A stretch of 64,000 bases of DNA. Source: Sinohyriopsis cumingii (taxonomy: Eukaryota > Mollusca > Bivalvia > Unionida > Unionidae). The notes below the pieces were generated by a model. That model was not told the origin of the DNA. It ran no database searches and saw only the letters and a program-made list of their open reading frames with translations. The translations under genes were made by a program, and so were the position numbers. The stretch spans positions 113,482,214 to 113,546,213 of the forward strand of contig CM068830.1 of NCBI GenBank assembly GCA_028554795.2. Reading direction: 5' to 3'. Shown in pieces: positions 1 through 64,000 of this stretch (the stretch's first letter is position 1; each line of letters starts with the position of its first letter).

Positions 1-957
1 TGGTCATTCTTGGCTATCTGTACACCATAGTTCCATGGTTGACTCTTTTGTGTGAACTGTTGTGGACGCTTTGCTCTTTTCATAGGTCTTCCGGCAGCCA
101 TGTTTTCTTAGGAAGTAGCTAATGTAGGTTGATGTAGTATCAGTGACGTCATGGTTACCAATTGTTCTTGGTTGTGATGGATCTTAGACAGGATGTGACA
201 TCATTGTCAGGCTGGGGCTTGAAATTGTTAGGAAGCAACCCCCCCCCCATGTATAAAAGCCTGCATGTTTGGAGGTTTTTAATTTGTTTGATCATATAAT
301 GCAGTAAACTTATTTCATTTTCATTGTAATCAATTGTGTATGTAATCAGCAATCACATTCATTGTCCATGGAATGGTCTCACCAGGAGTTAATTCCCCCT
401 GACTTTTCATTTCAATTCTTTGGCATGCAAAGCATTAGTAGGGATTTAAATTAGGTTCCTAGTAACAAAGAAAAAGTAATTATTTACCAAAATTATACAT
501 TTTTGTCTACGGTTATGAAGTTATAGCATCAAGGACTTAATTTTATTAATCCAATGCTGGAAAATTGTTGCACTATTGTCTCAAACTATATGGACTTTTC
601 CCCACTTTTCTCTCTTGATTTAAATGTAAACATGACTAAAGTATAGTATGCAACTTGGGAAATGATCAGAATACATCATTTAATGTTGGAATTGAAAAAT
701 AAAACAAATAATTCATATGTATTTTACTTTTGAATATATTTCTTTCATGTACAAATTACAGCATTTCCTAGTGACATCAGAATACAGTTTTGACGTCATG
801 AAACTACATTCAAGCTACTTCCGAGGGGTAAAGTAAATTAATTATGTAGTTGTCATCTTGAAAGTAAATACCATGCATAATATATCAAAATATTTGAAAT
901 TGAATACACAGTAAGACAAATTTTTCTGCAAGTTGACAACACATTCTCATTGATTCT
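1..957. other. AT-rich non-coding stretch
   Basis: I see no gene here. The stretch is AT-rich, has short homopolymers (a C run near 240) and lacks any open frame with recognisable protein character. Confidence 0.5.
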
Positions 958-961
958 TTAA

Positions 962-1534
962 GGTGGCGCTCTACAGTTTCGTATTTTATATCTTAGGTGC
1001 TGTTAAAAGAACTTTTAATTCCCTTTATTTTGACGTATGATTGATGGTTGCACTATGGGTTCTAGAGTATACAGCTTGGGCTCACTTAAGATGTGCTCGT
1101 TTAAAAAAACTGCAAGCTCCTCATGGTCATTTTCACTTTCTGGACTTTCAGAGGTAAATTGTAGAAAATAGAGCAGATAACTTTTTTCACTTTTCAGATA
1201 TTTTGTACTTGGTTCACTGCACTTTCAGTAAATGCTATTGTCTACTTCAGCAAAATTCGTTTTCCCTATTTTAATAATTGCTTAAAGTTAGTGTACTTTT
1301 GATTAATTCTGGTTAATTTGTCAAGCACAGGGGAGCATCCATTTTGTTGTACCGTGTGCTTAGATCATGTACAATTTCCACAAGTACAGTATCCAAAGAA
1401 ATGTTAGCCACATTACATAAAAGTAACATAGAGGTATGCCAACATTATCTCCATTATGCATCTTACAAACACAAACAACTTCACCTTACCTTCGTCACTC
1501 TCTCAAAAGTTCAAATTAATTGGAGAGCGCCACC
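962..1534. repeat. MITE-like repeat with 11-bp inverted ends
   Basis: The ends are GGTGGCGCTCT at 962-972 and its reverse complement at 1524-1534. The left end is preceded by TTAA; the right is followed by ATTA, which may be a decayed TTAA target. The first ~25 bp resemble the left ends of the repeats at 22407 and 24899 (shared ACAGTTTCGTA), so this is probably a third, diverged member of that piggyBac-like non-autonomous family. It codes for nothing recognisable. Confidence 0.5.
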
Positions 1535-2223
1535 ATTACTGAAAGATTCTGTGCCGTGTTCGGTACAAATATTAGACCCTAACGCATATTTACTGCAGGC
1601 TAGAAAGTGGTAGAATGTGCTACTTCCGTCCAGCAGATTTTGATAGAAAGGGATTTTGACCTAAGTGGCAAAAATGAAAGTTAATTCGCCGGATTGGATT
1701 CAGGACATGGTCAATTAAGAGTTATGCGTTGGTACATTACTGTCTTTTGAATGTATATGTGTAGTTTTTCAGTCTTCTTGCGATTCTGAAGCGATAAAAG
1801 ATTCATGAGAAAAGTTGAATCGAGCGAAGGGTTGTGGTCACGCTTGCACTCCTTGTGTTTATTTATATTATCGATAAGGTGATTTCATATTGTTAGAGAT
1901 TTCGCCGTACTTTATTGATAAAACGTCAGACTCCTGTGGCCATACATGGCGGCCAGTATTAATGGTGGAGGAAGAACCCGGGAAAACCCCAGAAAGAACC
2001 ACCGACCCACGAGAAGCCACAGGGGCTCGTTACAAAGAAAATCAAGAGATGGGGGTTCTAACCTGTAATAATATAACACAAGGGAAGACACCGGTCCACA
2101 CCCCTCGGCAGTTAGTTTATCCTAATTGCGTCTGCTAATTTCCAAATTCGGCCAGTCGTAATCAAGAATAGTTCAATTTTCAAAACAGCTCGACACACTT
2201 CTTTCAGTTTGTGATATAATGGA

Positions 2224-2757
2224 TGTGATGTGATGTGATTTTGATTTTTTTAACGTAGCTTTAACAATTGTTCAGTCATATCGCTATGATGTCTGCAGTG
2301 TGGCAGTTTATAGTGATGTCTAGCACTGGTGCATCATGCCGCGGACATGTAGCATGATGTCCCACCCAGTCACATTATCCTGACACCAGGCCAACCAGTC
2401 CTAACACTAACCTCTTAATGCTGAACGCCAAGCGAGGCAGCTGTTGGTACCATTTTTTATTTCTCTGATATGACTCGGCCGGGGATCGAACCCACAACCT
2501 CCCGCCAGAGGCGTAGCTATGATATTTTGCGCCCTGGGACGAACTATAAAATTGGCGCCCCAGCCCCCTTCCCGTTTAATCACATTTTTGAATATTACCC
2601 TTGTTTACTTATTATAATGTAACGTTGTAAGCCTCATTTTGGCACCCCTGTACCTTGGCGCCCAGGGACATATGTACCCCGCTGCCCCCCCCCCCCAGCT
2701 ACGCCTCTGCCTCCCGCATCCGAGGCGGACACTCTAACCACTAGGCGACCGGAGTGG
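2224..2757 (-). mobile_element. tRNA-derived SINE, copy 1, with 15-bp target duplication
   Basis: The insertion is flanked by the 15-bp direct repeat TTGTGATATAATGGA (2209-2223 and 2758-2772). On the minus strand it starts with a tRNA-like head containing a GGTTCGATCCCC-type B box (seen as GGGGATCGAACCC on the plus strand near 2481) and ends in a TCACATCACATC-like tail. A second copy, 25693-25983, has the same body. This copy carries a hAT MITE inside its head. Confidence 0.8.
2506..2709. mobile_element. hAT-type MITE inside the SINE
   Basis: It has perfect 13-bp inverted ends CAGAGGCGTAGCT / AGCTACGCCTCTG and an exact 8-bp target duplication CCTCCCGC (2498-2505 and 2710-2717). An 8-bp duplication with CAGNGGCG-type ends is the hallmark of hAT elements. 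It has no coding capacity, so it must have been moved by a transposase encoded elsewhere. Confidence 0.85.
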
Positions 2758-3023
2758 TTGTGATATAATGGAGAAAATGCAATAATTGTTCGCCGATCTT
2801 GACGTATGGACATCATCCCTACTCACAGCATGACAGTCTTGGATTTCACCATTGACCGAAAGGTAAGATCCGAACAAACTCGAGTGCGCAATTCCGCGGT
2901 AAATACAAGCAGATGAAATCAAAAAAAGAAATGGACAATTTTATTGTGCCATGGTAAATTTAGATTATTAGCGTATATATTTATGTATTTACCAAGGGGT
3001 CTTTGAAGTTCTATGTGACCTAC

Positions 3024-3818
3024 TGTTATTGTTATGCGTTGGGGTGGAATGTTCCCAATATTTATTTGAATTACTATGGAATTCCCACCCTGGGTTGTTT
3101 TTGTAGGAAGTGAAATTAGTTATTGAGAGAGGTAAAGCTCCAAGGACCCAGTCAGCAATACTGACAATTAAATTATTAAGAACACAAAGGTGAAATCCAA
3201 AAGAATAACAATTTAATACAAATTAAACGATATTAATTTCTCAACCAATCTTCTTCCTCTTGACCATGTGACAACCTATTTCATCACGTGATTATAGTGT
3301 GAGATGGCTTTCCCCTGTACTTGGTTTCTATTCATCTGTGTTACTCCACCAATTCCTTTCCTCCTTCCGGCATTTTCTGTATTCTGATTCTTCCTATCCT
3401 CTTCCCCTTTTGTCTTCTTTTCTCCTCCTCCTCCTCCTCTCTCTCTCTTCCTCCAGCAACTAGGCTTGTTCTCGGCCTACATCCTGTCTCTCTGAGACTC
3501 GGGACTTGACTACCCGGTAGTTCTGTCCCCAAAAGCTTCCTACGAAAAACACAAGGACATTAGCATTTGTGTTAGCCATCTCACCTCACACTACATCAAC
3601 AATCAATCTATCATCAGATCAATGCTATCTACATCTTTGGTCACGCATTCGTGCACATAAAAAAACCCACATGTTCTTATAGAAAACAATGTTGCAATAA
3701 AGCGGTATCCTAATTATCATACAGAAATCACTAAATTGCATAACATCAATATATATATATATTCTTAATCTCATTATTCTCAACAATATCACAAAAAACA
3801 GGCGCATTTCTGTACATT
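3024..3818 (-). repeat. Candidate 3' LTR of the gypsy element
   Basis: Reading the minus strand downstream of the gypsy coding remains, a purine run (GTGGGGGAG, about 3820-3830) is followed by TGTACAG, as expected for a polypurine tract abutting an LTR. The inner edge near 3024 is a guess, because no second LTR copy is present to compare. The region between here and the RNase H end (3.8-4.9 kb) would hold the lost integrase part, but I recognise no integrase there. Confidence 0.35.
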
Positions 3819-4929
3819 ACTCCCCCACAAGTGTACACAAATATTCAAATATCCATATTATTTACATTTACACACTGCAACCATTTCCAAAGTTACAATT
3901 TAATTCAACAGTTGCAAAATCTAGAAAATCACATAAATAAATACACTAGTTTACCACGAAGTAACTAAACAGCTTATTACAATATTAATTCTAACGAGCG
4001 AGCAATGTACATAATCATAGCTCATTTCTCAAGTAAGCATGTAAATTAAACAATACAAAGGTAATTCTATGTACTAACAATTCTAGTAAGTAAATATACA
4101 TACTGCACATAATTACAATTACAATACCGTAACAATCTGCAACAATCAAGCAAATAACTCACTGACCTTTACGAAGCTTTCTGTCCTTGAATGTACCAAG
4201 GTTTTTCCCGCCAAATCACGAGTGGCTCCCAAAGTTATTGCTACAACTTGTCAGCACGATGCTTCACAATGACTAATTCGTTCCCAGCCCAAATGACTGT
4301 TAAATTCTGGTTCGAATTGATGGCCCCACCCTTTCTCAGTTCTGATTGGATATCAATTCTACCCCAGTCGGTCCAGCTTAACAGACGAGCCTCAGGCCAT
4401 CTGTCAATGCAGGGATATTTACAACAGCATTGAGGGTCCTTTGTTCTTGAACAAAGCTTTTAACGTCTGTATGTGAGTTTTAACACCTAACGAAGCAGCT
4501 CTTGTACAAACACGAATCGCCACGACAGTGCAGGGTCGACATACTCATGGCGCTAACCCATTCTTTTGTTCCTCGACTTACGTAATCGCGGCAGGAAAAT
4601 GTGACAGGGTCCCTCAGTCCTACACTCATGTAGGTTCTTTAAAATGTGACACCTTATCTCAGGAGGGGCCACCAATAGCAACAATGACTGCTTACTATGA
4701 GTGGTCTCCCAATGCTTATATAACAGGCCATCTTGGACCTCCAAACTAGTCCACTGTCTCAGCAGGGACTTCGCTTCCTGTCTCTACCAAACTAATTGAA
4801 AGGGAAGAGGTTTTTCAGCACCTTCTTCCTTTAATTGCAACACTAACCCTATACAAAGGTCATTCTGTTGAAACTCTTAGTTGTTCCACACCCAAGTGCC
4901 TAACCAATTCGACTCGCTTTTGGCTTTAC

Positions 4930-6222
4930 CGCTGGAGCCATACACCTCACGTGCAGTATTTTGCTTTGCTTATTCTCTACAGAAGTCTCTTCGGACTGTT
5001 TGAGAAACTGTTCCAACAACAGTCCGGTTTACAATTTCTTTGCACTAACACGCAAGCAGTCCTGGCAATCGTCGCGCTTACATTTATGCGGGATCCTGCT
5101 TTGTCTATTTGCATTTCCATGCGAAGAACCTTTACGGTGTTATATTTCAAAGTCATACGCATCTAATACTGATAAACATCGCGCGACCATGCCTTCTGGT
5201 TCTTTGAAATTTTTAAGTCACTTCAGCGAACTATGGTCTGTCCTGACAATGAATTTTCTTCCCCACAAATAGTGTTTGAATTCTTTGACTAATGTAACTA
5301 CAGCTAATAATTCCCTGTAGGTAATACAATAGTGCCTCTGTTGTTTATTCAGAGTCCTACTAGCGTAAGCTATAATTCTCTTCTTATCATCTTGGAGCTG
5401 CGATAAAACCGCTTCAGTACCATACGAACTTGCATCTGTGTCTAGAATAAATGTTCCATCCCTGTTGGGATATGTCAGAATAGGTGCTGTTGTCAAAATT
5501 GTTTTCAGCTTATCAGAAGCCTCATGATGGGGTTGTGACCAAGTAAAGGGTTGGTTTTTCTGAGTCAACTGAGATAAAGGATATGCTATTGAGGAGAAGT
5601 TTTTAATAAACCTCCTATAATAGGAAGCTGTACCAAGGAAGCTTACTTCCAACACATTTTTCGGTGTTGGCCAATTTTTAACACTCTCTTCCTTCTTTGG
5701 ATCACATTTTATACCGTCTTCGAACATAATGTGTCCAAGATAAGAAATGTGCTTTTGAAACAAAGTACATTTTAACGGTTTAAATTTTACGTTGGCCTCT
5801 TGGAAGCACTCGAAGACTAATTTCAAATTTTCCAGAGCTGGTTCAAAAGTACTACCAATCATGATAATGTCATTTAGATATGCTAAACACTGCTCAAAGT
5901 CATTCCGTGTAGCATGACTTGGACCAAACGCATAAGAGAGCGAGTTAGATAGACCAAACGGCAATACCTTAAACTGAAATATTCCTTTGTAACTAGCAAA
6001 TGCTGTTTTCTCTCTATCATTTTCGTCTAACGTTACCTGGCAGTATCCACTAGCAAGATTTAACATGGAAAACCATTTTGCCCCAGACAGTGCGTCAAGG
6101 GAATCGTCAATTCTAGGAAGCGGATATGCGTCTTTACCAGTTACAGCATTCAATTTCCTGTAATCTACGCAAAATTGAGGCATTCCATCTTTCTTAGTTA
6201 CCAAACAATAGGTGCAGCCCAA
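4930..6222 (-). pseudogene. Ty3/gypsy reverse transcriptase and RNase H (decayed pol)
   Basis: The uninterrupted 334-residue part (5218-6222) contains the gypsy RT fingers and palm: VDYRKLN, the LPFGLSN region, and the catalytic box read here as YLNDII, where the family normally has two aspartates. It then runs into RNase H (ILDTDASSYG, YRELLAV, IVRTDHSSLK). Beyond 5218 the frame continues to about 4930 with stop codons. The start at 6222 is only the first in-frame ATG; RT sequence with stops continues upstream to about 6500. The altered YxDD box and the stops mark it as inactive. It belongs with the protease and gag remains upstream on the same strand. Confidence 0.85.
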
Positions 6223-7000
6223 GGGCTATCACTTGGTTATATTACATCTTCAGCAAGCGTGCGTTCAATCTTTTTCCACTTCTTTCTGAGATAATGGTAA
6301 TCTACGAGAAGGCAATTTTATAGGTTTACTGTCACCAGTGTCTATTACATGTTTTATTTTATCAGTTCTGCCTAACATACCATCGGGTCCTACAAAGACA
6401 TCGGCGTACTAGGCTATGAGTATCTGCAACGATCTCTTTTTGTTCGAATGAAACCTTTTCAGATACTCTGTCTACCAAAGGTTTAAGATGATTTGGCACT
6501 GGTTTATCTGAATTGCAAGGTGTCTCGAATTTTGAAACAGTCCCAGAGCAAACATTGCACAGGATGTATTTGAGCTATCGGTACCCCTTTCTTCAGTGTG
6601 AGCGGTTCAGAGGTAAAATTCACTACGGAAATAAAACACTTCGGAATTCTCAATTTTTACTAAAGACTTTGGCAAAATCAAACCAGTTTCTTCTGAAAAT
6701 TGTTTGAGAGGTTCGACCATGCCCTCTCTGGTTATTTCCCATTCTCCCTGTATGTATCCCTTAACAAACATATTTGATTTTGGAGGGATAGCGATCGAGT
6801 CCGTGACATTTATTCATGCACAGGAAAAGCTGTTTTCCTTTCTGATTTTCAGCTTTCTAATTTTCAGAATGCCATTCTTCAAATTTAAGTTGGCATTATT
6901 TTTTTTCTAGAAAATCCAAACCAATTATTCCAGGTAACCCGTCTAGATCAGTCTAGATCAGCAACTATTGCGTTCCTTTCAAAAGCTCTACCACCCATCT

Positions 7001-7264
7001 TTAATTTGAAGACAGCTTGCCCATAAATGTTGAATAAACCTGCGTCTGTAGCTGTTTTAAATCAGGTTTTCCCGACACAAGTCTTTTAAAAACTTGTTTA
7101 GAAATAAGTGTTACAGCGGACCCAGTATCTACTAAAAATTTCACAGACGTTTGACACATGCGGACAGACACAAAATGACAGGTTTTGGCAATAGCATTTA
7201 CTCTTAAAGTTGGCCTTTCAGAGTCTTTATTACTCTTCTTACTGTGTTTATAACAGTTGGCCAA
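7001..7264 (-). pseudogene. Ty3/gypsy aspartic protease remnant
   Basis: The translation carries the retroviral aspartic protease signature LVDTGSAVTLIS followed by a hydrophobic flap-side stretch. It lies between gag and RT on the same strand, in the usual gypsy order. Open frame is short and interrupted on both sides, so it is a fragment of the decayed polyprotein rather than a working gene. Confidence 0.75.
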
Positions 7265-7389
7265 ACTGTTGGCCTCAAGACCAGTCCGTTCTAGTTTAAC
7301 TCTACACCATTCTTAGCCGATTGTTCCGGCTTCACCTGATTATCTAAAATACTATTAGGTCTGTTCGGGTTCTTTTTCATGGGGCAGTC

Positions 7390-8345
7390 TCGACTCATGT
7401 GACCCAATCCATGATAAGTGTAACACTCTATCTGATTGGCTCTGGCAGTCTGACGATCTGCTCGATAGGTAGTATTCCTATCCTTCTTTTATATATTGCC
7501 AATTACCATATTTATCTGTCCTTGTATTTTCTGTCAACAGTTTCGCCACAGTGTCCACAGATTCTTGGATAGCTTTAACTACCCTTGTAAGGTTATCAAT
7601 ATTCGAACGCGTGTTACTGTCTTTACTTTCTGGTTACCTGTCTCGGTATTGCTTTGGGGCAGGTCCTGTTTAGACCCAAGAGCTCTAACAGGGATCTCCT
7701 TATTTATAGGTTTCTGTAAATTTGGCCAAGCCCCTTCAAAGGCCTCATACTCAATGGCACTGGCCATTGCATCATCTGGAGTTTTGGGATGCCCAAATTG
7801 AACATACTTTCTAATTTCCTGACTCCCTAGCCCACATATATATTGATCTATCAATATGTCTTCCCTAGCCAAAACGGGAATCATCGGAAATGCGTGACAG
7901 GCTAGTCGCCTCAACGCATAACCATAGTCTGCAGCGGACTCTGGTTTTTGTCTGTTTCTAAACTCGCATCTATAAGCAGTTTCCCTTTCTATCGGACTGA
8001 ATCTTTGTTCTAAACCAGCTTTAAGAAAGTCATAGTCCCCTATTTTAGTTCGGTCTAAATCACCTAGTAACTGTTATGCTACTTCTCTTAAACTCATTGC
8101 AAGTTGTTGAGCTCTTTTACTTTTATTCCAATTATTCCAATAAGCAACTTGCTCAAATGTACAATATAATCTTGCCATTCAACGTTTTTGCCATCGAATT
8201 TGTCAGGTTCTTTTTCTTTCCTAAATCGTTCGGTACCTTCTGAGTATTTATTTTGCCCAAATTCATTCGCTTTGTTTGAATCCTTGTGACTGAAGTCACC
8301 ACCAGAACGATCGTACGCAGTACAGTTAGAATTGTGTATTACCAA
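7390..8345 (-). pseudogene. Ty3/gypsy gag remnant with mutated zinc knuckle
   Basis: Minus-strand pieces at 8094-8345 (KFDGKNVEWQDYI, a gypsy Gag N-terminal segment) and 7579-7914 (ILIDQYICGL, a Gag capsid-like segment) are separated by stops. Near 7390-7435 a CCHC knuckle is readable as CYTYHGLGHMSRDC, in which the second cysteine has become tyrosine. No 5' LTR was found between here and 8.65 kb, so the element is truncated at its 5' end. Confidence 0.7.
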
Positions 8346-8644
8346 GTTTACGCAACGCCCACTTGACCTTGAATTGGGCTAATCGTTTCACACGACTCGG
8401 GATTCCTCAGCTTCTGATGTCAAGTGACCACTATCTACCACCCAAGAGCAAGCTGAAGGCACGGACTCATTTGTGCAACAACCATTTGAACAACAGGAAA
8501 TATCTCACAATATACTGTCATCCCATGCAGCATCTCGAGTTTTGGAGAGATTCTTTTCGTGCGAATTGTTTCTGTCAGCACGAAGGAAATGGGACTCCAA
8601 TTTTTGTTTTTGTGAGAGGAAGCGACGTTTGAATACTTGACCAA

Positions 8645-8806
8645 GGGGTCATCCATAAATGACGTCACGCGATTTTGGCCGATTTTTTACCACTACTCTC
8701 CCTCGTCACACATTTTTTAAACAAATTCCTTGGCCTCGTCACACATTGTCACAAATGTGTGACCCCCTCCCCCCAAGGTGCGTGAGGTCATTTATGGATG
8801 GTCCCC
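8645..8806. mobile_element. 162-bp MITE with ~25-bp inverted ends
   Basis: The left end GGGGTCATCCATAAATGACG and the right end (…CATTTATGGATGGTCCCC) are near-perfect inverted repeats with a one-base indel and one mismatch. The interior repeats a TCACACAT motif and codes for nothing. I could not define a target duplication with confidence, so the superfamily is open. Confidence 0.75.
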
Positions 8807-8932
8807 AAGAAGCAGTGTTACCGCATGTCGGATTGTGCACATTCTGCTTTTTAGCGAATTGGTCCACAAAATAACGGTGTTTATTTTCCTTGCATGTGTC
8901 CTGGTGATATAATTCATCACTTTTAATAGCGT

Positions 8933-9290
8933 TTTCACCATTGACCGAAAGGTAAGTTTGTTCGGATCTTACCTTTCGGTCAATGGTGAAATCCAAGATT
9001 GTCCGAATGCAAAATTGCACTGTGAGTAGGGTTAATGTCTAGACGTCAAGATCGGCGAACAATTATTGCATTTTCTCCATTATGTCACAAACTGAACGAA
9101 GTGTGTCGAGCTGTTTTGAAAATTGAACTATTCTTGATTACGACTGGCCGAAGTTCGAAATTAGCAGACGCAATTAGGATAATATAGCAGTGTTGGAACT
9201 GCTGAGGGGTGCGGACCGGTGTCTTCCCTTGTGTTATATTATTACGGGTTAGAACCCCCATCCCTTGATTTTCTTTGTAACGAGCCCCTG
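8933..9290. repeat. Dispersed repeat family B, copy 2, with a 24-bp fold-back
   Basis: Bases 9041-9290 match 1933-2260 plus 2757-2800 in inverted orientation. At its left edge two perfect 24-bp arms (8933-8956 and 8968-8991) form a hairpin with an 11-nt loop. In copy 1 only one of these arms is present, near 2846-2869, so the second arm here arose by inverted duplication. Confidence 0.65.
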
Positions 9291-9639
9291 TGGTCAGGAA
9301 AGATAACGCAAGACTCTCGCCATGACAGCTTTTCTACATAAGGCTTGAAAGAATAAAAGCAAGATGTTTGAAATTCCAATGTTTTTCTTGAAAAAAGGAG
9401 AAACTTCACGCATTTGGTCTGGTGTTACTTTGCGCACAAAATGAGATATGCCGTTTGCGTGGCTAGAAAATCAAAATGGCAGATATAGATTATTCTATGT
9501 CACGTGAAAACAACGGATTTCTCCATTATCCATATCTATATACAGTACCTGTGATATAAGCCTGCTGAACCACGAATATAAGAGTTAACAGTTTCATGTC
9601 GATTGTCAATGCCATCAGAGAATTATCCTTGACTCAAAA

Positions 9640-9845
9640 TTTGACTTTGCAAGTTTCGCTATTTGAAATTTTAGGCGGCGGCACGATTTACCCAACTATA
9701 CCCAAATACACCCAAATACTGTCCAGAAACAAGCACGTCATACAATTACAACTAAAGAGATTTTAAATTAATTGCAAAAGTTAAGTTCTGGATTACACCT
9801 TCGACATTTAGATACAATTAGCTATTGTGTGGTCAAATTTTGTCT
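9640..9845. repeat. Dispersed repeat shared with 21.9-22.4 kb (inverted)
   Basis: The stretch including the CCCAAATACACCCAAATACTG segment near 9700 is found in reverse complement near 22240-22420, and further blocks (GACCACACA, AATAGCTAATT) recur near 21895-22100. It is an old, diverged interspersed repeat without coding sequence. Confidence 0.5.
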
Positions 9846-9942
9846 TTTGGTAATTTGCTGTTTGATGATCAATATATGTATATATAACCAAATACTTCTG
9901 AAGACCTCCCAAAAATATATGTTTAAATGCTACTAAAACATG

Positions 9943-10307
9943 AGTAGTGAATGGGGGTACTTTAGCCTCTATGGGAATTAGCGGTACAGGACCCCTTGGG
10001 ATCGTTTAGCCCCAATGGAAATTTAACATGGGGGAAAAATCGTGGGATCGTTTAGCCTCAAGGGGAAATTAACATGGGTGGGACAGTATAGCCTCAAGGG
10101 GAATTGAATATGGGAAATGGAATAGGGTGGGGACCCTGTTTTATTATGGTCCCGACCTGATAGGTCTATGGAAAGTGAACAGGGGAGAGGGATATAAAAC
10201 ACGCACACACACACACGCACACACACATATAAAATAAAAAAATAAAAAGGGTAGGCAATTGAAAGTCAATCTCTTTTCGAGAAATTGGAGTGGCCCTGAA
10301 AAGGGTC
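9943..10307. repeat. Left TIR of the 7.67-kb element
   Basis: It pairs with 17262-17616 in reverse complement. Inside are four imperfect iterations of a box reading approximately TTTAGCCTCAAGGGGAAATT (near 9960, 10006, 10048 and 10090), then a shared block including GGTCCCGACCTGATAGG, a CA/TG dinucleotide run, and at the inner edge the histone-type stem-loop and its purine box. The iterated boxes could bind the terminal protein, polymerase or integrase; this is inference. Confidence 0.8.
10292..10307 (-). terminator. Histone-type mRNA 3' stem-loop, minus strand, in the left TIR
   Basis: On the minus strand it reads GACCCTTTTCAGGGCC: a six-pair stem (one A-C mismatch) with the loop TTTC, preceded by AAA and followed by ACTCCA. 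Ten bases further downstream lies CTCGAAAAGAGAT (10269-10281 in reverse). It sits just after the minus-strand gene 10335-10562. The layout matches replication-dependent histone 3' processing signals. Confidence 0.7.
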
Positions 10308-10334
10308 TTTAGGTTTATGTTAATGTATCCATTA

Positions 10335-10562
10335 TCATAAAGGGCACCGCCTTGGTCTTCTTTTCCTTAGGCTGCGCCTCACTGTAGGACCGTAAATCAG
10401 GACTCTTTTCAGGCATTCTTGCCTCTCCACGTAAATCCTACTTATCCATAGGGTGGTGTCGGTCCTATGGACAAGTGTCCACTTGGACCGGACATACATG
10501 GGTATGTCCGTCCGAAACATCATTGTTGACACAAGGGTTGAAGATTGAACATCGGTCCACAT
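10335..10562 (-). CDS. Small basic protein, unrecognised
   Basis: A 75-residue open frame starting at the ATG at 10560-10562. A TATA box (TATAAATA, 10607-10614 on the minus strand) lies 45 bp before the ATG and a histone-type stem-loop lies 28 bp after the stop codon. The promoter, start, stop and 3' signal are all in place, which is why I accept such a short frame. The protein has a strongly basic C-terminus (RRSLRKRRPRRCPL) that could bind nucleic acid. I recognise no family. It is transcribed divergently from the gene at 10782 through a shared 220-bp promoter. Confidence 0.5.
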   Translation of the reverse strand: MWTDVQSSTLVSTMMFRTDIPMYVRSKWTLVHRTDTTLWISRIYVERQECLKRVLIYGPTVRRSLRKRRPRRCPL

Positions 10563-10781
10563 CTTGAGGCTCCGAGAACAGGTGAATCAATGCAGTGAAC
10601 TGCGTTTATTTATAGGTAGAGAAAGGATTGAAACGGATTGAGTTCATTGACCAATCCAAACACGCGTTACAAAATTCATTCAGCCCACGTCCAATCGGAA
10701 GAGAGCAGTCTGTGACGTCACGTGGTCTATATAGATTCGCTAGCGCCTGTGTGTAGTCAATATATGCGAGAGTTTTTGAAC
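10563..10781. promoter_or_regulatory. Divergent promoter with two TATA boxes, CRE, E-box and CCAAT
   Basis: Two TATA boxes face outward: TATAAATA (minus strand, 10607-10614) and TATATAG (plus strand, 10728-10734). They lie 45 and 48 bp from the ATGs at 10562 and 10782. Between them are CCAAT (about 10691), the CRE palindrome TGACGTCA (10713-10720) and an overlapping E-box CACGTG (10719-10724). This is a host-style RNA polymerase II promoter. Motif identities are seen in the sequence; function is inferred. Confidence 0.6.
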
Positions 10782-11306
10782 ATGACGGAAACTCAGAAAA
10801 CGATCTATTGGGGTGCATCAGCAGTGGAGACCGCCCAAGGGAACCCGGACTTACTTTCAGAAGAGGTGAATTGGGATTTTGTGGATTTTCTTACCTCGCA
10901 AGAATTTGTTCCGGAACCTTCGTCACCTTCATTACCGCACGTGGAGAATTTTAGACAGAGACAGAAAGAAGAATTGGAGAAATTTATACAACGGCAAAAG
11001 GAAGCGGAACAAGCTTTTCTCCTACAGCAACAGCAACAAGAAGAAGAGGTAAGAAAAAACAAGAAGAAGAAGCAAAGAAACAAGAGGGTGAAAGTCAAAC
11101 CGTCACGATACTATTGGACATTTTAGCGGAGTTAAGGAGTCTGAAACAAATGTATCAGACTTCTTTATCACGACTGAAGAGAACCTTCCCGAGCTAAACA
11201 CGCCAACCCTGTGAATAAGCCTACCGTACCACCCTTAGTGATTTCAACCAAATCATCGTCATCAGAAGTAGGCCTCGGCCGTGGCAAAGGCTTAAGGCAG
11301 TTAAAG
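10782..11306 (+). pseudogene. Glutamine/glutamate-rich coiled-coil protein, frameshifted
   Basis: The start is the ATG at 10782, 48 bp after TATATAG. The first 115 residues have an acidic N-terminus, then a long charged helix (QRQKEELEKF, LLQQQQQEEE) and a lysine cluster, ending at 11126. The coding character then continues in another frame (a leucine-rich segment with LLDILAELRSLK near 11110-11190) and in a third frame up to about 11306. I therefore read it as a longer gene broken by frameshifts. It ends 34 bp before a histone-type stem-loop. No family recognised; it could be a structural or polymerase-partner protein. Confidence 0.5.
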
Positions 11307-11339
11307 TTGATTGCTTAAACTCACCCCTACACCAAAAAA

Positions 11340-11355
11340 GGCCCTCTTAAGGGCC
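11340..11355 (+). terminator. Histone-type 3' stem-loop after the coiled-coil gene
   Basis: GGCCCTCTTAAGGGCC: perfect six-pair stem with the loop changed to CTTA, preceded by AAAAAA and followed by ACACA. The purine box CTCGAAAAGAGAT follows at 11366-11378, again 10 nt after the stem. The downstream 20 bp (ACTTTCAATTGCC) are the same as at the TIR copies. Confidence 0.65.
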
Positions 11356-11589
11356 ACACACGTCTCTCGAAAAGAGATAGACTTTCAATTGCCAATAACT
11401 AAAAAAAAAAAAAACATTTTACCCCTATACGTGTCTGTGTATGAGTGCGTGAGTGTAGGTTCTTATTTTAAAATCAAAAACCCAAAGACACTTACCTTTT
11501 ATAATTTTATTCTTTTATCAATATTTACAATTCAATTCACAATTCAAAACAAATCACTCTTGAAAAGTTCATTGACTTCTTCTGTCTCA

Positions 11590-12058
11590 TCATTTACTCT
11601 GTTTTTTCAATTTCTTCACAGACACAGTCTTTTCCTCTTCTTCCTCCTCACAGTCTTCCCTTCTTTTCTTCTCCAGTTTCTTTTTCTTTGCCTCTTGTGA
11701 ATAGAATTGTCTTCTTTCTTCGTCTGAAGAATCCCTCTCTTCTTCCTCTGAAGAACCCCTCTCTTCTCTCTTCTTTTGACTCCTCTTGTTTCTTTTTGGG
11801 GCAATCTGGAGACCAATGTCCTTTTTCTTCACAATAATAACAGGTATCTTGACTTTTGTCTTTTCTAACCCCTTTTTTTCTTTTTTGACGGTCTGAACAC
11901 TCTGAAGACCAATGCCCTTTCTTCTGACAGATATAGCAAGTATCTTCAGTTTTACCTCGAAAGGAAGGAGAGTAGTCCGTCGGCTGGTATGAAGAAAATT
12001 TTCTAATGACCCCTCGCAAAGCTCTGATGAAACGTTCGATTTGGCTAGTCTCTTCCAT
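11590..12058 (-). pseudogene. Double CCHC zinc-knuckle protein with charged tail
   Basis: I place the start at the ATG at 12056-12058, 52 bp after the minus-strand TATA box GTATAAAA (about 12110-12117). The upstream ATG at 12106 would be almost at the TATA box. Two CCHC knuckles follow: CYICQKKGHWSSEC and CYYCEEKGHWSPDC, the nucleic-acid-binding type of Gag and CNBP proteins. After the second knuckle one frame runs to 11648 as a basic tail, and another gives an acidic KKREERGSSEEE-type tail to 11590. A frameshift probably separates the original parts. Unlike its neighbours it has no histone-type stem-loop downstream; a minus-strand AATAAA lies near 11505. Confidence 0.55.
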
Positions 12059-12181
12059 CGTTGTGCTCGGTTTAAGAGTGAAATGAATAGTGAAAGGACA
12101 ACACATAGCCTTTTTTATACGACGGTCTGCGATGACTATTAATTAGCCCATTGTATTTAAACTTTGGTCATTTGACTTTTT

Positions 12182-15100
12182 GCTTTCAAGATCAAACGAT
12201 CCAATTCATTTGAGAAGAAAGAAGAAGAAAGTAAGAGGCAGAAACGTGATCTATCGCCTCGTACCAGGGCTGAAGTCTTGGCACAAATTCATGCCAGTGA
12301 TTTTGAAGATGACAATAGTGAACCAGAATCCAAACCCTCTAAACAAAGTTCACTACCCTTAGTTAACCCTGAAAAATACTATTCCATTCGAGAGACGGAA
12401 AAGCCCTCCTCTAGAAAATTTAGAACCACGGCTTACAAATACACGGTGAAATTTAAAGATTTCAAGGCCGAAGTACCGTTAGAGAAAACAGAAGGGTTCA
12501 TCACCAGGGTGTGGGATTCTTTGCTCACCACACTCAAGCGACAATGTCAACCCAAAGAAGACGATCGCTTGAGACTTTCCATACAACACGACGGTTTGAA
12601 ATCCCCTGTTTGGATCGAGTTTAGCGTCCCTGCAGAATTCATTGCTTCCAAAGTCATGGACAAGAATCAACACGTACAACAGTAGCTTCTCGTGGGTCGG
12701 TGGTTCTTTCCAGGGGTTTTCCGGGTTCTTCCTCCACAATTAATACTGGCCGCCATGTATAGCCTATCTTGTGCTGAAAAATGGCGTTAAATCCTACAAC
12801 AACAACAACAACACGTACAACAATCCAATGACCAGTTTGACATCACCGATGGAAAAGCCACACTGGACATGACCCACGTCTCTCCTCCTCAAGGGACAGG
12901 ACGCAAAAAGATGTTATAGGTGGACGACCTTCGCAGCACCAAAAAGAGTCTCGTCCGAATTAACAACCCTCAAGACCAGATGCGTTTAGCCCGAGCCATC
13001 GTGGTGGGACGAACTTATGTCAACAAGAACGACACGGTAGAATGGAAAAGAGCCTGGAAAACTATTCGACAATCGGACCGAGCCAAACAACGAAACGAAT
13101 CAGAACTCTTGTCACGACAAGCTGGCCTGTCCAATGACACATCCTGCAGCATTTCTGAGATGCAAAAATTGCAAGATGTCCTAGCTCCACGCTACACCTT
13201 GAAAGTGCACCCTCAAGAAGTGCGCAGACCTCTGTTGTTTCGAGGCCAAGACTTTAAGGATGGAAAATACATTCACCTTTATCATCGCGATGACCATTTC
13301 GATACCATTACCAGTATCACCGCATTCCTGGGATACGGTTATTACTGTGAGAAATGTGACTATGGCTATAACAATCGAGAGCAACACAAACATTGCGGAT
13401 CGAAATGTTCAGGATGTTTGGCCTGTCCACCCTGTCTGAACGAAGGGCAAGAACCACTGCATTGTCCTGCTTGTCTGCGCACGTTTGTCAGCCCTGCCTG
13501 TTACCAACAACATCTGAAGACGCAAGGTTCACAGCAGAAATGTGCTTGTCAACTCCTGAGATTGTGCACTACCTGTGGACAAGGCATACGTACCAATACT
13601 GTCAAGGCACACGTATGTCGAGGAAAGAAAAAATGTCACATTTGTCATCACATCGTGGACTTGGAACACCAATGATACGTGCAAAAATACCAACCCCAAC
13701 CAGAGAAAGAGGATGGTCACAAGAATAAAAAGGCAATTTCATCTTTTTCGATTTCGAATGCATGCAAAAGAGACCGGTATTCACATTCCTAATTTCTGCG
13801 TGGCTCATCGAGCGTGCGAAAGGTGCATTCAAGAACCTATCTTCAGTCATTGCCCTCACTGCAGCAAGATTCCTGGAGGGCGTGAAAAAATCTTTCGGGG
13901 ACCGAACACGCTAGCCGATTTCGCCCAATGGGTCTTAGACCCCATCGACAAGACGTGGAGCCAAGAGGACATCGAATGTTACGGAGATTGTCATCGTCAT
14001 GCTACGGTGATGGCTCACAATTTCTCCGGATACGATGGACAGTTTCTTTTGAGATAATATACGGAACAAGGCACCGAGCGTCCTAAAGTCACTTTGAACG
14101 GAGCCAAAATTATTTTCATGCAAGTGGGACAAGTGCAGTTTAAAGATTCGATGAGTTACTTGGCCATGCCTTTGAGTCGAATGCCTAAAACGTTTGGAAT
14201 GACAGAAATGGCTAAGGGGTACTTTCCACACTTTTTCAATACGGAAGCCAATCAACACGCCGTTCTACCCCATTTACCTGAGGTTCACTATTACGACCCC
14301 GACAACATGCGTACCGAACAACGAGAAGCTTTCTACGCTTGGTACCAGGTCCATGCCTACGACCCTTTCGACTTTCAGGAAGAAATGCTAAAGTATTGTC
14401 GTTCCGACGTAGACATTTTACGACGATGCTGTGGAAAATTTCGAGAACTGTTCATGGAACACGGAGGGGTCGATCCTTTGAAAGAAGCTTGCACCATTGC
14501 CAAAGCGTGTTCCTTAGTGTACCGCCAACGATTCATGCCTGAAAACACCGTGGCTGTCATCAGTCCTCAAACGACCAACTATGTCAAACGTTAATACTCG
14601 GTCAAAGCCCTACGCTGTTTACATTACTTGTGTGACAAGGAAGACAAATGGATTCAGCATGCCCGCAACGGAGGGGGCGAAAAGACCATCAGAACGCATT
14701 CGGTCGATGGCTGGGACCTAGAAAACCCCAAGCGCGTGTACGAATTTAACGGTCACTTATTTCACGGATGTCCCGTCTGTTACCCTGACCGCAGCACTAA
14801 AAATCAGTTTTTACAACGAACCATGGAAGACTTGTACCAGACCACTTGTCAGCGACGTCTAAAGTTAGAACAGGAAGGATACCAAGTGGTGGAACTGTGG
14901 GAACACGAATACGATCACCGTTTGAAAACCGATCCCGAGTTTAAACGTCTCGTGGAAAGTTAACACGGACTTATACCATCCCGTCTTACCTCATCATTGC
15001 CAGGGCAAACTGATGTTTCCCTTGTGTCGTACTTGTGCCGAAACGTGCAACCAAGATTAACCTTGTCAGCACACCCAGGAAGAACGGGCCTTGATGGGGA

Positions 15101-16197
15101 CGTGGGTCAGCATAGAATTGTTCAAAGCTCTGGACATGGGAAAACAACTGTTAGAAGTGTACGAAATTTGTCACTTTCCCAAGACACAACAATACCACAA
15201 GGGTGACCCCAAGCAGAAAGGCATTTTCGCAGACTACGTGGATGCCTTTTTGAAACTGAAGCAAGAAGCCAGATGCTATCCGTCCTGGTGTCACACTCCC
15301 GAAGACCAAAAGACATTCAAAGAGAAATACTGGGCACAAGAAGGCATCACTTTAGATCACATCGAGAAAAACGAAGGCAGGCGATCGTTTGCCAAAGTGA
15401 TGTTAAATTGCTTGTGGGGTAAAATGGCACAACGACCGTGTTTATCCAAGACGGAATATTTGACAGAACCTTCTCGCTACTTCCAGATGATTCACGACAA
15501 AACTAAATTCATGAAACACGTGGACGTCGTTCGCGAAAATTTGATCTTGGTCAATTACGAAGAAGATCTGGACTTTGTACAAGACGACCCCTTTGGAAAT
15601 GTCATCATTGCGGCTTACGTGACAGCTCATGCTCGCTTAAAATTGTACGAAGCTTTAGAACTGTTAGGGGAACGCGTCCTGTACTTTGACACGGACAGTT
15701 GCATTTACATCGATCACCCGAGTCAACAACACCCTGACATCGAAGGAGACCGTTTAGGAGCCTGGACAGACGAGCACCCCGACGACAAGATTCTAAGTTT
15801 CGCCAGTGGTGTTCCTAAAAATTACGGCTACGAATACCGGGACAAACAAAGAGAAGTGCACACGAAGTGTAAAGTGAAAGGATTGACTCTGAATTATCGT
15901 ACCAGTCGAGTGGTCAACTTTGGGGTATTGAAAGAAGCCTTGCAATCTGGAGAGGATGGAAACTTTAAAGTGGCCACCTATCAACCCAACAAGATTGTAC
16001 GTTTACCCACGTCGACCCTTGGAAAAAGTCTATTAAATCGTGTACCAGAAGCGAGTGCGACTTCCCAACCACTTTACTTTGCTGTATGGACACGTTGGTA
16101 TCAATCATCCCGCCTCTGCACTCCCAAGAAAAAAGTAAAAGGAGACTGGGGAAGAAGATGTGTGTGTGGTGCCAGGCCTGGAAGGTGCCATCATTAA
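12182..16197 (+). pseudogene. Protein-primed family-B DNA polymerase (decayed)
   Basis: The gene copies DNA from a protein primer in Polintons. Pieces in several frames read in order. First is an N-terminal region (12182-12684), interrupted by a small insertion. Next is a zinc-rich segment (YYCEKCDYGYNNREQHKHC, 13340-13400). The exonuclease region follows, with FDFE readable in a third frame near 13745-13760, AHNFSGYDGQFLL (14015-14053) and YCRSDVDILRR (14395-14430). The palm has motif B KVMLNCLWGK (15394-15423) and motif C YFDTDSC (15680-15700), and the thumb side runs to 16197. In-frame stops lie near 12917, 13673, 14055, 14592 and 14960. The palm motif-A segment expected between about 14960 and 14970 is absent: the flanking family segments are directly joined, so roughly 70 residues are deleted. 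It is not functional. A histone-type stem-loop follows 27 bp after the stop. Confidence 0.85.
12682..12808 (+). mobile_element. 127-bp short retroelement insertion with 14-bp target duplication
   Basis: The insertion is bounded by CAACACGTACAACA at 12668-12681 and again at 12809-12822. It ends in a CAACAACAA-type tail, as in SINE or LINE 3' ends, and contains a stop codon that truncates the polymerase N-terminal region. Its body is the reverse complement of part of repeat family B near 1937-2025. It dates after the element's last activity. Confidence 0.8.
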
Positions 16198-16223
16198 CCA
16201 GGTGTCACTGGAGTTAAAAAAAC

Positions 16224-16239
16224 AGCCCTTTTCAGGGCT
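16224..16239 (+). terminator. Histone-type 3' stem-loop after the polymerase gene
   Basis: AGCCCTTTTCAGGGCT: perfect six-pair stem with the canonical loop TTTC, preceded by AAAAAAAC and followed by ACCCA. Both flanks match the metazoan histone consensus. A diverged purine box (TCTAGAAAAGAAAT, 16249-16262) follows at the same ~10-nt spacing. The A-T closing pair replaces G-C at the base of the stem on both sides, a compensated change. Confidence 0.75.
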
Positions 16240-16497
16240 ACCCAATACTCTAGAAAAGAAATAGTAATCGATTTGCCAATGTGTGTATGTAGAGTAGTGT
16301 GAATATGAACACTATTTTTTCTTGTGTGTGTGTGTGTGTTTGTGTGTGTGTGTTTTGCAAGCGCTCAAGTACATTAATGTGGTTGGTACATTATTGGGTT
16401 TAATAATAATGCTCTGCGTGTGTGAATAGTAGATTTGGGGTTTGTTTATTGCTGTTTCACGTATGTGGATAGTAGATAATATGAAATGATAAAAGTA

Positions 16498-16651
16498 GGG
16501 GATGTTTTCCTTCACGTCCGCGCGTTTTAAGTAATGATATAGGTAATATAAATTTTATGTCTTTGGGGATGTTTTCCTTCACGTCCGCGCTTTAACTATA
16601 AGAACACACAAGGTTTGATGTTCGAATCCTTCTAAGGAATAAACAAAGAAG
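16498..16651 (+). promoter_or_regulatory. Promoter with a duplicated 26-bp box and TATA
   Basis: An exact 26-bp block beginning GGGGATGTTTTCC and ending GTCCGCGC occurs at 16498-16523 and 16565-16590. It is followed by TATAAGA (16597-16603), 49 bp before the ATG of the next gene. Spacing is similar to the other TATA-ATG distances in this element. Confidence 0.5.
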
Positions 16652-17210
16652 ATGGAGGTGACAAAATTATTCAACAATTTGAGAGATAGCTATTTTTGGA
16701 TCATGGATGGGACTTATGTAGTAGAAAGACTGAATAAGGAAGGAAGATTTGAAGGTAGCCTGAACGATGTGAAGAGTCTTGGAATAGCAAAAGATCAAAT
16801 AGGGGGAATGATTGAGGAAGAAGTAGAAAGGATCAGAGGATTCATTGACCCACCTTACGTGAGAGTACTCAGTAGGTACTTTAAAGGAGGCCTTGGATCA
16901 TATCATAGAAGATAGGAGCTTCCTAGAAAATAGCTTTCATTGGACTGACTGGTGGTACGTAAAGTGGGGTTGTAACCAGTTGATAAAAGCAGAAGAACTA
17001 ATTAGAGAGGTAATGAAAGTAGAAGTGTTGAAGATAAAAGAAAAATGGAGCAAAGAGAGAAAGGAAGAAGAGAAGAAGAAGAAATTAGAGTTTGAAAGAT
17101 TAAATAACAACTGGATGAAGCTCCAACAGAAATTCAGAGAGATGGGCCATCCTGACTGGATAACAGAGGAGTAGAAGAAGAGGAAGAAGAAAGGAATAAT
17201 GAAAAAAGTG
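16652..17210 (+). pseudogene. Charged coiled-coil protein, one frameshift, unrecognised
   Basis: The frame from the ATG at 16652 (WIMDGTYVVERLNKEGRF) runs to 16915. The same coding character continues in the next frame from about 16893 (DHIIEDRSFLENSFHWTDWW) to 17174, with a lysine/glutamate-rich helix (KWSKERKEEEKKKKLEF). A one-base slip in the GGAGGCC run near 16888 is the simplest explanation. I recognise no family. It ends about 50 bp before the right TIR stem-loop, so the TIR would supply its 3' end. Confidence 0.5.
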
Positions 17211-17261
17211 AGGACTTGGTGGAAGAAGTGGAGGAGTTAGAAGAAGAAGAAGAAACCCAAA

Positions 17262-17277
17262 GGCCCTTTTCAGGGCC
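17262..17277 (+). terminator. Histone-type 3' stem-loop in the right TIR
   Basis: GGCCCTTTTCAGGGCC: perfect six-pair stem, canonical TTTC loop, preceded by CCCAAA and followed by ACTCA. CTCGAAAAGAGAT follows at 17288-17300. Except for one 3'-flank base this is indistinguishable from a metazoan histone gene 3' end. Confidence 0.8.
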
Positions 17278-17616
17278 ACTCATAGGTCTCGAAAAGAGAT
17301 ACACTTTCAATTGCCTTAGCCCCATTTTTTTATTTTGTTTATTGTGTGTGTGTGTGTGTGTTTTATACCCCTCTTCCCTGTTCCCTTTCCATAGGCCTAT
17401 CAGGTCGGGACCATATTAAAATAGGGTCCCGACCCTATTCCATTTCCCATATTCAATTCTCCTTGAGGCTATACAGTCCCACCCATGTTAATTTCCCCTT
17501 GAGGCTAAACGATCCCACGATTTTTCCCCATGTTAAATTTCCATTGAGGCTAAACGATCCCAAGGGGTCCTGTAATGCTAATTCCCATTGAGGCTAAGGT
17601 ATCCCTATTCACTACT
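17262..17616. repeat. Right TIR of the 7.67-kb element
   Basis: Reverse complement of 9943-10307 with scattered differences and length variation in the TG run (17344-17362). It contains the same iterated TAGCCTCAA-type boxes and ends ATTCACTACT, directly before the AACATG duplication. Confidence 0.8.
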
Positions 17617-18195
17617 AACATGCCAATACCATCAAAATGCTCTCAAATATATATAAATATACCTAAATTTACTCGGATGTTTCTATTCTATGTCACAACT
17701 TCCGTCTTTATTTTCATAGGCCTGATAATTATTTCTTTATTCGCATTAATTCAAGTTGTATTTTCTGCTGCTGAGTTCGTTCGGCAGTTTGTTTCGTTCT
17801 ATTATATGCAAGCTCCGACAATTTAAATAATTATCTGGTAACTGACAGTCATGGGCTGAATTAATGACATCAACCTTGGTTCTTTCGAGTTCTCTGTCGC
17901 AACTGATAAGCAACTGTATTGTGAAAGGCACAATACTGTACTGCACCTTTTTGGTAACTTTTGACGTTGTAAAGGTGACTACATTCATATACGGGTGTAA
18001 TTGTAAAGTCAAATTAGAATTAAAATAATGTTATGTTTTATCTTTTATTGAAGTGGCGAAAATACATTAATATAGCAGTTATTTCCTAAATACAGATGTA
18101 TCTGTCATACAACTAGCAATAAAAGCGGTTACAACCTTATATAATTTATTTCACAATGCATTAATTATGTACATGCGCATGTTACAAAATGTTTA

Positions 18196-19800
18196 TTAAC
18201 GGTGCTTTATATCTGTTGCCCGTTCAGCTCTTGGTCTTTTCCGTTGTCCCGGTTTTCGTCTGGCAGTTTGTTTCGGTCGCTTGTACTTGTATGTTCCATC
18301 TGATGAATGGACATAGCTGGACTCAGCTACCGTGGCGATCGGAGCAGCAAGAAATCTCTTGAAATTTTTTTCTTTCCCCGTTACACTCTTTGAGTGCCAG
18401 GCTTGTTTGTCCAAAAGAAAAGAAAAAGCCTGTAGTTGCCAGCACTAGACAAAGCTCGACGTAGGTCTATGGTCTGCGTTTTTTAACGGAAGATAACCTG
18501 TCTACAAGTTCTGGGAGCTTTAGCTGTTTCCAATCAGTGGCTTGTTTGAAGCGATTGTTTAAGGGCTCTGCTTTGTTATTGGTCCATAACTTAGAAATGA
18601 TATTTGCTTTTAATGGTTGGTAAACATGTTTTAAAATTTTACCTTTGAAATGTGTTTCATAGTAGGTTTTAAATCTCGGATATTTATCGAAATAGATAGA
18701 GAGGTTGTCTTCTCGCTTTGAAAACTCGAGGTTGTCTTTACTAAAAACTAATCCGTCTATGTCTTCACTGAAGATTATATTTATAATCTCTCTCTCTCTT
18801 TTTCATCAGAACTAGTTTTTTGAAGAAAATGCCTAATGTTTTCTTTCAGATGTTTTGTTCACAGCAGATAATTTGCTTTGGGAAAATTGTTTGTTAAAGA
18901 ATTTCGTATTGCTTTCTCATCATCTGTGCCAAATGTCAAAGTTTGTGAATCTAGTTTTTCTCTAACATGGGGAAAAAAATGGTGATAAGTACGCTGCTCA
19001 CCATTCCAGTGAAGACAAAGAGGTCCAAGAAAAATTGGATATTGCATAGATTTTCTGCTAATGATGCTTCTCTTTTTATAACACGTTGTTACAAACACTT
19101 TACCAAGATTAAACGTTCTGTCGATGCCGATCACACTGCCTTCCGCCCCCAAACAGTCTTTTTTTTAAAGTCTAATATTTGATCGTCAGTGTACATATTT
19201 ATAATTGGTTGTTTGCTTTTCGTAATAGTAACAACCTGGACGAAAGGGTTGTCGTGTAGCTCTCCGATTATTGTCAATATCTCGTCTGCAATATTGTTTC
19301 CAGGCACCCTCAGAGGTATTTTCTTTGTGTTTTCTCTGTAGATTTTATCCTGGAGTTGGCGACCTGATTTAGGGGCCATGAAACTGTCATCATCAGCCAT
19401 CTTGCTTTGAAACTGTCATCATCAGCCATCTTGCTTACCACTTCCGTCGCCTTCTCCCTCCCCACTTTTTCGTGTGCCATTTGGAGGATACGTGGATCAG
19501 TTCTTGCATACGATTCGCCACTTTTTGAGTTTCCATGCGGATGATTTGAATTTGATTTCTTTACACCTAAATACTCAATCACCGCGAGGGTTTTTAAATG
19601 GCTAAGCCATTTGGGTGATTCAGTTAGAGTAATAACTCTCTTCCTGTAGCTCTCATCGTCTTTTAACTTAGTGTAGCAGCGATGGAGAGTTAATATATAT
19701 GTGGGTTGAGGATCAATTGAAACATAAGTTACATTTTTTTCCCACGATCTTTTCAGGCAAAACTGACCATTTTTCTTGAAAATATTTTTCAATTTGTTTT
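18196..19800 (-). pseudogene. MULE-like transposase, C-terminal part (decayed)
   Basis: Minus-strand fragments in order are a DNA-binding-side segment (19310-19792), an intervening segment (19131-19400), the transposase core IGIDRTFNLGKVFVT with TFGTDDEKAI downstream (18859-19152), and a basic C-terminal tail (18196-18414). The first aspartate in IGIDRTFNLG and the acidic TDDEKAI block resemble the catalytic positions of Mutator-like (MULE) transposases. A short local duplication (CTGTCATCATCAGCCATCTTGC, partly doubled near 19382-19432) and stops break the frame. It is one unit with the OTU domain upstream. No terminal inverted repeats were identified. Confidence 0.55.
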
Positions 19801-20252
19801 CCTTAGTTACAACGAATACCTGGTTTGCAGTGGTGTCTGAGTCAGATTCTCATGGCCCACAGTCATCGGGAAAGTCGTTCCGTTTTTCCCTTCATTCTGT
19901 TGATGCCTCACTACAACGTGAACATTGATTTTGTGTCAAAGGTACTCTTTCTGCTGGCGCATCTTCACTTAAAAGCGTTTTAAATAGTTCGCCATTTTCC
20001 AACAACCTGTTTCCTGGATTTTCCTTAACTTGTTGGCGCTCAATACTCAGTGGTACAATGACAAGGGACTTCTTTTTCTTTGGTAAAAGATATATCTGCT
20101 TCATTATCACTGTCCGCATCAGTTAAATCTTGAAGATTATCTAAGTTGTTCGATGACGAAATTTCACCTTCCAGTGATATTAATGATACATTAGAGTAAC
20201 ACCTTTTGGCGTGTAGACTCCCTGTAGATGCCACTGAACTGGAAGATGAAAG

Positions 20253-20894
20253 TCAGCGTTTGTGGCTAATACCATATTCAACAGTATTGTCATCCGTTGA
20301 TGGATACGCTATCATATGTACCGCATGAATAACTGTTGAGAAGTGATTGACGGCGTACCACTTTCCCGGTCCTGGTGTTGATACATCTCCACTCTTGTAC
20401 CAAAGGATTGCTAGCTGCCGTCTGTTCTCAAAATCTCCAGATGGTTTGAATTCGGTGTTCAGAGTTTTGTAGGCGATATCATTTGTCCCGTTTGCGTATG
20501 GGTATGTCACTCTTATTTTCATGTTAACAGCATATGCCAAAGCTATAATTGTCCACGCATTGGAGAATTTTCCGATGACGGCAGAGTCCAGACAAGACTG
20601 TGCGTAACTGCTAGAAAACAGTTTTATTTGAGGTCTCTGTGTATGCAGCATGTATTGTTCCCCGCTTGTAAGAAGTTGTATACACGTGTGGTACCTTAGT
20701 TTCACTGACATGGTTTCGTTACCACAAAGCAAGATAGAGACGGCATTGAAGAAGCAGTCTCCATCAGCGCTTGTCGTCAGGGGGATTCCATTTATGTGGT
20801 CGACGTAATTGTCCATCACCTCAGCAGCGACTCGATCAACGTCTGGCAAATAAGACGTTGGCTCTTCTGGAATTTGTAATTTCACTTTGAACAT
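20253..20894 (-). pseudogene. OTU-like cysteine protease domain of the MULE-type gene
   Basis: This 213-residue open frame carries the OTU signature: SADGDCFFNAVSILL with the nucleophile cysteine, and WYAVNHFSTVIHA with the histidine near the C-terminus. OTU domains are deubiquitinases and occur fused to transposases in some animal transposons. A further acidic linker with stops continues at 20040-20234 and 19892-20119 before the transposase. I call it part of a decayed fusion gene rather than a stand-alone host deubiquitinase, because the same strand continues directly into transposase sequence. Confidence 0.65.
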
Positions 20895-21742
20895 TAGCTC
20901 ATGCTGAACAGCCTCCTTTAGTTTGTCTATGTTTTTGTATGCCGCCGCCTTGAGAGAAAAGAAAACCGCATTAAAATAAGCGATAAATACTGGACTTAAT
21001 GCAGATTTTGAGTTTCTTCAGACATTAGTAATATGCATGAAACGCGAATAGCATCGTGATATGTTGTATCATCCCAAAACGGCATGGGTAGACGCATGTA
21101 TCAAGGATATGAAGATCGGTAGCGTTCTATGAGATGGCGTTATGCGCACGGACAGACAAATGAAGAGGTACTCAATAAGATACCTATACATATTATAGAC
21201 TGTTGTATAGCTTGAAATCTCCGCTTCACATCATTAGTTTTAGCCTAGAAATACGTGGTACCATCACAAAACGGCATGGTTAGATGAACGTAGCCTGTAT
21301 ATAAAAATATTTAAATTCGCAAGCGAAAATGAATTTTAAAAAAATACAAACATTTTTATTTTGCATCTGTACAAATGTTGTTTGGCACAGATGGCTTTAA
21401 AGTGGTTAGAAACTTAATCAGTTGCTATCAAATTTATCCAAACCGGTGGTTGTTTACAACCCATATTGAACATGCCTATAGGGTAGTGAAGTGCTGCTGT
21501 AATTCGATTCACGCGTGTTACAACCACAAGTAGCCGAGTATACACGCGTTACGTCATTTACCATTGTGGCGCTACAAAGACAGTTCAAATGATTTACAAC
21601 AAATATATAAAAGTTATAGTGGTCACCTGTTGTTGTTTGTCAAAATCGTCTTGCGAGAAAGCCAAACCAATATACTCGTTGGAAATCAACGATGTTGACT
21701 CTAAAACTCCTGGGACTTGCATCGTACATTTGTGTACTGATT

Positions 21743-21779
<37 letters not shown>

Positions 21780-22406
21780 CGTATTTAGACAAATGTGTAG
21801 CAAATTCTTAACAAGATATGCAATAGAAAGTAGTGGTCAGAGTCTATATTTTTTTTTAGCAGAAATAAGCATAAAGTAAATAAAAGAAAAAATTTGACCA
21901 CACAAAGGCCAGTCCAGACACAGAAACTATATAGCAGATAAAACATTAGAGCATATACATAGCGAAAACTTATAAGAAAAAACAACACAAAAATATCAGA
22001 GAGTTGGAACAGGAACACATAAGTCTTTGAATGTTTCGAAAAAAGAGCCGGGGGGGGGGGGCACACTCGAGGCCAATAGCTAATTATATCTAAATATTGA
22101 AGGTGTGTCCACAAATAAAAATTAACATTATTGTATAATATAGATATCTAAGTATTAAGTATGCAAATTAGGGACATGTATATGTCGTCCCGGACTATGT
22201 CAATAATTTCCGAGCAAATGGTAATTGGAGATGTATGAAACGTTTCGTACAACGAATTTCTAATTGCTTTAGTCATTTAAAGTATTCATTTTTGACCCAG
22301 AACTTAACTTGACAATGACTTTAATTTGTTTAGTAGTAAATGTATCAGTTGCTTGTCTCTGGACAGTATTTGGGTATATTTGGGTAAATCGTGCCACCCA
22401 ATTTTA
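20895..22406. other. Non-coding stretch with old repeats
   Basis: No gene seen. Two related segments containing AAAACGGCATGG lie near 21071 and 21266. A TA microsatellite is at 21757-21779 and a G run near 22050. The part from about 21890 matches the repeat at 9640-9845 in inverted orientation. Confidence 0.5.
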
Positions 22407-23046
22407 GGTGACAAGGTATAGTCTCGTAAATTTTGCAAATTTCTATACTGAAGGCTATGACGTGACTTTTGTATAATATTTTTTTTTACTAATTAAAGAT
22501 ATTGATATATTTGTGAACTAGGTGTTTCGGGCTTATGTTGTTCTTGAAATTGATGTCAGGCATGTATACATTCCATAGCTAATCTGCGGTGTGTTGATAG
22601 TGAAATACCAATAGTCGGCTAGAAGAAGAGCTAGCCTCCCATAGCAGTAAACACATGGTTTGGGCGAAATAGAATGTTTCAAAAACAGCTTGGATGACAA
22701 CTATTTAAAGTCTCATCAGCCTGTTTAGTACACACTGTTTTACAGAAATGTCATCTAGGAAAAGGGCTCGTGTTTGCACTGTGAGCATCACATGGTGTCA
22801 TAAATGACCTTTGGACATGAAAATTGTTGGTAGAAATTTGGGATTTGGGGTGCATAAAATTCTTCTGCTATGAACTGCCATTGACTTCTCTGGTCAAGTG
22901 GATAATATTTGTATGCTTTGTTTTAATATAGGTTTCTAAAAATATGGACCTTTTTGACCTCACTTGTGTATTTTATTTTTTTATGATTTTTTTTAATACT
23001 AGGTCACTGATTGCATCATTCACTTTTTAAAACTGGCCCCCGCCCC
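22407..23046. mobile_element. piggyBac-like MITE, copy 1
   Basis: It is a direct-orientation, diverged copy of 24899-25541, colinear over its whole ~640 bp (shared blocks such as TTGTGAACTAGGTGTT and AAAAGGGCTCGTGTTTG). The right end reads CCCCGCCCC followed by TTAA; the left target is decayed. There is no coding capacity. Confidence 0.6.
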
Positions 23047-23050
23047 TTAA

Positions 23051-24894
23051 GGAAATTTAATAACTTTTTTGTGGTGCAGTTAGCCAAATCAATTATACTT
23101 GTATGATTCTTTTTCTATATTTAAATAATTTGTATGCATTATTTTCATTATATTTCCTTTGTTTTTCCATATATCACTTAGTGTTGTATGTAATGCTGTT
23201 TGGAGAGGGAGGTAAATGTCTCGTGTACCTCAGTGTGAGAACTGTTTACATCATGACAAAGTACCATATTTTGGACTTAACTTACTAAATATAGGAACAA
23301 AATGGTAACAATAATGTATTGTCTTGCACTTTCTGTAGCTGTCAAGGTTTTGCACCCCTGTTTTTATGAATAATATTCACATTTCAATACAGACACACAC
23401 AAACTATTGCATAGCATGTCAACATGCATTCTTAAAAGTAATTTAACACCACAGGAGCAGAAAGACTTAAGAGGAATCATATATAAAGATACTTTTGTGA
23501 ATGTTGAATGTCACTAGTGGAATGATGCTGCATATGGCATATTGCTTGCTATGATTTGGTGAGAAAAATGAAAGTTGTAACACACCAACATAGTTTCTAT
23601 CTTCATGACCTCACTCTGAAGGTGACATAAGAGATTCATATCTCACACTTGGGTGATAATAGGAAATGTTTCATGTTATGTATATATCTTTAAATTTCTA
23701 GGTTCAGTTAACAAAGGGGGAAAAACTTAAAATTAAGTGACAGTTTCATGCATTTGACAAAACAGATGCATTTTCTCCTATGAAATTATTATGTTTTCAC
23801 TGAATGTTAAAAATACATCACTATCCTTATTTCTTTTCTTTTTGCAGGTCTCAGTTTGGTAAAGGATAAGGATTAATCGGTTAGTCATGCTAAAAGAAAC
23901 AATAGCTTGAATCTCATCCAGATACTCATTCTGATCAACTACACAAGAAAGTGACTTTCATGGACAGATATAGCTACTGCAGTAGTTGTTTTATGGTACG
24001 TGCTTATTAAAAGTCAAGCAAGTGAAATGCTTTTTACCTTGAACTGAATTTTCCACTGTAAATATTTGTTCAATAACTTATTATTTGCTGTGAATTTGTA
24101 AACTCCAAAAATCATTAAAGTCAGTTGTAAGTGAATTGGTATCCAAGAAGAAATTTCTCTGTTGTATTGAGTAATGTATATGTATGGTCAGTTTCAGTGG
24201 TTATGTTTCAATTAATTTATTCATTATGTCACTTTGTATGTTTAACAGGGTCCCACGCATCAGTATATCAATACTCCAGCAAGGTCTAATGTTATTGATT
24301 AAACTTTGATCTCTCCAGATTAGTTATACTTTTGTGTTCTGAATACCCCACACACACACACACACACAACACTGATGCTGATATAAGTATCTCCAGAATG
24401 ATAATGAAAAGTTAGGAACTGCTTGTTTTATATCAGTCTAAAAGTACTTCTAAAGCACCTGATTTACTTGAGTGTGTGATTTCTTTAAGTTTGCTAGAAG
24501 AGTTTATAGAAACTTTTCATTTCTGTCACTGACAAATGACATAGCATTTCTGTTATTCCCTCCTAAAATTTATAACTTCCAGATCTCTTATTGACATATA
24601 TGAACCATTGTAAAGGAATTTTGATTCTGTACTGATGCTATGGTACTAGACAAAGACCAAAAGCATTGTAGGTTGCAAACAATTTGAAATCTTTCAAGAA
24701 ATGCAGTCAGTCAAAACTCAGTATATATAATGAAATGCCGTTTGGGGCAAAGTACATGTAGTCACTTTTCTAAAAGCATAATACCATCTTCAGTTTTATG
24801 CACAGAAAGTTTTCCTTTATGCCATTGTACTAGATAATGTCTAAATATGTGATATGTACACAACTTTTGACATCAACCATTTTCAGCCAAATTC
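23051..24894. other. Non-coding stretch
   Basis: No gene seen. AT-rich sequence with a short CA repeat near 24349-24367. The open frame at 23103-23288 is hydrophobic, low-complexity and has no supporting signals. Confidence 0.45.
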
Positions 24895-24898
24895 TTAA

Positions 24899-25541
24899 GG
24901 TGCCAGGGTACAGTTTCGTAAATTGGCTCCTGGCAAATTTCTTAACTTAAGGCTATGGTGTGACTTTTTCAGCTATTATTGTTTACTAATAAAAGATATG
25001 GATATATTTGTGAACTAGGTGTTGCGGGCTTGTGTTGTTCTTGAAAGTGATGTCAGGCATGTATACCTTCCATAGCTACTCTGCGGTATGATGGTCGTGA
25101 AATACCAATAGTAGGCTAGGAAGAAGAACTTGACTCCCATAGCATTAAGCACGTGGGTTTTGGCATATAGAATATCTCAAAAACAGCTTGGATGACAACT
25201 ATTTTCAATTACATCAGCATGTTTAATACGTACTGTTTTGCATAATTGTCTTCTAGGAAAAGGGCTCGTGTTTGTACTGTGAGCATCACATGGTGTCAAA
25301 AATTACCTTCAGACATGAAAATTGGAGATAGAAATTTAGGATTGGGGTGCATAAACTTCTGCTGTGAACTACTATTGACTTCTCTGGTCAAGTGGATACT
25401 ATTTTGATGCTTTATTTTAATATAAGTATAAAAAAATATGGATCTTTTTGACCTCACTTGTGTATATGATGTTTTAAGATTTTTATACTAGGTCACTGAT
25501 TGTGGCATTAAATTTGTACATAAAAACTTGTCCCTGCCCCC
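24899..25541. mobile_element. piggyBac-like MITE, copy 2, flanked by TTAA
   Basis: TTAA flanks both ends (24895-24898 and 25542-25545). The termini are GGTGCCAGGG on the left and CCCTGCCCCC on the right. TTAA targets are the hallmark of piggyBac transposition. It is non-coding and would depend on a transposase in trans. Confidence 0.65.
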
Positions 25542-25692
25542 TTAAATGTTGAACAACCTCTGGAAGTTTGCATGACACACTTTATTTGGGCTTCAATAAA
25601 AAAACAAGATGGAGGGCTAGGACTCTCAATTATTTCTCCTACCTTTGTTTCTATATAATGAGCGTCCACTGTGTCCAAATCCTAATAAGTAA

Positions 25693-25983
25693 TGTGATTT
25701 GATGTGATTTTGATTTTTAACGTAGCTTTAAAAAAATTTCAGTCATATCGCTACGATGACTGCAGTGTGGCAGTTTATAGTGATGTCTAGCACTGGGGCA
25801 TCATACCACAGACATATAGCATGATGTCCCACCCAGTCACATTATCCTGACACCGGGCCGACCAGTCCTAACACTAACCTCTTAATGCTGAGCGCCAAGC
25901 GAGGCAGCTGTTAGTACCATTTTTGTAAGTCTTTGGTATGACTCGACCGGGGATCGAACCCACGACCTCCCACATCCGAGGCG
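25693..25983 (-). mobile_element. tRNA-derived SINE, copy 2, with 12-bp target duplication
   Basis: Flanked by CCTAATAAGTAA at 25681-25692 and 25984-25995. On the minus strand the head contains the B-box-like GGTTCGATCCCC (plus-strand GGGGATCGAACCC near 25950). The body matches the SINE at 2224-2757 without the hAT insertion, so this is the uninterrupted ~290-bp form. Confidence 0.8.
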
Positions 25984-25996
25984 CCTAATAAGTAAG

Positions 25997-28900
25997 ATGA
26001 ACTCATTGTAAAATTATTGTCAAATTTTATCAGGCGTTTTCATGAGAGTTCACTCTTGGATCAGAATAAATCCATCACTACTCGCTGTGCACTGTTAGGA
26101 TGGTCATACACTTTGTAACAGAAAGAATAAAAACCAACAAGTGTTGTAAAACCTAACAAATAATTTAATTATCAAAGTTATTAAATGAAAATTTAAGAGG
26201 AACTTACAGCGTTATGAATTAAATCCAATGTAATCCTATAAAGGTCTACACACTTCCAAAAGAATCGAATGTTCTATATGAATTCAAGATCTTTAAATGC
26301 ACTAAACTGCCAATGTCCTGATGTGTCACAATGAGATTGTCCAGAACTCCTTCGAACAAATTCACAGTAGTCTTAGAATGAAATTTTAGTCCAATGAGCA
26401 CTTTGTTATTCCAGTGAATAATCTAACAAATGTTGCCTCTCAAATAGTATCTATAAACATTAAACATATCTGCAGACTTATGTTACAACAACAATATATG
26501 AAAGAAGAATGAAATAAAGTTGTCCAGCCCAACCTGTTTATATACATCATAAAATCCTAAAACACATTTTGTCCTACTCACTACATGCCATTTTGCAAAT
26601 ATTCCACATCGCCATAGAACCCACATGTTCAAGCCATTCAATGGGAAATAATTTAATTCTTCTAAGCACCCACTTGACCTCACTAACCAATGAGATATTA
26701 CTCAAACATGTCAATAGGTTCAGTATGTAGGTTGAATTTAATTTGTAGTCAATCATTTATCGCTCCATATCTTTAAAATAGAATCTTCAACCATGGACAA
26801 AATATTAGCTCCGTATTATATTGTTTATAGATGATCATTACAGTCACACAGTTACAAAAAAAGATATACTTAATAGCACTGTCATAAAAATACACACAAC
26901 CACTCCATAAATTTCATATCCAAAAGAATAAACAATCACCTTAAAATAAATACCAAGAATGTATAAATCTAGCTCTACCATGTGTAATGTATATAATATA
27001 ATGTATACATCTAAATCTACCACCACCAAACTGAGAGGAAATAATGTTTTAAAAATAGAATGTGACAACATTGGTGTGTACTGAACAGGAAGGAATATTT
27101 TTGACCTAACTCTTATCATCAGTGCACAGTTGCAGATTAATTGAATTCGAGTGTACATTCCAGAATGAACAAAGGATGGTATCCTATGTATACATACAAC
27201 ATACATACATACATACATACATATTGTTATGTATATTTTATTTGTCTTGTATGTTTGCTTTTGTCATTGATTATGTTTTACAGATTTAATTTGTTTTGCG
27301 TGATTGACCTTTCTGCATAATTGAGGGTAGGAATTTGAGCCTATATGTCAAATGTAATGTAGGTTAAACCTGTTTGCACAGGCTTGAATTCTAGTTACGT
27401 CATTGATTCTGGCCTTGGTTCTTTCTTTTACTAGAAAATAATTTTGTTGACAGTTTGATGGAAATGTTCATTAAGATGTTCCTTACACTTGTCCTCAAAT
27501 TGCTTCCAAATAAATCATTTTATAAATAATATCCACCCTAAGCAATAACTCCTTCGTATTTGCCATAATCTTGAATGCAGTAAGCAGGACTTTCCACCAT
27601 ATCTCCACCAGAATTTTATATTGTACACTAATTAAATGAAAAAAGCAACAGAACAGCAACATGAAAAATAATTAGGTTTCCTTGAAAATGTAGTATAACA
27701 AGATATTTAATGAAGGGGTAATATAAGGGGAATGCAAATAGGAATGACAAATTAGTGTAGCAGATAAGTCATGCATGGAAATGTCTGGTAAACAAGTTAA
27801 TGACAAGGGCTTAGGTAACACGGTATCAACATTAGTGAAGACAACCTGTAGTGTTTGTAAAGGTTAGATTAGTTAAAGTCATTGTTAAATAAAATAATAC
27901 TAAAAATGACAGCTTTGTCAGTTTCTGCCAATTTCAGTTAATTACGAATACTTTTGAAAGAAGACTCATTTACAAACAAACGGAATTAGATGCAAGTGTG
28001 ATTTTATCTTTTACATATGCATGACCAACTTCAACATTAAGCTTGACAACGTAAACACATTTATTTAAGAAAGCAAACAAACCTAGAACCTACTTCATTT
28101 ACAATAAGTCTTCTGAACTATAATTTACAATATTTATTAGTTGAAATAGTCGCTGAACAGATAAAACAGCATGTATGATAACTTGAAAAAGAAAGACTTG
28201 AAACATGATTAACTGCGTGTAATTTCTTTAAATTAATGATGGTGAAAGAAAACCTTCAAGACTCGTGAGTTTCCGAAATCAACGGAAAAGGTAAATTCAC
28301 AAGAGATAAAAGATTCATAAAGCTGAACTTGGTAAAAACTTGTCAACTGTTAAAGAAAATTGAAAAAGCCAACACGGAAAAGTTAAAAAGGAGAGAAGGT
28401 TCACGTCTAAGATATTGACATTAGTAAAAGAGACTCAGTGATGGCGGAACACAATGCACTAAATATAAAGTTGAATATAAATGAATTAAGCAATTATTAG
28501 AAATGTTAAAGTGAGATAAAAGACTAGGAATAAAGATTAAAAAAAAAATCATAAAATAAATACCTATCTAAAAGAACAACATAACTGACACTATTTACCA
28601 CGCATCATTAAATACAATAATTATCGCAGAGCACAAGGGGCGCCACGAGGGAAATTATTAAATAAATGTATTTACAGTGAATTTATTCATATATATATCG
28701 GTAGAGACATTACATATCATTGTTTAGGTTGAAGTAAAAATTAAATAATGAATTGTTAAGGTAAAGAAATAAAACATTACAAATGTGATTGAAAATGGAA
28801 TAAAACGGCATGTACAATTTCTAACTCGTTGAGATAGGCATGACAATCGTTTGATATGAAATGTGTGGTGCAAATACTAGTTTAGAAGTTCAAGAAATAG

Positions 28901-30980
28901 GTACACGATCTGCAATTGTTTTTGTTGTTTTGTTTTTTGCATTTACGAGATGTGTGTGCAACTTTGATAGGGTTTGTTGAGAACGTTTTAAAATCACGTT
29001 AGAAAGAATAAACCTATCAAAAACTCTAAAATGTGTGTTAATGGCTTTAAAGATGATGTGCTAATGTCTAAATATGTCCAGCGGCTGTCATTAATAGGCT
29101 TTTAAAACCATAAAGGAATAATGACTTCGAAGAAATCCATAGGAGAAGAATGACTTACGGAATAAAGTTAAGCTGAGTGTAACTATGAGACGATACATGA
29201 TTGCATCCTACATTCATCTATGTCTGATTTAAAAAATAAAAATAAAAAGTTTCATAAGAATCTGATTCAGTAAGACTAAAGAAAGAAAATGAAAGGTGAG
29301 AAAATCATAAAAGATTGTAAAGTATGTGGACTAAATAATAAGTCTGTTAGAATTAAGGTTTGACGAATTACATAGAAAACCGAAATAGTTATATAGAGAT
29401 TTTGATGATCTATAAACATCGTTAACTAAATTGAAAATATAAATAGTGGCAAAAACTGTTAAAAATGATTGTTACTAAAATGTTTGAGAATCATAATAGA
29501 AAGCTATACACATTTTGTGATAAAACACACAGAAGTATTAGACGTACTAAAGAAGGATATACTTTTGTACAAATAAATGAATATGTATCATTGTTGAAAT
29601 CTTTATTCAATTATGCAGCCTTTAGTAGAACATGTTTTCTTATCATGAACCTGCATTTGATGAAGTCTTTAAAAAGACAAGCAAGCATAGAAAAAGCATT
29701 AAAAGGGAACTAGCCAAATATGAAGAGTGACCCTAGATGTTTGGGTTTGATTTTTACAGATTGTAAAGCATTTATAAACATTTTAAAATATGACTGAAAA
29801 GAAACTAATAGGTTGGATTGGATAAAACGAGTAGAGACGACAATTCGCTCGATATCGTTATACTGTCAAGAATGAACTAAAAATCGATTCTGGTAATAAA
29901 GAGGCCGTAACATAGTTTACTAGCGAAGTGCACCAGAAAAATACATATACTCATTTCATGACTGGTAAGACCTAAGTAAAGTACGTTTTTGTTCCGATTG
30001 GTGACCGAAATCGGACAACCAAATGTGTATTAACCTAATAATATTTTGGTTGAATCTAATACTGATCTCTCTCTAGCTCTTGTCCGTTTGCAAAATGTGC
30101 AATTTTCTTAGCTTCTTCCGTGCTTTTTTGAATACATGCTTTTCCAGTACCTTTTCAGCGTTTTCAAAACCACGTAATCGTATCTTAGAAAACTTAACGA
30201 CTGCATGCCTGGAAGAAAGTTCCTGTTTTATGGAATCCTACTAACATACTTGTGGTCTACTAATAGCAATCAAAACATTTCTATTGAAAAATATCCAGAA
30301 TATTTTTTAGAAAATATTATTCTAAATATTAGAGATGAACAATAGTTTTAGTCACAGTTGTTTTATATTCATCGCTGATGACAGTCCTAAGTTTAAAGAA
30401 AAGTTCTCACGACAATCGTGCAATCTATTTTAATAAATTGAATGTGAGGCAATTTACAATGTAAGACTACAGTACAACGAACATGTAGCAAAATACGCTA
30501 AATGTTTTTTTTTATATTACAAATTTCAGAAAGTTCATTTAAAAATATGTGATTTAAAATAAATAGAAGAATTAGAAAAATATATCGATAGTTACCTTAC
30601 TTTGTAAAGCAAAACTGCTTATTTGCTTTACGACAGAAAGGCTGATAAAATACTACGACTGTTTGGGATTTCATTCACAATACAATAAGTTACTTTTAAT
30701 TTTGCACAGACAGATTACAACCTTGCAGAGTAATCTGATGCCAAAGCTCATTTCATATTCGTAGTGCTCAGTTTATCCTCTTCTCCCCAGTACTCTTTGA
30801 TATATTAGACTGATAAATGATAAGTGAGCGAATATGATTATGAAATGAAAATAATTTATGAATATGACATTTTTCGGTGGAAAGTGTTTTCAGAAATATG
30901 GGATTTTATGCTTTTATTTCCTTTTTTGGTTCGTTTGAAGAACATTTCACGCATCTATGGTATGTGTACCCTAATTAAAG
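25997..30980. other. AT-rich non-coding stretch
   Basis: No gene recognised in about 5 kb. There is a short CATA run at 27203-27222. The open frame at 29465-29713 has no family resemblance or promoter and sits in low-complexity AT-rich DNA, so I do not call it. Confidence 0.45.
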
Positions 30981-31129
30981 TGCGAGCAGCAGAGAAGAAT
31001 TGGGCTTATGGATCACCGATCCCACTGCGTGGTCTAGGTGAGTGAGAACCCTCATAGAACTCAACTACTGTGTTATAAATGTTTTGGCTCAATTTTTATC
31101 ACATGTGCTCAAAGGGTTGTTCTGGCTTA

Positions 31130-33110
31130 CTTTTGTTCTCACTCCGTGCGATAATATCGGGGGGCGACTATGTAAAAACCGTCTTTGGTGTATCGTTTGT
31201 GGTCGAATGAGCAAAGTCCTTTTTGTTGATAAGTAGGGTGGAAAGTTGATGTCATTGTGATGGGAAAATTCTCATGGAGTAGCACTGTAGATATCCCTGT
31301 AATGACTGTTTATAATGATCAATAGTGGAAATTTGACAGATGACTGCTTTTTAAACTTCTTTGGCATTTTTCCTGATAGTACCACCACCGAGCGTGATGC
31401 AATACACTTTGGATCCCAGTCCTATGAATTATGTCATGGGTATGCTCCCAGTTTCATCTTTGAATTTTCCAAGTTTCTTTTTATTGTCTCTACAGTGAAA
31501 TGAGCTTGTTTCTGGATAATTGCTATCTCGATATTGATAGAGATCAGTTTAGACATCATCCGTGTGAATTTCAAAGACGAGTGAGTCGGTATTGGTCATG
31601 AGTAGTCTGGATTTATATCCTTATTGTTGTTTGATGAAATCAAAATGAAACTCTTGCATGAGCATTTTGGAAAGATCAAGAATGGCTGGACCGACTTGGA
31701 TGGGTTTATCGAGCATGCGATGTGTTTCTCTGGATTCAGTAGCGACAAATTCTTCCTTAAATATTTGCATGCTAACGAAGGCATCGTTGGCTACGAGCTT
31801 ATCTCGTTGTCATGTTTTTTTTTGACGATTTCGATTTTCTTTCTGTGTCTGATGTTTTCCATCGACGCAGTTTTTCAAGAGTTTAAAGAATTTTTTACCC
31901 ATGTCCACCATGGCTTTAGCTTATTGTTGGGTATTGAAGTCGGAGTGCGATTTCATCCATGGAGGATGTTTAAACGTGATTGATGAACTTGTTTAAGAAC
32001 AAGTCCATGTTGAAGAGCTTGTTTAGTAGTCGAAAATGTGTGTTGTAGTGTGTTTTGTGATGTAGATTTTGTACGAGCTTTTTGACCTTGGCATCTCTGA
32101 TTCCAAATTGTATTTTATGTTGGAGGTTATCGGGAGAAAGCACCGAGTGTGTGATAAGGCGTGGCTTAGTGCAGAAGGGATAATCATTATGAGAGTTGTG
32201 GAGATGGGGTGAATACTCCAGATCAGCATCGGCGAAAAAGCTCATTGAGCCATCCTGATATCCTGCTTGTCTTTCATGGATGAATTATTCTCAGGTGATC
32301 CATTGAAAATCACATACGGATGGGAATGCGACATGGCGTAGTCGTAGAGATTATTGGTATTAAGGTATGCGGATGGTTGAGTGGGATCGTAGTTGGACAT
32401 GTATTTGTTATTGGCGATGGCATGATTTTAGCTGGTGATGCAGATGCCTCCTTGAATCAAATTCTCAGTGAACACGAACATGTCTGGATCTTGGACGAGT
32501 TCAAGTTGCACTTGACTCGTCTTGAGAAGGGCATCCCAGGAGAAACCTGGTGATTTGAAATACCAGGGTGGATCGAGCTGAAAATGATCTAGACACATGT
32601 GTTTGGAATTTTTGAAGACACCTATAGTTGAAGTTCGTCTGTTTTCAGGTACAGGTCGTGATAAGTGAGAATGGAAGGTGTCCAGAGCTGGTAATGAGGT
32701 TTTATCGAATCTGGACCATTGATATATTAGTAGGGATAAACCCATTTTCGTTGCAGGAGAGAAGCACGATCAAATTCTATTTTGAGATGCATAAACCTAG
32801 GACAGGCTTGAGCGACCTCTTCTAGCGACGACTCCATAAATTGGAAGGAATCGACGAATCGAAATAGACCAATCGAAAACGATGTATTTTTCGAAATTGT
32901 TGGGGATGCATTTCATATTTGTTACTACTTCAGCAAGAAGGAACTACACTATCGATGCTGAGATGGATTGCATTGGTGATAGCCTCTTCGAGGTCTCCCC
33001 GATTTTCCACGATGACATAGGTCAGGTATCGTGTGTGATCTGATATGCTCTCAGCCATCTGAACGTCCTCCATGGTTCTGTATTAAGATAATTTAAAACT
33101 CTTTTCAGCA
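31130..33110 (-). pseudogene. Protein-primed family-B DNA polymerase of the older Polinton (decayed)
   Basis: Minus-strand family segments appear in order in different frames. First is the region with HFQLDPPWYFKSPGFSWDAL (about 32535-32600), then FTENLIQGGICI (about 32440-32475). A motif-B-side segment with AYVSMQ-like character follows (read as NDAFVSMQ near 31745). Motif C is near 31580-31605, where the first aspartate of the DTDS box is changed (TNTDSLVFEI). The C-terminal KGLCSFDHKRYTKDG is near 31190-31235. Many stops and frameshifts make it clearly dead. It belongs to a different branch from the polymerase at 12182-16197 (different spacing and sequence) and is unrelated to the replication protein of the young element. 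Confidence 0.75.
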
Positions 33111-33142
33111 TTTGTTCACACAGACATAGCATTCAATGCTGT

Positions 33143-33720
33143 CTAATCAGATGATCGTCGTAGTAGATCAGTACGATACCATCGTTGGATAAGTCTGATT
33201 CTTGCTCTCGCGTTAGTAAGGTCTGTTAACTTGATGATCCTTTTGTTTTTGTCAGCATCAGTTCGATGTTTACTGACACGTGATTCCGTACGAACATGGC
33301 AATGGCTTCGTAGAGCGATTCCGGATGATGCAAGATCACGTCCTTCACAAAGACCTCTTGTCGCTAGACAGTCTCTATATTTCTGGTCATATATCTTTAC
33401 GAATTTTCTGCATGTCGTACACCGATTGCCCGCCATGTCCACGATGATATATTTCACTGTTCTCATTTCACTGATCAGTAACGCCATATTAAAAGGAACT
33501 CCTCGCTGATACGATAGGATCTTATTGAATATTTTCTGATAGGTCAGCATAGCCTGTTTGGCACTATTCTGTTTGGTCTCCATTCAGGGTTCGAGACGTT
33601 TGATCAGAGTCTGCACGGCTAGTCCAACTCCGGACAAAATCAACATCATCGGATTAGCCACCGCTTAAGTACAAATAACTCCCGTGGTTGTCACGATCAA
33701 CGGAAATGATTATCAGGAGG
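33143..33720 (-). pseudogene. Two-span membrane protein of the older Polinton, C-terminal part
   Basis: The part abutting the insertion encodes a hydrophobic segment (MMLILSGVGLAVQTL, about 33610-33660). A soluble helix follows (LTYQKIFNKILSYQRGVPF, 33450-33560), then a tail to 33143. The arrangement matches the membrane protein of the young element (39323-39847), which occurs widely in animal Polintons. The N-terminal part continues on the other side of the young element at 50461-50600, and the reading frame is continuous across the junction when one copy of GGAGG is counted once. A stop codon lies near 33586. Confidence 0.6.
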
Positions 33721-33970
33721 AGCAGCAGAGAGGGTGAACAGACCATAGAATTCCGACAAAATAAATAAAACAAACAAATAAATCATCTCGTAGAAAGGTC
33801 CAGATTTTACAAATGAACTTTCCTTGAGATGTTTATTTTTGTAATGACCGATTGTGCTAATAAAACCTCAGTTCGAAATAGTATCTGAAAAAATAAAGTA
33901 CTCTACGTGTTTATTTATTTTTTGTTTATTTTTTTGACGACCAACGTTGGTAGGTACCCTCTCTGCTGCT
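33721..33970. repeat. Left TIR of the young Polinton
   Basis: 250 bp, reverse complement of 50211-50460, and the same as 59100-59349. The TIR is itself bounded by a 15-bp inverted repeat: it starts AGCAGCAGAGAGGGT and ends ACCCTCTCTGCTGCT, so the inner border looks like another element end. Confidence 0.9.
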
Positions 33971-33976
33971 ATTAAT

Positions 33977-34159
33977 TTACCACCATACCAAGTTTGATGA
34001 ATATTTTTGAACTCGTTCTCGCTGTCGTTTTTCCTCATCTGTTTCATCTTCATCTGAATCTTCGGAATTTGTTCTATGTTTCAAGTAATATTCAAGTTCT
34101 GATGGTGGTTTTTCTATTTTTGGATTTATGTTCTTTCTGTGTTTATAATATATCATCAA
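33977..34159 (-). pseudogene. ATPase-like fragment and small acidic frame beside the left TIR
   Basis: The minus strand just inside the TIR contains ~27 bp nearly the same as the packaging ATPase gene near 50056-50082, reading NIHQTWYGG in one frame. In a different frame, 33977-34159 is an open 60-residue frame with an acidic/basic stretch (NSEDSDEDETDEEKRQRERV). The second copy of the element keeps that frame with one substitution (34152 versus 59531). I favour a vestige of an ATPase 3' end left by rearrangement of the element's terminus, but a small real protein is possible. Confidence 0.4.
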
Positions 34160-34213
34160 ACTTCTGTATTCCTCTTTTGCTGATATTAATTAAATTATCA
34201 TGTTATAATAAAA

Positions 34214-35431
34214 ATGGTACATCCAGAATCTCATATTGCAAGAACAGCACGAGAACGATTAGAAATAATTAAAAAATTTCTTCCTGTCAGAGACTCATTT
34301 AGAAAAAACTTGCAAGCGCAGCAAGAAGCACAAGTTGAGTATGAAGAGGACACTAAAAAACTGTTTAAACCCGTCACTACAGCTACTGAGAAAGCTGCGG
34401 CGGCTGCTGAAAAAACTATATGGGGAGATATTGCGGAGGAAGATGAGAGGAGGAAAAAGGGTATTTTTCCGGTATTAGAAAAAACAGCAAGAAGAACCAA
34501 ACAGACAAAGAAGATTTTACGAGACCTTCCACCTGGCATAGCCAGGGAAATAGCCGCAGCTCAACCTCCACCTGTTGATGAGGAAATACTTGAAGGTATT
34601 GGAGAACTTCGTACTGAAGTCGCCGATGTGAGAAAAAAACTTGCATCTAAATCCAAACCAGCAGGAGAAAACGTAGAATTAATTGCAAAATTTAACGAAG
34701 GAGTTGTTGAGGAAATTAGAAAAACTGAAAGAGAGAGATTACCTGAAGCAATATTAAATAGTATATCTAATAAATCTAGTATTTTAAAACCCCGTTTTGA
34801 AAAAACAAATGATGATAATTTCATTAAATGGATATATCGCGTATATTACGACAAAAAACAAGCTAGAGGTCCAGAATTTGAAAAACTTAAAGAAGAAGTA
34901 AAAAGACTTTATAGAGAGAGATGGGAACAACCAAAACAAGGAGAGTCTTTCCAGTATCAGCTTCCTCCACCTCTGCAACAAATAGAACAACAACAACAAT
35001 CTTCGCCACAGCAAAAGTTGAAGTCGGAAATTAAAAAGACTAAAGAGCTAGTTAAATTACTCACCTCGAAGAAAATTCCTTCACCTTTACGTAAAATTTC
35101 TGCACCGAAAATGACATTTACACCGACAGATTCACCACATGGATTTCGAGAAGGTTCACCCCCGGCCACCACTGAAGTACTTACTCCGGTAATGCAACCA
35201 CCAGTATTTAAAACACCTCAAGATGAACCTAAAACAGGATCTGGTTTATGTCCTGATAATATCATCAATGACGTATCACGGTTAGAAGTTCTCATAGGAG
35301 GAAAACGTGCCGGAAATAATTCACCAGAAATAATTAATGAAATAGCTGATATTTGTCGGCGACTATTTCAAGGTGGTATCATGGATATTGGCGCTTACCG
35401 AGAACTTATTGATGAGCTCGTTGATGACTAG
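34214..35431 (+). CDS. Coiled-coil protein, unrecognised, 405 residues
   Basis: The start ATG is three bases after TTATAATA (34203-34210), the same box as at other genes here. The protein is highly charged: helical N-terminal third (EKAAAAAEKTIW), long charged helices, and a proline/glutamine-rich linker around residues 250-275 (PPPLQQIEQQQQSS). A predicted small helical domain ends it (SPEIINEIADICRRLFQGGI, ELIDELVDD). Short C-terminal domains like this recur in first-position proteins of invertebrate Polintons, but I cannot assign a function; a scaffold, core or terminal protein are possibilities. It leads a block of morphogenesis genes on the plus strand. An identical copy is at 59593-60810. 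Confidence 0.8.
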   Translation: MVHPESHIARTARERLEIIKKFLPVRDSFRKNLQAQQEAQVEYEEDTKKLFKPVTTATEKAAAAAEKTIWGDIAEEDERRKKGIFPVLEKTARRTKQTKKILRDLPPGIAREIAAAQPPPVDEEILEGIGELRTEVADVRKKLASKSKPAGENVELIAKFNEGVVEEIRKTERERLPEAILNSISNKSSILKPRFEKTNDDNFIKWIYRVYYDKKQARGPEFEKLKEEVKRLYRERWEQPKQGESFQYQLPPPLQQIEQQQQSSPQQKLKSEIKKTKELVKLLTSKKIPSPLRKISAPKMTFTPTDSPHGFREGSPPATTEVLTPVMQPPVFKTPQDEPKTGSGLCPDNIINDVSRLEVLIGGKRAGNNSPEIINEIADICRRLFQGGIMDIGAYRELIDELVDD

Positions 35432-35459
35432 TTGTTAGATAAATGGTAAATAAAATAAG

Positions 35460-35894
35460 ATGATTGTGCATGATAATCATCGTAAACCCACACAGGTTAG
35501 AGCGGTAAACTCACGATTACCAATCTATGAAGCAATTTACGGAAATGGACTTGGTGATGTTATTCGAGGATTATTCACGAGGATAGCTCCAAAAGTAGCA
35601 CCCGTCGCAAAACAATTATCGATGAAGGCTATTGATATTGTTCGTGATAAAGCTCCTGGAGCAATTGTCAATGTTGCTGGTAAGGCGTTCTCGGCGATCA
35701 AAGAAAGATTATCACGATTATTGCGACGAAAACAACAACCACCGGTGAAACTGGCAAGTACTGAGGTGATGCCTGCAGACGTAAGTAAAATAATAAATCA
35801 GGCTGCAAATCAAAAACTAGCGGCGATATCTGAAGAAGCAGAAAAAAATATAACATCAAATTTAATAGCAGGAAGTGGTCTTCGTCGACGATGA
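35460..35894 (+). CDS. Putative minor virion protein with amphipathic segment
   Basis: 144 residues, lying between the coiled-coil protein and the major capsid protein. Residues about 28-60 (GNGLGDVIRGLFTRIAPKVA) form a glycine-led amphipathic helix of the kind found in membrane-active minor capsid proteins of adenovirus-like viruses. The middle is basic (RLSRLLRRKQ) and the C-terminus ends in GLRRR after GSG, reminiscent of a protease-processed tail. Start at 35460 follows an AT-rich AAATAAAATAAG. The role (endosome escape or genome core) is inferred from position and composition. Confidence 0.65.
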   Translation: MIVHDNHRKPTQVRAVNSRLPIYEAIYGNGLGDVIRGLFTRIAPKVAPVAKQLSMKAIDIVRDKAPGAIVNVAGKAFSAIKERLSRLLRRKQQPPVKLASTEVMPADVSKIINQAANQKLAAISEEAEKNITSNLIAGSGLRRR

Positions 35895-35927
35895 TCATCA
35901 TTTGGAAAAATGGTAACTATAATAAAA

Positions 35928-37370
35928 ATGTTCAGGCGCGAATCAGACCCAGCATTTGATATGGAGGCACCTGTCCTTAAGTATGAATCTATACGTGATT
36001 ATCAATTTTATTCCTATGACGCAAGACTACCAAATCAGCGGGGGAGAATCGAATTACAGGTTCATGATACAAGTAGATATTTCTTGCCCGCTGAGGCGTT
36101 TATTGAAGTAGAAGGTAGACTTGTAACGAATGTTGTAGCTAATACGGCATATGCTGCTAATTTGCGTGTTGGTTTTGTCAACAACGGGATCATGGCGTTG
36201 TTTGATAGCGCCACATACATGATTGATGGAAAAAATATTGAATCAGTTCAGAAGGATGTCGACGTTGCTACAACAATAATTGGTCTGGCGAGATATTCTG
36301 ACGACTTTACAAGATCAGCTGGTCCAACAATGATGTTTGCTAAGGATATTACCAACAACGCTGATCATGTTCAGTATACCAAAGTACGAACACCAGTAGC
36401 TACTGCCGATGCACAACCAGTTGATTTTGAACACGCAGACGCACCGGGTGCTGCTTTTGATATTATAGGAAGCGTTAATGCGACTTACAACCTAGGATTT
36501 GCAACACGCCGAGCAGCGCTGTCGGGAAATAATAGAAATTTTTCATGTGCAATTCCATTATCTCACATCTTTGGATTTTGCAGAAATGTTAGAAAAGTCA
36601 TCTTTGGAGCTAAACACACAATTGTGCTCGTAAGAAAAAGTGATGATAATGATGCAATCTGGCGAGGTGCTGGTGTTGCCGAGGGTAAAGTAAATATATC
36701 AAAACTTTCATTGTGGATGCCAGTAATGACTCCATCTATTACTGAAGAACAAAAATTACTATCTTTTATGGATCAAGGCGGTAAATCATTGTTATCATGG
36801 TTAACAGTAACCACAGATGCTGCTCAAAGCAATATTAATGGTTTATTTACATGGCATATAGCATCACAACAAGGTGTTTCTGCACCACGACATATTTTTA
36901 TTGCACTACAAGATAATGCTCGGACGAATAATCAAGAACGTTCACATATGATATTTGACAACCTTGGAGTTAGTGAAGTTTCTTTACGGATAAATGGACA
37001 TCAAGAACCAGCCGAGGATATACAACTAAATTATGCACAAAATCATGTAGCGCGCGCATATCATCGTTTAATGTCATTCATGGGACGTGATCAAAATATA
37101 GATACCGGGTTGCAAATATCACAACTAGATTTTACAGGTCTATATCCGATTTATTATTTTTCACTAGAACATCTTGATTTATCCAAACAATCTGTTGTTG
37201 ATATACACTTTCGAGCTCATGTTACTAACCCTCCTCCTGATATACCCGGTCCACCAGTTGTTCCCGGCTTCTACAGAGCGATCGCGGTCATACTTAGCGA
37301 CAAGGCCATGTTACTTGAAGGTGGCAGTGGTCGAATGAGGGTTGTTGATGCACCGGTGGAAAATCTTTAA
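35928..37370 (+). CDS. Major capsid protein (double jelly-roll)
   Basis: I choose the ATG at 35928 (480 residues) because it lies three bases after TATAATA (35918-35924), rather than the ATG at 35910. The length, the N-terminal region (DYQFYSYDARL), the central variable loops and the C-terminal LYPIYYFSLEH...RAHV...FYRAIAVILSD pattern fit the Polinton major capsid protein, which builds the icosahedral shell. The decayed older Polinton has the matching C-terminal pattern (NLYPIFYFDISN) near 52350. It sits between the minor protein genes and the protease, in normal morphogenesis order. The second copy is at 61307-62749. Confidence 0.85.
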   Translation: MFRRESDPAFDMEAPVLKYESIRDYQFYSYDARLPNQRGRIELQVHDTSRYFLPAEAFIEVEGRLVTNVVANTAYAANLRVGFVNNGIMALFDSATYMIDGKNIESVQKDVDVATTIIGLARYSDDFTRSAGPTMMFAKDITNNADHVQYTKVRTPVATADAQPVDFEHADAPGAAFDIIGSVNATYNLGFATRRAALSGNNRNFSCAIPLSHIFGFCRNVRKVIFGAKHTIVLVRKSDDNDAIWRGAGVAEGKVNISKLSLWMPVMTPSITEEQKLLSFMDQGGKSLLSWLTVTTDAAQSNINGLFTWHIASQQGVSAPRHIFIALQDNARTNNQERSHMIFDNLGVSEVSLRINGHQEPAEDIQLNYAQNHVARAYHRLMSFMGRDQNIDTGLQISQLDFTGLYPIYYFSLEHLDLSKQSVVDIHFRAHVTNPPPDIPGPPVVPGFYRAIAVILSDKAMLLEGGSGRMRVVDAPVENL

Positions 37371-37404
37371 TCGTGCTATTTAGAAAAATATATTTTATAT
37401 AAAA

Positions 37405-37857
37405 ATGTCGTATAGTCATGTTAATGTTACTCTGACCCCGGGTCAGGTAAAAAAGCTTCAATCAAAAACCGCCAACAAATGCGGAACTAAAATATCACTA
37501 AAACGAGATCATATTAGTGGTGGTCCAAACAAATTATCGCTGACAAATAATCAGATTAAACATTTCAATAAAGCCCTAGAATCAAAAACTGGAGTTCAAT
37601 TCCATCTCTCCCCGAGCGCCATCAAAGACATGGTTAAAACGGGTGGTATATTCCCACTATTTGCGGCCATTCCGGCATTAATAGCTGCGGCTGCTCCAGC
37701 CATAGCAAAAGCGGCCGCGTTAGGTGCTGTTGGAACAGCCGCTGGAATGGCACTAAAGAAAGCAACAGGGCAGGGATACAAAAAAAAGGGACGCGGTCTA
37801 AGATTACCGGGATCTCGTTGGGGGAGAGGCCTAAGGCTTCCAGGGTCATTTCGTTAA
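37405..37857 (+). CDS. Membrane-active minor virion protein (pVI/PX-like)
   Basis: 150 residues. Two similar N-terminal repeats (TLTPGQVKKLQSK and SLTNNQIKHFNKA, each followed by a KIS/VQFHLS-type strand) precede GGIFPLFAAIPALIAAAAP and an alanine-rich hydrophobic helix (residues about 78-120). Then comes a basic, glycine-rich tail with RGLRLPGS twice. The same plan is seen in the older Polinton at 52875-53160. Such proteins are thought to disrupt membranes during entry. Start follows TATATAAAA. Near the end, an A8 run (37780-37787) lies at the A AAA AAG position where a -1 shift would enter the protease frame. Confidence 0.75.
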   Translation: MSYSHVNVTLTPGQVKKLQSKTANKCGTKISLKRDHISGGPNKLSLTNNQIKHFNKALESKTGVQFHLSPSAIKDMVKTGGIFPLFAAIPALIAAAAPAIAKAAALGAVGTAAGMALKKATGQGYKKKGRGLRLPGSRWGRGLRLPGSFR

Positions 37858-38288
37858 ACGTTCCATCATCAAATTTTGATTTACTTGATGCTGCTAAAAA
37901 ATTAAAAATATCCGCCTTTAGAGGTGTTTTTATGCGAGATCAATTACCGAAACAACCAAACAAACTTGAAACAGGTATTATTAATCTTGACAAACGTTCC
38001 GGACCCGGTACTCATTGGGTATCATACGCGGTTGATCCGCGTGGAATTGTTTATTTTGATTCGTACGGGTTAGCTCCACCTGTTGAATTTATCAAGTATG
38101 TCGCACCACTCCACGCAACAACCAAAGTTTGGTATTCAACGCTACCCACACAAACAATGACAGATCCGCCAATATGCGGCCGTGAAGTAATTAATGTACT
38201 CGACGCTATATCAAAATCATCCAGGCCGCCACATAAAGTCGTGCACGATTATACAAGCAACCGATTTGTTGCGCGTAAAGCATTTTAA
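37818..38288 (+). CDS. Adenain-type cysteine maturation protease
   Basis: The C5/Ulp1-like catalytic residues are visible: His in GTHWVSY (codon 38013), Asp in YFDSYG (38058), Gln in LPTQTMT (38151) and Cys in PPICGRE (38175). It would process capsid precursors, as adenain does in adenovirus. The 5' end is unusual. Conserved protease sequence begins upstream of the only nearby ATG (37932), and the frame is open back through the end of the preceding gene without any ATG. I give 37818 as the start of a TTG-led frame, but expression as a -1 frameshift product of the preceding gene at 37780-37787 fits better. Confidence 0.8.
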   Translation: MGERPKASRVISLNVPSSNFDLLDAAKKLKISAFRGVFMRDQLPKQPNKLETGIINLDKRSGPGTHWVSYAVDPRGIVYFDSYGLAPPVEFIKYVAPLHATTKVWYSTLPTQTMTDPPICGREVINVLDAISKSSRPPHKVVHDYTSNRFVARKAF

Positions 38289-38306
38289 ACAACGGATCTT
38301 ATTATA

Positions 38307-39314
38307 ATGGTTGACATTTACGGAAGATCTTCTACTAGTAAGAAAATAAAATCCGACGTTGATCTGTCAAAGTATGCGACTAAAGATGACCTCGCTGATA
38401 TTATGAACCTTGCTGGAGTTGATCCAGATGAGGTTGTTATTTTTCAAGATCGATATGGTAAACTAAAAACCAGCAATATCAAATGGAATGATATAGTCCG
38501 GCGAGTAATTGGTGCAGTTACGGATAATATTCCCGTGTTTACTGATAGCGGTAAAATCAGAGATTCAAGTATGTCACTTAAAACCATCAGAGATGAAATT
38601 GCAAAAAGTGTTGCTAATCGCGTGAGAAACACCGGTGATACAATGATGGGTGAACTCAGCATGAACGGAAATAAAATAGTAGTTTTAGCGGATCCAACAT
38701 CTGACGAAGACGCAGCAACAAAAAAATACGTCGACACCGTAGACGGTAAATTATCCACGTTACGGGCCGAATATGATGTTCACGTAACCGGTTTTTTAAG
38801 GCATCGAAGAAATTTTCAAAGGACCGATGATTCCATAAGTAAGTTCTTTGGAACTCCTTCCGTCATTGACATGAAACTCGTTGATATAAAAAATAACCTA
38901 GACACGATCAAACAAACACAGCAAGACGTCGTAGCAGGAATTCCTGAGATTGTCAGTAAAACCAATTTGATTAAAATTCCAGCTGCAATAACTCCCGGGC
39001 ATATCACAAACATCGTATGCACGGTATCATCGGGATTTGCAACATGGTCGCAGCAAAATAATACTATCAAATATACCGCAACAGTCACTGGCGTGTACAG
39101 GCTGTCTGTGTTTTCCGCCGCTAAGTTTGAAATATTTACAACGTTTCCATGGCGTCATTCCACAGACAGGTTTTCCGGGGTTGTATCTGTTGTATTAAAT
39201 AGCGGAACCGAAGAAATATTTATTCTGGAAGTAGCTGATAAGGAATTAACCGCAACATCCTTCTGGTGGTGTTTGGAATTTGTAGCTGAAACACCTCAAT
39301 TGGTTACGGCATAA
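38307..39314 (+). CDS. Fibre-like attachment protein with phage tail-fibre shaft motif
   Basis: 335 residues. The middle carries the short-tail-fibre type motif NTGDTMMGELSMNGNKIV followed by LADPTSDEDAATKKYVD (residues about 112-147), shared with bacteriophage collars and fibres. A helical stretch follows, then a beta-rich C-terminal head (about 235-335; SSGFATWSQQ, GVYRLSVFSA, WWCLEFVAE). The start follows TTATTATA directly. This is the likely receptor-binding spike; the shaft motif indicates a trimeric rod. The copy at 63686 runs off the window. Confidence 0.8.
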   Translation: MVDIYGRSSTSKKIKSDVDLSKYATKDDLADIMNLAGVDPDEVVIFQDRYGKLKTSNIKWNDIVRRVIGAVTDNIPVFTDSGKIRDSSMSLKTIRDEIAKSVANRVRNTGDTMMGELSMNGNKIVVLADPTSDEDAATKKYVDTVDGKLSTLRAEYDVHVTGFLRHRRNFQRTDDSISKFFGTPSVIDMKLVDIKNNLDTIKQTQQDVVAGIPEIVSKTNLIKIPAAITPGHITNIVCTVSSGFATWSQQNNTIKYTATVTGVYRLSVFSAAKFEIFTTFPWRHSTDRFSGVVSVVLNSGTEEIFILEVADKELTATSFWWCLEFVAETPQLVTA

Positions 39315-39322
39315 AAATATAT

Positions 39323-39847
39323 ATGGACGGTGCGCAATACAGATACAATCAAGCGCGTGAATGGCAGGCTGCGCTAAAAGATCAAGTTGATCAATATACA
39401 GTAAAAGTAAAAAAATATCGACGACGATTGGTTATCGTTGATGTGATTGTTTATTCAGTATCCGCTGTTGTTGCTGGAACCGGTGTAATATTATCAGCGT
39501 TAACAACGATGGCACCAGTAGTTGTAACTATCTGTATTTCAGCAGCAACAACTATTGCAGGTGTGCTTGGTATCATCACAAAAAAAATATGTACTTGTAC
39601 GAACGAAAAGTTATCCGATTACAAAATAAAATTACATACAGTGACGGTAGCATACTCGAAATTATCCTCGTTGTTATCAGCGAGTCTCAGTGATGGAATT
39701 ATATCTGATTTCGAATTTTCAATGATGACCAAAATATACGATGAAGGTATTAAAGATACAAGTATCAATAATGACAGAATTACTCCAGCAGATCGTGACC
39801 AACACAACTCCGCCAAAGATAACGATGATCTCGGTAAGTTCAACTAA
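39323..39847 (+). CDS. Two-span membrane protein
   Basis: 174 residues. An N-terminal amphipathic region (residues 1-35) is followed by two hydrophobic spans (about 36-62, LVIVDVIVYSVSAVVAGTGVI, cut short here to name its position, and 65-88). A soluble helical domain comes next (SKLSSLLSASLSDG, FEFSMMTKIY). The same layout (short loop between two spans, then a helical tail) occurs in many invertebrate Polintons and in the older element here at 33143-33720 plus 50461-50600. Function unknown; a virion membrane or pore-forming role is conceivable. The last 77 bases overlap the next gene. Confidence 0.7.
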   Translation: MDGAQYRYNQAREWQAALKDQVDQYTVKVKKYRRRLVIVDVIVYSVSAVVAGTGVILSALTTMAPVVVTICISAATTIAGVLGIITKKICTCTNEKLSDYKIKLHTVTVAYSKLSSLLSASLSDGIISDFEFSMMTKIYDEGIKDTSINNDRITPADRDQHNSAKDNDDLGKFN

Positions 39848-41171
39848 TCCTGAATTTAGTGTTAATTTTCCTACTGCAATTCCAGTAAAAGAAATAGCAC
39901 TTGCACAATTACGAGTATATTACAGCTGGCCAAATATCAGATCAAAATCATTTAATGGTACACCAGCAAATAATTCGCTTGTATTTACTAACAACAACAA
40001 ACCCGATGGAACACCTGACTGGGTTGTTGTTGGAATACCAACCGGCAGTTACCAGATTGAAGAAATCGGTGAGGAATTTGCGCGTAGAATAAAATCAATA
40101 ACGGGAAAGGAATCAAAAATATCAATAAACGTTCACGAGCCGACATTGTCCTCGACGGTTGAAATAAACTCGCCTGATTATGCCGTTGATATTTATAAAT
40201 CTTCAATCAGATCCGTGCTAGGATGGCCTGAAATTCCCACGGTGTATGAAGGACTACCAGAACCAACTCGGGATGATTTTACATCATCGAAAAGTTTTCA
40301 TCATAATATTAAAATGAATTATACAAGTTTTTGGTGGAACATAGAAAAACGGGTATGGGATAAACGTGATCAATTTCGTGTCGAGCCAAATGGTAAATAC
40401 TATTGGGTTTTACACAACGTTAAAGGTGGTAATTCATTTTATGATATAAATATCAGTAATGTCATTAGTATCTTAAATTCAGATCACGAAGAACAACTGG
40501 TTAATTTACGTGATAGTTTGCATGAATATTTGTCCGATGTGACATCTACGCGTGAAAAAATTATTAAACAGGTGGAAATTTTAAATCATATAGCCGATAC
40601 TATTGAATATTTTCATAATAGAATCATAAACCTGGTTTTTGAATCGCCAGGCGATTATAGAAGATTTTTCGCAGTCTTTAAGAGAATACCCGAAGCTGAC
40701 ATTGTAACGTATAAGTTTCCTGATTATAATCCGGATAAATTAAGAAAATCTGTCAATGATGTCATTGATGAGTTTTTTCCTAAAATACTCGATGCATGGA
40801 GAAAATTAATTCCACCAGCAGCTGTTCTTAGACATGATAATGATCCACACGGCGGCGGAAGGCACGTATCCCCGCGAATCGTTAATATAACACCGACGGT
40901 CGCGGTCAATCTGGTTTGTGACGTAATCGATGGCAGCTATCAAATAGATCTCGGAAGATCAAATCAAGCTCAACAAGGATACATCCTGTACACGTTCACA
41001 CCACAAGTTCCCCCTGGAAATTTAATCGTGCAAGAACCAACTAATCCCGTGTATTTGCGGTGTCACAATAATATGTTAACACGAATCAATTTTAAACTCA
41101 CAGACCACCTTAATCGCTTGATTGACATACGTGAAGAAGAGCTTATAATAAATCTGTATGTAAAGTCGTAA
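39771..41171 (+). CDS. Penton-like minor capsid protein
   Basis: I choose the ATG at 39771 (466 residues) because it directly follows TATCAATA; an in-frame ATG at 39741 lies 30 bp upstream, inside the previous gene. The N-terminal part (VSSTNPEFSVNFP, IALAQLRVYYSWPN) and the C-terminal strand pair (INFKLTDHLNRLIDIREEELIINLYVKS in pattern: a loop, D-N-R-L and a final beta strand) match the minor capsid protein of Polintons that fills the vertices. A long helical insert sits in the middle (about 240-345). The older element's remnant at 50615-51170 ends in a comparable strand pattern. Confidence 0.75.
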   Translation: MTELLQQIVTNTTPPKITMISVSSTNPEFSVNFPTAIPVKEIALAQLRVYYSWPNIRSKSFNGTPANNSLVFTNNNKPDGTPDWVVVGIPTGSYQIEEIGEEFARRIKSITGKESKISINVHEPTLSSTVEINSPDYAVDIYKSSIRSVLGWPEIPTVYEGLPEPTRDDFTSSKSFHHNIKMNYTSFWWNIEKRVWDKRDQFRVEPNGKYYWVLHNVKGGNSFYDINISNVISILNSDHEEQLVNLRDSLHEYLSDVTSTREKIIKQVEILNHIADTIEYFHNRIINLVFESPGDYRRFFAVFKRIPEADIVTYKFPDYNPDKLRKSVNDVIDEFFPKILDAWRKLIPPAAVLRHDNDPHGGGRHVSPRIVNITPTVAVNLVCDVIDGSYQIDLGRSNQAQQGYILYTFTPQVPPGNLIVQEPTNPVYLRCHNNMLTRINFKLTDHLNRLIDIREEELIINLYVKS

Positions 41172-42011
41172 AGACTTTTGTCGTAAAGACTTTTGTCGTA
41201 GATCTTCATGTGGAGGAGGGTTTTTACACGCGAGAATTTCTTAACAGTTAGAAGAACATTTGTAACGGAGATCAGAATCAAATTCAATCAACTTAAAAAA
41301 ATATTTTATTATTACTGGCACAAATTTGTGTTTGGTACAAATTAATCGGCCTAGGCAACTAAGGCCTAGGCAACTAAGGCCTAGGCAACTAAGGCCTAGG
41401 CAACTAAAAAAGCTAGTCGATGAAAGTAAAATTAAAATTTCTATCACAAAAAAAAAATAATATTTATTAATTTTCCTGATTTTACAAATTACTTGATTTT
41501 GACTACCAACTACCCCCTCAGAAACATAAAAATGCACGAACTACTTGATTTTGACTACCAACTACCCCGTCAGAAACATAAAAATGCACGAACTACTTGA
41601 TTTTGACTACCAACTACCCCGTCAAAATCAAGAAAGTTCTAACCTTGTCAAATTGTTCCTAACAAATTTTATTTATTATAAATTAATTTTATTTATTAAT
41701 AATATTATTTTTACTGAGATTTTTATTTTTTTTTTACTAAAATACAACGAAATTGCTCAATTTTCCTGATTTTGACTACCAACTACCCCGTCAGAAATCA
41801 AGTAATTTGTGCATTTTTCTTTGATTTTGACTACCAACTACCCCGTCAGAATCAAGTAATTCGTGCATTTTTCTTGATTTTAGTAAAAAAAAAAATAAAT
41901 CCTCAGTAAAAATAAAATTTATAATAAATAAAATTTATAATAAATAAAATTTATTAGGAACAAATTTGACAAGGTTAGAACTTTCTTGATTTTGACTACC
42001 AATACATGTGG
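41172..42011. repeat. Structured intergenic region between convergent genes
   Basis: It contains, in order, a 15-bp unit GGCCTAGGCAACTAA four times (41348-41407), and five to six hairpin units with stem CTTGATTTTGAC and the constant 13-nt loop TACCAACTACCCC (from 41492, 41544, 41596, 41765, 41820 and a partial at 41984). A ~112-bp inverted repeat pairs 41628-41743 with 41876-41989. The unit at 41596-41632 is a perfect 12-bp stem. The region lies between a plus-strand and a minus-strand gene, so it could end transcription from both sides or serve replication. Confidence 0.7.
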
Positions 42012-42497
42012 TCAGCGTTGACTTGGACCCCAGTTACCAAAACTTTCATTTTCATTATCATCAGTAACGAGGTTACCTTGGATCGTTTCACCAACGAAGT
42101 TACCTTGGATCGTTTCATCAGTAACGAAGTTACCTTGGATCGTTTCACGATCTGACATTATTTTTCTTAATTGTCTTATGCGAGTACTAATCGTTTTCTT
42201 TGCCTCATACTCGTGGGATAATAACGACTTAATTTTTTCTACGGCGGTAGAAAGAGGAACGAACTCCTTCACATGATCATCTTCTACGGTAGCTAGCGAC
42301 TGAAACATTGCCGATTGAATCCGTTTCATGAGCCTGTATTCAGATGATAGTGTGTGTGTCCCCATGGTTTTACGTTCTTGTAAAATCTCAAAGTCAGAAA
42401 CTATTTTTTCAGGATTAAGTTCATCAGATATATTAATTCCATCTTTTTTTAATTTTTTAATAGCGACAATTACATCATTGATATTTTCATGGTTCAT
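42012..42497 (-). CDS. Helical protein with C-terminal tandem repeats, unrecognised
   Basis: 161 residues, start preceded by TATTATATA. The body is helical and charged (EYRLMKRIQSAMFQSL, TRIRQLRKIM). The C-terminus has three copies of ETIQGNFV(TD), encoded by near-identical DNA repeats (42065-42155). I know no family. It is the first gene on the minus strand after the hairpin array, convergent with the penton-like gene. Confidence 0.65.
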   Translation of the reverse strand: MNHENINDVIVAIKKLKKDGINISDELNPEKIVSDFEILQERKTMGTHTLSSEYRLMKRIQSAMFQSLATVEDDHVKEFVPLSTAVEKIKSLLSHEYEAKKTISTRIRQLRKIMSDRETIQGNFVTDETIQGNFVGETIQGNLVTDDNENESFGNWGPSQR

Positions 42498-42533
42498 TAT
42501 ATAATATATAAATCTTTAAAATAAAAAAAAATA

Positions 42534-42572
42534 TCCCAGACCCCCTTCGAGTTCGTCGGGATGTTTCTGGGA
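42534..42572. other. Hairpin with 7-bp stem
   Basis: TCCCAGA (42534-42540) pairs with TCTGGGA (42566-42572), with a further CCC/GGG pairing inside. It is the first of several structured segments upstream of the gene at 42012-42497. Confidence 0.5.
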
Positions 42573-42601
42573 CAGCACAAACATATAACTTAATTAAGGT
42601 A

Positions 42602-42700
42602 CGCTCAGCAAAATCACACCCATAATAATTAATCCAGTGGGTGATACGAAAAATAGGTATCAACAACCAGTCAATATTGTGGTTGTGAATTTGCTGAGCG
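42602..42700. ncRNA. Candidate four-way-junction RNA or DNA structure
   Basis: An outer stem pairs 42602-42616 with 42686-42700 (14 of 15 pairs, one A-A mismatch). It encloses three arms: 42619-42622/42638-42641 (4 bp), 42042-type arm at 42642-42647/42657-42662 (6 bp, TGATAC/GTATCA) and 42664-42669/42680-42685 (6 bp, CAACCA/TGGTTG). All bases between the arms are used up almost without linkers, giving a cross-shaped fold. No protein frame covers it. I propose a structured RNA or a cruciform replication or recombination site; which one is open. Confidence 0.45.
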
Positions 42701-42774
42701 GAGGGGTTCTTGCGGTTCCCCCCACTATTATAAAAATCGCAATTATGCGCACCACCGACAAATTGTCAGCCATG

Positions 42775-42838
42775 GGGGTTTGATCCTGGACCGCGAGCGC
42801 CACAGTCCAATACCATACTGATCGAGCTATCAAACCTT
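42775..42838 (-). tRNA. tRNA-like segment
   Basis: On the minus strand a TAGCTCGATC A-box-like start, an anticodon-arm-like stem (GGACTG...CGGTCC) and GGATCAAACCC (a degenerate B box) occur in tRNA order and spacing. The D and T stems are imperfect and the anticodon loop is nine bases, so it is more likely a tRNA-derived promoter, SINE fragment or tRNA-like RNA than a working tRNA. Confidence 0.3.
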
Positions 42839-42896
42839 GTTACGAACATATGTTTCGGAAGTTAATATATAGCTAAGAAACCAATATTTACACTAA

Positions 42897-43196
42897 ACAG
42901 CGGTTTCTGAATCATAACAGTTTCTGCATTTATAACAGTTTCTGTATTTGTAGCGGTTTCTGTATTTATAACAGTTTCTGCATTTATAACAGTTTCTGAA
43001 TAATAGTTTCTGAATAATAGTTTCTGTATTTGTAGCGGTTTCTGTATTTATAACAGTTTCTGTATTTAACAGTTTCTGTATTTGCAGCGGTTTCTGGATA
43101 ATAACAGTTTCTGTATTTGTAACAGTTTCTGTATTTAACAGTTTCTGTATTTGCAGCGGTTTCTGGATAATAACAGTTTCTGTATTTGTAGCAGAC
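42897..43196. repeat. Minisatellite array
   Basis: About sixteen variants of an 18-bp unit based on AACAGTTTCTGTATTTGT, with a variant reading AGCGGTTTCTG. The array is not a CRISPR: there are no unique spacers. It lies between the structured segments and the HNH endonuclease gene. Confidence 0.8.
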
Positions 43197-43644
43197 CGAA
43201 AATCAATAATATAGTGGCATTAATGCACCAGTCAAGGAACTTTCCAGAATTGTAAGTTCAGTGAACACACAACTGCAGGTCAATTACAATGAGTAACGGT
43301 TTCTGTTTGCACACAACTTCCTACGGATCAATAATATTATCTTTTGTATGATGGGAAAATATTTAAAAACCATAAATAATACTTCTACGAGTAATTAGTT
43401 ACGATGTAATTAGTTACGATGTAATTAGTTAAACTGACTAATTACAATCATAAAAAACCAACCATCTACGAAGAAAACTATATATTACAAAGTAATCTCC
43501 CCTTAAATCAAAAATTCAGTAGTGTATGGAGGACCTCTGTGACATAAATTAAAAAAAATTAATTCAATGTGGTGATGATAGTTAATAATGTGATGATGAT
43601 AGTTAATAATGTGGTGATGATAGTTAATAATGTGGTGATGATAG
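43197..43644. repeat. Intergenic stretch with two short tandem repeats
   Basis: A 15-bp unit TTAGTTACGATGTAA is repeated at 43389-43430, and a ~25-bp unit containing GGTGATGATAGTTAATAATG is repeated about four times at 43567-43645. The second array ends inside the 3' end of the next gene. No protein is encoded apart from a low-complexity shadow frame. Confidence 0.6.
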
Positions 43645-44142
43645 TTATTGATACTGAAATGTGATTTTCTGTTTATATTTTTTCGAGAGAGCTGTTTTAT
43701 ATATATTTTCTGCCACTCTTTGTACTGATTGCGGGTGAATATCAAAATATGTCGCAGCCGCGTTCATAGACTGAAACATAATTACTTTACCGGTTTCTAT
43801 GTTTGTAGAAATTACCACCCTCTTTCCGATTGTCTTACATCTTCCTGTATTTCCACGTGTATTATTCTCGCTGTAAGAGATAGCTTGTAAATTGGATAAA
43901 TTATTGTTTTGAGTGTCCCCGTCAATATGATCAATAACAAGACCATCATTGATCAACCCCCTGTGACACTCGTAGATGAAACGATGACAATGATATCTTT
44001 TCTTTCCAACTGTGAACCTTAGATAGCCAGTATTAGAAACAACGCCAACTGGTCTCTTCAACCTGCAATTTCTGATGATACCATTAATATTTGATTCATA
44101 GTTTGTTATGACAGGATGTGGGACAAATATATTTTGCTCCAT
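43645..44142 (-). CDS. HNH homing-type endonuclease
   Basis: 165 residues. The HNH core is H53 in CHRFIYECHRG, D71-H72 in VIDHIDGD, and the NNNLSNLQ asparagines (79-84), as in phage and organelle HNH homing endonucleases. The C-terminal part (VIMFQSMNAAATYFDIHPQS...) looks like a NUMOD-type helix-turn-helix that reads the target. The start codon follows TATTATA. Such genes are usually selfish passengers; here it is embedded in an animal mobile virus-like element next to a minisatellite. It could cut rival elements or promote its own spread. The 3' end overlaps the GGTGATGATAG repeat. Confidence 0.8.
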   Translation of the reverse strand: MEQNIFVPHPVITNYESNINGIIRNCRLKRPVGVVSNTGYLRFTVGKKRYHCHRFIYECHRGLINDGLVIDHIDGDTQNNNLSNLQAISYSENNTRGNTGRCKTIGKRVVISTNIETGKVIMFQSMNAAATYFDIHPQSVQRVAENIYKTALSKKYKQKITFQYQ

Positions 44143-44152
44143 TATAATAATA

Positions 44153-44452
44153 TTATATGTTTAAATCATTGTTTGTCTGAAATCTTGATATATAATCCTC
44201 CACGGATTTTATAGCGTTTTCACCGCTATTATTTTTTTTGTCATAATATCTTTTAAGTTCTCTGAACCGTTTCCCGCCACATTTTCCACATAATTTTGTC
44301 TTTCCTCGCACTCCAATACCACACCGTAGACATGGTATTGGTCCTAGACTTCCTCGTCGTATGTTTTGTGAGTGCATCCAACAATATTCCTTTCTACAGG
44401 ATTTGTTGCATCGATTTACTGAGCCGATCATCAACCATCTGCATTGGGACAT
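44153..44452 (-). CDS. Small cysteine-rich zinc-binding protein
   Basis: 99 residues with two metal-binding clusters: CNKSCRKEYCWMHSQ (residues about 15-29, preceded by CRW at the N-terminus) and PCLRCGIGVRGKTKLCGKCG (about 40-60), a zinc ribbon. The rest is a basic helix. Proteins with this pattern recur in invertebrate Polintons, often near the replication gene. It is divergent from the replication protein gene through a 48-bp AT-rich gap that holds both promoters. A transcription or replication accessory role is inferred. Confidence 0.7.
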   Translation of the reverse strand: MSQCRWLMIGSVNRCNKSCRKEYCWMHSQNIRRGSLGPIPCLRCGIGVRGKTKLCGKCGGKRFRELKRYYDKKNNSGENAIKSVEDYISRFQTNNDLNI

Positions 44453-44500
44453 TGTATATATATATATAATTTTCTTTATTTAAATATTTGTTTTAGTTAT

Positions 44501-47500
44501 ATGAACGAGTTTGAGAGATTATCCCAAACTAGGCCTGTTAAGTATAAATTCAACCTTGACAGATTATCTCAATTGCCAGTACGAGATCTGGTTGATCCGA
44601 AAAATAAAAGTTTGATCTCGAAAATTCATGACGCTAAGAAAGAATTTTACACGGATGGTGCATCTCATACATGGTCAACGTTCAAGATTATACGCCCTGA
44701 CTCCGTCAGGGACACTGACAAAGTCAGTGTCGACTCCGTCAAGGACGCTGTCACGGACGCTACAATGAATGACAAGCGAGCGGCAACTATCATTAACTAC
44801 ATCGCTGAATACGAGGGCAATCAAAAATATTTATTCAGAGTAAAATTTATTGTATTAACAGAAACAGATAGTTGGATTATCCGTGACAAATATGATCCTG
44901 TCCTTGGCAATAATAAAACTATCATATTAAGTAAAAATTCCAGACCGGGTCTACTGACGGGTATTGATAAACCGTATTATGAGCGAGCGTATCCTGTAAC
45001 AGCGGTTATTTATGGAATTTATGAGATAAATAAAAAACCCAACGTTGATAAACTAGCGCCGATGAAATTATCATCCTTGACCTTGTCAAGGCTAAATTGT
45101 GTAGCTGAACGAGTAATAGAACACTTTACAAACGCGATGCGTGGAAATGGATTAACTGATTTAAGGCGTGAAAAAATAAACTCGTGGGCTGATTCAGTTA
45201 GGGATACCGGTGCTACAATAAAAGATGTTGCTGAGTTAGGAAAAATATTAAAATTTCCAATAACTGTGGCGACAATAACGGGAGAAGTACTGTACCAGTC
45301 GAAATATAAATCGAAAGGAGCTCCAATAAATATTATCGATCATAACGCGCACGCATGGACTAACGCAGTAACAATATTTCCACGTGATCGAACTGTTAGA
45401 TTTTATCCCACAGAATTATCTGTGGCAGAATTATCTGTGGCAGAATTATCTGTGGCAGATATGAGTATGTTTGATTTTATTAACGAAATAAGTAAAACCG
45501 ATCCTGTATCGGTATGGTTATTCAAAAGTAATGAGGAGGGTGAATTTGATCAGTTTGTCAAACCGAGTGGTGAAATATATCGCACAGAATCCCTCCATGA
45601 CGAGATGAAAAATCTTGCGACGTTTTTACAGTGCAAGCACGCGGAAAATACTGACAAATTACTAACTAATTGTTTTACCGTTCCATCTGTTGCGGCTCAT
45701 TTCGCCAGGGAACGAAATTCATGGAAACCAACACGATTTGATTTACTCGAGGACGTACGCGCAAGTTGCGTCGAATATGGACATGGCGGATTATGGAATA
45801 CCAAATATAATTACAATGATGTTATTTCGGTTGATATGGTTGCATGTTATCCAGGAAGTTTTCTGGGATACGGAGATTGTTCTACGTACTTTGAAAGATT
45901 TGGTCACCCTACAAACGAGATGACGCGAGTGGCAATTAATGGACCATTACCTGATTTTGATCTGACTGGATTCGCCTGTATTGAGTCGTTCGAGTTTAAC
46001 GAAAATCTTCACAAGATTTGTTATGTTTGGTTTGGCAGACATTTTTGTGAAAAACGTTGGGCACCTATAGTTTTGTTGCGATATATGCTAGATTGTGCGA
46101 TACTGACATCGTTGGTGGTCAGTGAGGCAATTATATCATATCATGCACAGACCAAAGTTTGGTTGCCCATGTCAGATTCTGAAGTTATCAGCGAGTTTAA
46201 GGATGATATTCCTAATAAACTCAAAACCGCAAAAGATCTCGGTAGAAAAATTATAGGTAAATTTACTCAAGGTGGTGCATATGATTATAAAAGACATCAC
46301 GCACGATTAATTTTAGATGATGCCGAGTACGATTTTATAATCGCTGATACAACGGCGAAAAATACATTTGTAAATCGAGAAAGTGTTTATTTATCCGACG
46401 GAACAAAATTAGGTACGATCGTTAGTTACATAAATGACGTATCCCCGCAATATACTCATCTAAGATCTTCCATGTTGGCTTATGTTTCTATAAATTTATT
46501 ATCGATGATTAATAGATTTCCTGAGACCGCAGTCAGAGTCGCAACAGATTCGTTTTATATTTCAAGTAAATATTTAGAACCTGTTATGAAATTTACAAGT
46601 AATGATGAACGATGGGGTTCGTGGAGAATAAAAAAGGAACTATTACACAATTACACAGAATCAGCAGATGTTCCAGTGAGAGATGTTTATCGTGAGGGTA
46701 ATAAAATATCAGAAATGTCGAAGGCACCATCGTTGAGTGATCCAATAACCAGATATAAGACAGTATATCTCAATGGACCTGGTGGATGCGGCAAAACAAC
46801 TCGAACAATTAATGTTTTTAGAAATTCAGATATAATCGTGCTGACACCCACACATAGACTTGCACGTGAGATGAAACAGCGGCAAGTACAATCGTGTACG
46901 TATCATAGTTTCTTCCGGTGGCGCGGAGATACATGGACTCCTGAACGGATGGGAGAAAAATATATACCTAAAATAATTATTTGGGACGAGATATGCACGG
47001 TGTCATTAGATACATTAAAAATGTTTCTTGATTGGTTGTTGACGAAAAATACCGCCATAATAATGTGTGGCGATCATGGTCAACCTCCGCCTTTTGTTGG
47101 ACCATCTCCACATGATTGGTTAAAAAATTTCGTTGATTATTACGAAGAAATAGATGATGATCATAGAGCTCTTGATGCAAATTTGAAGGCGTTTAAAAAA
47201 TTAATCAGATTACAATCAAACAAAATTCAGTGTGAAATATTACGTGGAGTAATCGTAGAGACATCAATGAGTGATTTTTTGAACTCATGGAGACCCACCG
47301 ATTTGATCGTAGCAAGTAGAAAAATAATCAGAGACGCTTTACAGCAGCAGTTATTTCAGCTACATAAAGAACAATATTCAGAACTACCCGTACCGTTGTG
47401 TTATAGACCATCAGATACACGAAAACAGAATATTAATGTTGATATTCCAGGACAGACAGAGTCAAGGAAACAGAATCTCGTATTAAATGATATTGTCGCC

Positions 47501-48040
47501 GTTGATATCAGTGTGGTCGAAGATGCATTACGCGCTGACAAATCTCCATGGGTGTTGGGATACGCCATGACGATCCACTCGTCACAGGGATTAACTATTT
47601 CTGATACACGAGTCTGGATTGTAGACGATCGCATCGAGTGGTCAAATTTAGTTTATTTGGCGGTATCGAGGGTCAGAAATATATCTCAATTACGTAGAAT
47701 TATAATTCCTGAAATCGTTGATAAATTTAACATCATCGATGATGATATAATAAGAAAAAAATTAATCGGATACAAACAATCTGACAAAAAAAATAAACGC
47801 GACTTTGATCTTGATGTTGAATTTATTATTGAGTTAAAACAGCAGCAGAACAATCACTGCACCAGTTGTAATTGTATAATGTTATGGCGATATTCGAGTA
47901 ATGATTTAAGACAATTTACCGTAGATAGAAAAGATAATAGTCGCGGTCATACACGAGAAAATACCATGTTAACCTGTCTTGAGTGTAATCGACGTCGGGG
48001 TGCAGGCACCCTTGGCGCTAGCGCCTTGGGTGCTAGTTAA
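44501..48040 (+). CDS. Replication protein: family-B polymerase, SF1 helicase and HNH-type zinc module in one chain
   Basis: 1,179 residues from the ATG at 44501; an upstream in-frame TTG is not needed. The polymerase half has a motif-A-like DMVACYP (D445), GKFTQGG (about 585-592) as the motif-B-side element, and motif C ATDSFYI (D683). The helicase half has Walker A GPGGCGKTT (759-767), Walker B IIIWDEIC (D829-E830), CGDHGQPPP (about 850) and C-terminal motifs (TIHSSQGLT, LVYLAVSRV). From about residue 1120, CTSC...TVDRKDNSRGH...CLECNRRRG is an HNH-like zinc module. The protein would copy and unwind the element. I see no zone like the protein-primed polymerases elsewhere in this window, so the priming mode is unknown. 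Near 45416-45465 a VAELS repeat is encoded three times. Confidence 0.8.
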   Translation: MNEFERLSQTRPVKYKFNLDRLSQLPVRDLVDPKNKSLISKIHDAKKEFYTDGASHTWSTFKIIRPDSVRDTDKVSVDSVKDAVTDATMNDKRAATIINYIAEYEGNQKYLFRVKFIVLTETDSWIIRDKYDPVLGNNKTIILSKNSRPGLLTGIDKPYYERAYPVTAVIYGIYEINKKPNVDKLAPMKLSSLTLSRLNCVAERVIEHFTNAMRGNGLTDLRREKINSWADSVRDTGATIKDVAELGKILKFPITVATITGEVLYQSKYKSKGAPINIIDHNAHAWTNAVTIFPRDRTVRFYPTELSVAELSVAELSVADMSMFDFINEISKTDPVSVWLFKSNEEGEFDQFVKPSGEIYRTESLHDEMKNLATFLQCKHAENTDKLLTNCFTVPSVAAHFARERNSWKPTRFDLLEDVRASCVEYGHGGLWNTKYNYNDVISVDMVACYPGSFLGYGDCSTYFERFGHPTNEMTRVAINGPLPDFDLTGFACIESFEFNENLHKICYVWFGRHFCEKRWAPIVLLRYMLDCAILTSLVVSEAIISYHAQTKVWLPMSDSEVISEFKDDIPNKLKTAKDLGRKIIGKFTQGGAYDYKRHHARLILDDAEYDFIIADTTAKNTFVNRESVYLSDGTKLGTIVSYINDVSPQYTHLRSSMLAYVSINLLSMINRFPETAVRVATDSFYISSKYLEPVMKFTSNDERWGSWRIKKELLHNYTESADVPVRDVYREGNKISEMSKAPSLSDPITRYKTVYLNGPGGCGKTTRTINVFRNSDIIVLTPTHRLAREMKQRQVQSCTYHSFFRWRGDTWTPERMGEKYIPKIIIWDEICTVSLDTLKMFLDWLLTKNTAIIMCGDHGQPPPFVGPSPHDWLKNFVDYYEEIDDDHRALDANLKAFKKLIRLQSNKIQCEILRGVIVETSMSDFLNSWRPTDLIVASRKIIRDALQQQLFQLHKEQYSELPVPLCYRPSDTRKQNINVDIPGQTESRKQNLVLNDIVAVDISVVEDALRADKSPWVLGYAMTIHSSQGLTISDTRVWIVDDRIEWSNLVYLAVSRVRNISQLRRIIIPEIVDKFNIIDDDIIRKKLIGYKQSDKKNKRDFDLDVEFIIELKQQQNNHCTSCNCIMLWRYSSNDLRQFTVDRKDNSRGHTRENTMLTCLECNRRRGAGTLGASALGAS

Positions 48041-48050
48041 GTGATCGAAA

Positions 48051-49022
48051 TCACCGAAGTGATCGCGGCGGTAGTTGTGTATCCGCGGGAATTATTTGTA
48101 GTTGTTCACGTGTAAATCCACGTTGAGGAGCAGCCGAATCTAATCTGTAGATTGCAGGTCTGGAAACGCCTGCATTTCTTCCAGTGGATCTTGTCACGGT
48201 AGATATTTTGTGTGTGGTAACACTCCAAATAGGATCAGTTGCTCTCGCGCTACCACCTTCAAGTTCACCAGGCTCATATAAATATCTGACTGTGACATCA
48301 CCTAATATTTTTTGTTTTCCAGCATCTTTCCGTTGTGTTGGTATATTTTTTTTTGTGACCGCGCTAATGGGTTTCATGTTGGTTGTTCGTGTGATCTCAT
48401 TATTTAATGCAGCTATCACGATTGGTAATCTTGCAACCCATTCACGAGATCTTTTATCCTGAATAAATTCCCTCGCGTATTGATATCCAAATAACCGTTC
48501 AGCAAGTGTTCGATTAAATCGCTCAACAATTGCCTGATCACGGTGAATTGCAGTATGACCTCGTCGTATTTTGGTATTATGTTGTTTCATCAACGATGAT
48601 ACTGGACCAAGAAATTCCTTACCAGGATCAACCTGTAGTAGCTGCGGCCATCGCAGACCACCTCGTTGATAAATTCGTTCAAACGCATCGGCTACTTCAG
48701 ATGATGTTTTCGCCGATAGCGGCTCTGCTTCTTTATATCTACTTGCAACATCAACTACGGTTAGCGCGTACTTGTACGTTTTTCCACGCACAGTATCATG
48801 CGGTAAAAACAGAATATCAGCTTGATGAACTTCATTAGGAACACTGACATCGAAATACGAGTACTGAATTTGTTTAGGACGTGGTAGATAAATTTGCCAT
48901 ATTGCTTGTTTAGATAACCATGTTTTAGCAGTAGAATGTTTAACCGATGCTGCATCAGCAAGTTTATCAATTGCTGCTTTGCCTCTCCAGTATCCTCTCG
49001 GTGAATAATAAATTGATTCCAT
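48051..49022 (-). CDS. Retroviral-type integrase
   Basis: 323 residues. The DDE core is D69 (HQADILFLP), D132 (LLQVDPGKEF) and E167 (AIVERFNRTL), the D,D-35-E arrangement of the retroviral/Polinton integrase family. An N-terminal helical region with a tryptophan-rich segment precedes it. The C-terminus (VTVRYLYEPGELEGG and RPAIYRLDS) looks like an SH3-like tail, with no obvious chromodomain. It would insert the element DNA and make the short target duplication seen at GGAGG. The start follows TTAATA directly and lies two bases after the stop of the upstream gene. An intact frame agrees with recent mobility. Confidence 0.9.
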   Translation of the reverse strand: MESIYYSPRGYWRGKAAIDKLADAASVKHSTAKTWLSKQAIWQIYLPRPKQIQYSYFDVSVPNEVHQADILFLPHDTVRGKTYKYALTVVDVASRYKEAEPLSAKTSSEVADAFERIYQRGGLRWPQLLQVDPGKEFLGPVSSLMKQHNTKIRRGHTAIHRDQAIVERFNRTLAERLFGYQYAREFIQDKRSREWVARLPIVIAALNNEITRTTNMKPISAVTKKNIPTQRKDAGKQKILGDVTVRYLYEPGELEGGSARATDPIWSVTTHKISTVTRSTGRNAGVSRPAIYRLDSAAPQRGFTREQLQIIPADTQLPPRSLR

Positions 49023-49024
49023 TA

Positions 49025-49525
49025 TTAATTACCAGCCCCAATCGCTAATTTACCTTTCATCGAGGATCTTACTAACCAATTAGCTAATGATTCTCTAATA
49101 TTTTTATTTTTTATAGAATTTAATGAATGAATTAATTTTACATCTGCAATATGCCTATCTTGTAGATTTTTACTTTTATAAGCTACATCATGAACATGAC
49201 AAGCTCGATCAATAGCGTTTATTGGTTCCTCGCCTGGTTTTGGTTGATCTTGATTATCGAGCCTGATATCGAGTCGAGTACCAGGACCGCAATAATTATA
49301 TCCTGGTAGATGTTTTTCTCCGCTGTATTTAGCCCATGGAGCACCTGGAAACTTTGACATCAAATTAGCAATATCACCACCGCGCTTATTAGGTAAAAAT
49401 GAAAATTTCTTTCTACCGCATATAGAACATTTTCCACCGTACGCTATTTTTTTGTTTTTTGTTATAACTGTAGCTAAATCAACAGTTGGAGTTTTAACTT
49501 TACAGCGTAAACAATATAAATTCAT
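49025..49525 (-). CDS. Zinc ribbon plus virion phospholipase A2
   Basis: 166 residues. N-terminal CLRC (5-8) and CSIC (33-36) form a zinc ribbon of the small DUF5679 kind. From residue about 74 there is a phospholipase A2 of the parvovirus VP1 type: PGYNYCGPGT calcium loop (78-83) and the catalytic ACHVHDVAY (H112-D113). Such domains breach endosomal membranes after uptake; they are also known in adintoviruses. It is cotranscribed with the integrase (two-base gap) and divergent from the ATPase gene across 12 bp. Confidence 0.85.
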   Translation of the reverse strand: MNLYCLRCKVKTPTVDLATVITKNKKIAYGGKCSICGRKKFSFLPNKRGGDIANLMSKFPGAPWAKYSGEKHLPGYNYCGPGTRLDIRLDNQDQPKPGEEPINAIDRACHVHDVAYKSKNLQDRHIADVKLIHSLNSIKNKNIRESLANWLVRSSMKGKLAIGAGN

Positions 49526-49537
49526 GTTATAATATAT

Positions 49538-50203
49538 ATGGATATAATTGATTTCTCAGCAACTCGGCAGCGAGAGCCAGTTAAGCATCATCCTGCGCTA
49601 CCGAACTCCATCAGAATGATTATCATAGGACCATCTGGATCGGGTAAGACGCAATTATTACTTAATCTGATAATGAGATGGTTGAAATGGGATAAGTTGT
49701 ATTTAGTAGCACCATCCGTTGATGATCAACGATGTTATGATGTACTTAAAGATTTCAATGAAAACGCGCGATTACTGGATGAAGATACTGATGTTATAGA
49801 GTTTATAACCGATATTGATGAAGCACCATCCGTAGATTCCATAAACGGATTTATTAATAATTTAGTTGTATACGACGATGTGATGCTAGATAAACAATCA
49901 AATCCAGCCAGAATATTTTCCCGAGGGAGACATAAAAATACAGACGTGATCTATGTTACTCAACGATATACACAAATACCAAAAGTGATCAGAGACAACT
50001 GCAACATTTTAGTTGTGTTTAATGGCGTAGACACACACACGTTGCGAAATATTCATCAAACCTGGTGTGGTGGTGACATGGATATAATTAAATTCAAAAA
50101 TTTCTTCTCACGAGCGCAAGCTACCCCGCATGGATTTATAACAATAAATTTACATGATCCAAGAACAAGATATCGTGTGGGTATTGATAAAATATTTGGG
50201 TAA
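49538..50203 (+). CDS. FtsK/HerA-type genome-packaging ATPase
   Basis: 221 residues. Walker A is GPSGSGKT (31-38), Walker B is LVVYDDVM (D113-D114), and the sensor region is YVTQRYTQIP. Length and motifs match the A32-like packaging ATPases of Polintons and related viruses, which pump DNA into the capsid. The start follows TTATAATATAT directly. The stop is seven bases before the right TIR. A short, out-of-frame copy of its NIHQTWCGG segment lies just inside the left TIR. Confidence 0.9.
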   Translation: MDIIDFSATRQREPVKHHPALPNSIRMIIIGPSGSGKTQLLLNLIMRWLKWDKLYLVAPSVDDQRCYDVLKDFNENARLLDEDTDVIEFITDIDEAPSVDSINGFINNLVVYDDVMLDKQSNPARIFSRGRHKNTDVIYVTQRYTQIPKVIRDNCNILVVFNGVDTHTLRNIHQTWCGGDMDIIKFKNFFSRAQATPHGFITINLHDPRTRYRVGIDKIFG

Positions 50204-50210
50204 CAGGGGG

Positions 50211-50460
50211 AGCAGCAGAGAGGGTACCTACCAACGTTGGTCGTCAAAAAAATAAACAAAAAATAAATAAACACGTAGAGTACTTTATTTTTTCAGATAC
50301 TATTTCGAACTGAGGTTTTATTAGCACAATCGGTCATTACAAAAATAAACATCTCAAGGAAAGTTCATTTGTAAAATCTGGACCTTTCTACGAGATGATT
50401 TATTTGTTTGTTTTATTTATTTTGTCGGAATTCTATGGTCTGTTCACCCTCTCTGCTGCT
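50211..50460. repeat. Right TIR of the young Polinton
   Basis: Reverse complement of 33721-33970 without visible differences. Both borders of the TIR carry the 15-bp AGCAGCAGAGAGGGT end. The outer border abuts GGAGG, matching the left flank. Confidence 0.9.
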
Positions 50461-50600
50461 GGAGGCGCTTGTAACGTCGGTACGCATGTTTGTAGACGTA
50501 GACTCGCTGATGGTAATATTGGTAAAACGATACTAGTTCGTGACACTGTTCCATAGGCAAGTGTTCATCGATGTGGTTAAAATCGAGGATCATTATGCGT
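50461..50600 (-). pseudogene. Two-span membrane protein of the older Polinton, N-terminal part
   Basis: The minus strand reads a short amphipathic N-terminus (CHELVSFYQYYHQRV, KHAYRRYKRL) that runs straight into the young element's edge. The continuation is at 33720 downwards. The reading frame is kept across the insertion once the duplicated GGAGG is counted once. Confidence 0.6.
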
Positions 50601-50614
50601 CGTCTGAATTCGGA

Positions 50615-51172
50615 AGCAACAAAAAACTACCACGATCTCTCCTGACAAATACAACATCACTAACATTGCCGTGGAAGTCTCACTACTGATCACCTCTAAA
50701 GAAGACGTCTCGGCCAAGATGAAAATCGAACACAATTACTCTACTCTTCGTACTCGCATCACTCTCGCTAAAATTATATTGTACGATTTGACATCGCTCA
50801 TTCAATCGGATCTCACATGGGGTTCGGAGCGTGAACATCTCTGGCTCAAAACGGCGTGTACGAAGGAGATCTACTCGTTTGTATCACAAATGTGAACAGC
50901 CTCCTCATCAACTACTCCATCGCTCAGGAATCCTTGTCTTCCGTAGGCTCAGCCCCAACGTGGTTATTCCACCTTGACTACCGTTCATCCAGGCTCACTC
51001 ATGCAACTTCGTCCCGATCCCTTCATTTACTATCCCATCACCAACACGAACGCGATCTCAGAAATCACCACGTGGCTTTTTAATCAGTCCGACAATGCTG
51101 TCGGTAACAACAACGAACGAATCATCTATTATCTGCACGTACGTCGCTATAATACCTACAAATGTTCGTAGA
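50615..51172 (+). pseudogene. Penton-like protein of the older Polinton, remnant
   Basis: Pieces in three frames carry VEVSLLITSKEDVSAKM (about 50670-50720), the YDLTSLIQSDLTWGSE segment, and a C-terminal strand pattern (FIYYPITNTNAISEIT then IIYYLHVRRY, 51025-51155). The last resembles the C-terminus of Polinton minor capsid proteins. Frameshifts near 50850 and 50965. Confidence 0.45.
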
Positions 51173-51179
51173 TTAAATA

Positions 51180-51590
51180 ATGATACGACGTGACCTTCAC
51201 GTGTACTTCGACGTACAATCGTTGGTGGATTATCCATCTTGCCTAGTTCAATGCAAGCAGCTCTTCCAGGCATTGGCGCCGAAGCCACCCCAATTGATCT
51301 CAATGCAACCGAAGCGTGAGGCACAGGAGCAGCCTCTGCGACCGGGATGGCGAAAGGACAAAAACTAGCCAGCAAAGTCAAGCCCATAACAACTCCCCTG
51401 GCGGCAGTGCGGTCTCCCGTGGAAGAGATGCCGGTCTCCATAGAGGCATCATACTCTTCAGCAAACAGCTGGGGTCCTCGGCGAACGATCCGAAAGAATT
51501 TACAGGATCTGGTTCGAAAGGTCAGCATATCCTTACAGAGTACGCTTTAGGTATGAGCCTTCATGTCTGAGTATGGCTTAAGAATAGTAA
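51180..51590 (+). pseudogene. Unassigned reading-frame remnants of the older Polinton
   Basis: Fragments in two frames (MIRRDLHVYFDVQSLV at 51180; MAKGQKLASKVKPITTPLAA at 51347) lie between the penton and capsid remnants. I recognise no family. Position suggests a minor virion protein. Confidence 0.3.
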
Positions 51591-51609
51591 AAACAAATTA
51601 ATAGCATTA

Positions 51610-52536
51610 TGCATTCGAAATTCACTACCGAGTATATCGATCTTAACGATGATACTCCCGTGGATGACTCCATTGCCTAGTACGAGTGCGTGGAGTATTA
51701 GGATACCAACATCACCAATCTGATCACGAGTACCCACTGAAAAATAGAGACTCGCGACGAAGATATGTACCTGCTTCACCATAAAGCACGTTTCTTCTTC
51801 TTATCAGGATCTCCGGTGTATGTCAAGATATTCATGCCATCTTTAGAGGAACCAAAACACGCTGGTGCTAAAAGAGACGCGTCCGCTCTCTACATCGGAT
51901 TAATAATTCACCATGACGTGGTTGTCGCTGTGGATAACCAAAATCATACCCGCAACCACGCACATGCTCGAAATAGAAACGACTTTAGCTAGCCCGACTT
52001 ACCAAAAAGCTGTACTTCGAATACCACCGCATCTACATGGAGCAGTTGTCTGCGACACAGCGAACTACGTCGCGGAAATTCACTACTAATCCAGGTAACG
52101 AGCTTCCCAGGCATGTCTTCGTCACCTTTTAAGCAAGCAGATCAGAGTACAAAGCAAATGGGAAACAAGCACATCTTCAGGCATCACAGTCGGTCTCTCA
52201 ACTTCAGACAGTATCCCGAGCGAGACCTCGAATGCAACTTTGCTGTAGGCACCAGTAATTACTATGGTGCCTACAAGATGCCGATGAAGGCAATGCAGAA
52301 GTACGAAGATGTCGATACGGGCACACATATCGCGTTTGAAGACTTTGCTAACTTGTATCCCATCTTCTACTTCGATATCTCCAACATCCCGAACGTCTCA
52401 AAGACTTTCCCGCAAACATCGAAATCAGGTTAACGACTGGAGATCCAGATGACGATTATGTCTGCTACGCCCTGGTCACCTCAGACCGATTCATAACGCT
52501 GGATGTCCTCAATGGAAAAATGGACATTCTTGTATA
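51610..52536 (+). pseudogene. Major capsid protein of the older Polinton, decayed
   Basis: The N-terminal part begins near 51610. The best-preserved piece (52113-52433) carries LNFRQYPERDLECNFAVGTS and FANLYPIFYFDISN, and the end (to 52536) has YVCYALVTSDRFITLDV. The last two blocks align in order with LYPIYYFSLEH and FYRAIAVILSD of the intact capsid protein at 35928-37370. It is shorter than a full gene, so internal sequence has been lost. Confidence 0.6.
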
Positions 52537-52874
52537 GACATGCCTAGGAAAAAGACATCTCATCGACTTAGACAACAAGACAGAAGCCCCATTGCCACCA
52601 CCATCGTTCCCTTCATCAAAACCATGGCTCCTACGTTATTCTCAAACAGCCAAGCCCCCTTCGAACTCGCTGCAGACATGAGCTACCAGCAGAGCTACTA
52701 AAAAAGCAGTAATGGGCAGCGACAGACGTCAAAGATGATCTCTCGTGACCTCCTCCACTGGAAATACCAATCGAGGCCACGAGAAATGAAAACATAATAG
52801 CATTTTATATAATACACCATATCGTACATTCCAGTTAAAGTAACGCTGTCGCCACAGCATAAAAAGGTATCGCT

Positions 52875-53166
52875 GTGACTGCTACTCATAAACGACCTGC
52901 CTCCATCCAACTCAAAGCCTCAGCCCTCATCGAACCATGTAGCATCATACTGACCCATCGTCAAGCCACTTGTATCGCTAAATATGAGGCAGATTGGAAA
53001 GGTATCGTTCTGAATCTATCTGCGGCGCAGCTGTCCAAGCAAGGAGGATTTATCGGTCATCTTTAAACAGGCATCGCTGGAACAGTACTGCCAGCATTGC
53101 TTAGTATCGGTAAAGGATTCCAGTTGCTAAGAACCGCCAGAGGCAATGGCATGGGAAAAAGGTCTT
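52875..53166 (+). pseudogene. Membrane-active minor protein of the older Polinton, remnant
   Basis: Reads a basic N-terminus, a pattern like the repeats of the intact 37405 protein (ILTHRQATCIAKYEADWKG then IVLNLSAAQLSKQGGF), then after a stop a glycine/leucine-rich hydrophobic segment (GIAGTVLPALLSIGKG). The plan matches that protein. Confidence 0.5.
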
Positions 53167-53784
53167 AAGCAGCTTTGATCTCGAATATATCTTGGCGTCT
53201 GCAAATTTGCGATGGGTCTTTTCAAAAGACTCGACGGCAGTCATAAAGGACAATCTCCAGTCTAGACGGTGTTATCGCTTCCAAAATAATATCACTCCTC
53301 ATATCACTATCATGATCTCGTATTATTCTCTTGCTTTGGACGCCGGCTGGTAACTTTCATGGTGTATTAAGTATAAAGCCAAAACGGATATTGTCGACCA
53401 CGTCGAGGTGGTCAACAAATGTCATCGACAGAAGATCAAATCGATATGTGTTTGCGGTTCTAAAAAAGCACATATCGTCAACCATAAAGCTTATTGTCAT
53501 GACTTTGTATGCAAAATGCATCATTGCATACACTGAGAGCTCGACAGGATCTTCGCATGAAACTAAATCTGCGTGGAAGAGTGTAAAGAATGTGGTCATC
53601 GACACATTCTCGGAGAAGCCATGGATGTTCATGCCGCCATCGGAAAATTTCCAAGACTTGATGATGATGGATGTTGGCAGGACATAGATACACAGGGCCA
53701 TGGAATCCCTTAGACCAGTAACTGCATAAAAACGATCAGCCGCAGACAGGTCAGGAAACCTACAACGGTGTCTGTGCCATCTCT
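53163..53784 (+). other. Unassigned remnant with cysteine/histidine clusters
   Basis: A plus-strand reading contains closely spaced cysteines and histidines (CVCGSKKAHIVNHKAYCHDF, then CVEECKECGHRH) interrupted by stops. It could be a lost zinc-binding gene of the older Polinton. I cannot identify it. Confidence 0.25.
53324..53362 (+). repeat. 39-bp exact repeat, also at 56583-56621
   Basis: The block TATTCTCTTGCTTTGGACGC and the following 19 bases occur exactly at both sites, 3.26 kb apart, with unrelated flanks. Nothing else is shared. The source is unknown. Confidence 0.7.
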
Positions 53785-54665
53785 GTGCACCACGCTATAT
53801 GTTACAGAGATCATCCCAAGGATAAAGCAGGATGTGATCAAGTCATGCTGAGGGACTTAAAAGAACGTAAACCTAAATATTTCAGAGAACGTGTATACCG
53901 ATCTATTGTCAGAGGTATCATTGGCACTAAACATAAGCTCAGAAATGGTGTAAAAAAAATCCAGAAGATTATGTTGCAGAGGAACTGCATAACCAACGTA
54001 AGAGTCATCGCCGTAGAGGTAGAGGAGATATGGTCAGCAGAATCAGATCTCGTAAATATGAGAAATTATAGCAGGTACAACAATCGTTTTCATGACCTCA
54101 CGACAGTCATTGCTGTCTTTAGTAAATATGCTTGGGTCATTACTCTCAACAAAAAAGAAATAAAAAGGAACTTCCTTTGTAGAAGCACTGGATAAACACA
54201 CAGGTACACGAAAGCCTCATACACTCTGGGCAGATCATGGAAATTAATTTTATAACAAAGCTGTCTCAGATTGGCTTCAAGAAAATAATATCACCTTGTA
54301 CAGCACCCATAATCCTTTCCTGGTCACTGTCGTAGAACGATTTAACAGTTCTCTCCAAAAATCACGTGAAAATGATTCACAAGCAATAATACTAACCGAT
54401 AATTAGATTTCCTCACATACCTCATTGACCACTACAATCATAACTAGTATCGAATTATTCGAATGACTCTAGCAAAACCCTTCTCCATGACCAAATCAAC
54501 AGATGGCAGAGGCCTTATTTTTCAGATCCTAATTCAAAGTAGGGGATCGCGTCAGAATCAGCAGACAAAAAGTTCTCATTCGAAAACGGATACGCTCCCA
54601 ACTGGATGGAAGAAGCCTTCGACGTCCATACATGTCCAAAAATCATTGCAGCAACATTAAACGTA
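53785..54665 (+). pseudogene. Retroviral-type integrase of the older Polinton, decayed
   Basis: The first part (53785-54195) has a basic N-terminus and a core strand pattern (LVNMRNYSRYNN, LTTVIAVFSKYAWVI). Separate frames continue with LWADHGN (altered second catalytic segment), VVERFNSSLQ (catalytic glutamate segment, about 54330-54350) and a C-terminal FKVGDRVRISRQK SH3-like segment (about 54540). Several stops and frameshifts. It is a different integrase subtype from the intact one at 48051-49022. Confidence 0.7.
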
Positions 54666-54700
54666 TAGTTGTTGTATCCAGTATTCCATTTGGTCTAGAA

Positions 54701-56844
54701 TTTATTTAATAAAATTATTTATTCATTTGAAATATAACGTGCTCATCAAAATAACATTCTTGGAAATAGAGAAAATAGAGACCTGAATTTATAGTGAAAT
54801 ATAAAATAAGGATATATTCATGGATTTCGATCCAAACAAATATTATTGGTACAGGTATATCACCACTTTACGGGCCACCACAGGCATAGCAACGCTTCCA
54901 GCGTTGGATTTAATCATGATTTCCACTAAAGTTATTCTACATTTTAATCAGTAGGACTTAACTACTTTAATTCAATGATGATTTTGCATTTATTTCGCTA
55001 TACAGTAAGTTCCGTGTTTTGTATCAATTTCACTTTGTATTCTAGGGAAAATATTATGTGCAGAATTTTACAAAGCTTGTTGGTTCTCACATTTTCCAAT
55101 GCTTATCTTAAGACCATAGAATCATATTATGTATGCAACATTGAATGTTGGTTAACATGACGAAAATTTTTCACGAGTTTGATAAATGCTTGTAAAATTA
55201 GCACATGTTAACTTTCATGTGATTGGATGACCAAGGGATAAATTAAAGCTTCGTTTTGATCAGATTTGATGCATATTCTTAATTCACGAAGGTCTCGGAT
55301 TAGTACAATTATGACCGAGAACCATGCTGAGCAGACATTGATAAAATTTGTTAAAGTTTTTTATATCATCAAAATATTAGATAAGTATGAGGACGTTCCT
55401 GCTGTACGTATGCCATTGAGGCAAACATTTATATGATTGGCTAAGCTTGTTGCCACTCTGTAGACTTCTGATACTTGTTAAGTTACTGACAATTGGCATA
55501 ACGTACATAACATGTTGACTGCCTTCCTGGGATGATGTAGGTTTGGCAGGTCCGAGTCTCAAAACAGATGAACATGGGGTTAAGGTTTTACTAACATATT
55601 TCTGGCTTCTGTGCTTGAATTATTGTGCATGAATGTTTTGGACACGGAAAACAAGAAATTTGTTATATGTCTCTATTTCTCCTGATGGTGACGATTTATT
55701 AGTTAGCTAATATTCGTAACATTTCTTCATACCAACATTTCATGTGGCATTCGAAAAGGTTTTAACAGTGTTTTCATAAATTCATCAAAACAGATATATT
55801 AACCATATGATGGAAAGTCTCAAATGAAAGATTAAATGTGCGAACAGCTCGCATAACCTGTTAAATAATTATTTGTATTTATTCACTAAAAAGCTCCTAT
55901 CATTTGAAATCTTTCCATGGTTTTACACATGGAGTGGGTAGGGGGCATTCTCCCCTATATTTTCATACCTAAGACAGTGAACTGCAGAAATATGATGTAG
56001 AGGCAGCCAGACATGTTATTTTAGCGTATCAAGACCACTATATAAAATATACAGTTGGTCCAGCTACTAGCACCAAACCCCGATATAAAATAACACATTG
56101 TACAGAAGCTACATAACTGTACGATTGAGAACCATCTTGGTAGAGCTAAGACTCTGAATGCAGTTAGGCAGAGGTATTACTGATATTTCCAAACGGATGA
56201 GGTGGCAAGATGGTGCTAGATTTGAGAGTTGTGCGCACGTTCTAAATACAGACCATGTCAAAAACAAGCTACTTTGCAAAGAATAACAACTGAAATGAAT
56301 CATAAAGATACAATAATTAGCATGGCCGAGTTTGAGATTGCTGAAATGGAAAATACTCGACGATCTGAGCAAACACATGGCACCGGGGTGGAGGTGGGGG
56401 TGGGGGGTTTAAATGCATTTAAAGTCGAGTAATTTCTTTTAAAAAAACAAGGACCTATATAAATACCAAAACCAAGCATTTTTTTCCTCACGTCACAATC
56501 TCAACGACGTGTACCTTTTTAGTAGTAACATTAATATTATATCGGTTTTTGATATAGGTCAGTGCTTTCTAGCCCGCATTAATATTCTCTTGCTTTGGAC
56601 GCCGGCTGGTAACTTTCATGGATTATAACTCAGTGGGTGACATGAATATACATTGATATGAGGTCAAAGTCATGGGAGGAGGTAGAAGGCCGGGACCTAT
56701 ATCAGTAACATGCGTATGAAACCACCATTTCACAAGTACAAAGTTTGTATAAACCTCGATAAAGATCTTGATACCCAAATTACTGTGAAGTATTGGTGTC
56801 CTCGTAATAATGTCCCAAAAGTGAGCAGCACATTTTAATACACA
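54701..56844. other. Non-coding stretch
   Basis: No gene seen over about 2.1 kb. It holds the second copy of the 39-bp repeat (56583-56621) and short G-rich runs near 56390-56410. Confidence 0.45.
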
Positions 56845-56969
56845 TACATGCATGCATACATACATACACACATACACATACACACACACATACATACACA
56901 CACATACATACATACATACATACATACATACATACATACATACATACATACATACATACATACATACAT
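56845..56969. repeat. CATA/CACA microsatellite
   Basis: Tandem CATA units with interspersed CACA; a second, shorter CATC/CATA tract lies at 57600-57705. Both sides of the LINE fragment are therefore bordered by the same kind of simple repeat. Confidence 0.85.
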
Positions 56970-56974
56970 AGATG

Positions 56975-57640
56975 TTGGTTGACCAACGGGCTCGAAGAAG
57001 TCAATCCTGCGCTGCTCTTCACAGATGGGTCCTCGTGTGGCTGATGAGTCCGATACGAGATGCACATGTCCTGGAGCAGTGTGCACAGTGGAAGCATAGG
57101 TTGGTTCATGGCGTTGAGGCCTTCCTGCGTTCTCTGGCGTCGGCGACTTTCGTTATGTGGGAATCCTCGAAGATGTTGCACCCATTACCAACAGCTGCAC
57201 GCCAGCCATGTCTATCCTTGGCGCAGGACTCGAGGTTTGTAACAGATATCGAGCAGTACCCCAGGCTGTCCTTGATGGAGTCTTTGAATCTTTGCTTATT
57301 TCGACCAATTTTTCTGTGTCCACTAGATAGAGCTCCATACAAAATCTGACGTGGCATTCGAGACTCCTCCATACGGAAGACATGACCCGTCCACCAGAAT
57401 TGGGCTCTCGTGACCATCGCTTCAATACTGGTTAACCCAGCTCTATCCAACACTTCTAGGTTCGTCACTCTGTCTTGCCATCTAACATAGAGGATTATGG
57501 ATCAAGCACAGGGCTGTCATTTGGAAGTGTTCAAATTGCTTGATGTGCCTCTTGTATGAAGTGCAGGTCTCACATCCATGTAGGAGGCTTGTTAGCACGC
57601 CATCCATCCATCCACCCATCCACCCAGACAGACAGACATA
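56975..57640 (-). pseudogene. Non-LTR retrotransposon (LINE) ORF2 3' end with zinc finger
   Basis: Minus-strand pieces in order are a RT-thumb side segment (LLHGCETCTSYKRHIKQFEHF, 57540-57603) and a downstream segment (TRAQFWWTGHVFRMEESRMP, YGALSSGHRKIGR, 57110-57440). A C-terminal C2H2-like finger (CFHCAHCSRTCASRIG then SHTRTH, near 57010-57080) ends it. This is the usual 3' part of invertebrate LINE ORF2 proteins. Frameshifts and missing 5' parts make it a dead, truncated copy. Confidence 0.75.
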
Positions 57641-57705
57641 CACACATGCAAGCATACATACATACATCCAGGCATGCATGCATGCATACATACATACATA
57701 CATAT

Positions 57706-59099
57706 CTCACGATTATTTTTGTATTATAAAGAGTTTTAAATAAGAAGGGTATGTGAACTGTTGTTTAGTCATACTATCGTGCATACCAAACGTATATAGA
57801 GCTTAGACTGATATAAGGACCATAGATTTTCTACAAGCAATATTGAATAAGATAATGAAATTAAAATCAATTTGATATTTCTTTACAGTTAGATACTTAT
57901 TCTTGTCTCCTTTTAAGACTTTGAAGTATTCGCTATCGAGGCGCATGCAGAAAAAAAGTTGCAAAAAGTGATTGGCAGAAAGAATATTTAGTTTTAGCGG
58001 GGTATAATCTGTCGGAATATATAATATTTCTTTTACAAATATCTGATACGATTAAGAATGTAAGAGACAAAAAAGAATATCTTAGATTGTTATGCTGACA
58101 GGAAAATTTATTTTGTATATCAACGAAGCGGGCATAATGGAGGTCATTTTCTTCTTTGGCATACCAATCTAAGATATTTGTGTCAAGTACATTGCTGACT
58201 CGTATCAGATGCAGCGAAATTCGGCACATTCGGTAGACTAGACATTGAGGAACCTAAATTTGTTTATGTGGGTCATTTATTGTAATATTTATTATTTAAT
58301 TTCCGTCTGCCATAAACGTTCTGATGATATCTAAGCATACTCTCTGCCATCTGTGTGGGTTGGGTGGGGTGGGGTGGGGGTGGCACTAAATATAATGCTA
58401 TTGTTGACGCTTAAGAAGTTGAACAATAAAAATAATTATAATTGTTTCAAACAGGCAAGTAGATTAGTAAAGCCAACATACATAAACGTTTTATGGCAAC
58501 AGTGTGTCGGAATCAAATTATTTCTTAAAAGAGATCAGCACTTTAATATGAATATGTTATTTCAAAAACGGATTGACATTATAATTTGGACATTATTACG
58601 AGAACAATGTTTCCTTATAAAATTATTATTAAAATGAGATACAAATTCAAATAACGGTACAAACAATTTGAAAGACAGGGTATCGATAAAAATGACTTAA
58701 AATTTGTAATATGCAAAGTTCCTTTTAAAACAGGATTTATCTAATAATGTAATACTCAATATTTGTACAAAATATTCTCATAAATGCTCTCTCAGTTGGG
58801 ATTAAAGATACAACACCCATCCACATTATTATTAGTACAAGTTGTCTTCATAAATGAGATGAACACTTTAACATTAACTTATCCCAAAATCTGATTGATG
58901 TATTAATTTACTAATTAGTAAGTACACAAGATATCCTTAGAAAGTTGTCATTAAAATTGGAGTCAACACAGTAGTTAAGCTAATTATTATACTTGTTGTT
59001 ACAACGTTTTCTCTTACATGGGATTTACAATTTAATTCAGTTTCACAGCTTATATTTCAAACATTTCTTACACAAGATCCATTTTAATTAATCAAAGGT
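57706..59099. other. Non-coding stretch up to the second Polinton copy
   Basis: No gene recognised. AT-rich with a GGGTG run near 58355-58380. It ends directly at the outer TIR border of the second copy (flank AATCAAAGGT), which differs from the flank of the first copy. Confidence 0.45.
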
Positions 59100-59349
59100 A
59101 GCAGCAGAGAGGGTGAACAGACCATAGAATTCCGACAAAATAAATAAAACAAACAAATAAATCATCTCGTAGAAAGGTCCAGATTTTACAAATGAACTTT
59201 CCTTGAGATGTTTATTTTTGTAATGACCGATTGTGCTAATAAAACCTCAGTTCGAAATAGTATCTGAAAAAATAAAGTACTCTACGTGTTTATTTATTTT
59301 TTGTTTATTTTTTTGACGACCAACGTTGGTAGGTACCCTCTCTGCTGCT
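59100..59349. repeat. Left TIR of the second Polinton copy
   Basis: Corresponds base for base to 33721-33970, including the inner and outer 15-bp AGCAGCAGAGAGGGT borders. Confidence 0.9.
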
Positions 59350-59592
59350 ATTAATTTACCACCATACCAAGTTTGATGAATATTTTTGAACTCGTTCTCG
59401 CTGTCGTTTTTCCTCATCTGTTTCATCTTCATCTGAATCTTCGGAATTTGTTCTATGTTTCAAGTAATATTCAAGTTCTGATGGTGGTTTTTCTATTTTT
59501 GGATTTATGTTCTTTCTGTGTTTATAATATGTCATCAAACTTCTGTATTCCTCTTTTGCTGATATTAATTAAATTATCATGTTATAATAAAA

Positions 59593-60810
59593 ATGGTACA
59601 TCCAGAATCTCATATTGCAAGAACAGCACGAGAACGATTAGAAATAATTAAAAAATTTCTTCCTGTCAGAGACTCATTTAGAAAAAACTTGCAAGCGCAG
59701 CAAGAAGCACAAGTTGAGTATGAAGAGGACACTAAAAAACTGTTTAAACCCGTCACTACAGCTACTGAGAAAGCTGCGGCGGCTGCTGAAAAAACTATAT
59801 GGGGAGATATTGCGGAGGAAGATGAGAGGAGGAAAAAGGGTATTTTTCCGGTATTAGAAAAAACAGCAAGAAGAACCAAACAGACAAAGAAGATTTTACG
59901 AGACCTTCCACCTGGCATAGCCAGGGAAATAGCCGCAGCTCAACCTCCACCTGTTGATGAGGAAATACTTGAAGGTATTGGAGAACTTCGTACTGAAGTC
60001 GCCGATGTGAGAAAAAAACTTGCATCTAAATCCAAACCAGCAGGAGAAAACGTAGAATTAATTGCAAAATTTAACGAAGGAGTTGTTGAGGAAATTAGAA
60101 AAACTGAAAGAGAGAGATTACCTGAAGCAATATTAAATAGTATATCTAATAAATCTAGTATTTTAAAACCCCGTTTTGAAAAAACAAATGATGATAATTT
60201 CATTAAATGGATATATCGCGTATATTACGACAAAAAACAAGCTAGAGGTCCAGAATTTGAAAAACTTAAAGAAGAAGTAAAAAGACTTTATAGAGAGAGA
60301 TGGGAACAACCAAAACAAGGAGAGTCTTTCCAGTATCAGCTTCCTCCACCTCTGCAACAAATAGAACAACAACAACAATCTTCGCCACAGCAAAAGTTGA
60401 AGTCGGAAATTAAAAAGACTAAAGAGCTAGTTAAATTACTCACCTCGAAGAAAATTCCTTCACCTTTACGTAAAATTTCTGCACCGAAAATGACATTTAC
60501 ACCGACAGATTCACCACATGGATTTCGAGAAGGTTCACCCCCGGCCACCACTGAAGTACTTACTCCGGTAATGCAACCACCAGTATTTAAAACACCTCAA
60601 GATGAACCTAAAACAGGATCTGGTTTATGTCCTGATAATATCATCAATGACGTATCACGGTTAGAAGTTCTCATAGGAGGAAAACGTGCCGGAAATAATT
60701 CACCAGAAATAATTAATGAAATAGCTGATATTTGTCGGCGACTATTTCAAGGTGGTATCATGGATATTGGCGCTTACCGAGAACTTATTGATGAGCTCGT
60801 TGATGACTAG
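59593..60810 (+). CDS. Coiled-coil protein, unrecognised (copy 2)
   Basis: Same 405 residues as the gene at 34214-35431, with the same TTATAATA box three bases before the ATG. Confidence 0.8.
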   Translation: MVHPESHIARTARERLEIIKKFLPVRDSFRKNLQAQQEAQVEYEEDTKKLFKPVTTATEKAAAAAEKTIWGDIAEEDERRKKGIFPVLEKTARRTKQTKKILRDLPPGIAREIAAAQPPPVDEEILEGIGELRTEVADVRKKLASKSKPAGENVELIAKFNEGVVEEIRKTERERLPEAILNSISNKSSILKPRFEKTNDDNFIKWIYRVYYDKKQARGPEFEKLKEEVKRLYRERWEQPKQGESFQYQLPPPLQQIEQQQQSSPQQKLKSEIKKTKELVKLLTSKKIPSPLRKISAPKMTFTPTDSPHGFREGSPPATTEVLTPVMQPPVFKTPQDEPKTGSGLCPDNIINDVSRLEVLIGGKRAGNNSPEIINEIADICRRLFQGGIMDIGAYRELIDELVDD

Positions 60811-60838
60811 TTGTTAGATAAATGGTAAATAAAATAAG

Positions 60839-61273
60839 ATGATTGTGCATGATAATCATCGTAAACCCACACAGGTTAGAGCGGTAAACTCACGATTACC
60901 AATCTATGAAGCAATTTACGGAAATGGACTTGGTGATGTTATTCGAGGATTATTCACGAGGATAGCTCCAAAAGTAGCACCCGTCGCAAAACAATTATCG
61001 ATGAAGGCTATTGATATTGTTCGTGATAAAGCTCCTGGAGCAATTGTCAATGTTGCTGGTAAGGCGTTCTCGGCGATCAAAGAAAGATTATCACGATTAT
61101 TGCGACGAAAACAACAACCACCGGTGAAACTGGCAAGTACTGAGGTGATGCCTGCAGACGTAAGTAAAATAATAAATCAGGCTGCAAATCAAAAACTAGC
61201 GGCGATATCTGAAGAAGCAGAAAAAAATATAACATCAAATTTAATAGCAGGAAGTGGTCTTCGTCGACGATGA
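60839..61273 (+). CDS. Putative minor virion protein (copy 2)
   Basis: Same 144 residues as 35460-35894, with the glycine-led amphipathic segment and basic middle. Confidence 0.65.
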   Translation: MIVHDNHRKPTQVRAVNSRLPIYEAIYGNGLGDVIRGLFTRIAPKVAPVAKQLSMKAIDIVRDKAPGAIVNVAGKAFSAIKERLSRLLRRKQQPPVKLASTEVMPADVSKIINQAANQKLAAISEEAEKNITSNLIAGSGLRRR

Positions 61274-61306
61274 TCATCATTTGGAAAAATGGTAACTATA
61301 ATAAAA

Positions 61307-62749
61307 ATGTTCAGGCGCGAATCAGACCCAGCATTTGATATGGAGGCACCTGTCCTTAAGTATGAATCTATACGTGATTATCAATTTTATTCCTATGACG
61401 CAAGACTACCAAATCAGCGGGGGAGAATCGAATTACAGGTTCATGATACAAGTAGATATTTCTTGCCCGCTGAGGCGTTTATTGAAGTAGAAGGTAGACT
61501 TGTAACGAATGTTGTAGCTAATACGGCATATGCTGCTAATTTGCGTGTTGGTTTTGTCAACAACGGGATCATGGCGTTGTTTGATAGCGCCACATACATG
61601 ATTGATGGAAAAAATATTGAATCAGTTCAGAAGGATGTCGACGTTGCTACAACAATAATTGGTCTGGCGAGATATTCTGACGACTTTACAAGATCAGCTG
61701 GTCCAACAATGATGTTTGCTAAGGATATTACCAACAACGCTGATCATGTTCAGTATACCAAAGTACGAACACCAGTAGCTACTGCCGATGCACAACCAGT
61801 TGATTTTGAACACGCAGACGCACCGGGTGCTGCTTTTGATATTATAGGAAGCGTTAATGCGACTTACAACCTAGGATTTGCAACACGCCGAGCAGCGCTG
61901 TCGGGAAATAATAGAAATTTTTCATGTGCAATTCCATTATCTCACATCTTTGGATTTTGCAGAAATGTTAGAAAAGTCATCTTTGGAGCTAAACACACAA
62001 TTGTGCTCGTAAGAAAAAGTGATGATAATGATGCAATCTGGCGAGGTGCTGGTGTTGCCGAGGGTAAAGTAAATATATCAAAACTTTCATTGTGGATGCC
62101 AGTAATGACTCCATCTATTACTGAAGAACAAAAATTACTATCTTTTATGGATCAAGGCGGTAAATCATTGTTATCATGGTTAACAGTAACCACAGATGCT
62201 GCTCAAAGCAATATTAATGGTTTATTTACATGGCATATAGCATCACAACAAGGTGTTTCTGCACCACGACATATTTTTATTGCACTACAAGATAATGCTC
62301 GGACGAATAATCAAGAACGTTCACATATGATATTTGACAACCTTGGAGTTAGTGAAGTTTCTTTACGGATAAATGGACATCAAGAACCAGCCGAGGATAT
62401 ACAACTAAATTATGCACAAAATCATGTAGCGCGCGCATATCATCGTTTAATGTCATTCATGGGACGTGATCAAAATATAGATACCGGGTTGCAAATATCA
62501 CAACTAGATTTTACAGGTCTATATCCGATTTATTATTTTTCACTAGAACATCTTGATTTATCCAAACAATCTGTTGTTGATATACACTTTCGAGCTCATG
62601 TTACTAACCCTCCTCCTGATATACCCGGTCCACCAGTTGTTCCCGGCTTCTACAGAGCGATCGCGGTCATACTTAGCGACAAGGCCATGTTACTTGAAGG
62701 TGGCAGTGGTCGAATGAGGGTTGTTGATGCACCGGTGGAAAATCTTTAA
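61307..62749 (+). CDS. Major capsid protein (copy 2)
   Basis: Same 480 residues as 35928-37370; start chosen by the same TATAATA-AAA-ATG arrangement. Confidence 0.85.
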   Translation: MFRRESDPAFDMEAPVLKYESIRDYQFYSYDARLPNQRGRIELQVHDTSRYFLPAEAFIEVEGRLVTNVVANTAYAANLRVGFVNNGIMALFDSATYMIDGKNIESVQKDVDVATTIIGLARYSDDFTRSAGPTMMFAKDITNNADHVQYTKVRTPVATADAQPVDFEHADAPGAAFDIIGSVNATYNLGFATRRAALSGNNRNFSCAIPLSHIFGFCRNVRKVIFGAKHTIVLVRKSDDNDAIWRGAGVAEGKVNISKLSLWMPVMTPSITEEQKLLSFMDQGGKSLLSWLTVTTDAAQSNINGLFTWHIASQQGVSAPRHIFIALQDNARTNNQERSHMIFDNLGVSEVSLRINGHQEPAEDIQLNYAQNHVARAYHRLMSFMGRDQNIDTGLQISQLDFTGLYPIYYFSLEHLDLSKQSVVDIHFRAHVTNPPPDIPGPPVVPGFYRAIAVILSDKAMLLEGGSGRMRVVDAPVENL

Positions 62750-62783
62750 TCGTGCTATTTAGAAAAATATATTTTATATAAAA

Positions 62784-63236
62784 ATGTCGTATAGTCATGT
62801 TAATGTTACTCTGACCCCGGGTCAGGTAAAAAAGCTTCAATCAAAAACCGCCAACAAATGCGGAACTAAAATATCACTAAAACGAGATCATATTAGTGGT
62901 GGTCCAAACAAATTATCGCTGACAAATAATCAGATTAAACATTTCAATAAAGCCCTAGAATCAAAAACTGGAGTTCAATTCCATCTCTCCCCGAGCGCCA
63001 TCAAAGACATGGTTAAAACGGGTGGTATATTCCCACTATTTGCGGCCATTCCGGCATTAATAGCTGCGGCTGCTCCAGCCATAGCAAAAGCGGCCGCGTT
63101 AGGTGCTGTTGGAACAGCCGCTGGAATGGCACTAAAGAAAGCAACAGGGCAGGGATACAAAAAAAAGGGACGCGGTCTAAGATTACCGGGATCTCGTTGG
63201 GGGAGAGGCCTAAGGCTTCCAGGGTCATTTCGTTAA
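62784..63236 (+). CDS. Membrane-active minor virion protein (copy 2)
   Basis: Same 150 residues as 37405-37857, including the A8 run (63159-63166) in the A AAA AAG phase. Confidence 0.75.
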   Translation: MSYSHVNVTLTPGQVKKLQSKTANKCGTKISLKRDHISGGPNKLSLTNNQIKHFNKALESKTGVQFHLSPSAIKDMVKTGGIFPLFAAIPALIAAAAPAIAKAAALGAVGTAAGMALKKATGQGYKKKGRGLRLPGSRWGRGLRLPGSFR

Positions 63237-63667
63237 ACGTTCCATCATCAAATTTTGATTTACTTGATGCTGCTAAAAAATTAAAAATATCCGCCTTTAG
63301 AGGTGTTTTTATGCGAGATCAATTACCGAAACAACCAAACAAACTTGAAACAGGTATTATTAATCTTGACAAACGTTCCGGACCCGGTACTCATTGGGTA
63401 TCATACGCGGTTGATCCGCGTGGAATTGTTTATTTTGATTCGTACGGGTTAGCTCCACCTGTTGAATTTATCAAGTATGTCGCACCACTCCACGCAACAA
63501 CCAAAGTTTGGTATTCAACGCTACCCACACAAACAATGACAGATCCGCCAATATGCGGCCGTGAAGTAATTAATGTACTCGACGCTATATCAAAATCATC
63601 CAGGCCGCCACATAAAGTCGTGCACGATTATACAAGCAACCGATTTGTTGCGCGTAAAGCATTTTAA
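63197..63667 (+). CDS. Adenain-type maturation protease (copy 2)
   Basis: Same sequence as 37818-38288. The lack of an in-frame ATG for the conserved N-terminal part is preserved, so it is not a random mutation private to copy 1. Confidence 0.8.
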   Translation: MGERPKASRVISLNVPSSNFDLLDAAKKLKISAFRGVFMRDQLPKQPNKLETGIINLDKRSGPGTHWVSYAVDPRGIVYFDSYGLAPPVEFIKYVAPLHATTKVWYSTLPTQTMTDPPICGREVINVLDAISKSSRPPHKVVHDYTSNRFVARKAF

Positions 63668-63685
63668 ACAACGGATCTTATTATA

Positions 63686-64000
63686 ATGGTTGACATTTAC
63701 GGAAGATCTTCTACTAGTAAGAAAATAAAATCCGACGTTGATCTGTCAAAGTATGCGACTAAAGATGACCTCGCTGATATTATGAACCTTGCTGGAGTTG
63801 ATCCAGATGAGGTTGTTATTTTTCAAGATCGATATGGTAAACTAAAAACCAGCAATATCAAATGGAATGATATAGTCCGGCGAGTAATTGGTGCAGTTAC
63901 GGATAATATTCCCGTGTTTACTGATAGCGGTAAAATCAGAGATTCAAGTATGTCACTTAAAACCATCAGAGATGAAATTGCAAAAAGTGTTGCTAATCGC
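63686..64000 (+). CDS. Fibre-like protein (copy 2), 5' part
   Basis: Same start and first 105 residues as 38307-39314; cut by the window edge just before the tail-fibre shaft motif. Confidence 0.8.
   Translation, partial: MVDIYGRSSTSKKIKSDVDLSKYATKDDLADIMNLAGVDPDEVVIFQDRYGKLKTSNIKWNDIVRRVIGAVTDNIPVFTDSGKIRDSSMSLKTIRDEIAKSVANR

Follow-up and report, generated by a model that had tools for sequence, protein, structure and literature searches.

Apparent histone-type 3' end signals on the small terminal genes of a Polinton/Maverick family in Sinohyriopsis cumingii

The window analysed here is a stretch of 64,000 nucleotides from Sinohyriopsis cumingii. It contains an element of 7,674 bp (9943-17616) bounded by inverted repeats and flanked on both sides by the 6-bp target duplication AACATG. 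The element belongs to a Polinton/Maverick family, a high-copy, virus-like mobile element whose complete members are probably about 20 kb long, and the copy in the window is decayed and internally deleted. The window copy (L045) has a near-identical twin (99.9%), L044. The features of the window copy are as follows.

9937-9942, no strand: left target site duplication AACATG (from the sequence)
9943-10316, plus: left terminal inverted repeat (375-column alignment, 89% identical to inverted 17253-17616)
10269-10281, minus: purine box CTCGAAAAGAGAT of gene A, of the histone downstream element type (sequence; R1 alignment with host histone boxes)
10292-10307, minus: stem-loop of gene A, 5/6 pairs with an A.C mismatch (Rfam 26.0 bits, R1 44.4 bits)
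10335-10562, minus: gene A, 75 aa, stop 27 nt ahead of the stem-loop (coordinates derived from distances; 76-77 aa versions in L002, L003 and L007)
10782-11330, plus: gene B, frame broken here (190 aa in L002 and L003; 19 homologues)
11340-11355, plus: stem-loop of gene B, loop CTTA (Rfam 33.8 bits, R1 52.4 bits)
11366-11378, plus: purine box CTCGAAAAGAGAT of gene B (sequence, R1)
11648-12106, minus: gene C, a CCHC zinc-knuckle protein
12278-16107, plus: DNA polymerase B remnant, several broken frames (PF03175 in two pieces; deletion junction near 16107 from alignments)
16108-16197, plus: what is left of the C-terminal part of gene X, read in one frame with the polymerase piece (near-identical end residues in longer X frames of 105-150 aa in L004, L005, L008 and L076)
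16224-16239, plus: stem-loop of gene X, compensated A-T outer pair (Rfam 33.0 bits, R1 55.0 bits)
16250-16262, plus: purine box CTAGAAAAGAAAT of gene X (sequence, R1)
16501-16523, plus: promoter motif copy 1, also present in the promoters of host H2B and H1 (1 mismatch to H2B)
16568-16590, plus: promoter motif copy 2, likewise with 1 mismatch to H2B, just ahead of a TATA-like box of gene Y
16652-17174, plus: gene Y, two broken frames here (182 aa in L004)
17253-17616, minus: right terminal inverted repeat (same alignment as the left one)
17262-17277, plus: stem-loop of gene Y (Rfam 37.8 bits, above the gathering score; R1 62.4 bits)
17288-17300, plus: purine box CTCGAAAAGAGAT of gene Y (sequence, R1)
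17617-17622, no strand: right target site duplication AACATG (from the sequence)

Several features by which Polinton/Maverick elements are recognised were found in the family. The window copy has the terminal inverted repeats with the 6-bp duplication and a DNA polymerase of family B, organellar/viral type (PF03175, two pieces, E 2.7e-10 and 1.1e-5, the second piece scoring 25.0 bits, just below the cut-off of 25.8). A retroviral-type integrase (rve, PF00665, E 2.6e-14) with a chromodomain (PF00385) and a borderline packaging ATPase (Pox_A32, 23.3 bits, cut-off 22.8) are encoded at another locus, L075; no integrase was seen among the reading frames of the deleted window copy. The match to an adenovirus-type protease at L076 (Peptidase_C5, E 0.005) is below the cut-off. 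Three frames in L075, which we take to be candidate capsid genes from gene order and resemblance alone, had no Pfam match, and the candidate capsid protein gave weak matches at best to solved structures (E 0.4-0.7). Among viral contigs, no relatives of the polymerase piece, gene B or the candidate capsid protein were confirmed.

The four hairpins are GACCCT-TTTC-AGGGCC (minus strand, 10307-10292), GGCCCT-CTTA-AGGGCC (plus, 11340-11355), AGCCCT-TTTC-AGGGCT (plus, 16224-16239) and GGCCCT-TTTC-AGGGCC (plus, 17262-17277), each followed by a purine box, identical at three sites and deviating at one (16250). The Rfam model Histone3 (RF00032) reached its gathering score at one of the four sites (17257, 37.8 bits); with a relaxed threshold on 12 kb it recovered all four, from 37.8 down to 26.0 bits (E 3.5e-8 to 8.6e-4). 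A covariance model, referred to as R1 and built on nothing but the 3' ends of the host histone genes H3, H4, H2B, H2A and H1, placed the same four sites on top in the 64-kb window (rough E 1e-10 to 1e-6), the fifth-best of the seven matches listed having 19.3 bits. Thus, the four 16-nt stem-loops with purine boxes that the first-pass annotation had reported are all borne out by the sequence, Rfam and R1. The modules at minus 10307 and plus 17262 sit in the two arms of the terminal repeats, and hence these two are not fully independent.

The host histone genes form a tandem 8.3-kb unit, H3-H4-H2B-H2A-H1. Their possible lack of the stem-loop and purine box had been named in the first-pass annotation as a point that would speak against its reading; all five genes have a hairpin and a GAAAAG box, spaced as in the element modules. 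The latter share with histone 3' ends the 6-bp stem (5/6 pairs in gene A of the window), the 4-nt loop, the A-rich 5' flank, the ACC-type 3' flank and the purine-rich downstream element at a fixed distance. When AAAA was demanded within 29 nt and its place left free, the A-run of the box started 13-15 nt after the stem in 21 of the 22 element modules printed, and at 14-15 nt in the five host genes, where the values refer to the GAAAAG reading. All 100 genome matches listed had an 11-nt spacer under a pattern that allowed 8-14 nt. The stop codon lies 27-38 nt ahead of the hairpin in the host histone genes and 15-36 nt ahead of it in the small genes of the element. Taken as sequence features, these likenesses support the identification of the window hairpins as histone-type 3' end signals. 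A Pfam search for a histone domain in the products of A, B, W, X and Y found none; thus, the genes would be histone-like in their working at the RNA level, yet they are not histone genes.

Rfam and pattern search yielded no convincing U7 gene whose 5' end would pair with GAAAAG. The best Rfam match (L009, 29.3 bits, E 0.27) is below the cut-off; it has an Sm-like site and, when folded, a stem, but its 5' end has no complementarity to GAAAAG, and it was rejected. A U7-like pattern gave 12 matches and the control 11; 11 of the 12 were fetched and folded, none having a convincing stem.

It is small accessory genes near the two ends of the element, and not its replication genes, that carry the hairpins: A and B are divergent at the left end, and W, X and Y stand in a row at the right end. 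The first-pass annotation had them ending genes of replication proteins, and had proposed to look for the module beside other Polinton polymerase genes; the former is not supported, since in 28 of 30 polymerase loci a scripted scan of the 1.5-kb flanks showed no perfect hairpin accompanied by a purine box, and the remaining two are the window copy and its twin. From alignments and the flanks of the polymerase loci, we therefore rejected the hairpin as the end of the polymerase gene, the arrangement being a product of the deletion in the window copy: the hairpin at 16224 follows a small gene that has lost its front part, with a polymerase frame in its place. Hence, of the earlier statement that the hairpins lie just after reading frames, the sites are real, the 16224 frame is a deletion fusion, and the frames ahead of 11340 and 17262 are broken in the window copy. 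Elsewhere, in L008, a 215-aa gene Y frame reads through the hairpin.

A BIR frame accompanies the polymerase in 23 of the 30 polymerase loci. R1 matches nothing in the 10-kb stretch of L075 where the BIR, ATPase, integrase and candidate capsid genes lie; a looser scan of this locus showed one 5-pair antisense hairpin with no purine box, taken as chance. For the core genes (polymerase, BIR, ATPase, integrase, candidate capsid/protease) and the CCHC gene no histone hairpin was found, and two of them end near AATAAA. In gene C this signal lies 136 nt past the stop, GGCC(C/T)TTT being absent within 300 nt.

The small genes at the right end (W, X, Y) share with the host a 23-nt promoter motif, which is exactly that of H2B and has one mismatch to H1; exact identity to H2B was observed in promoters of L001, L004, L005 and L008. 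The motif has 30,300 matches in the genome (control 0). In the first 6.7 Mb of C1, 38 of the 42 motif clusters have a hairpin module on the same strand at a distance of at most 20 kb, the shifted control giving 5.4 on average and 12 at most. Among modules with an A-T outer pair, 57 of 66 have the motif at most 2 kb upstream, 51 of these at 421-515 nt (as computed); in host H2B the motif is 519 nt from the hairpin. The motif also occurs twice, with 2-3 mismatches, in non-element host DNA (L074), and hence is not strictly histone-specific.

The promoters bear on the best-surviving of the alternative explanations, namely that the 3' ends are really of the histone type and merely provide compact, poly(A)-independent termini (or an escape from controls acting on poly(A) RNA), S-phase timing being a by-product. 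The left gene pair is indeed very compact, its minus and plus modules being about 1.1 kb apart, and in the copies read (L002, L003, L007) genes A and B showed no such motif; nor did host H3. However, compact ends alone would not need the H2B/H1 motif that W, X and Y share, and the other genes of the element manage without such ends; we consider this explanation unlikely.

The module is widespread in the family. At E <= 5.1e-4, R1 detected 20 sites, distributed over 10 of 12 further loci, and none in L074 or in the core-gene locus L075. Eight of the loci (L001-L008) had been chosen by Rfam hits, so that one hairpin per locus is given by construction; a second hairpin is present in all eight. 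In the genome, exact modules number 17,097 with a G-C outer pair, 19,078 with the compensated A-T pair and 235 with the pair broken (A.C), the reversed-pattern controls giving 0; these counts represent related copies, not independent events. Based on the R1 ranking in the window and on the genome counts, we rejected a chance origin of the hairpins. Conservation of the module across the family, which the first-pass annotation had put forward as a check, is thus observed in thousands of members, in the same sense of related copies. In a pair count over 26 rows (21 element, 5 host), 96.8% of the cells are paired and 7 are altered on both sides, none of 500 shuffles being as high in either value. 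Two further measures are weak: 2 pairs are altered on both sides, a value reached in 18 of 500 shuffles, and the 3 further pair types were equalled in all 500. Gene A of L002 has lost its purine box. In IMG/VR viral contigs, a first search for histone-hairpin patterns had no match and a second gave 19 stretches; by eye, a GAAAAG box was rightly placed in none of them.

The idea of a histone regulatory cassette captured once and multiplied as a passenger with no present function is favoured by the kinship of all copies, the modules having spread by copying, and by class B, in which hairpin conservation (0.92) is no better than that of the UTR ahead (0.96) or the sequence after (0.90-0.95). Nevertheless, over four classes mean conservation is 0.92-1.00 in the hairpin vs. 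0.72-0.87 in the coding end, the Y slot holds differing reading frames before a like 3' end (L001/L005/L006 vs. L004/L008), and gene B homologues of 56-91% identity occur elsewhere, homologues of this gene being known from metagenome and other records, all of which makes a functionless passenger very improbable. A synonymous/nonsynonymous comparison of two copies of gene B, with 7 and 12 differences, was too small for use. The idea of a DNA structure belonging to the element (a terminal repeat or replication signal), with an accidental likeness to histone ends, draws on the two of four window hairpins inside the terminal repeats, but is scarcely credible, given that the modules after B, W and X are outside the repeats, that the loop, the A-rich and ACC-type flanks and the purine box, none needed by a cruciform, are of the host histone sequence, and that frames of at least 60 codons end 10-45 nt ahead of the hairpin in the sense direction in 17 of 23 modules and in the antisense direction in 0 of 23, on which counts it was rejected.

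The reading that we prefer, with a probability of about 0.84, is that the family runs two classes of genes: core genes with poly(A) ends, and small terminal genes that mimic histone genes and are probably gated by S phase. The sequence anatomy, the likeness to host histone ends, the spread and the covariation are observed here, and from them we infer how the small genes may work. They appear to be built like histone genes, as short single frames with the stop just ahead of a histone stem-loop, and W, X and Y would additionally use the H2B/H1-type promoter motif of the host. The hairpin would be bound by host SLBP and the GAAAAG box paired by the U7 snRNP, CPSF73 presumably cutting a few nucleotides past the stem, and the resulting mRNAs would lack a poly(A) tail. 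Against this, 8 of 22 element rows and one of five host rows (H4) have AATAAA or ATTAAA in the 200 nt past the hairpin, so that polyadenylation beyond the hairpin is possible. The mRNAs would be made and used alongside histone mRNAs in S phase, when the DNA of the element can be copied. Thus, the histone-type ends, often together with the promoter motif, probably tie the expression of the small genes to the phase in which the host copies its DNA; the motif common with host H2B and H1 strengthens the case for S-phase regulation, as far as sequence can indicate it.

We also lean, with less assurance, towards a broader scheme in which the small proteins have a regulatory role: the regulatory genes would be entrusted to the host histone-gene programme (a histone promoter factor, SLBP and U7 processing, and possibly the histone locus body) and the core genes to polyadenylation, S-phase entry being the switch that turns the element on; in addition, hairpins numbering in the tens of thousands might soak up SLBP or U7.

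To our knowledge, histone mRNAs are essentially the only animal transcripts for which 3' ends of this type have been described, and we met no counter-example in the literature searched. The earlier remark that no described Polinton behaves in this manner agrees with that literature (open-access papers). If the preferred reading is true, a DNA parasite would have a new route to sense and exploit host S phase, and a signal present on up to five element genes and in thousands of copies would constitute a natural experiment on the purpose of the histone 3' end. With its thousands of variant hairpins and boxes, the family also supplies a large natural collection on which the processing machinery could be studied.

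With Polinton/Maverick (adintovirus-like) elements, the family has in common the terminal inverted repeats, the 6-bp duplication, PF03175, the integrase with PF00665 and PF00385 and the borderline ATPase of the Pox_A32 type, whereas the histone-type 3' ends and the histone-like promoters of its small terminal genes set it apart, no such description having been met in the literature searched. With the replication-dependent histone genes of the host it shares the stem-loop, the spacing, the GAAAAG box, the short distance from stop to hairpin and the H2B/H1 promoter motif; however, those genes encode histones, whereas A, B, W, X and Y have no Pfam histone match. The element is a cellular parallel to virophages bearing the 3' signals of their giant-virus hosts: in Sputnik and Mavirus the signals are of the giant virus type and lead to polyadenylation, whereas in the element they are of the animal histone-gene type and would lead to tail-less mRNA.

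The stretch contains the following features, in window coordinates.

8933-8991: perfect 24-bp inverted repeat, 11-nt spacer, MITE-like; the source of weak, false microRNA matches
9943-17616: the element (7,674 bp), flanked by a 6-bp target duplication, AACATG
10292-10307, minus: stem-loop of gene A
11340-11355, plus: stem-loop of gene B
12686-12820: short repeat inserted in the polymerase gene, ending in (CAA)n, a possible SINE; a similar stretch lies near 2000, minus strand
16224-16239, plus: stem-loop of gene X
17262-17277, plus: stem-loop of gene Y
20253-21017, minus: reading frame whose match to an OTU-like protease is borderline (23.1, cut-off 23.3)
33709-38621 and 59087-64000: 4,915-bp direct repeat of a second virus-like element, 99.9% identical, spaced by 25.4 kb as in a tandem array

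In the window copy the terminal inverted repeats are about 370 nt long and align at 89% identity, and the element carries a disrupted DNA polymerase B gene (PF03175, two pieces), a CCHC protein gene and small genes. Judged by the sequences of its polymerase, integrase and (borderline) ATPase, together with the repeats and the target duplication, the element is a Polinton; its capsid and protease assignments are unproven candidates. Where relatives are named among the 120 integrase matches listed, they come from oysters and lancelets.

The first-pass annotation had read the four stem-loops as histone-mRNA 3' processing signals. In the 2.9-Gb host genome, histone genes form a tandem unit of approximately 8.3 kb with H3, H4, H2B, H2A and H1, and we built a covariance model, R1, solely from the alignment of these five 3' ends (A2). 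The Rfam Histone3 model placed one of the four sites above the gathering score and all four at a relaxed threshold. R1, a stricter test, bore out the reading, as the four sites (62.4, 55.0, 52.4 and 44.4 bits) were its top matches in the 64 kb, the next one scoring 19.3 bits. The R1 alignments to host histone ends span an A-rich 5' flank, the stem, the loop, an ACC-type flank and the GAAAAG box, and extend to another block, TTGCC. This third block (TTTGCC or TTGCC), common to host histone and element ends, is situated beyond the purine box at about +40 nt after the stem. On sequence grounds, the hairpins are histone-type 3' ends.

The genome-wide Histone3 search gave 75 scored matches from 589,472 first-look candidates. 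Of the best matches, eight were retrieved, and each proved to be a copy of this Polinton family, with a higher score (44.1-45.6 bits) than the host histone genes (35.0-39.4 bits). R1 found 20 modules, that is, the stem-loop with its purine box, in 10 of 12 further loci (E <= 5.1e-4). A search for the exact module across the host genome yielded 17,097 matches with the outer G-C pair and 19,078 with the compensated A-T pair, as opposed to 235 with the broken A.C pair; the reversed pattern gave zero matches in each case. Since the copies are related and A.C is the sole departure counted, these numbers provide support rather than a measured rate. In 26 aligned rows, 96.8% of stem positions were paired and seven cells were changed on both sides (neither value was reached in 500 shuffles). 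The number of stem pairs changed on both sides (two; 18 of 500 shuffles as high) and that of further pair types (500 of 500) were unremarkable. All 100 listed G-C matches have 11 nt separating AC from the box, as do host H3, H4 and H2B; in H2A and H1 the distance is 12 nt. Mean conservation of the hairpin and of the coding end was, respectively, 0.98 and 0.81 for A, 0.92 and 0.87 for B, 0.98 and 0.76 for W/X, and 1.00 and 0.72 for Y; in class B, the untranslated surroundings were conserved as well as the hairpin.

Five small genes with hairpin ends were observed in less damaged copies, the set being pieced together from several copies, none of them read end to end.

Small genes ending in hairpins
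A: 76-77 aa; left end, divergent from B
B: 190 aa; left end, divergent from A
W: 129 aa; right end, in a row with X and Y; seen in one locus (L076)
X: 105-150 aa; right end, in a row with W and Y
Y: 132-182 aa; right end; in locus L008 a 215-aa frame runs through the hairpin

A frame of at least 60 codons ending 10-45 nt before the hairpin was found in the sense direction for 17 of 23 modules and in antisense for none; the other six appear to belong to broken copies. The stop codon precedes the hairpin by 15-36 nt in 17 of 22 element rows and by 54-87 nt in the other five, the host histone range being 27-38 nt; this set lacks two modules that R1 detected, those of gene B in the window (loop CTTA) and of gene X in locus L004. 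The small-gene proteins had no Pfam match above the cut-off. In the gene B alignment, an acidic-aromatic stretch is conserved and a basic stretch lies close to coiled-coil-like sequence; at a guess, these features would fit a nuclear regulator. The right-most slot, Y, seemingly resembles an exchangeable cassette: two apparently unrelated frames (in L001, L005 and L006 vs L004 and L008) precede the same kind of 3' end.

The suggestion that the hairpins end replication-protein genes was not supported. A perfect hairpin with a purine box was absent from the flanks of 28 of 30 fetched polymerase loci, and R1 had no match in L075, a 10-kb stretch of a longer copy with two BIR, ATPase, integrase and candidate capsid genes. 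In the window copy, the polymerase frame enters the end of gene X; as longer X frames end in nearly identical residues, this fusion is the product of a deletion. A BIR frame lies beside the polymerase in 23 of the 30 loci, the seven others being the window copy, its near-identical twin and five more; in L075, two BIR (inhibitor of apoptosis) genes (63-521 and 752-1219) directly follow the polymerase. AATAAA or ATTAAA lies 133-136 nt past the stop codon of the CCHC gene (window, L003), and AATAAA 116 nt past that of the candidate protease gene. It thus seems that the element's mRNAs end in two different ways. A poly(A) signal is also present within 200 nt of the hairpin in 8 of 22 element rows and in one of five host rows.

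Outside the 3' ends, the host histone unit and the element share a promoter motif, GATGTTTTCC(A/T)TCACGTCCGCGC. At H2B it begins 107 nt upstream of the start codon, and at H1, where it has one mismatch, 105 nt upstream; at H4 nothing but its GTCCGCGC end is present, the H2B-H2A interval carries an antisense copy with four mismatches, and at H3 the motif was not found. In right-end copies (L001, L004, L005, L006, L008, the twin L044, L076 and the window) it precedes X, Y or both, as well as W where that gene was read, often directly before a TATA-like box, and it equals the H2B motif over 23 nt in L001, L004, L005 and L008. The left-end loci L002, L003 and L007 gave no match to it, nor did L075. 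When the variable position is allowed to be any base, the genome has 30,300 exact matches (control, 0). Among the listed places in the first 6.7 Mb of host sequence C1, 38 of 42 motif clusters had a hairpin module on the same strand no more than 20 kb away (500 shifted controls: mean 5.4, maximum 12). In the same region, the motif lay at most 2 kb upstream of 57 of 66 A-T modules; for 51 of these the computed distance was 421-515 nt, a figure that overstates minus-strand cases by 13 nt, compared with 519 nt in H2B. The motif is not exclusive and may mark other genes too, as two looser copies (2-3 mismatches) occur in host DNA adjoining an element end (L074:3255 and 6802); no histone gene was seen near them.

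According to PMC7026596, in the histone pathway SLBP binds the stem-loop and U7 snRNP the downstream element, and CPSF73 cuts 4-5 nt after the stem, with no poly(A) added. The mRNAs of the terminal genes would be processed by this pathway (SLBP, U7 snRNP, CPSF73) and, given the promoter motif, these genes would follow the histone genes into S phase. The Rfam U7 model and a U7-like pattern gave no convincing U7 gene matching GAAAAG in the host genome; a U7-like candidate with an Sm-like site and a stem (L009, C14:81357783) was rejected, its 5' end, CUUUCUU, being unfit for GAAAAG.

In 35 pairs on those 6.7 Mb of C1, a motif cluster trails a G-C module on the same strand (probably the gene B one) by 12.8-17.6 kb, a spacing that points to a length of roughly 20 kb for complete elements. 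Polymerase copies also occur in the host genome as divergent pairs 12-14 kb apart.

Examples of divergent polymerase pairs
C12:35412984-/35426946+
C9:110981966-/110995170+
C17:115743556-/115755790+

In L003, an A end and a B end are joined within the purine box; these arrangements possibly reflect inverted dimers or template switching.

The second virus-like element has genes for a double-jelly-roll domain, an integrase, an ATPase, a phospholipase A2-like domain and, in a 1,205-aa frame, a helicase domain; neither Rfam Histone3 nor R1 found a histone-type site in it (33.7-50.2 kb). Going by titles and abstract openings in the open-access literature, we found no report of histone-type 3' ends in a virus or mobile element. 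The nearest parallel is provided by virophages: according to PMC6723459, Sputnik genes terminate at the Mimivirus hairpin signal.
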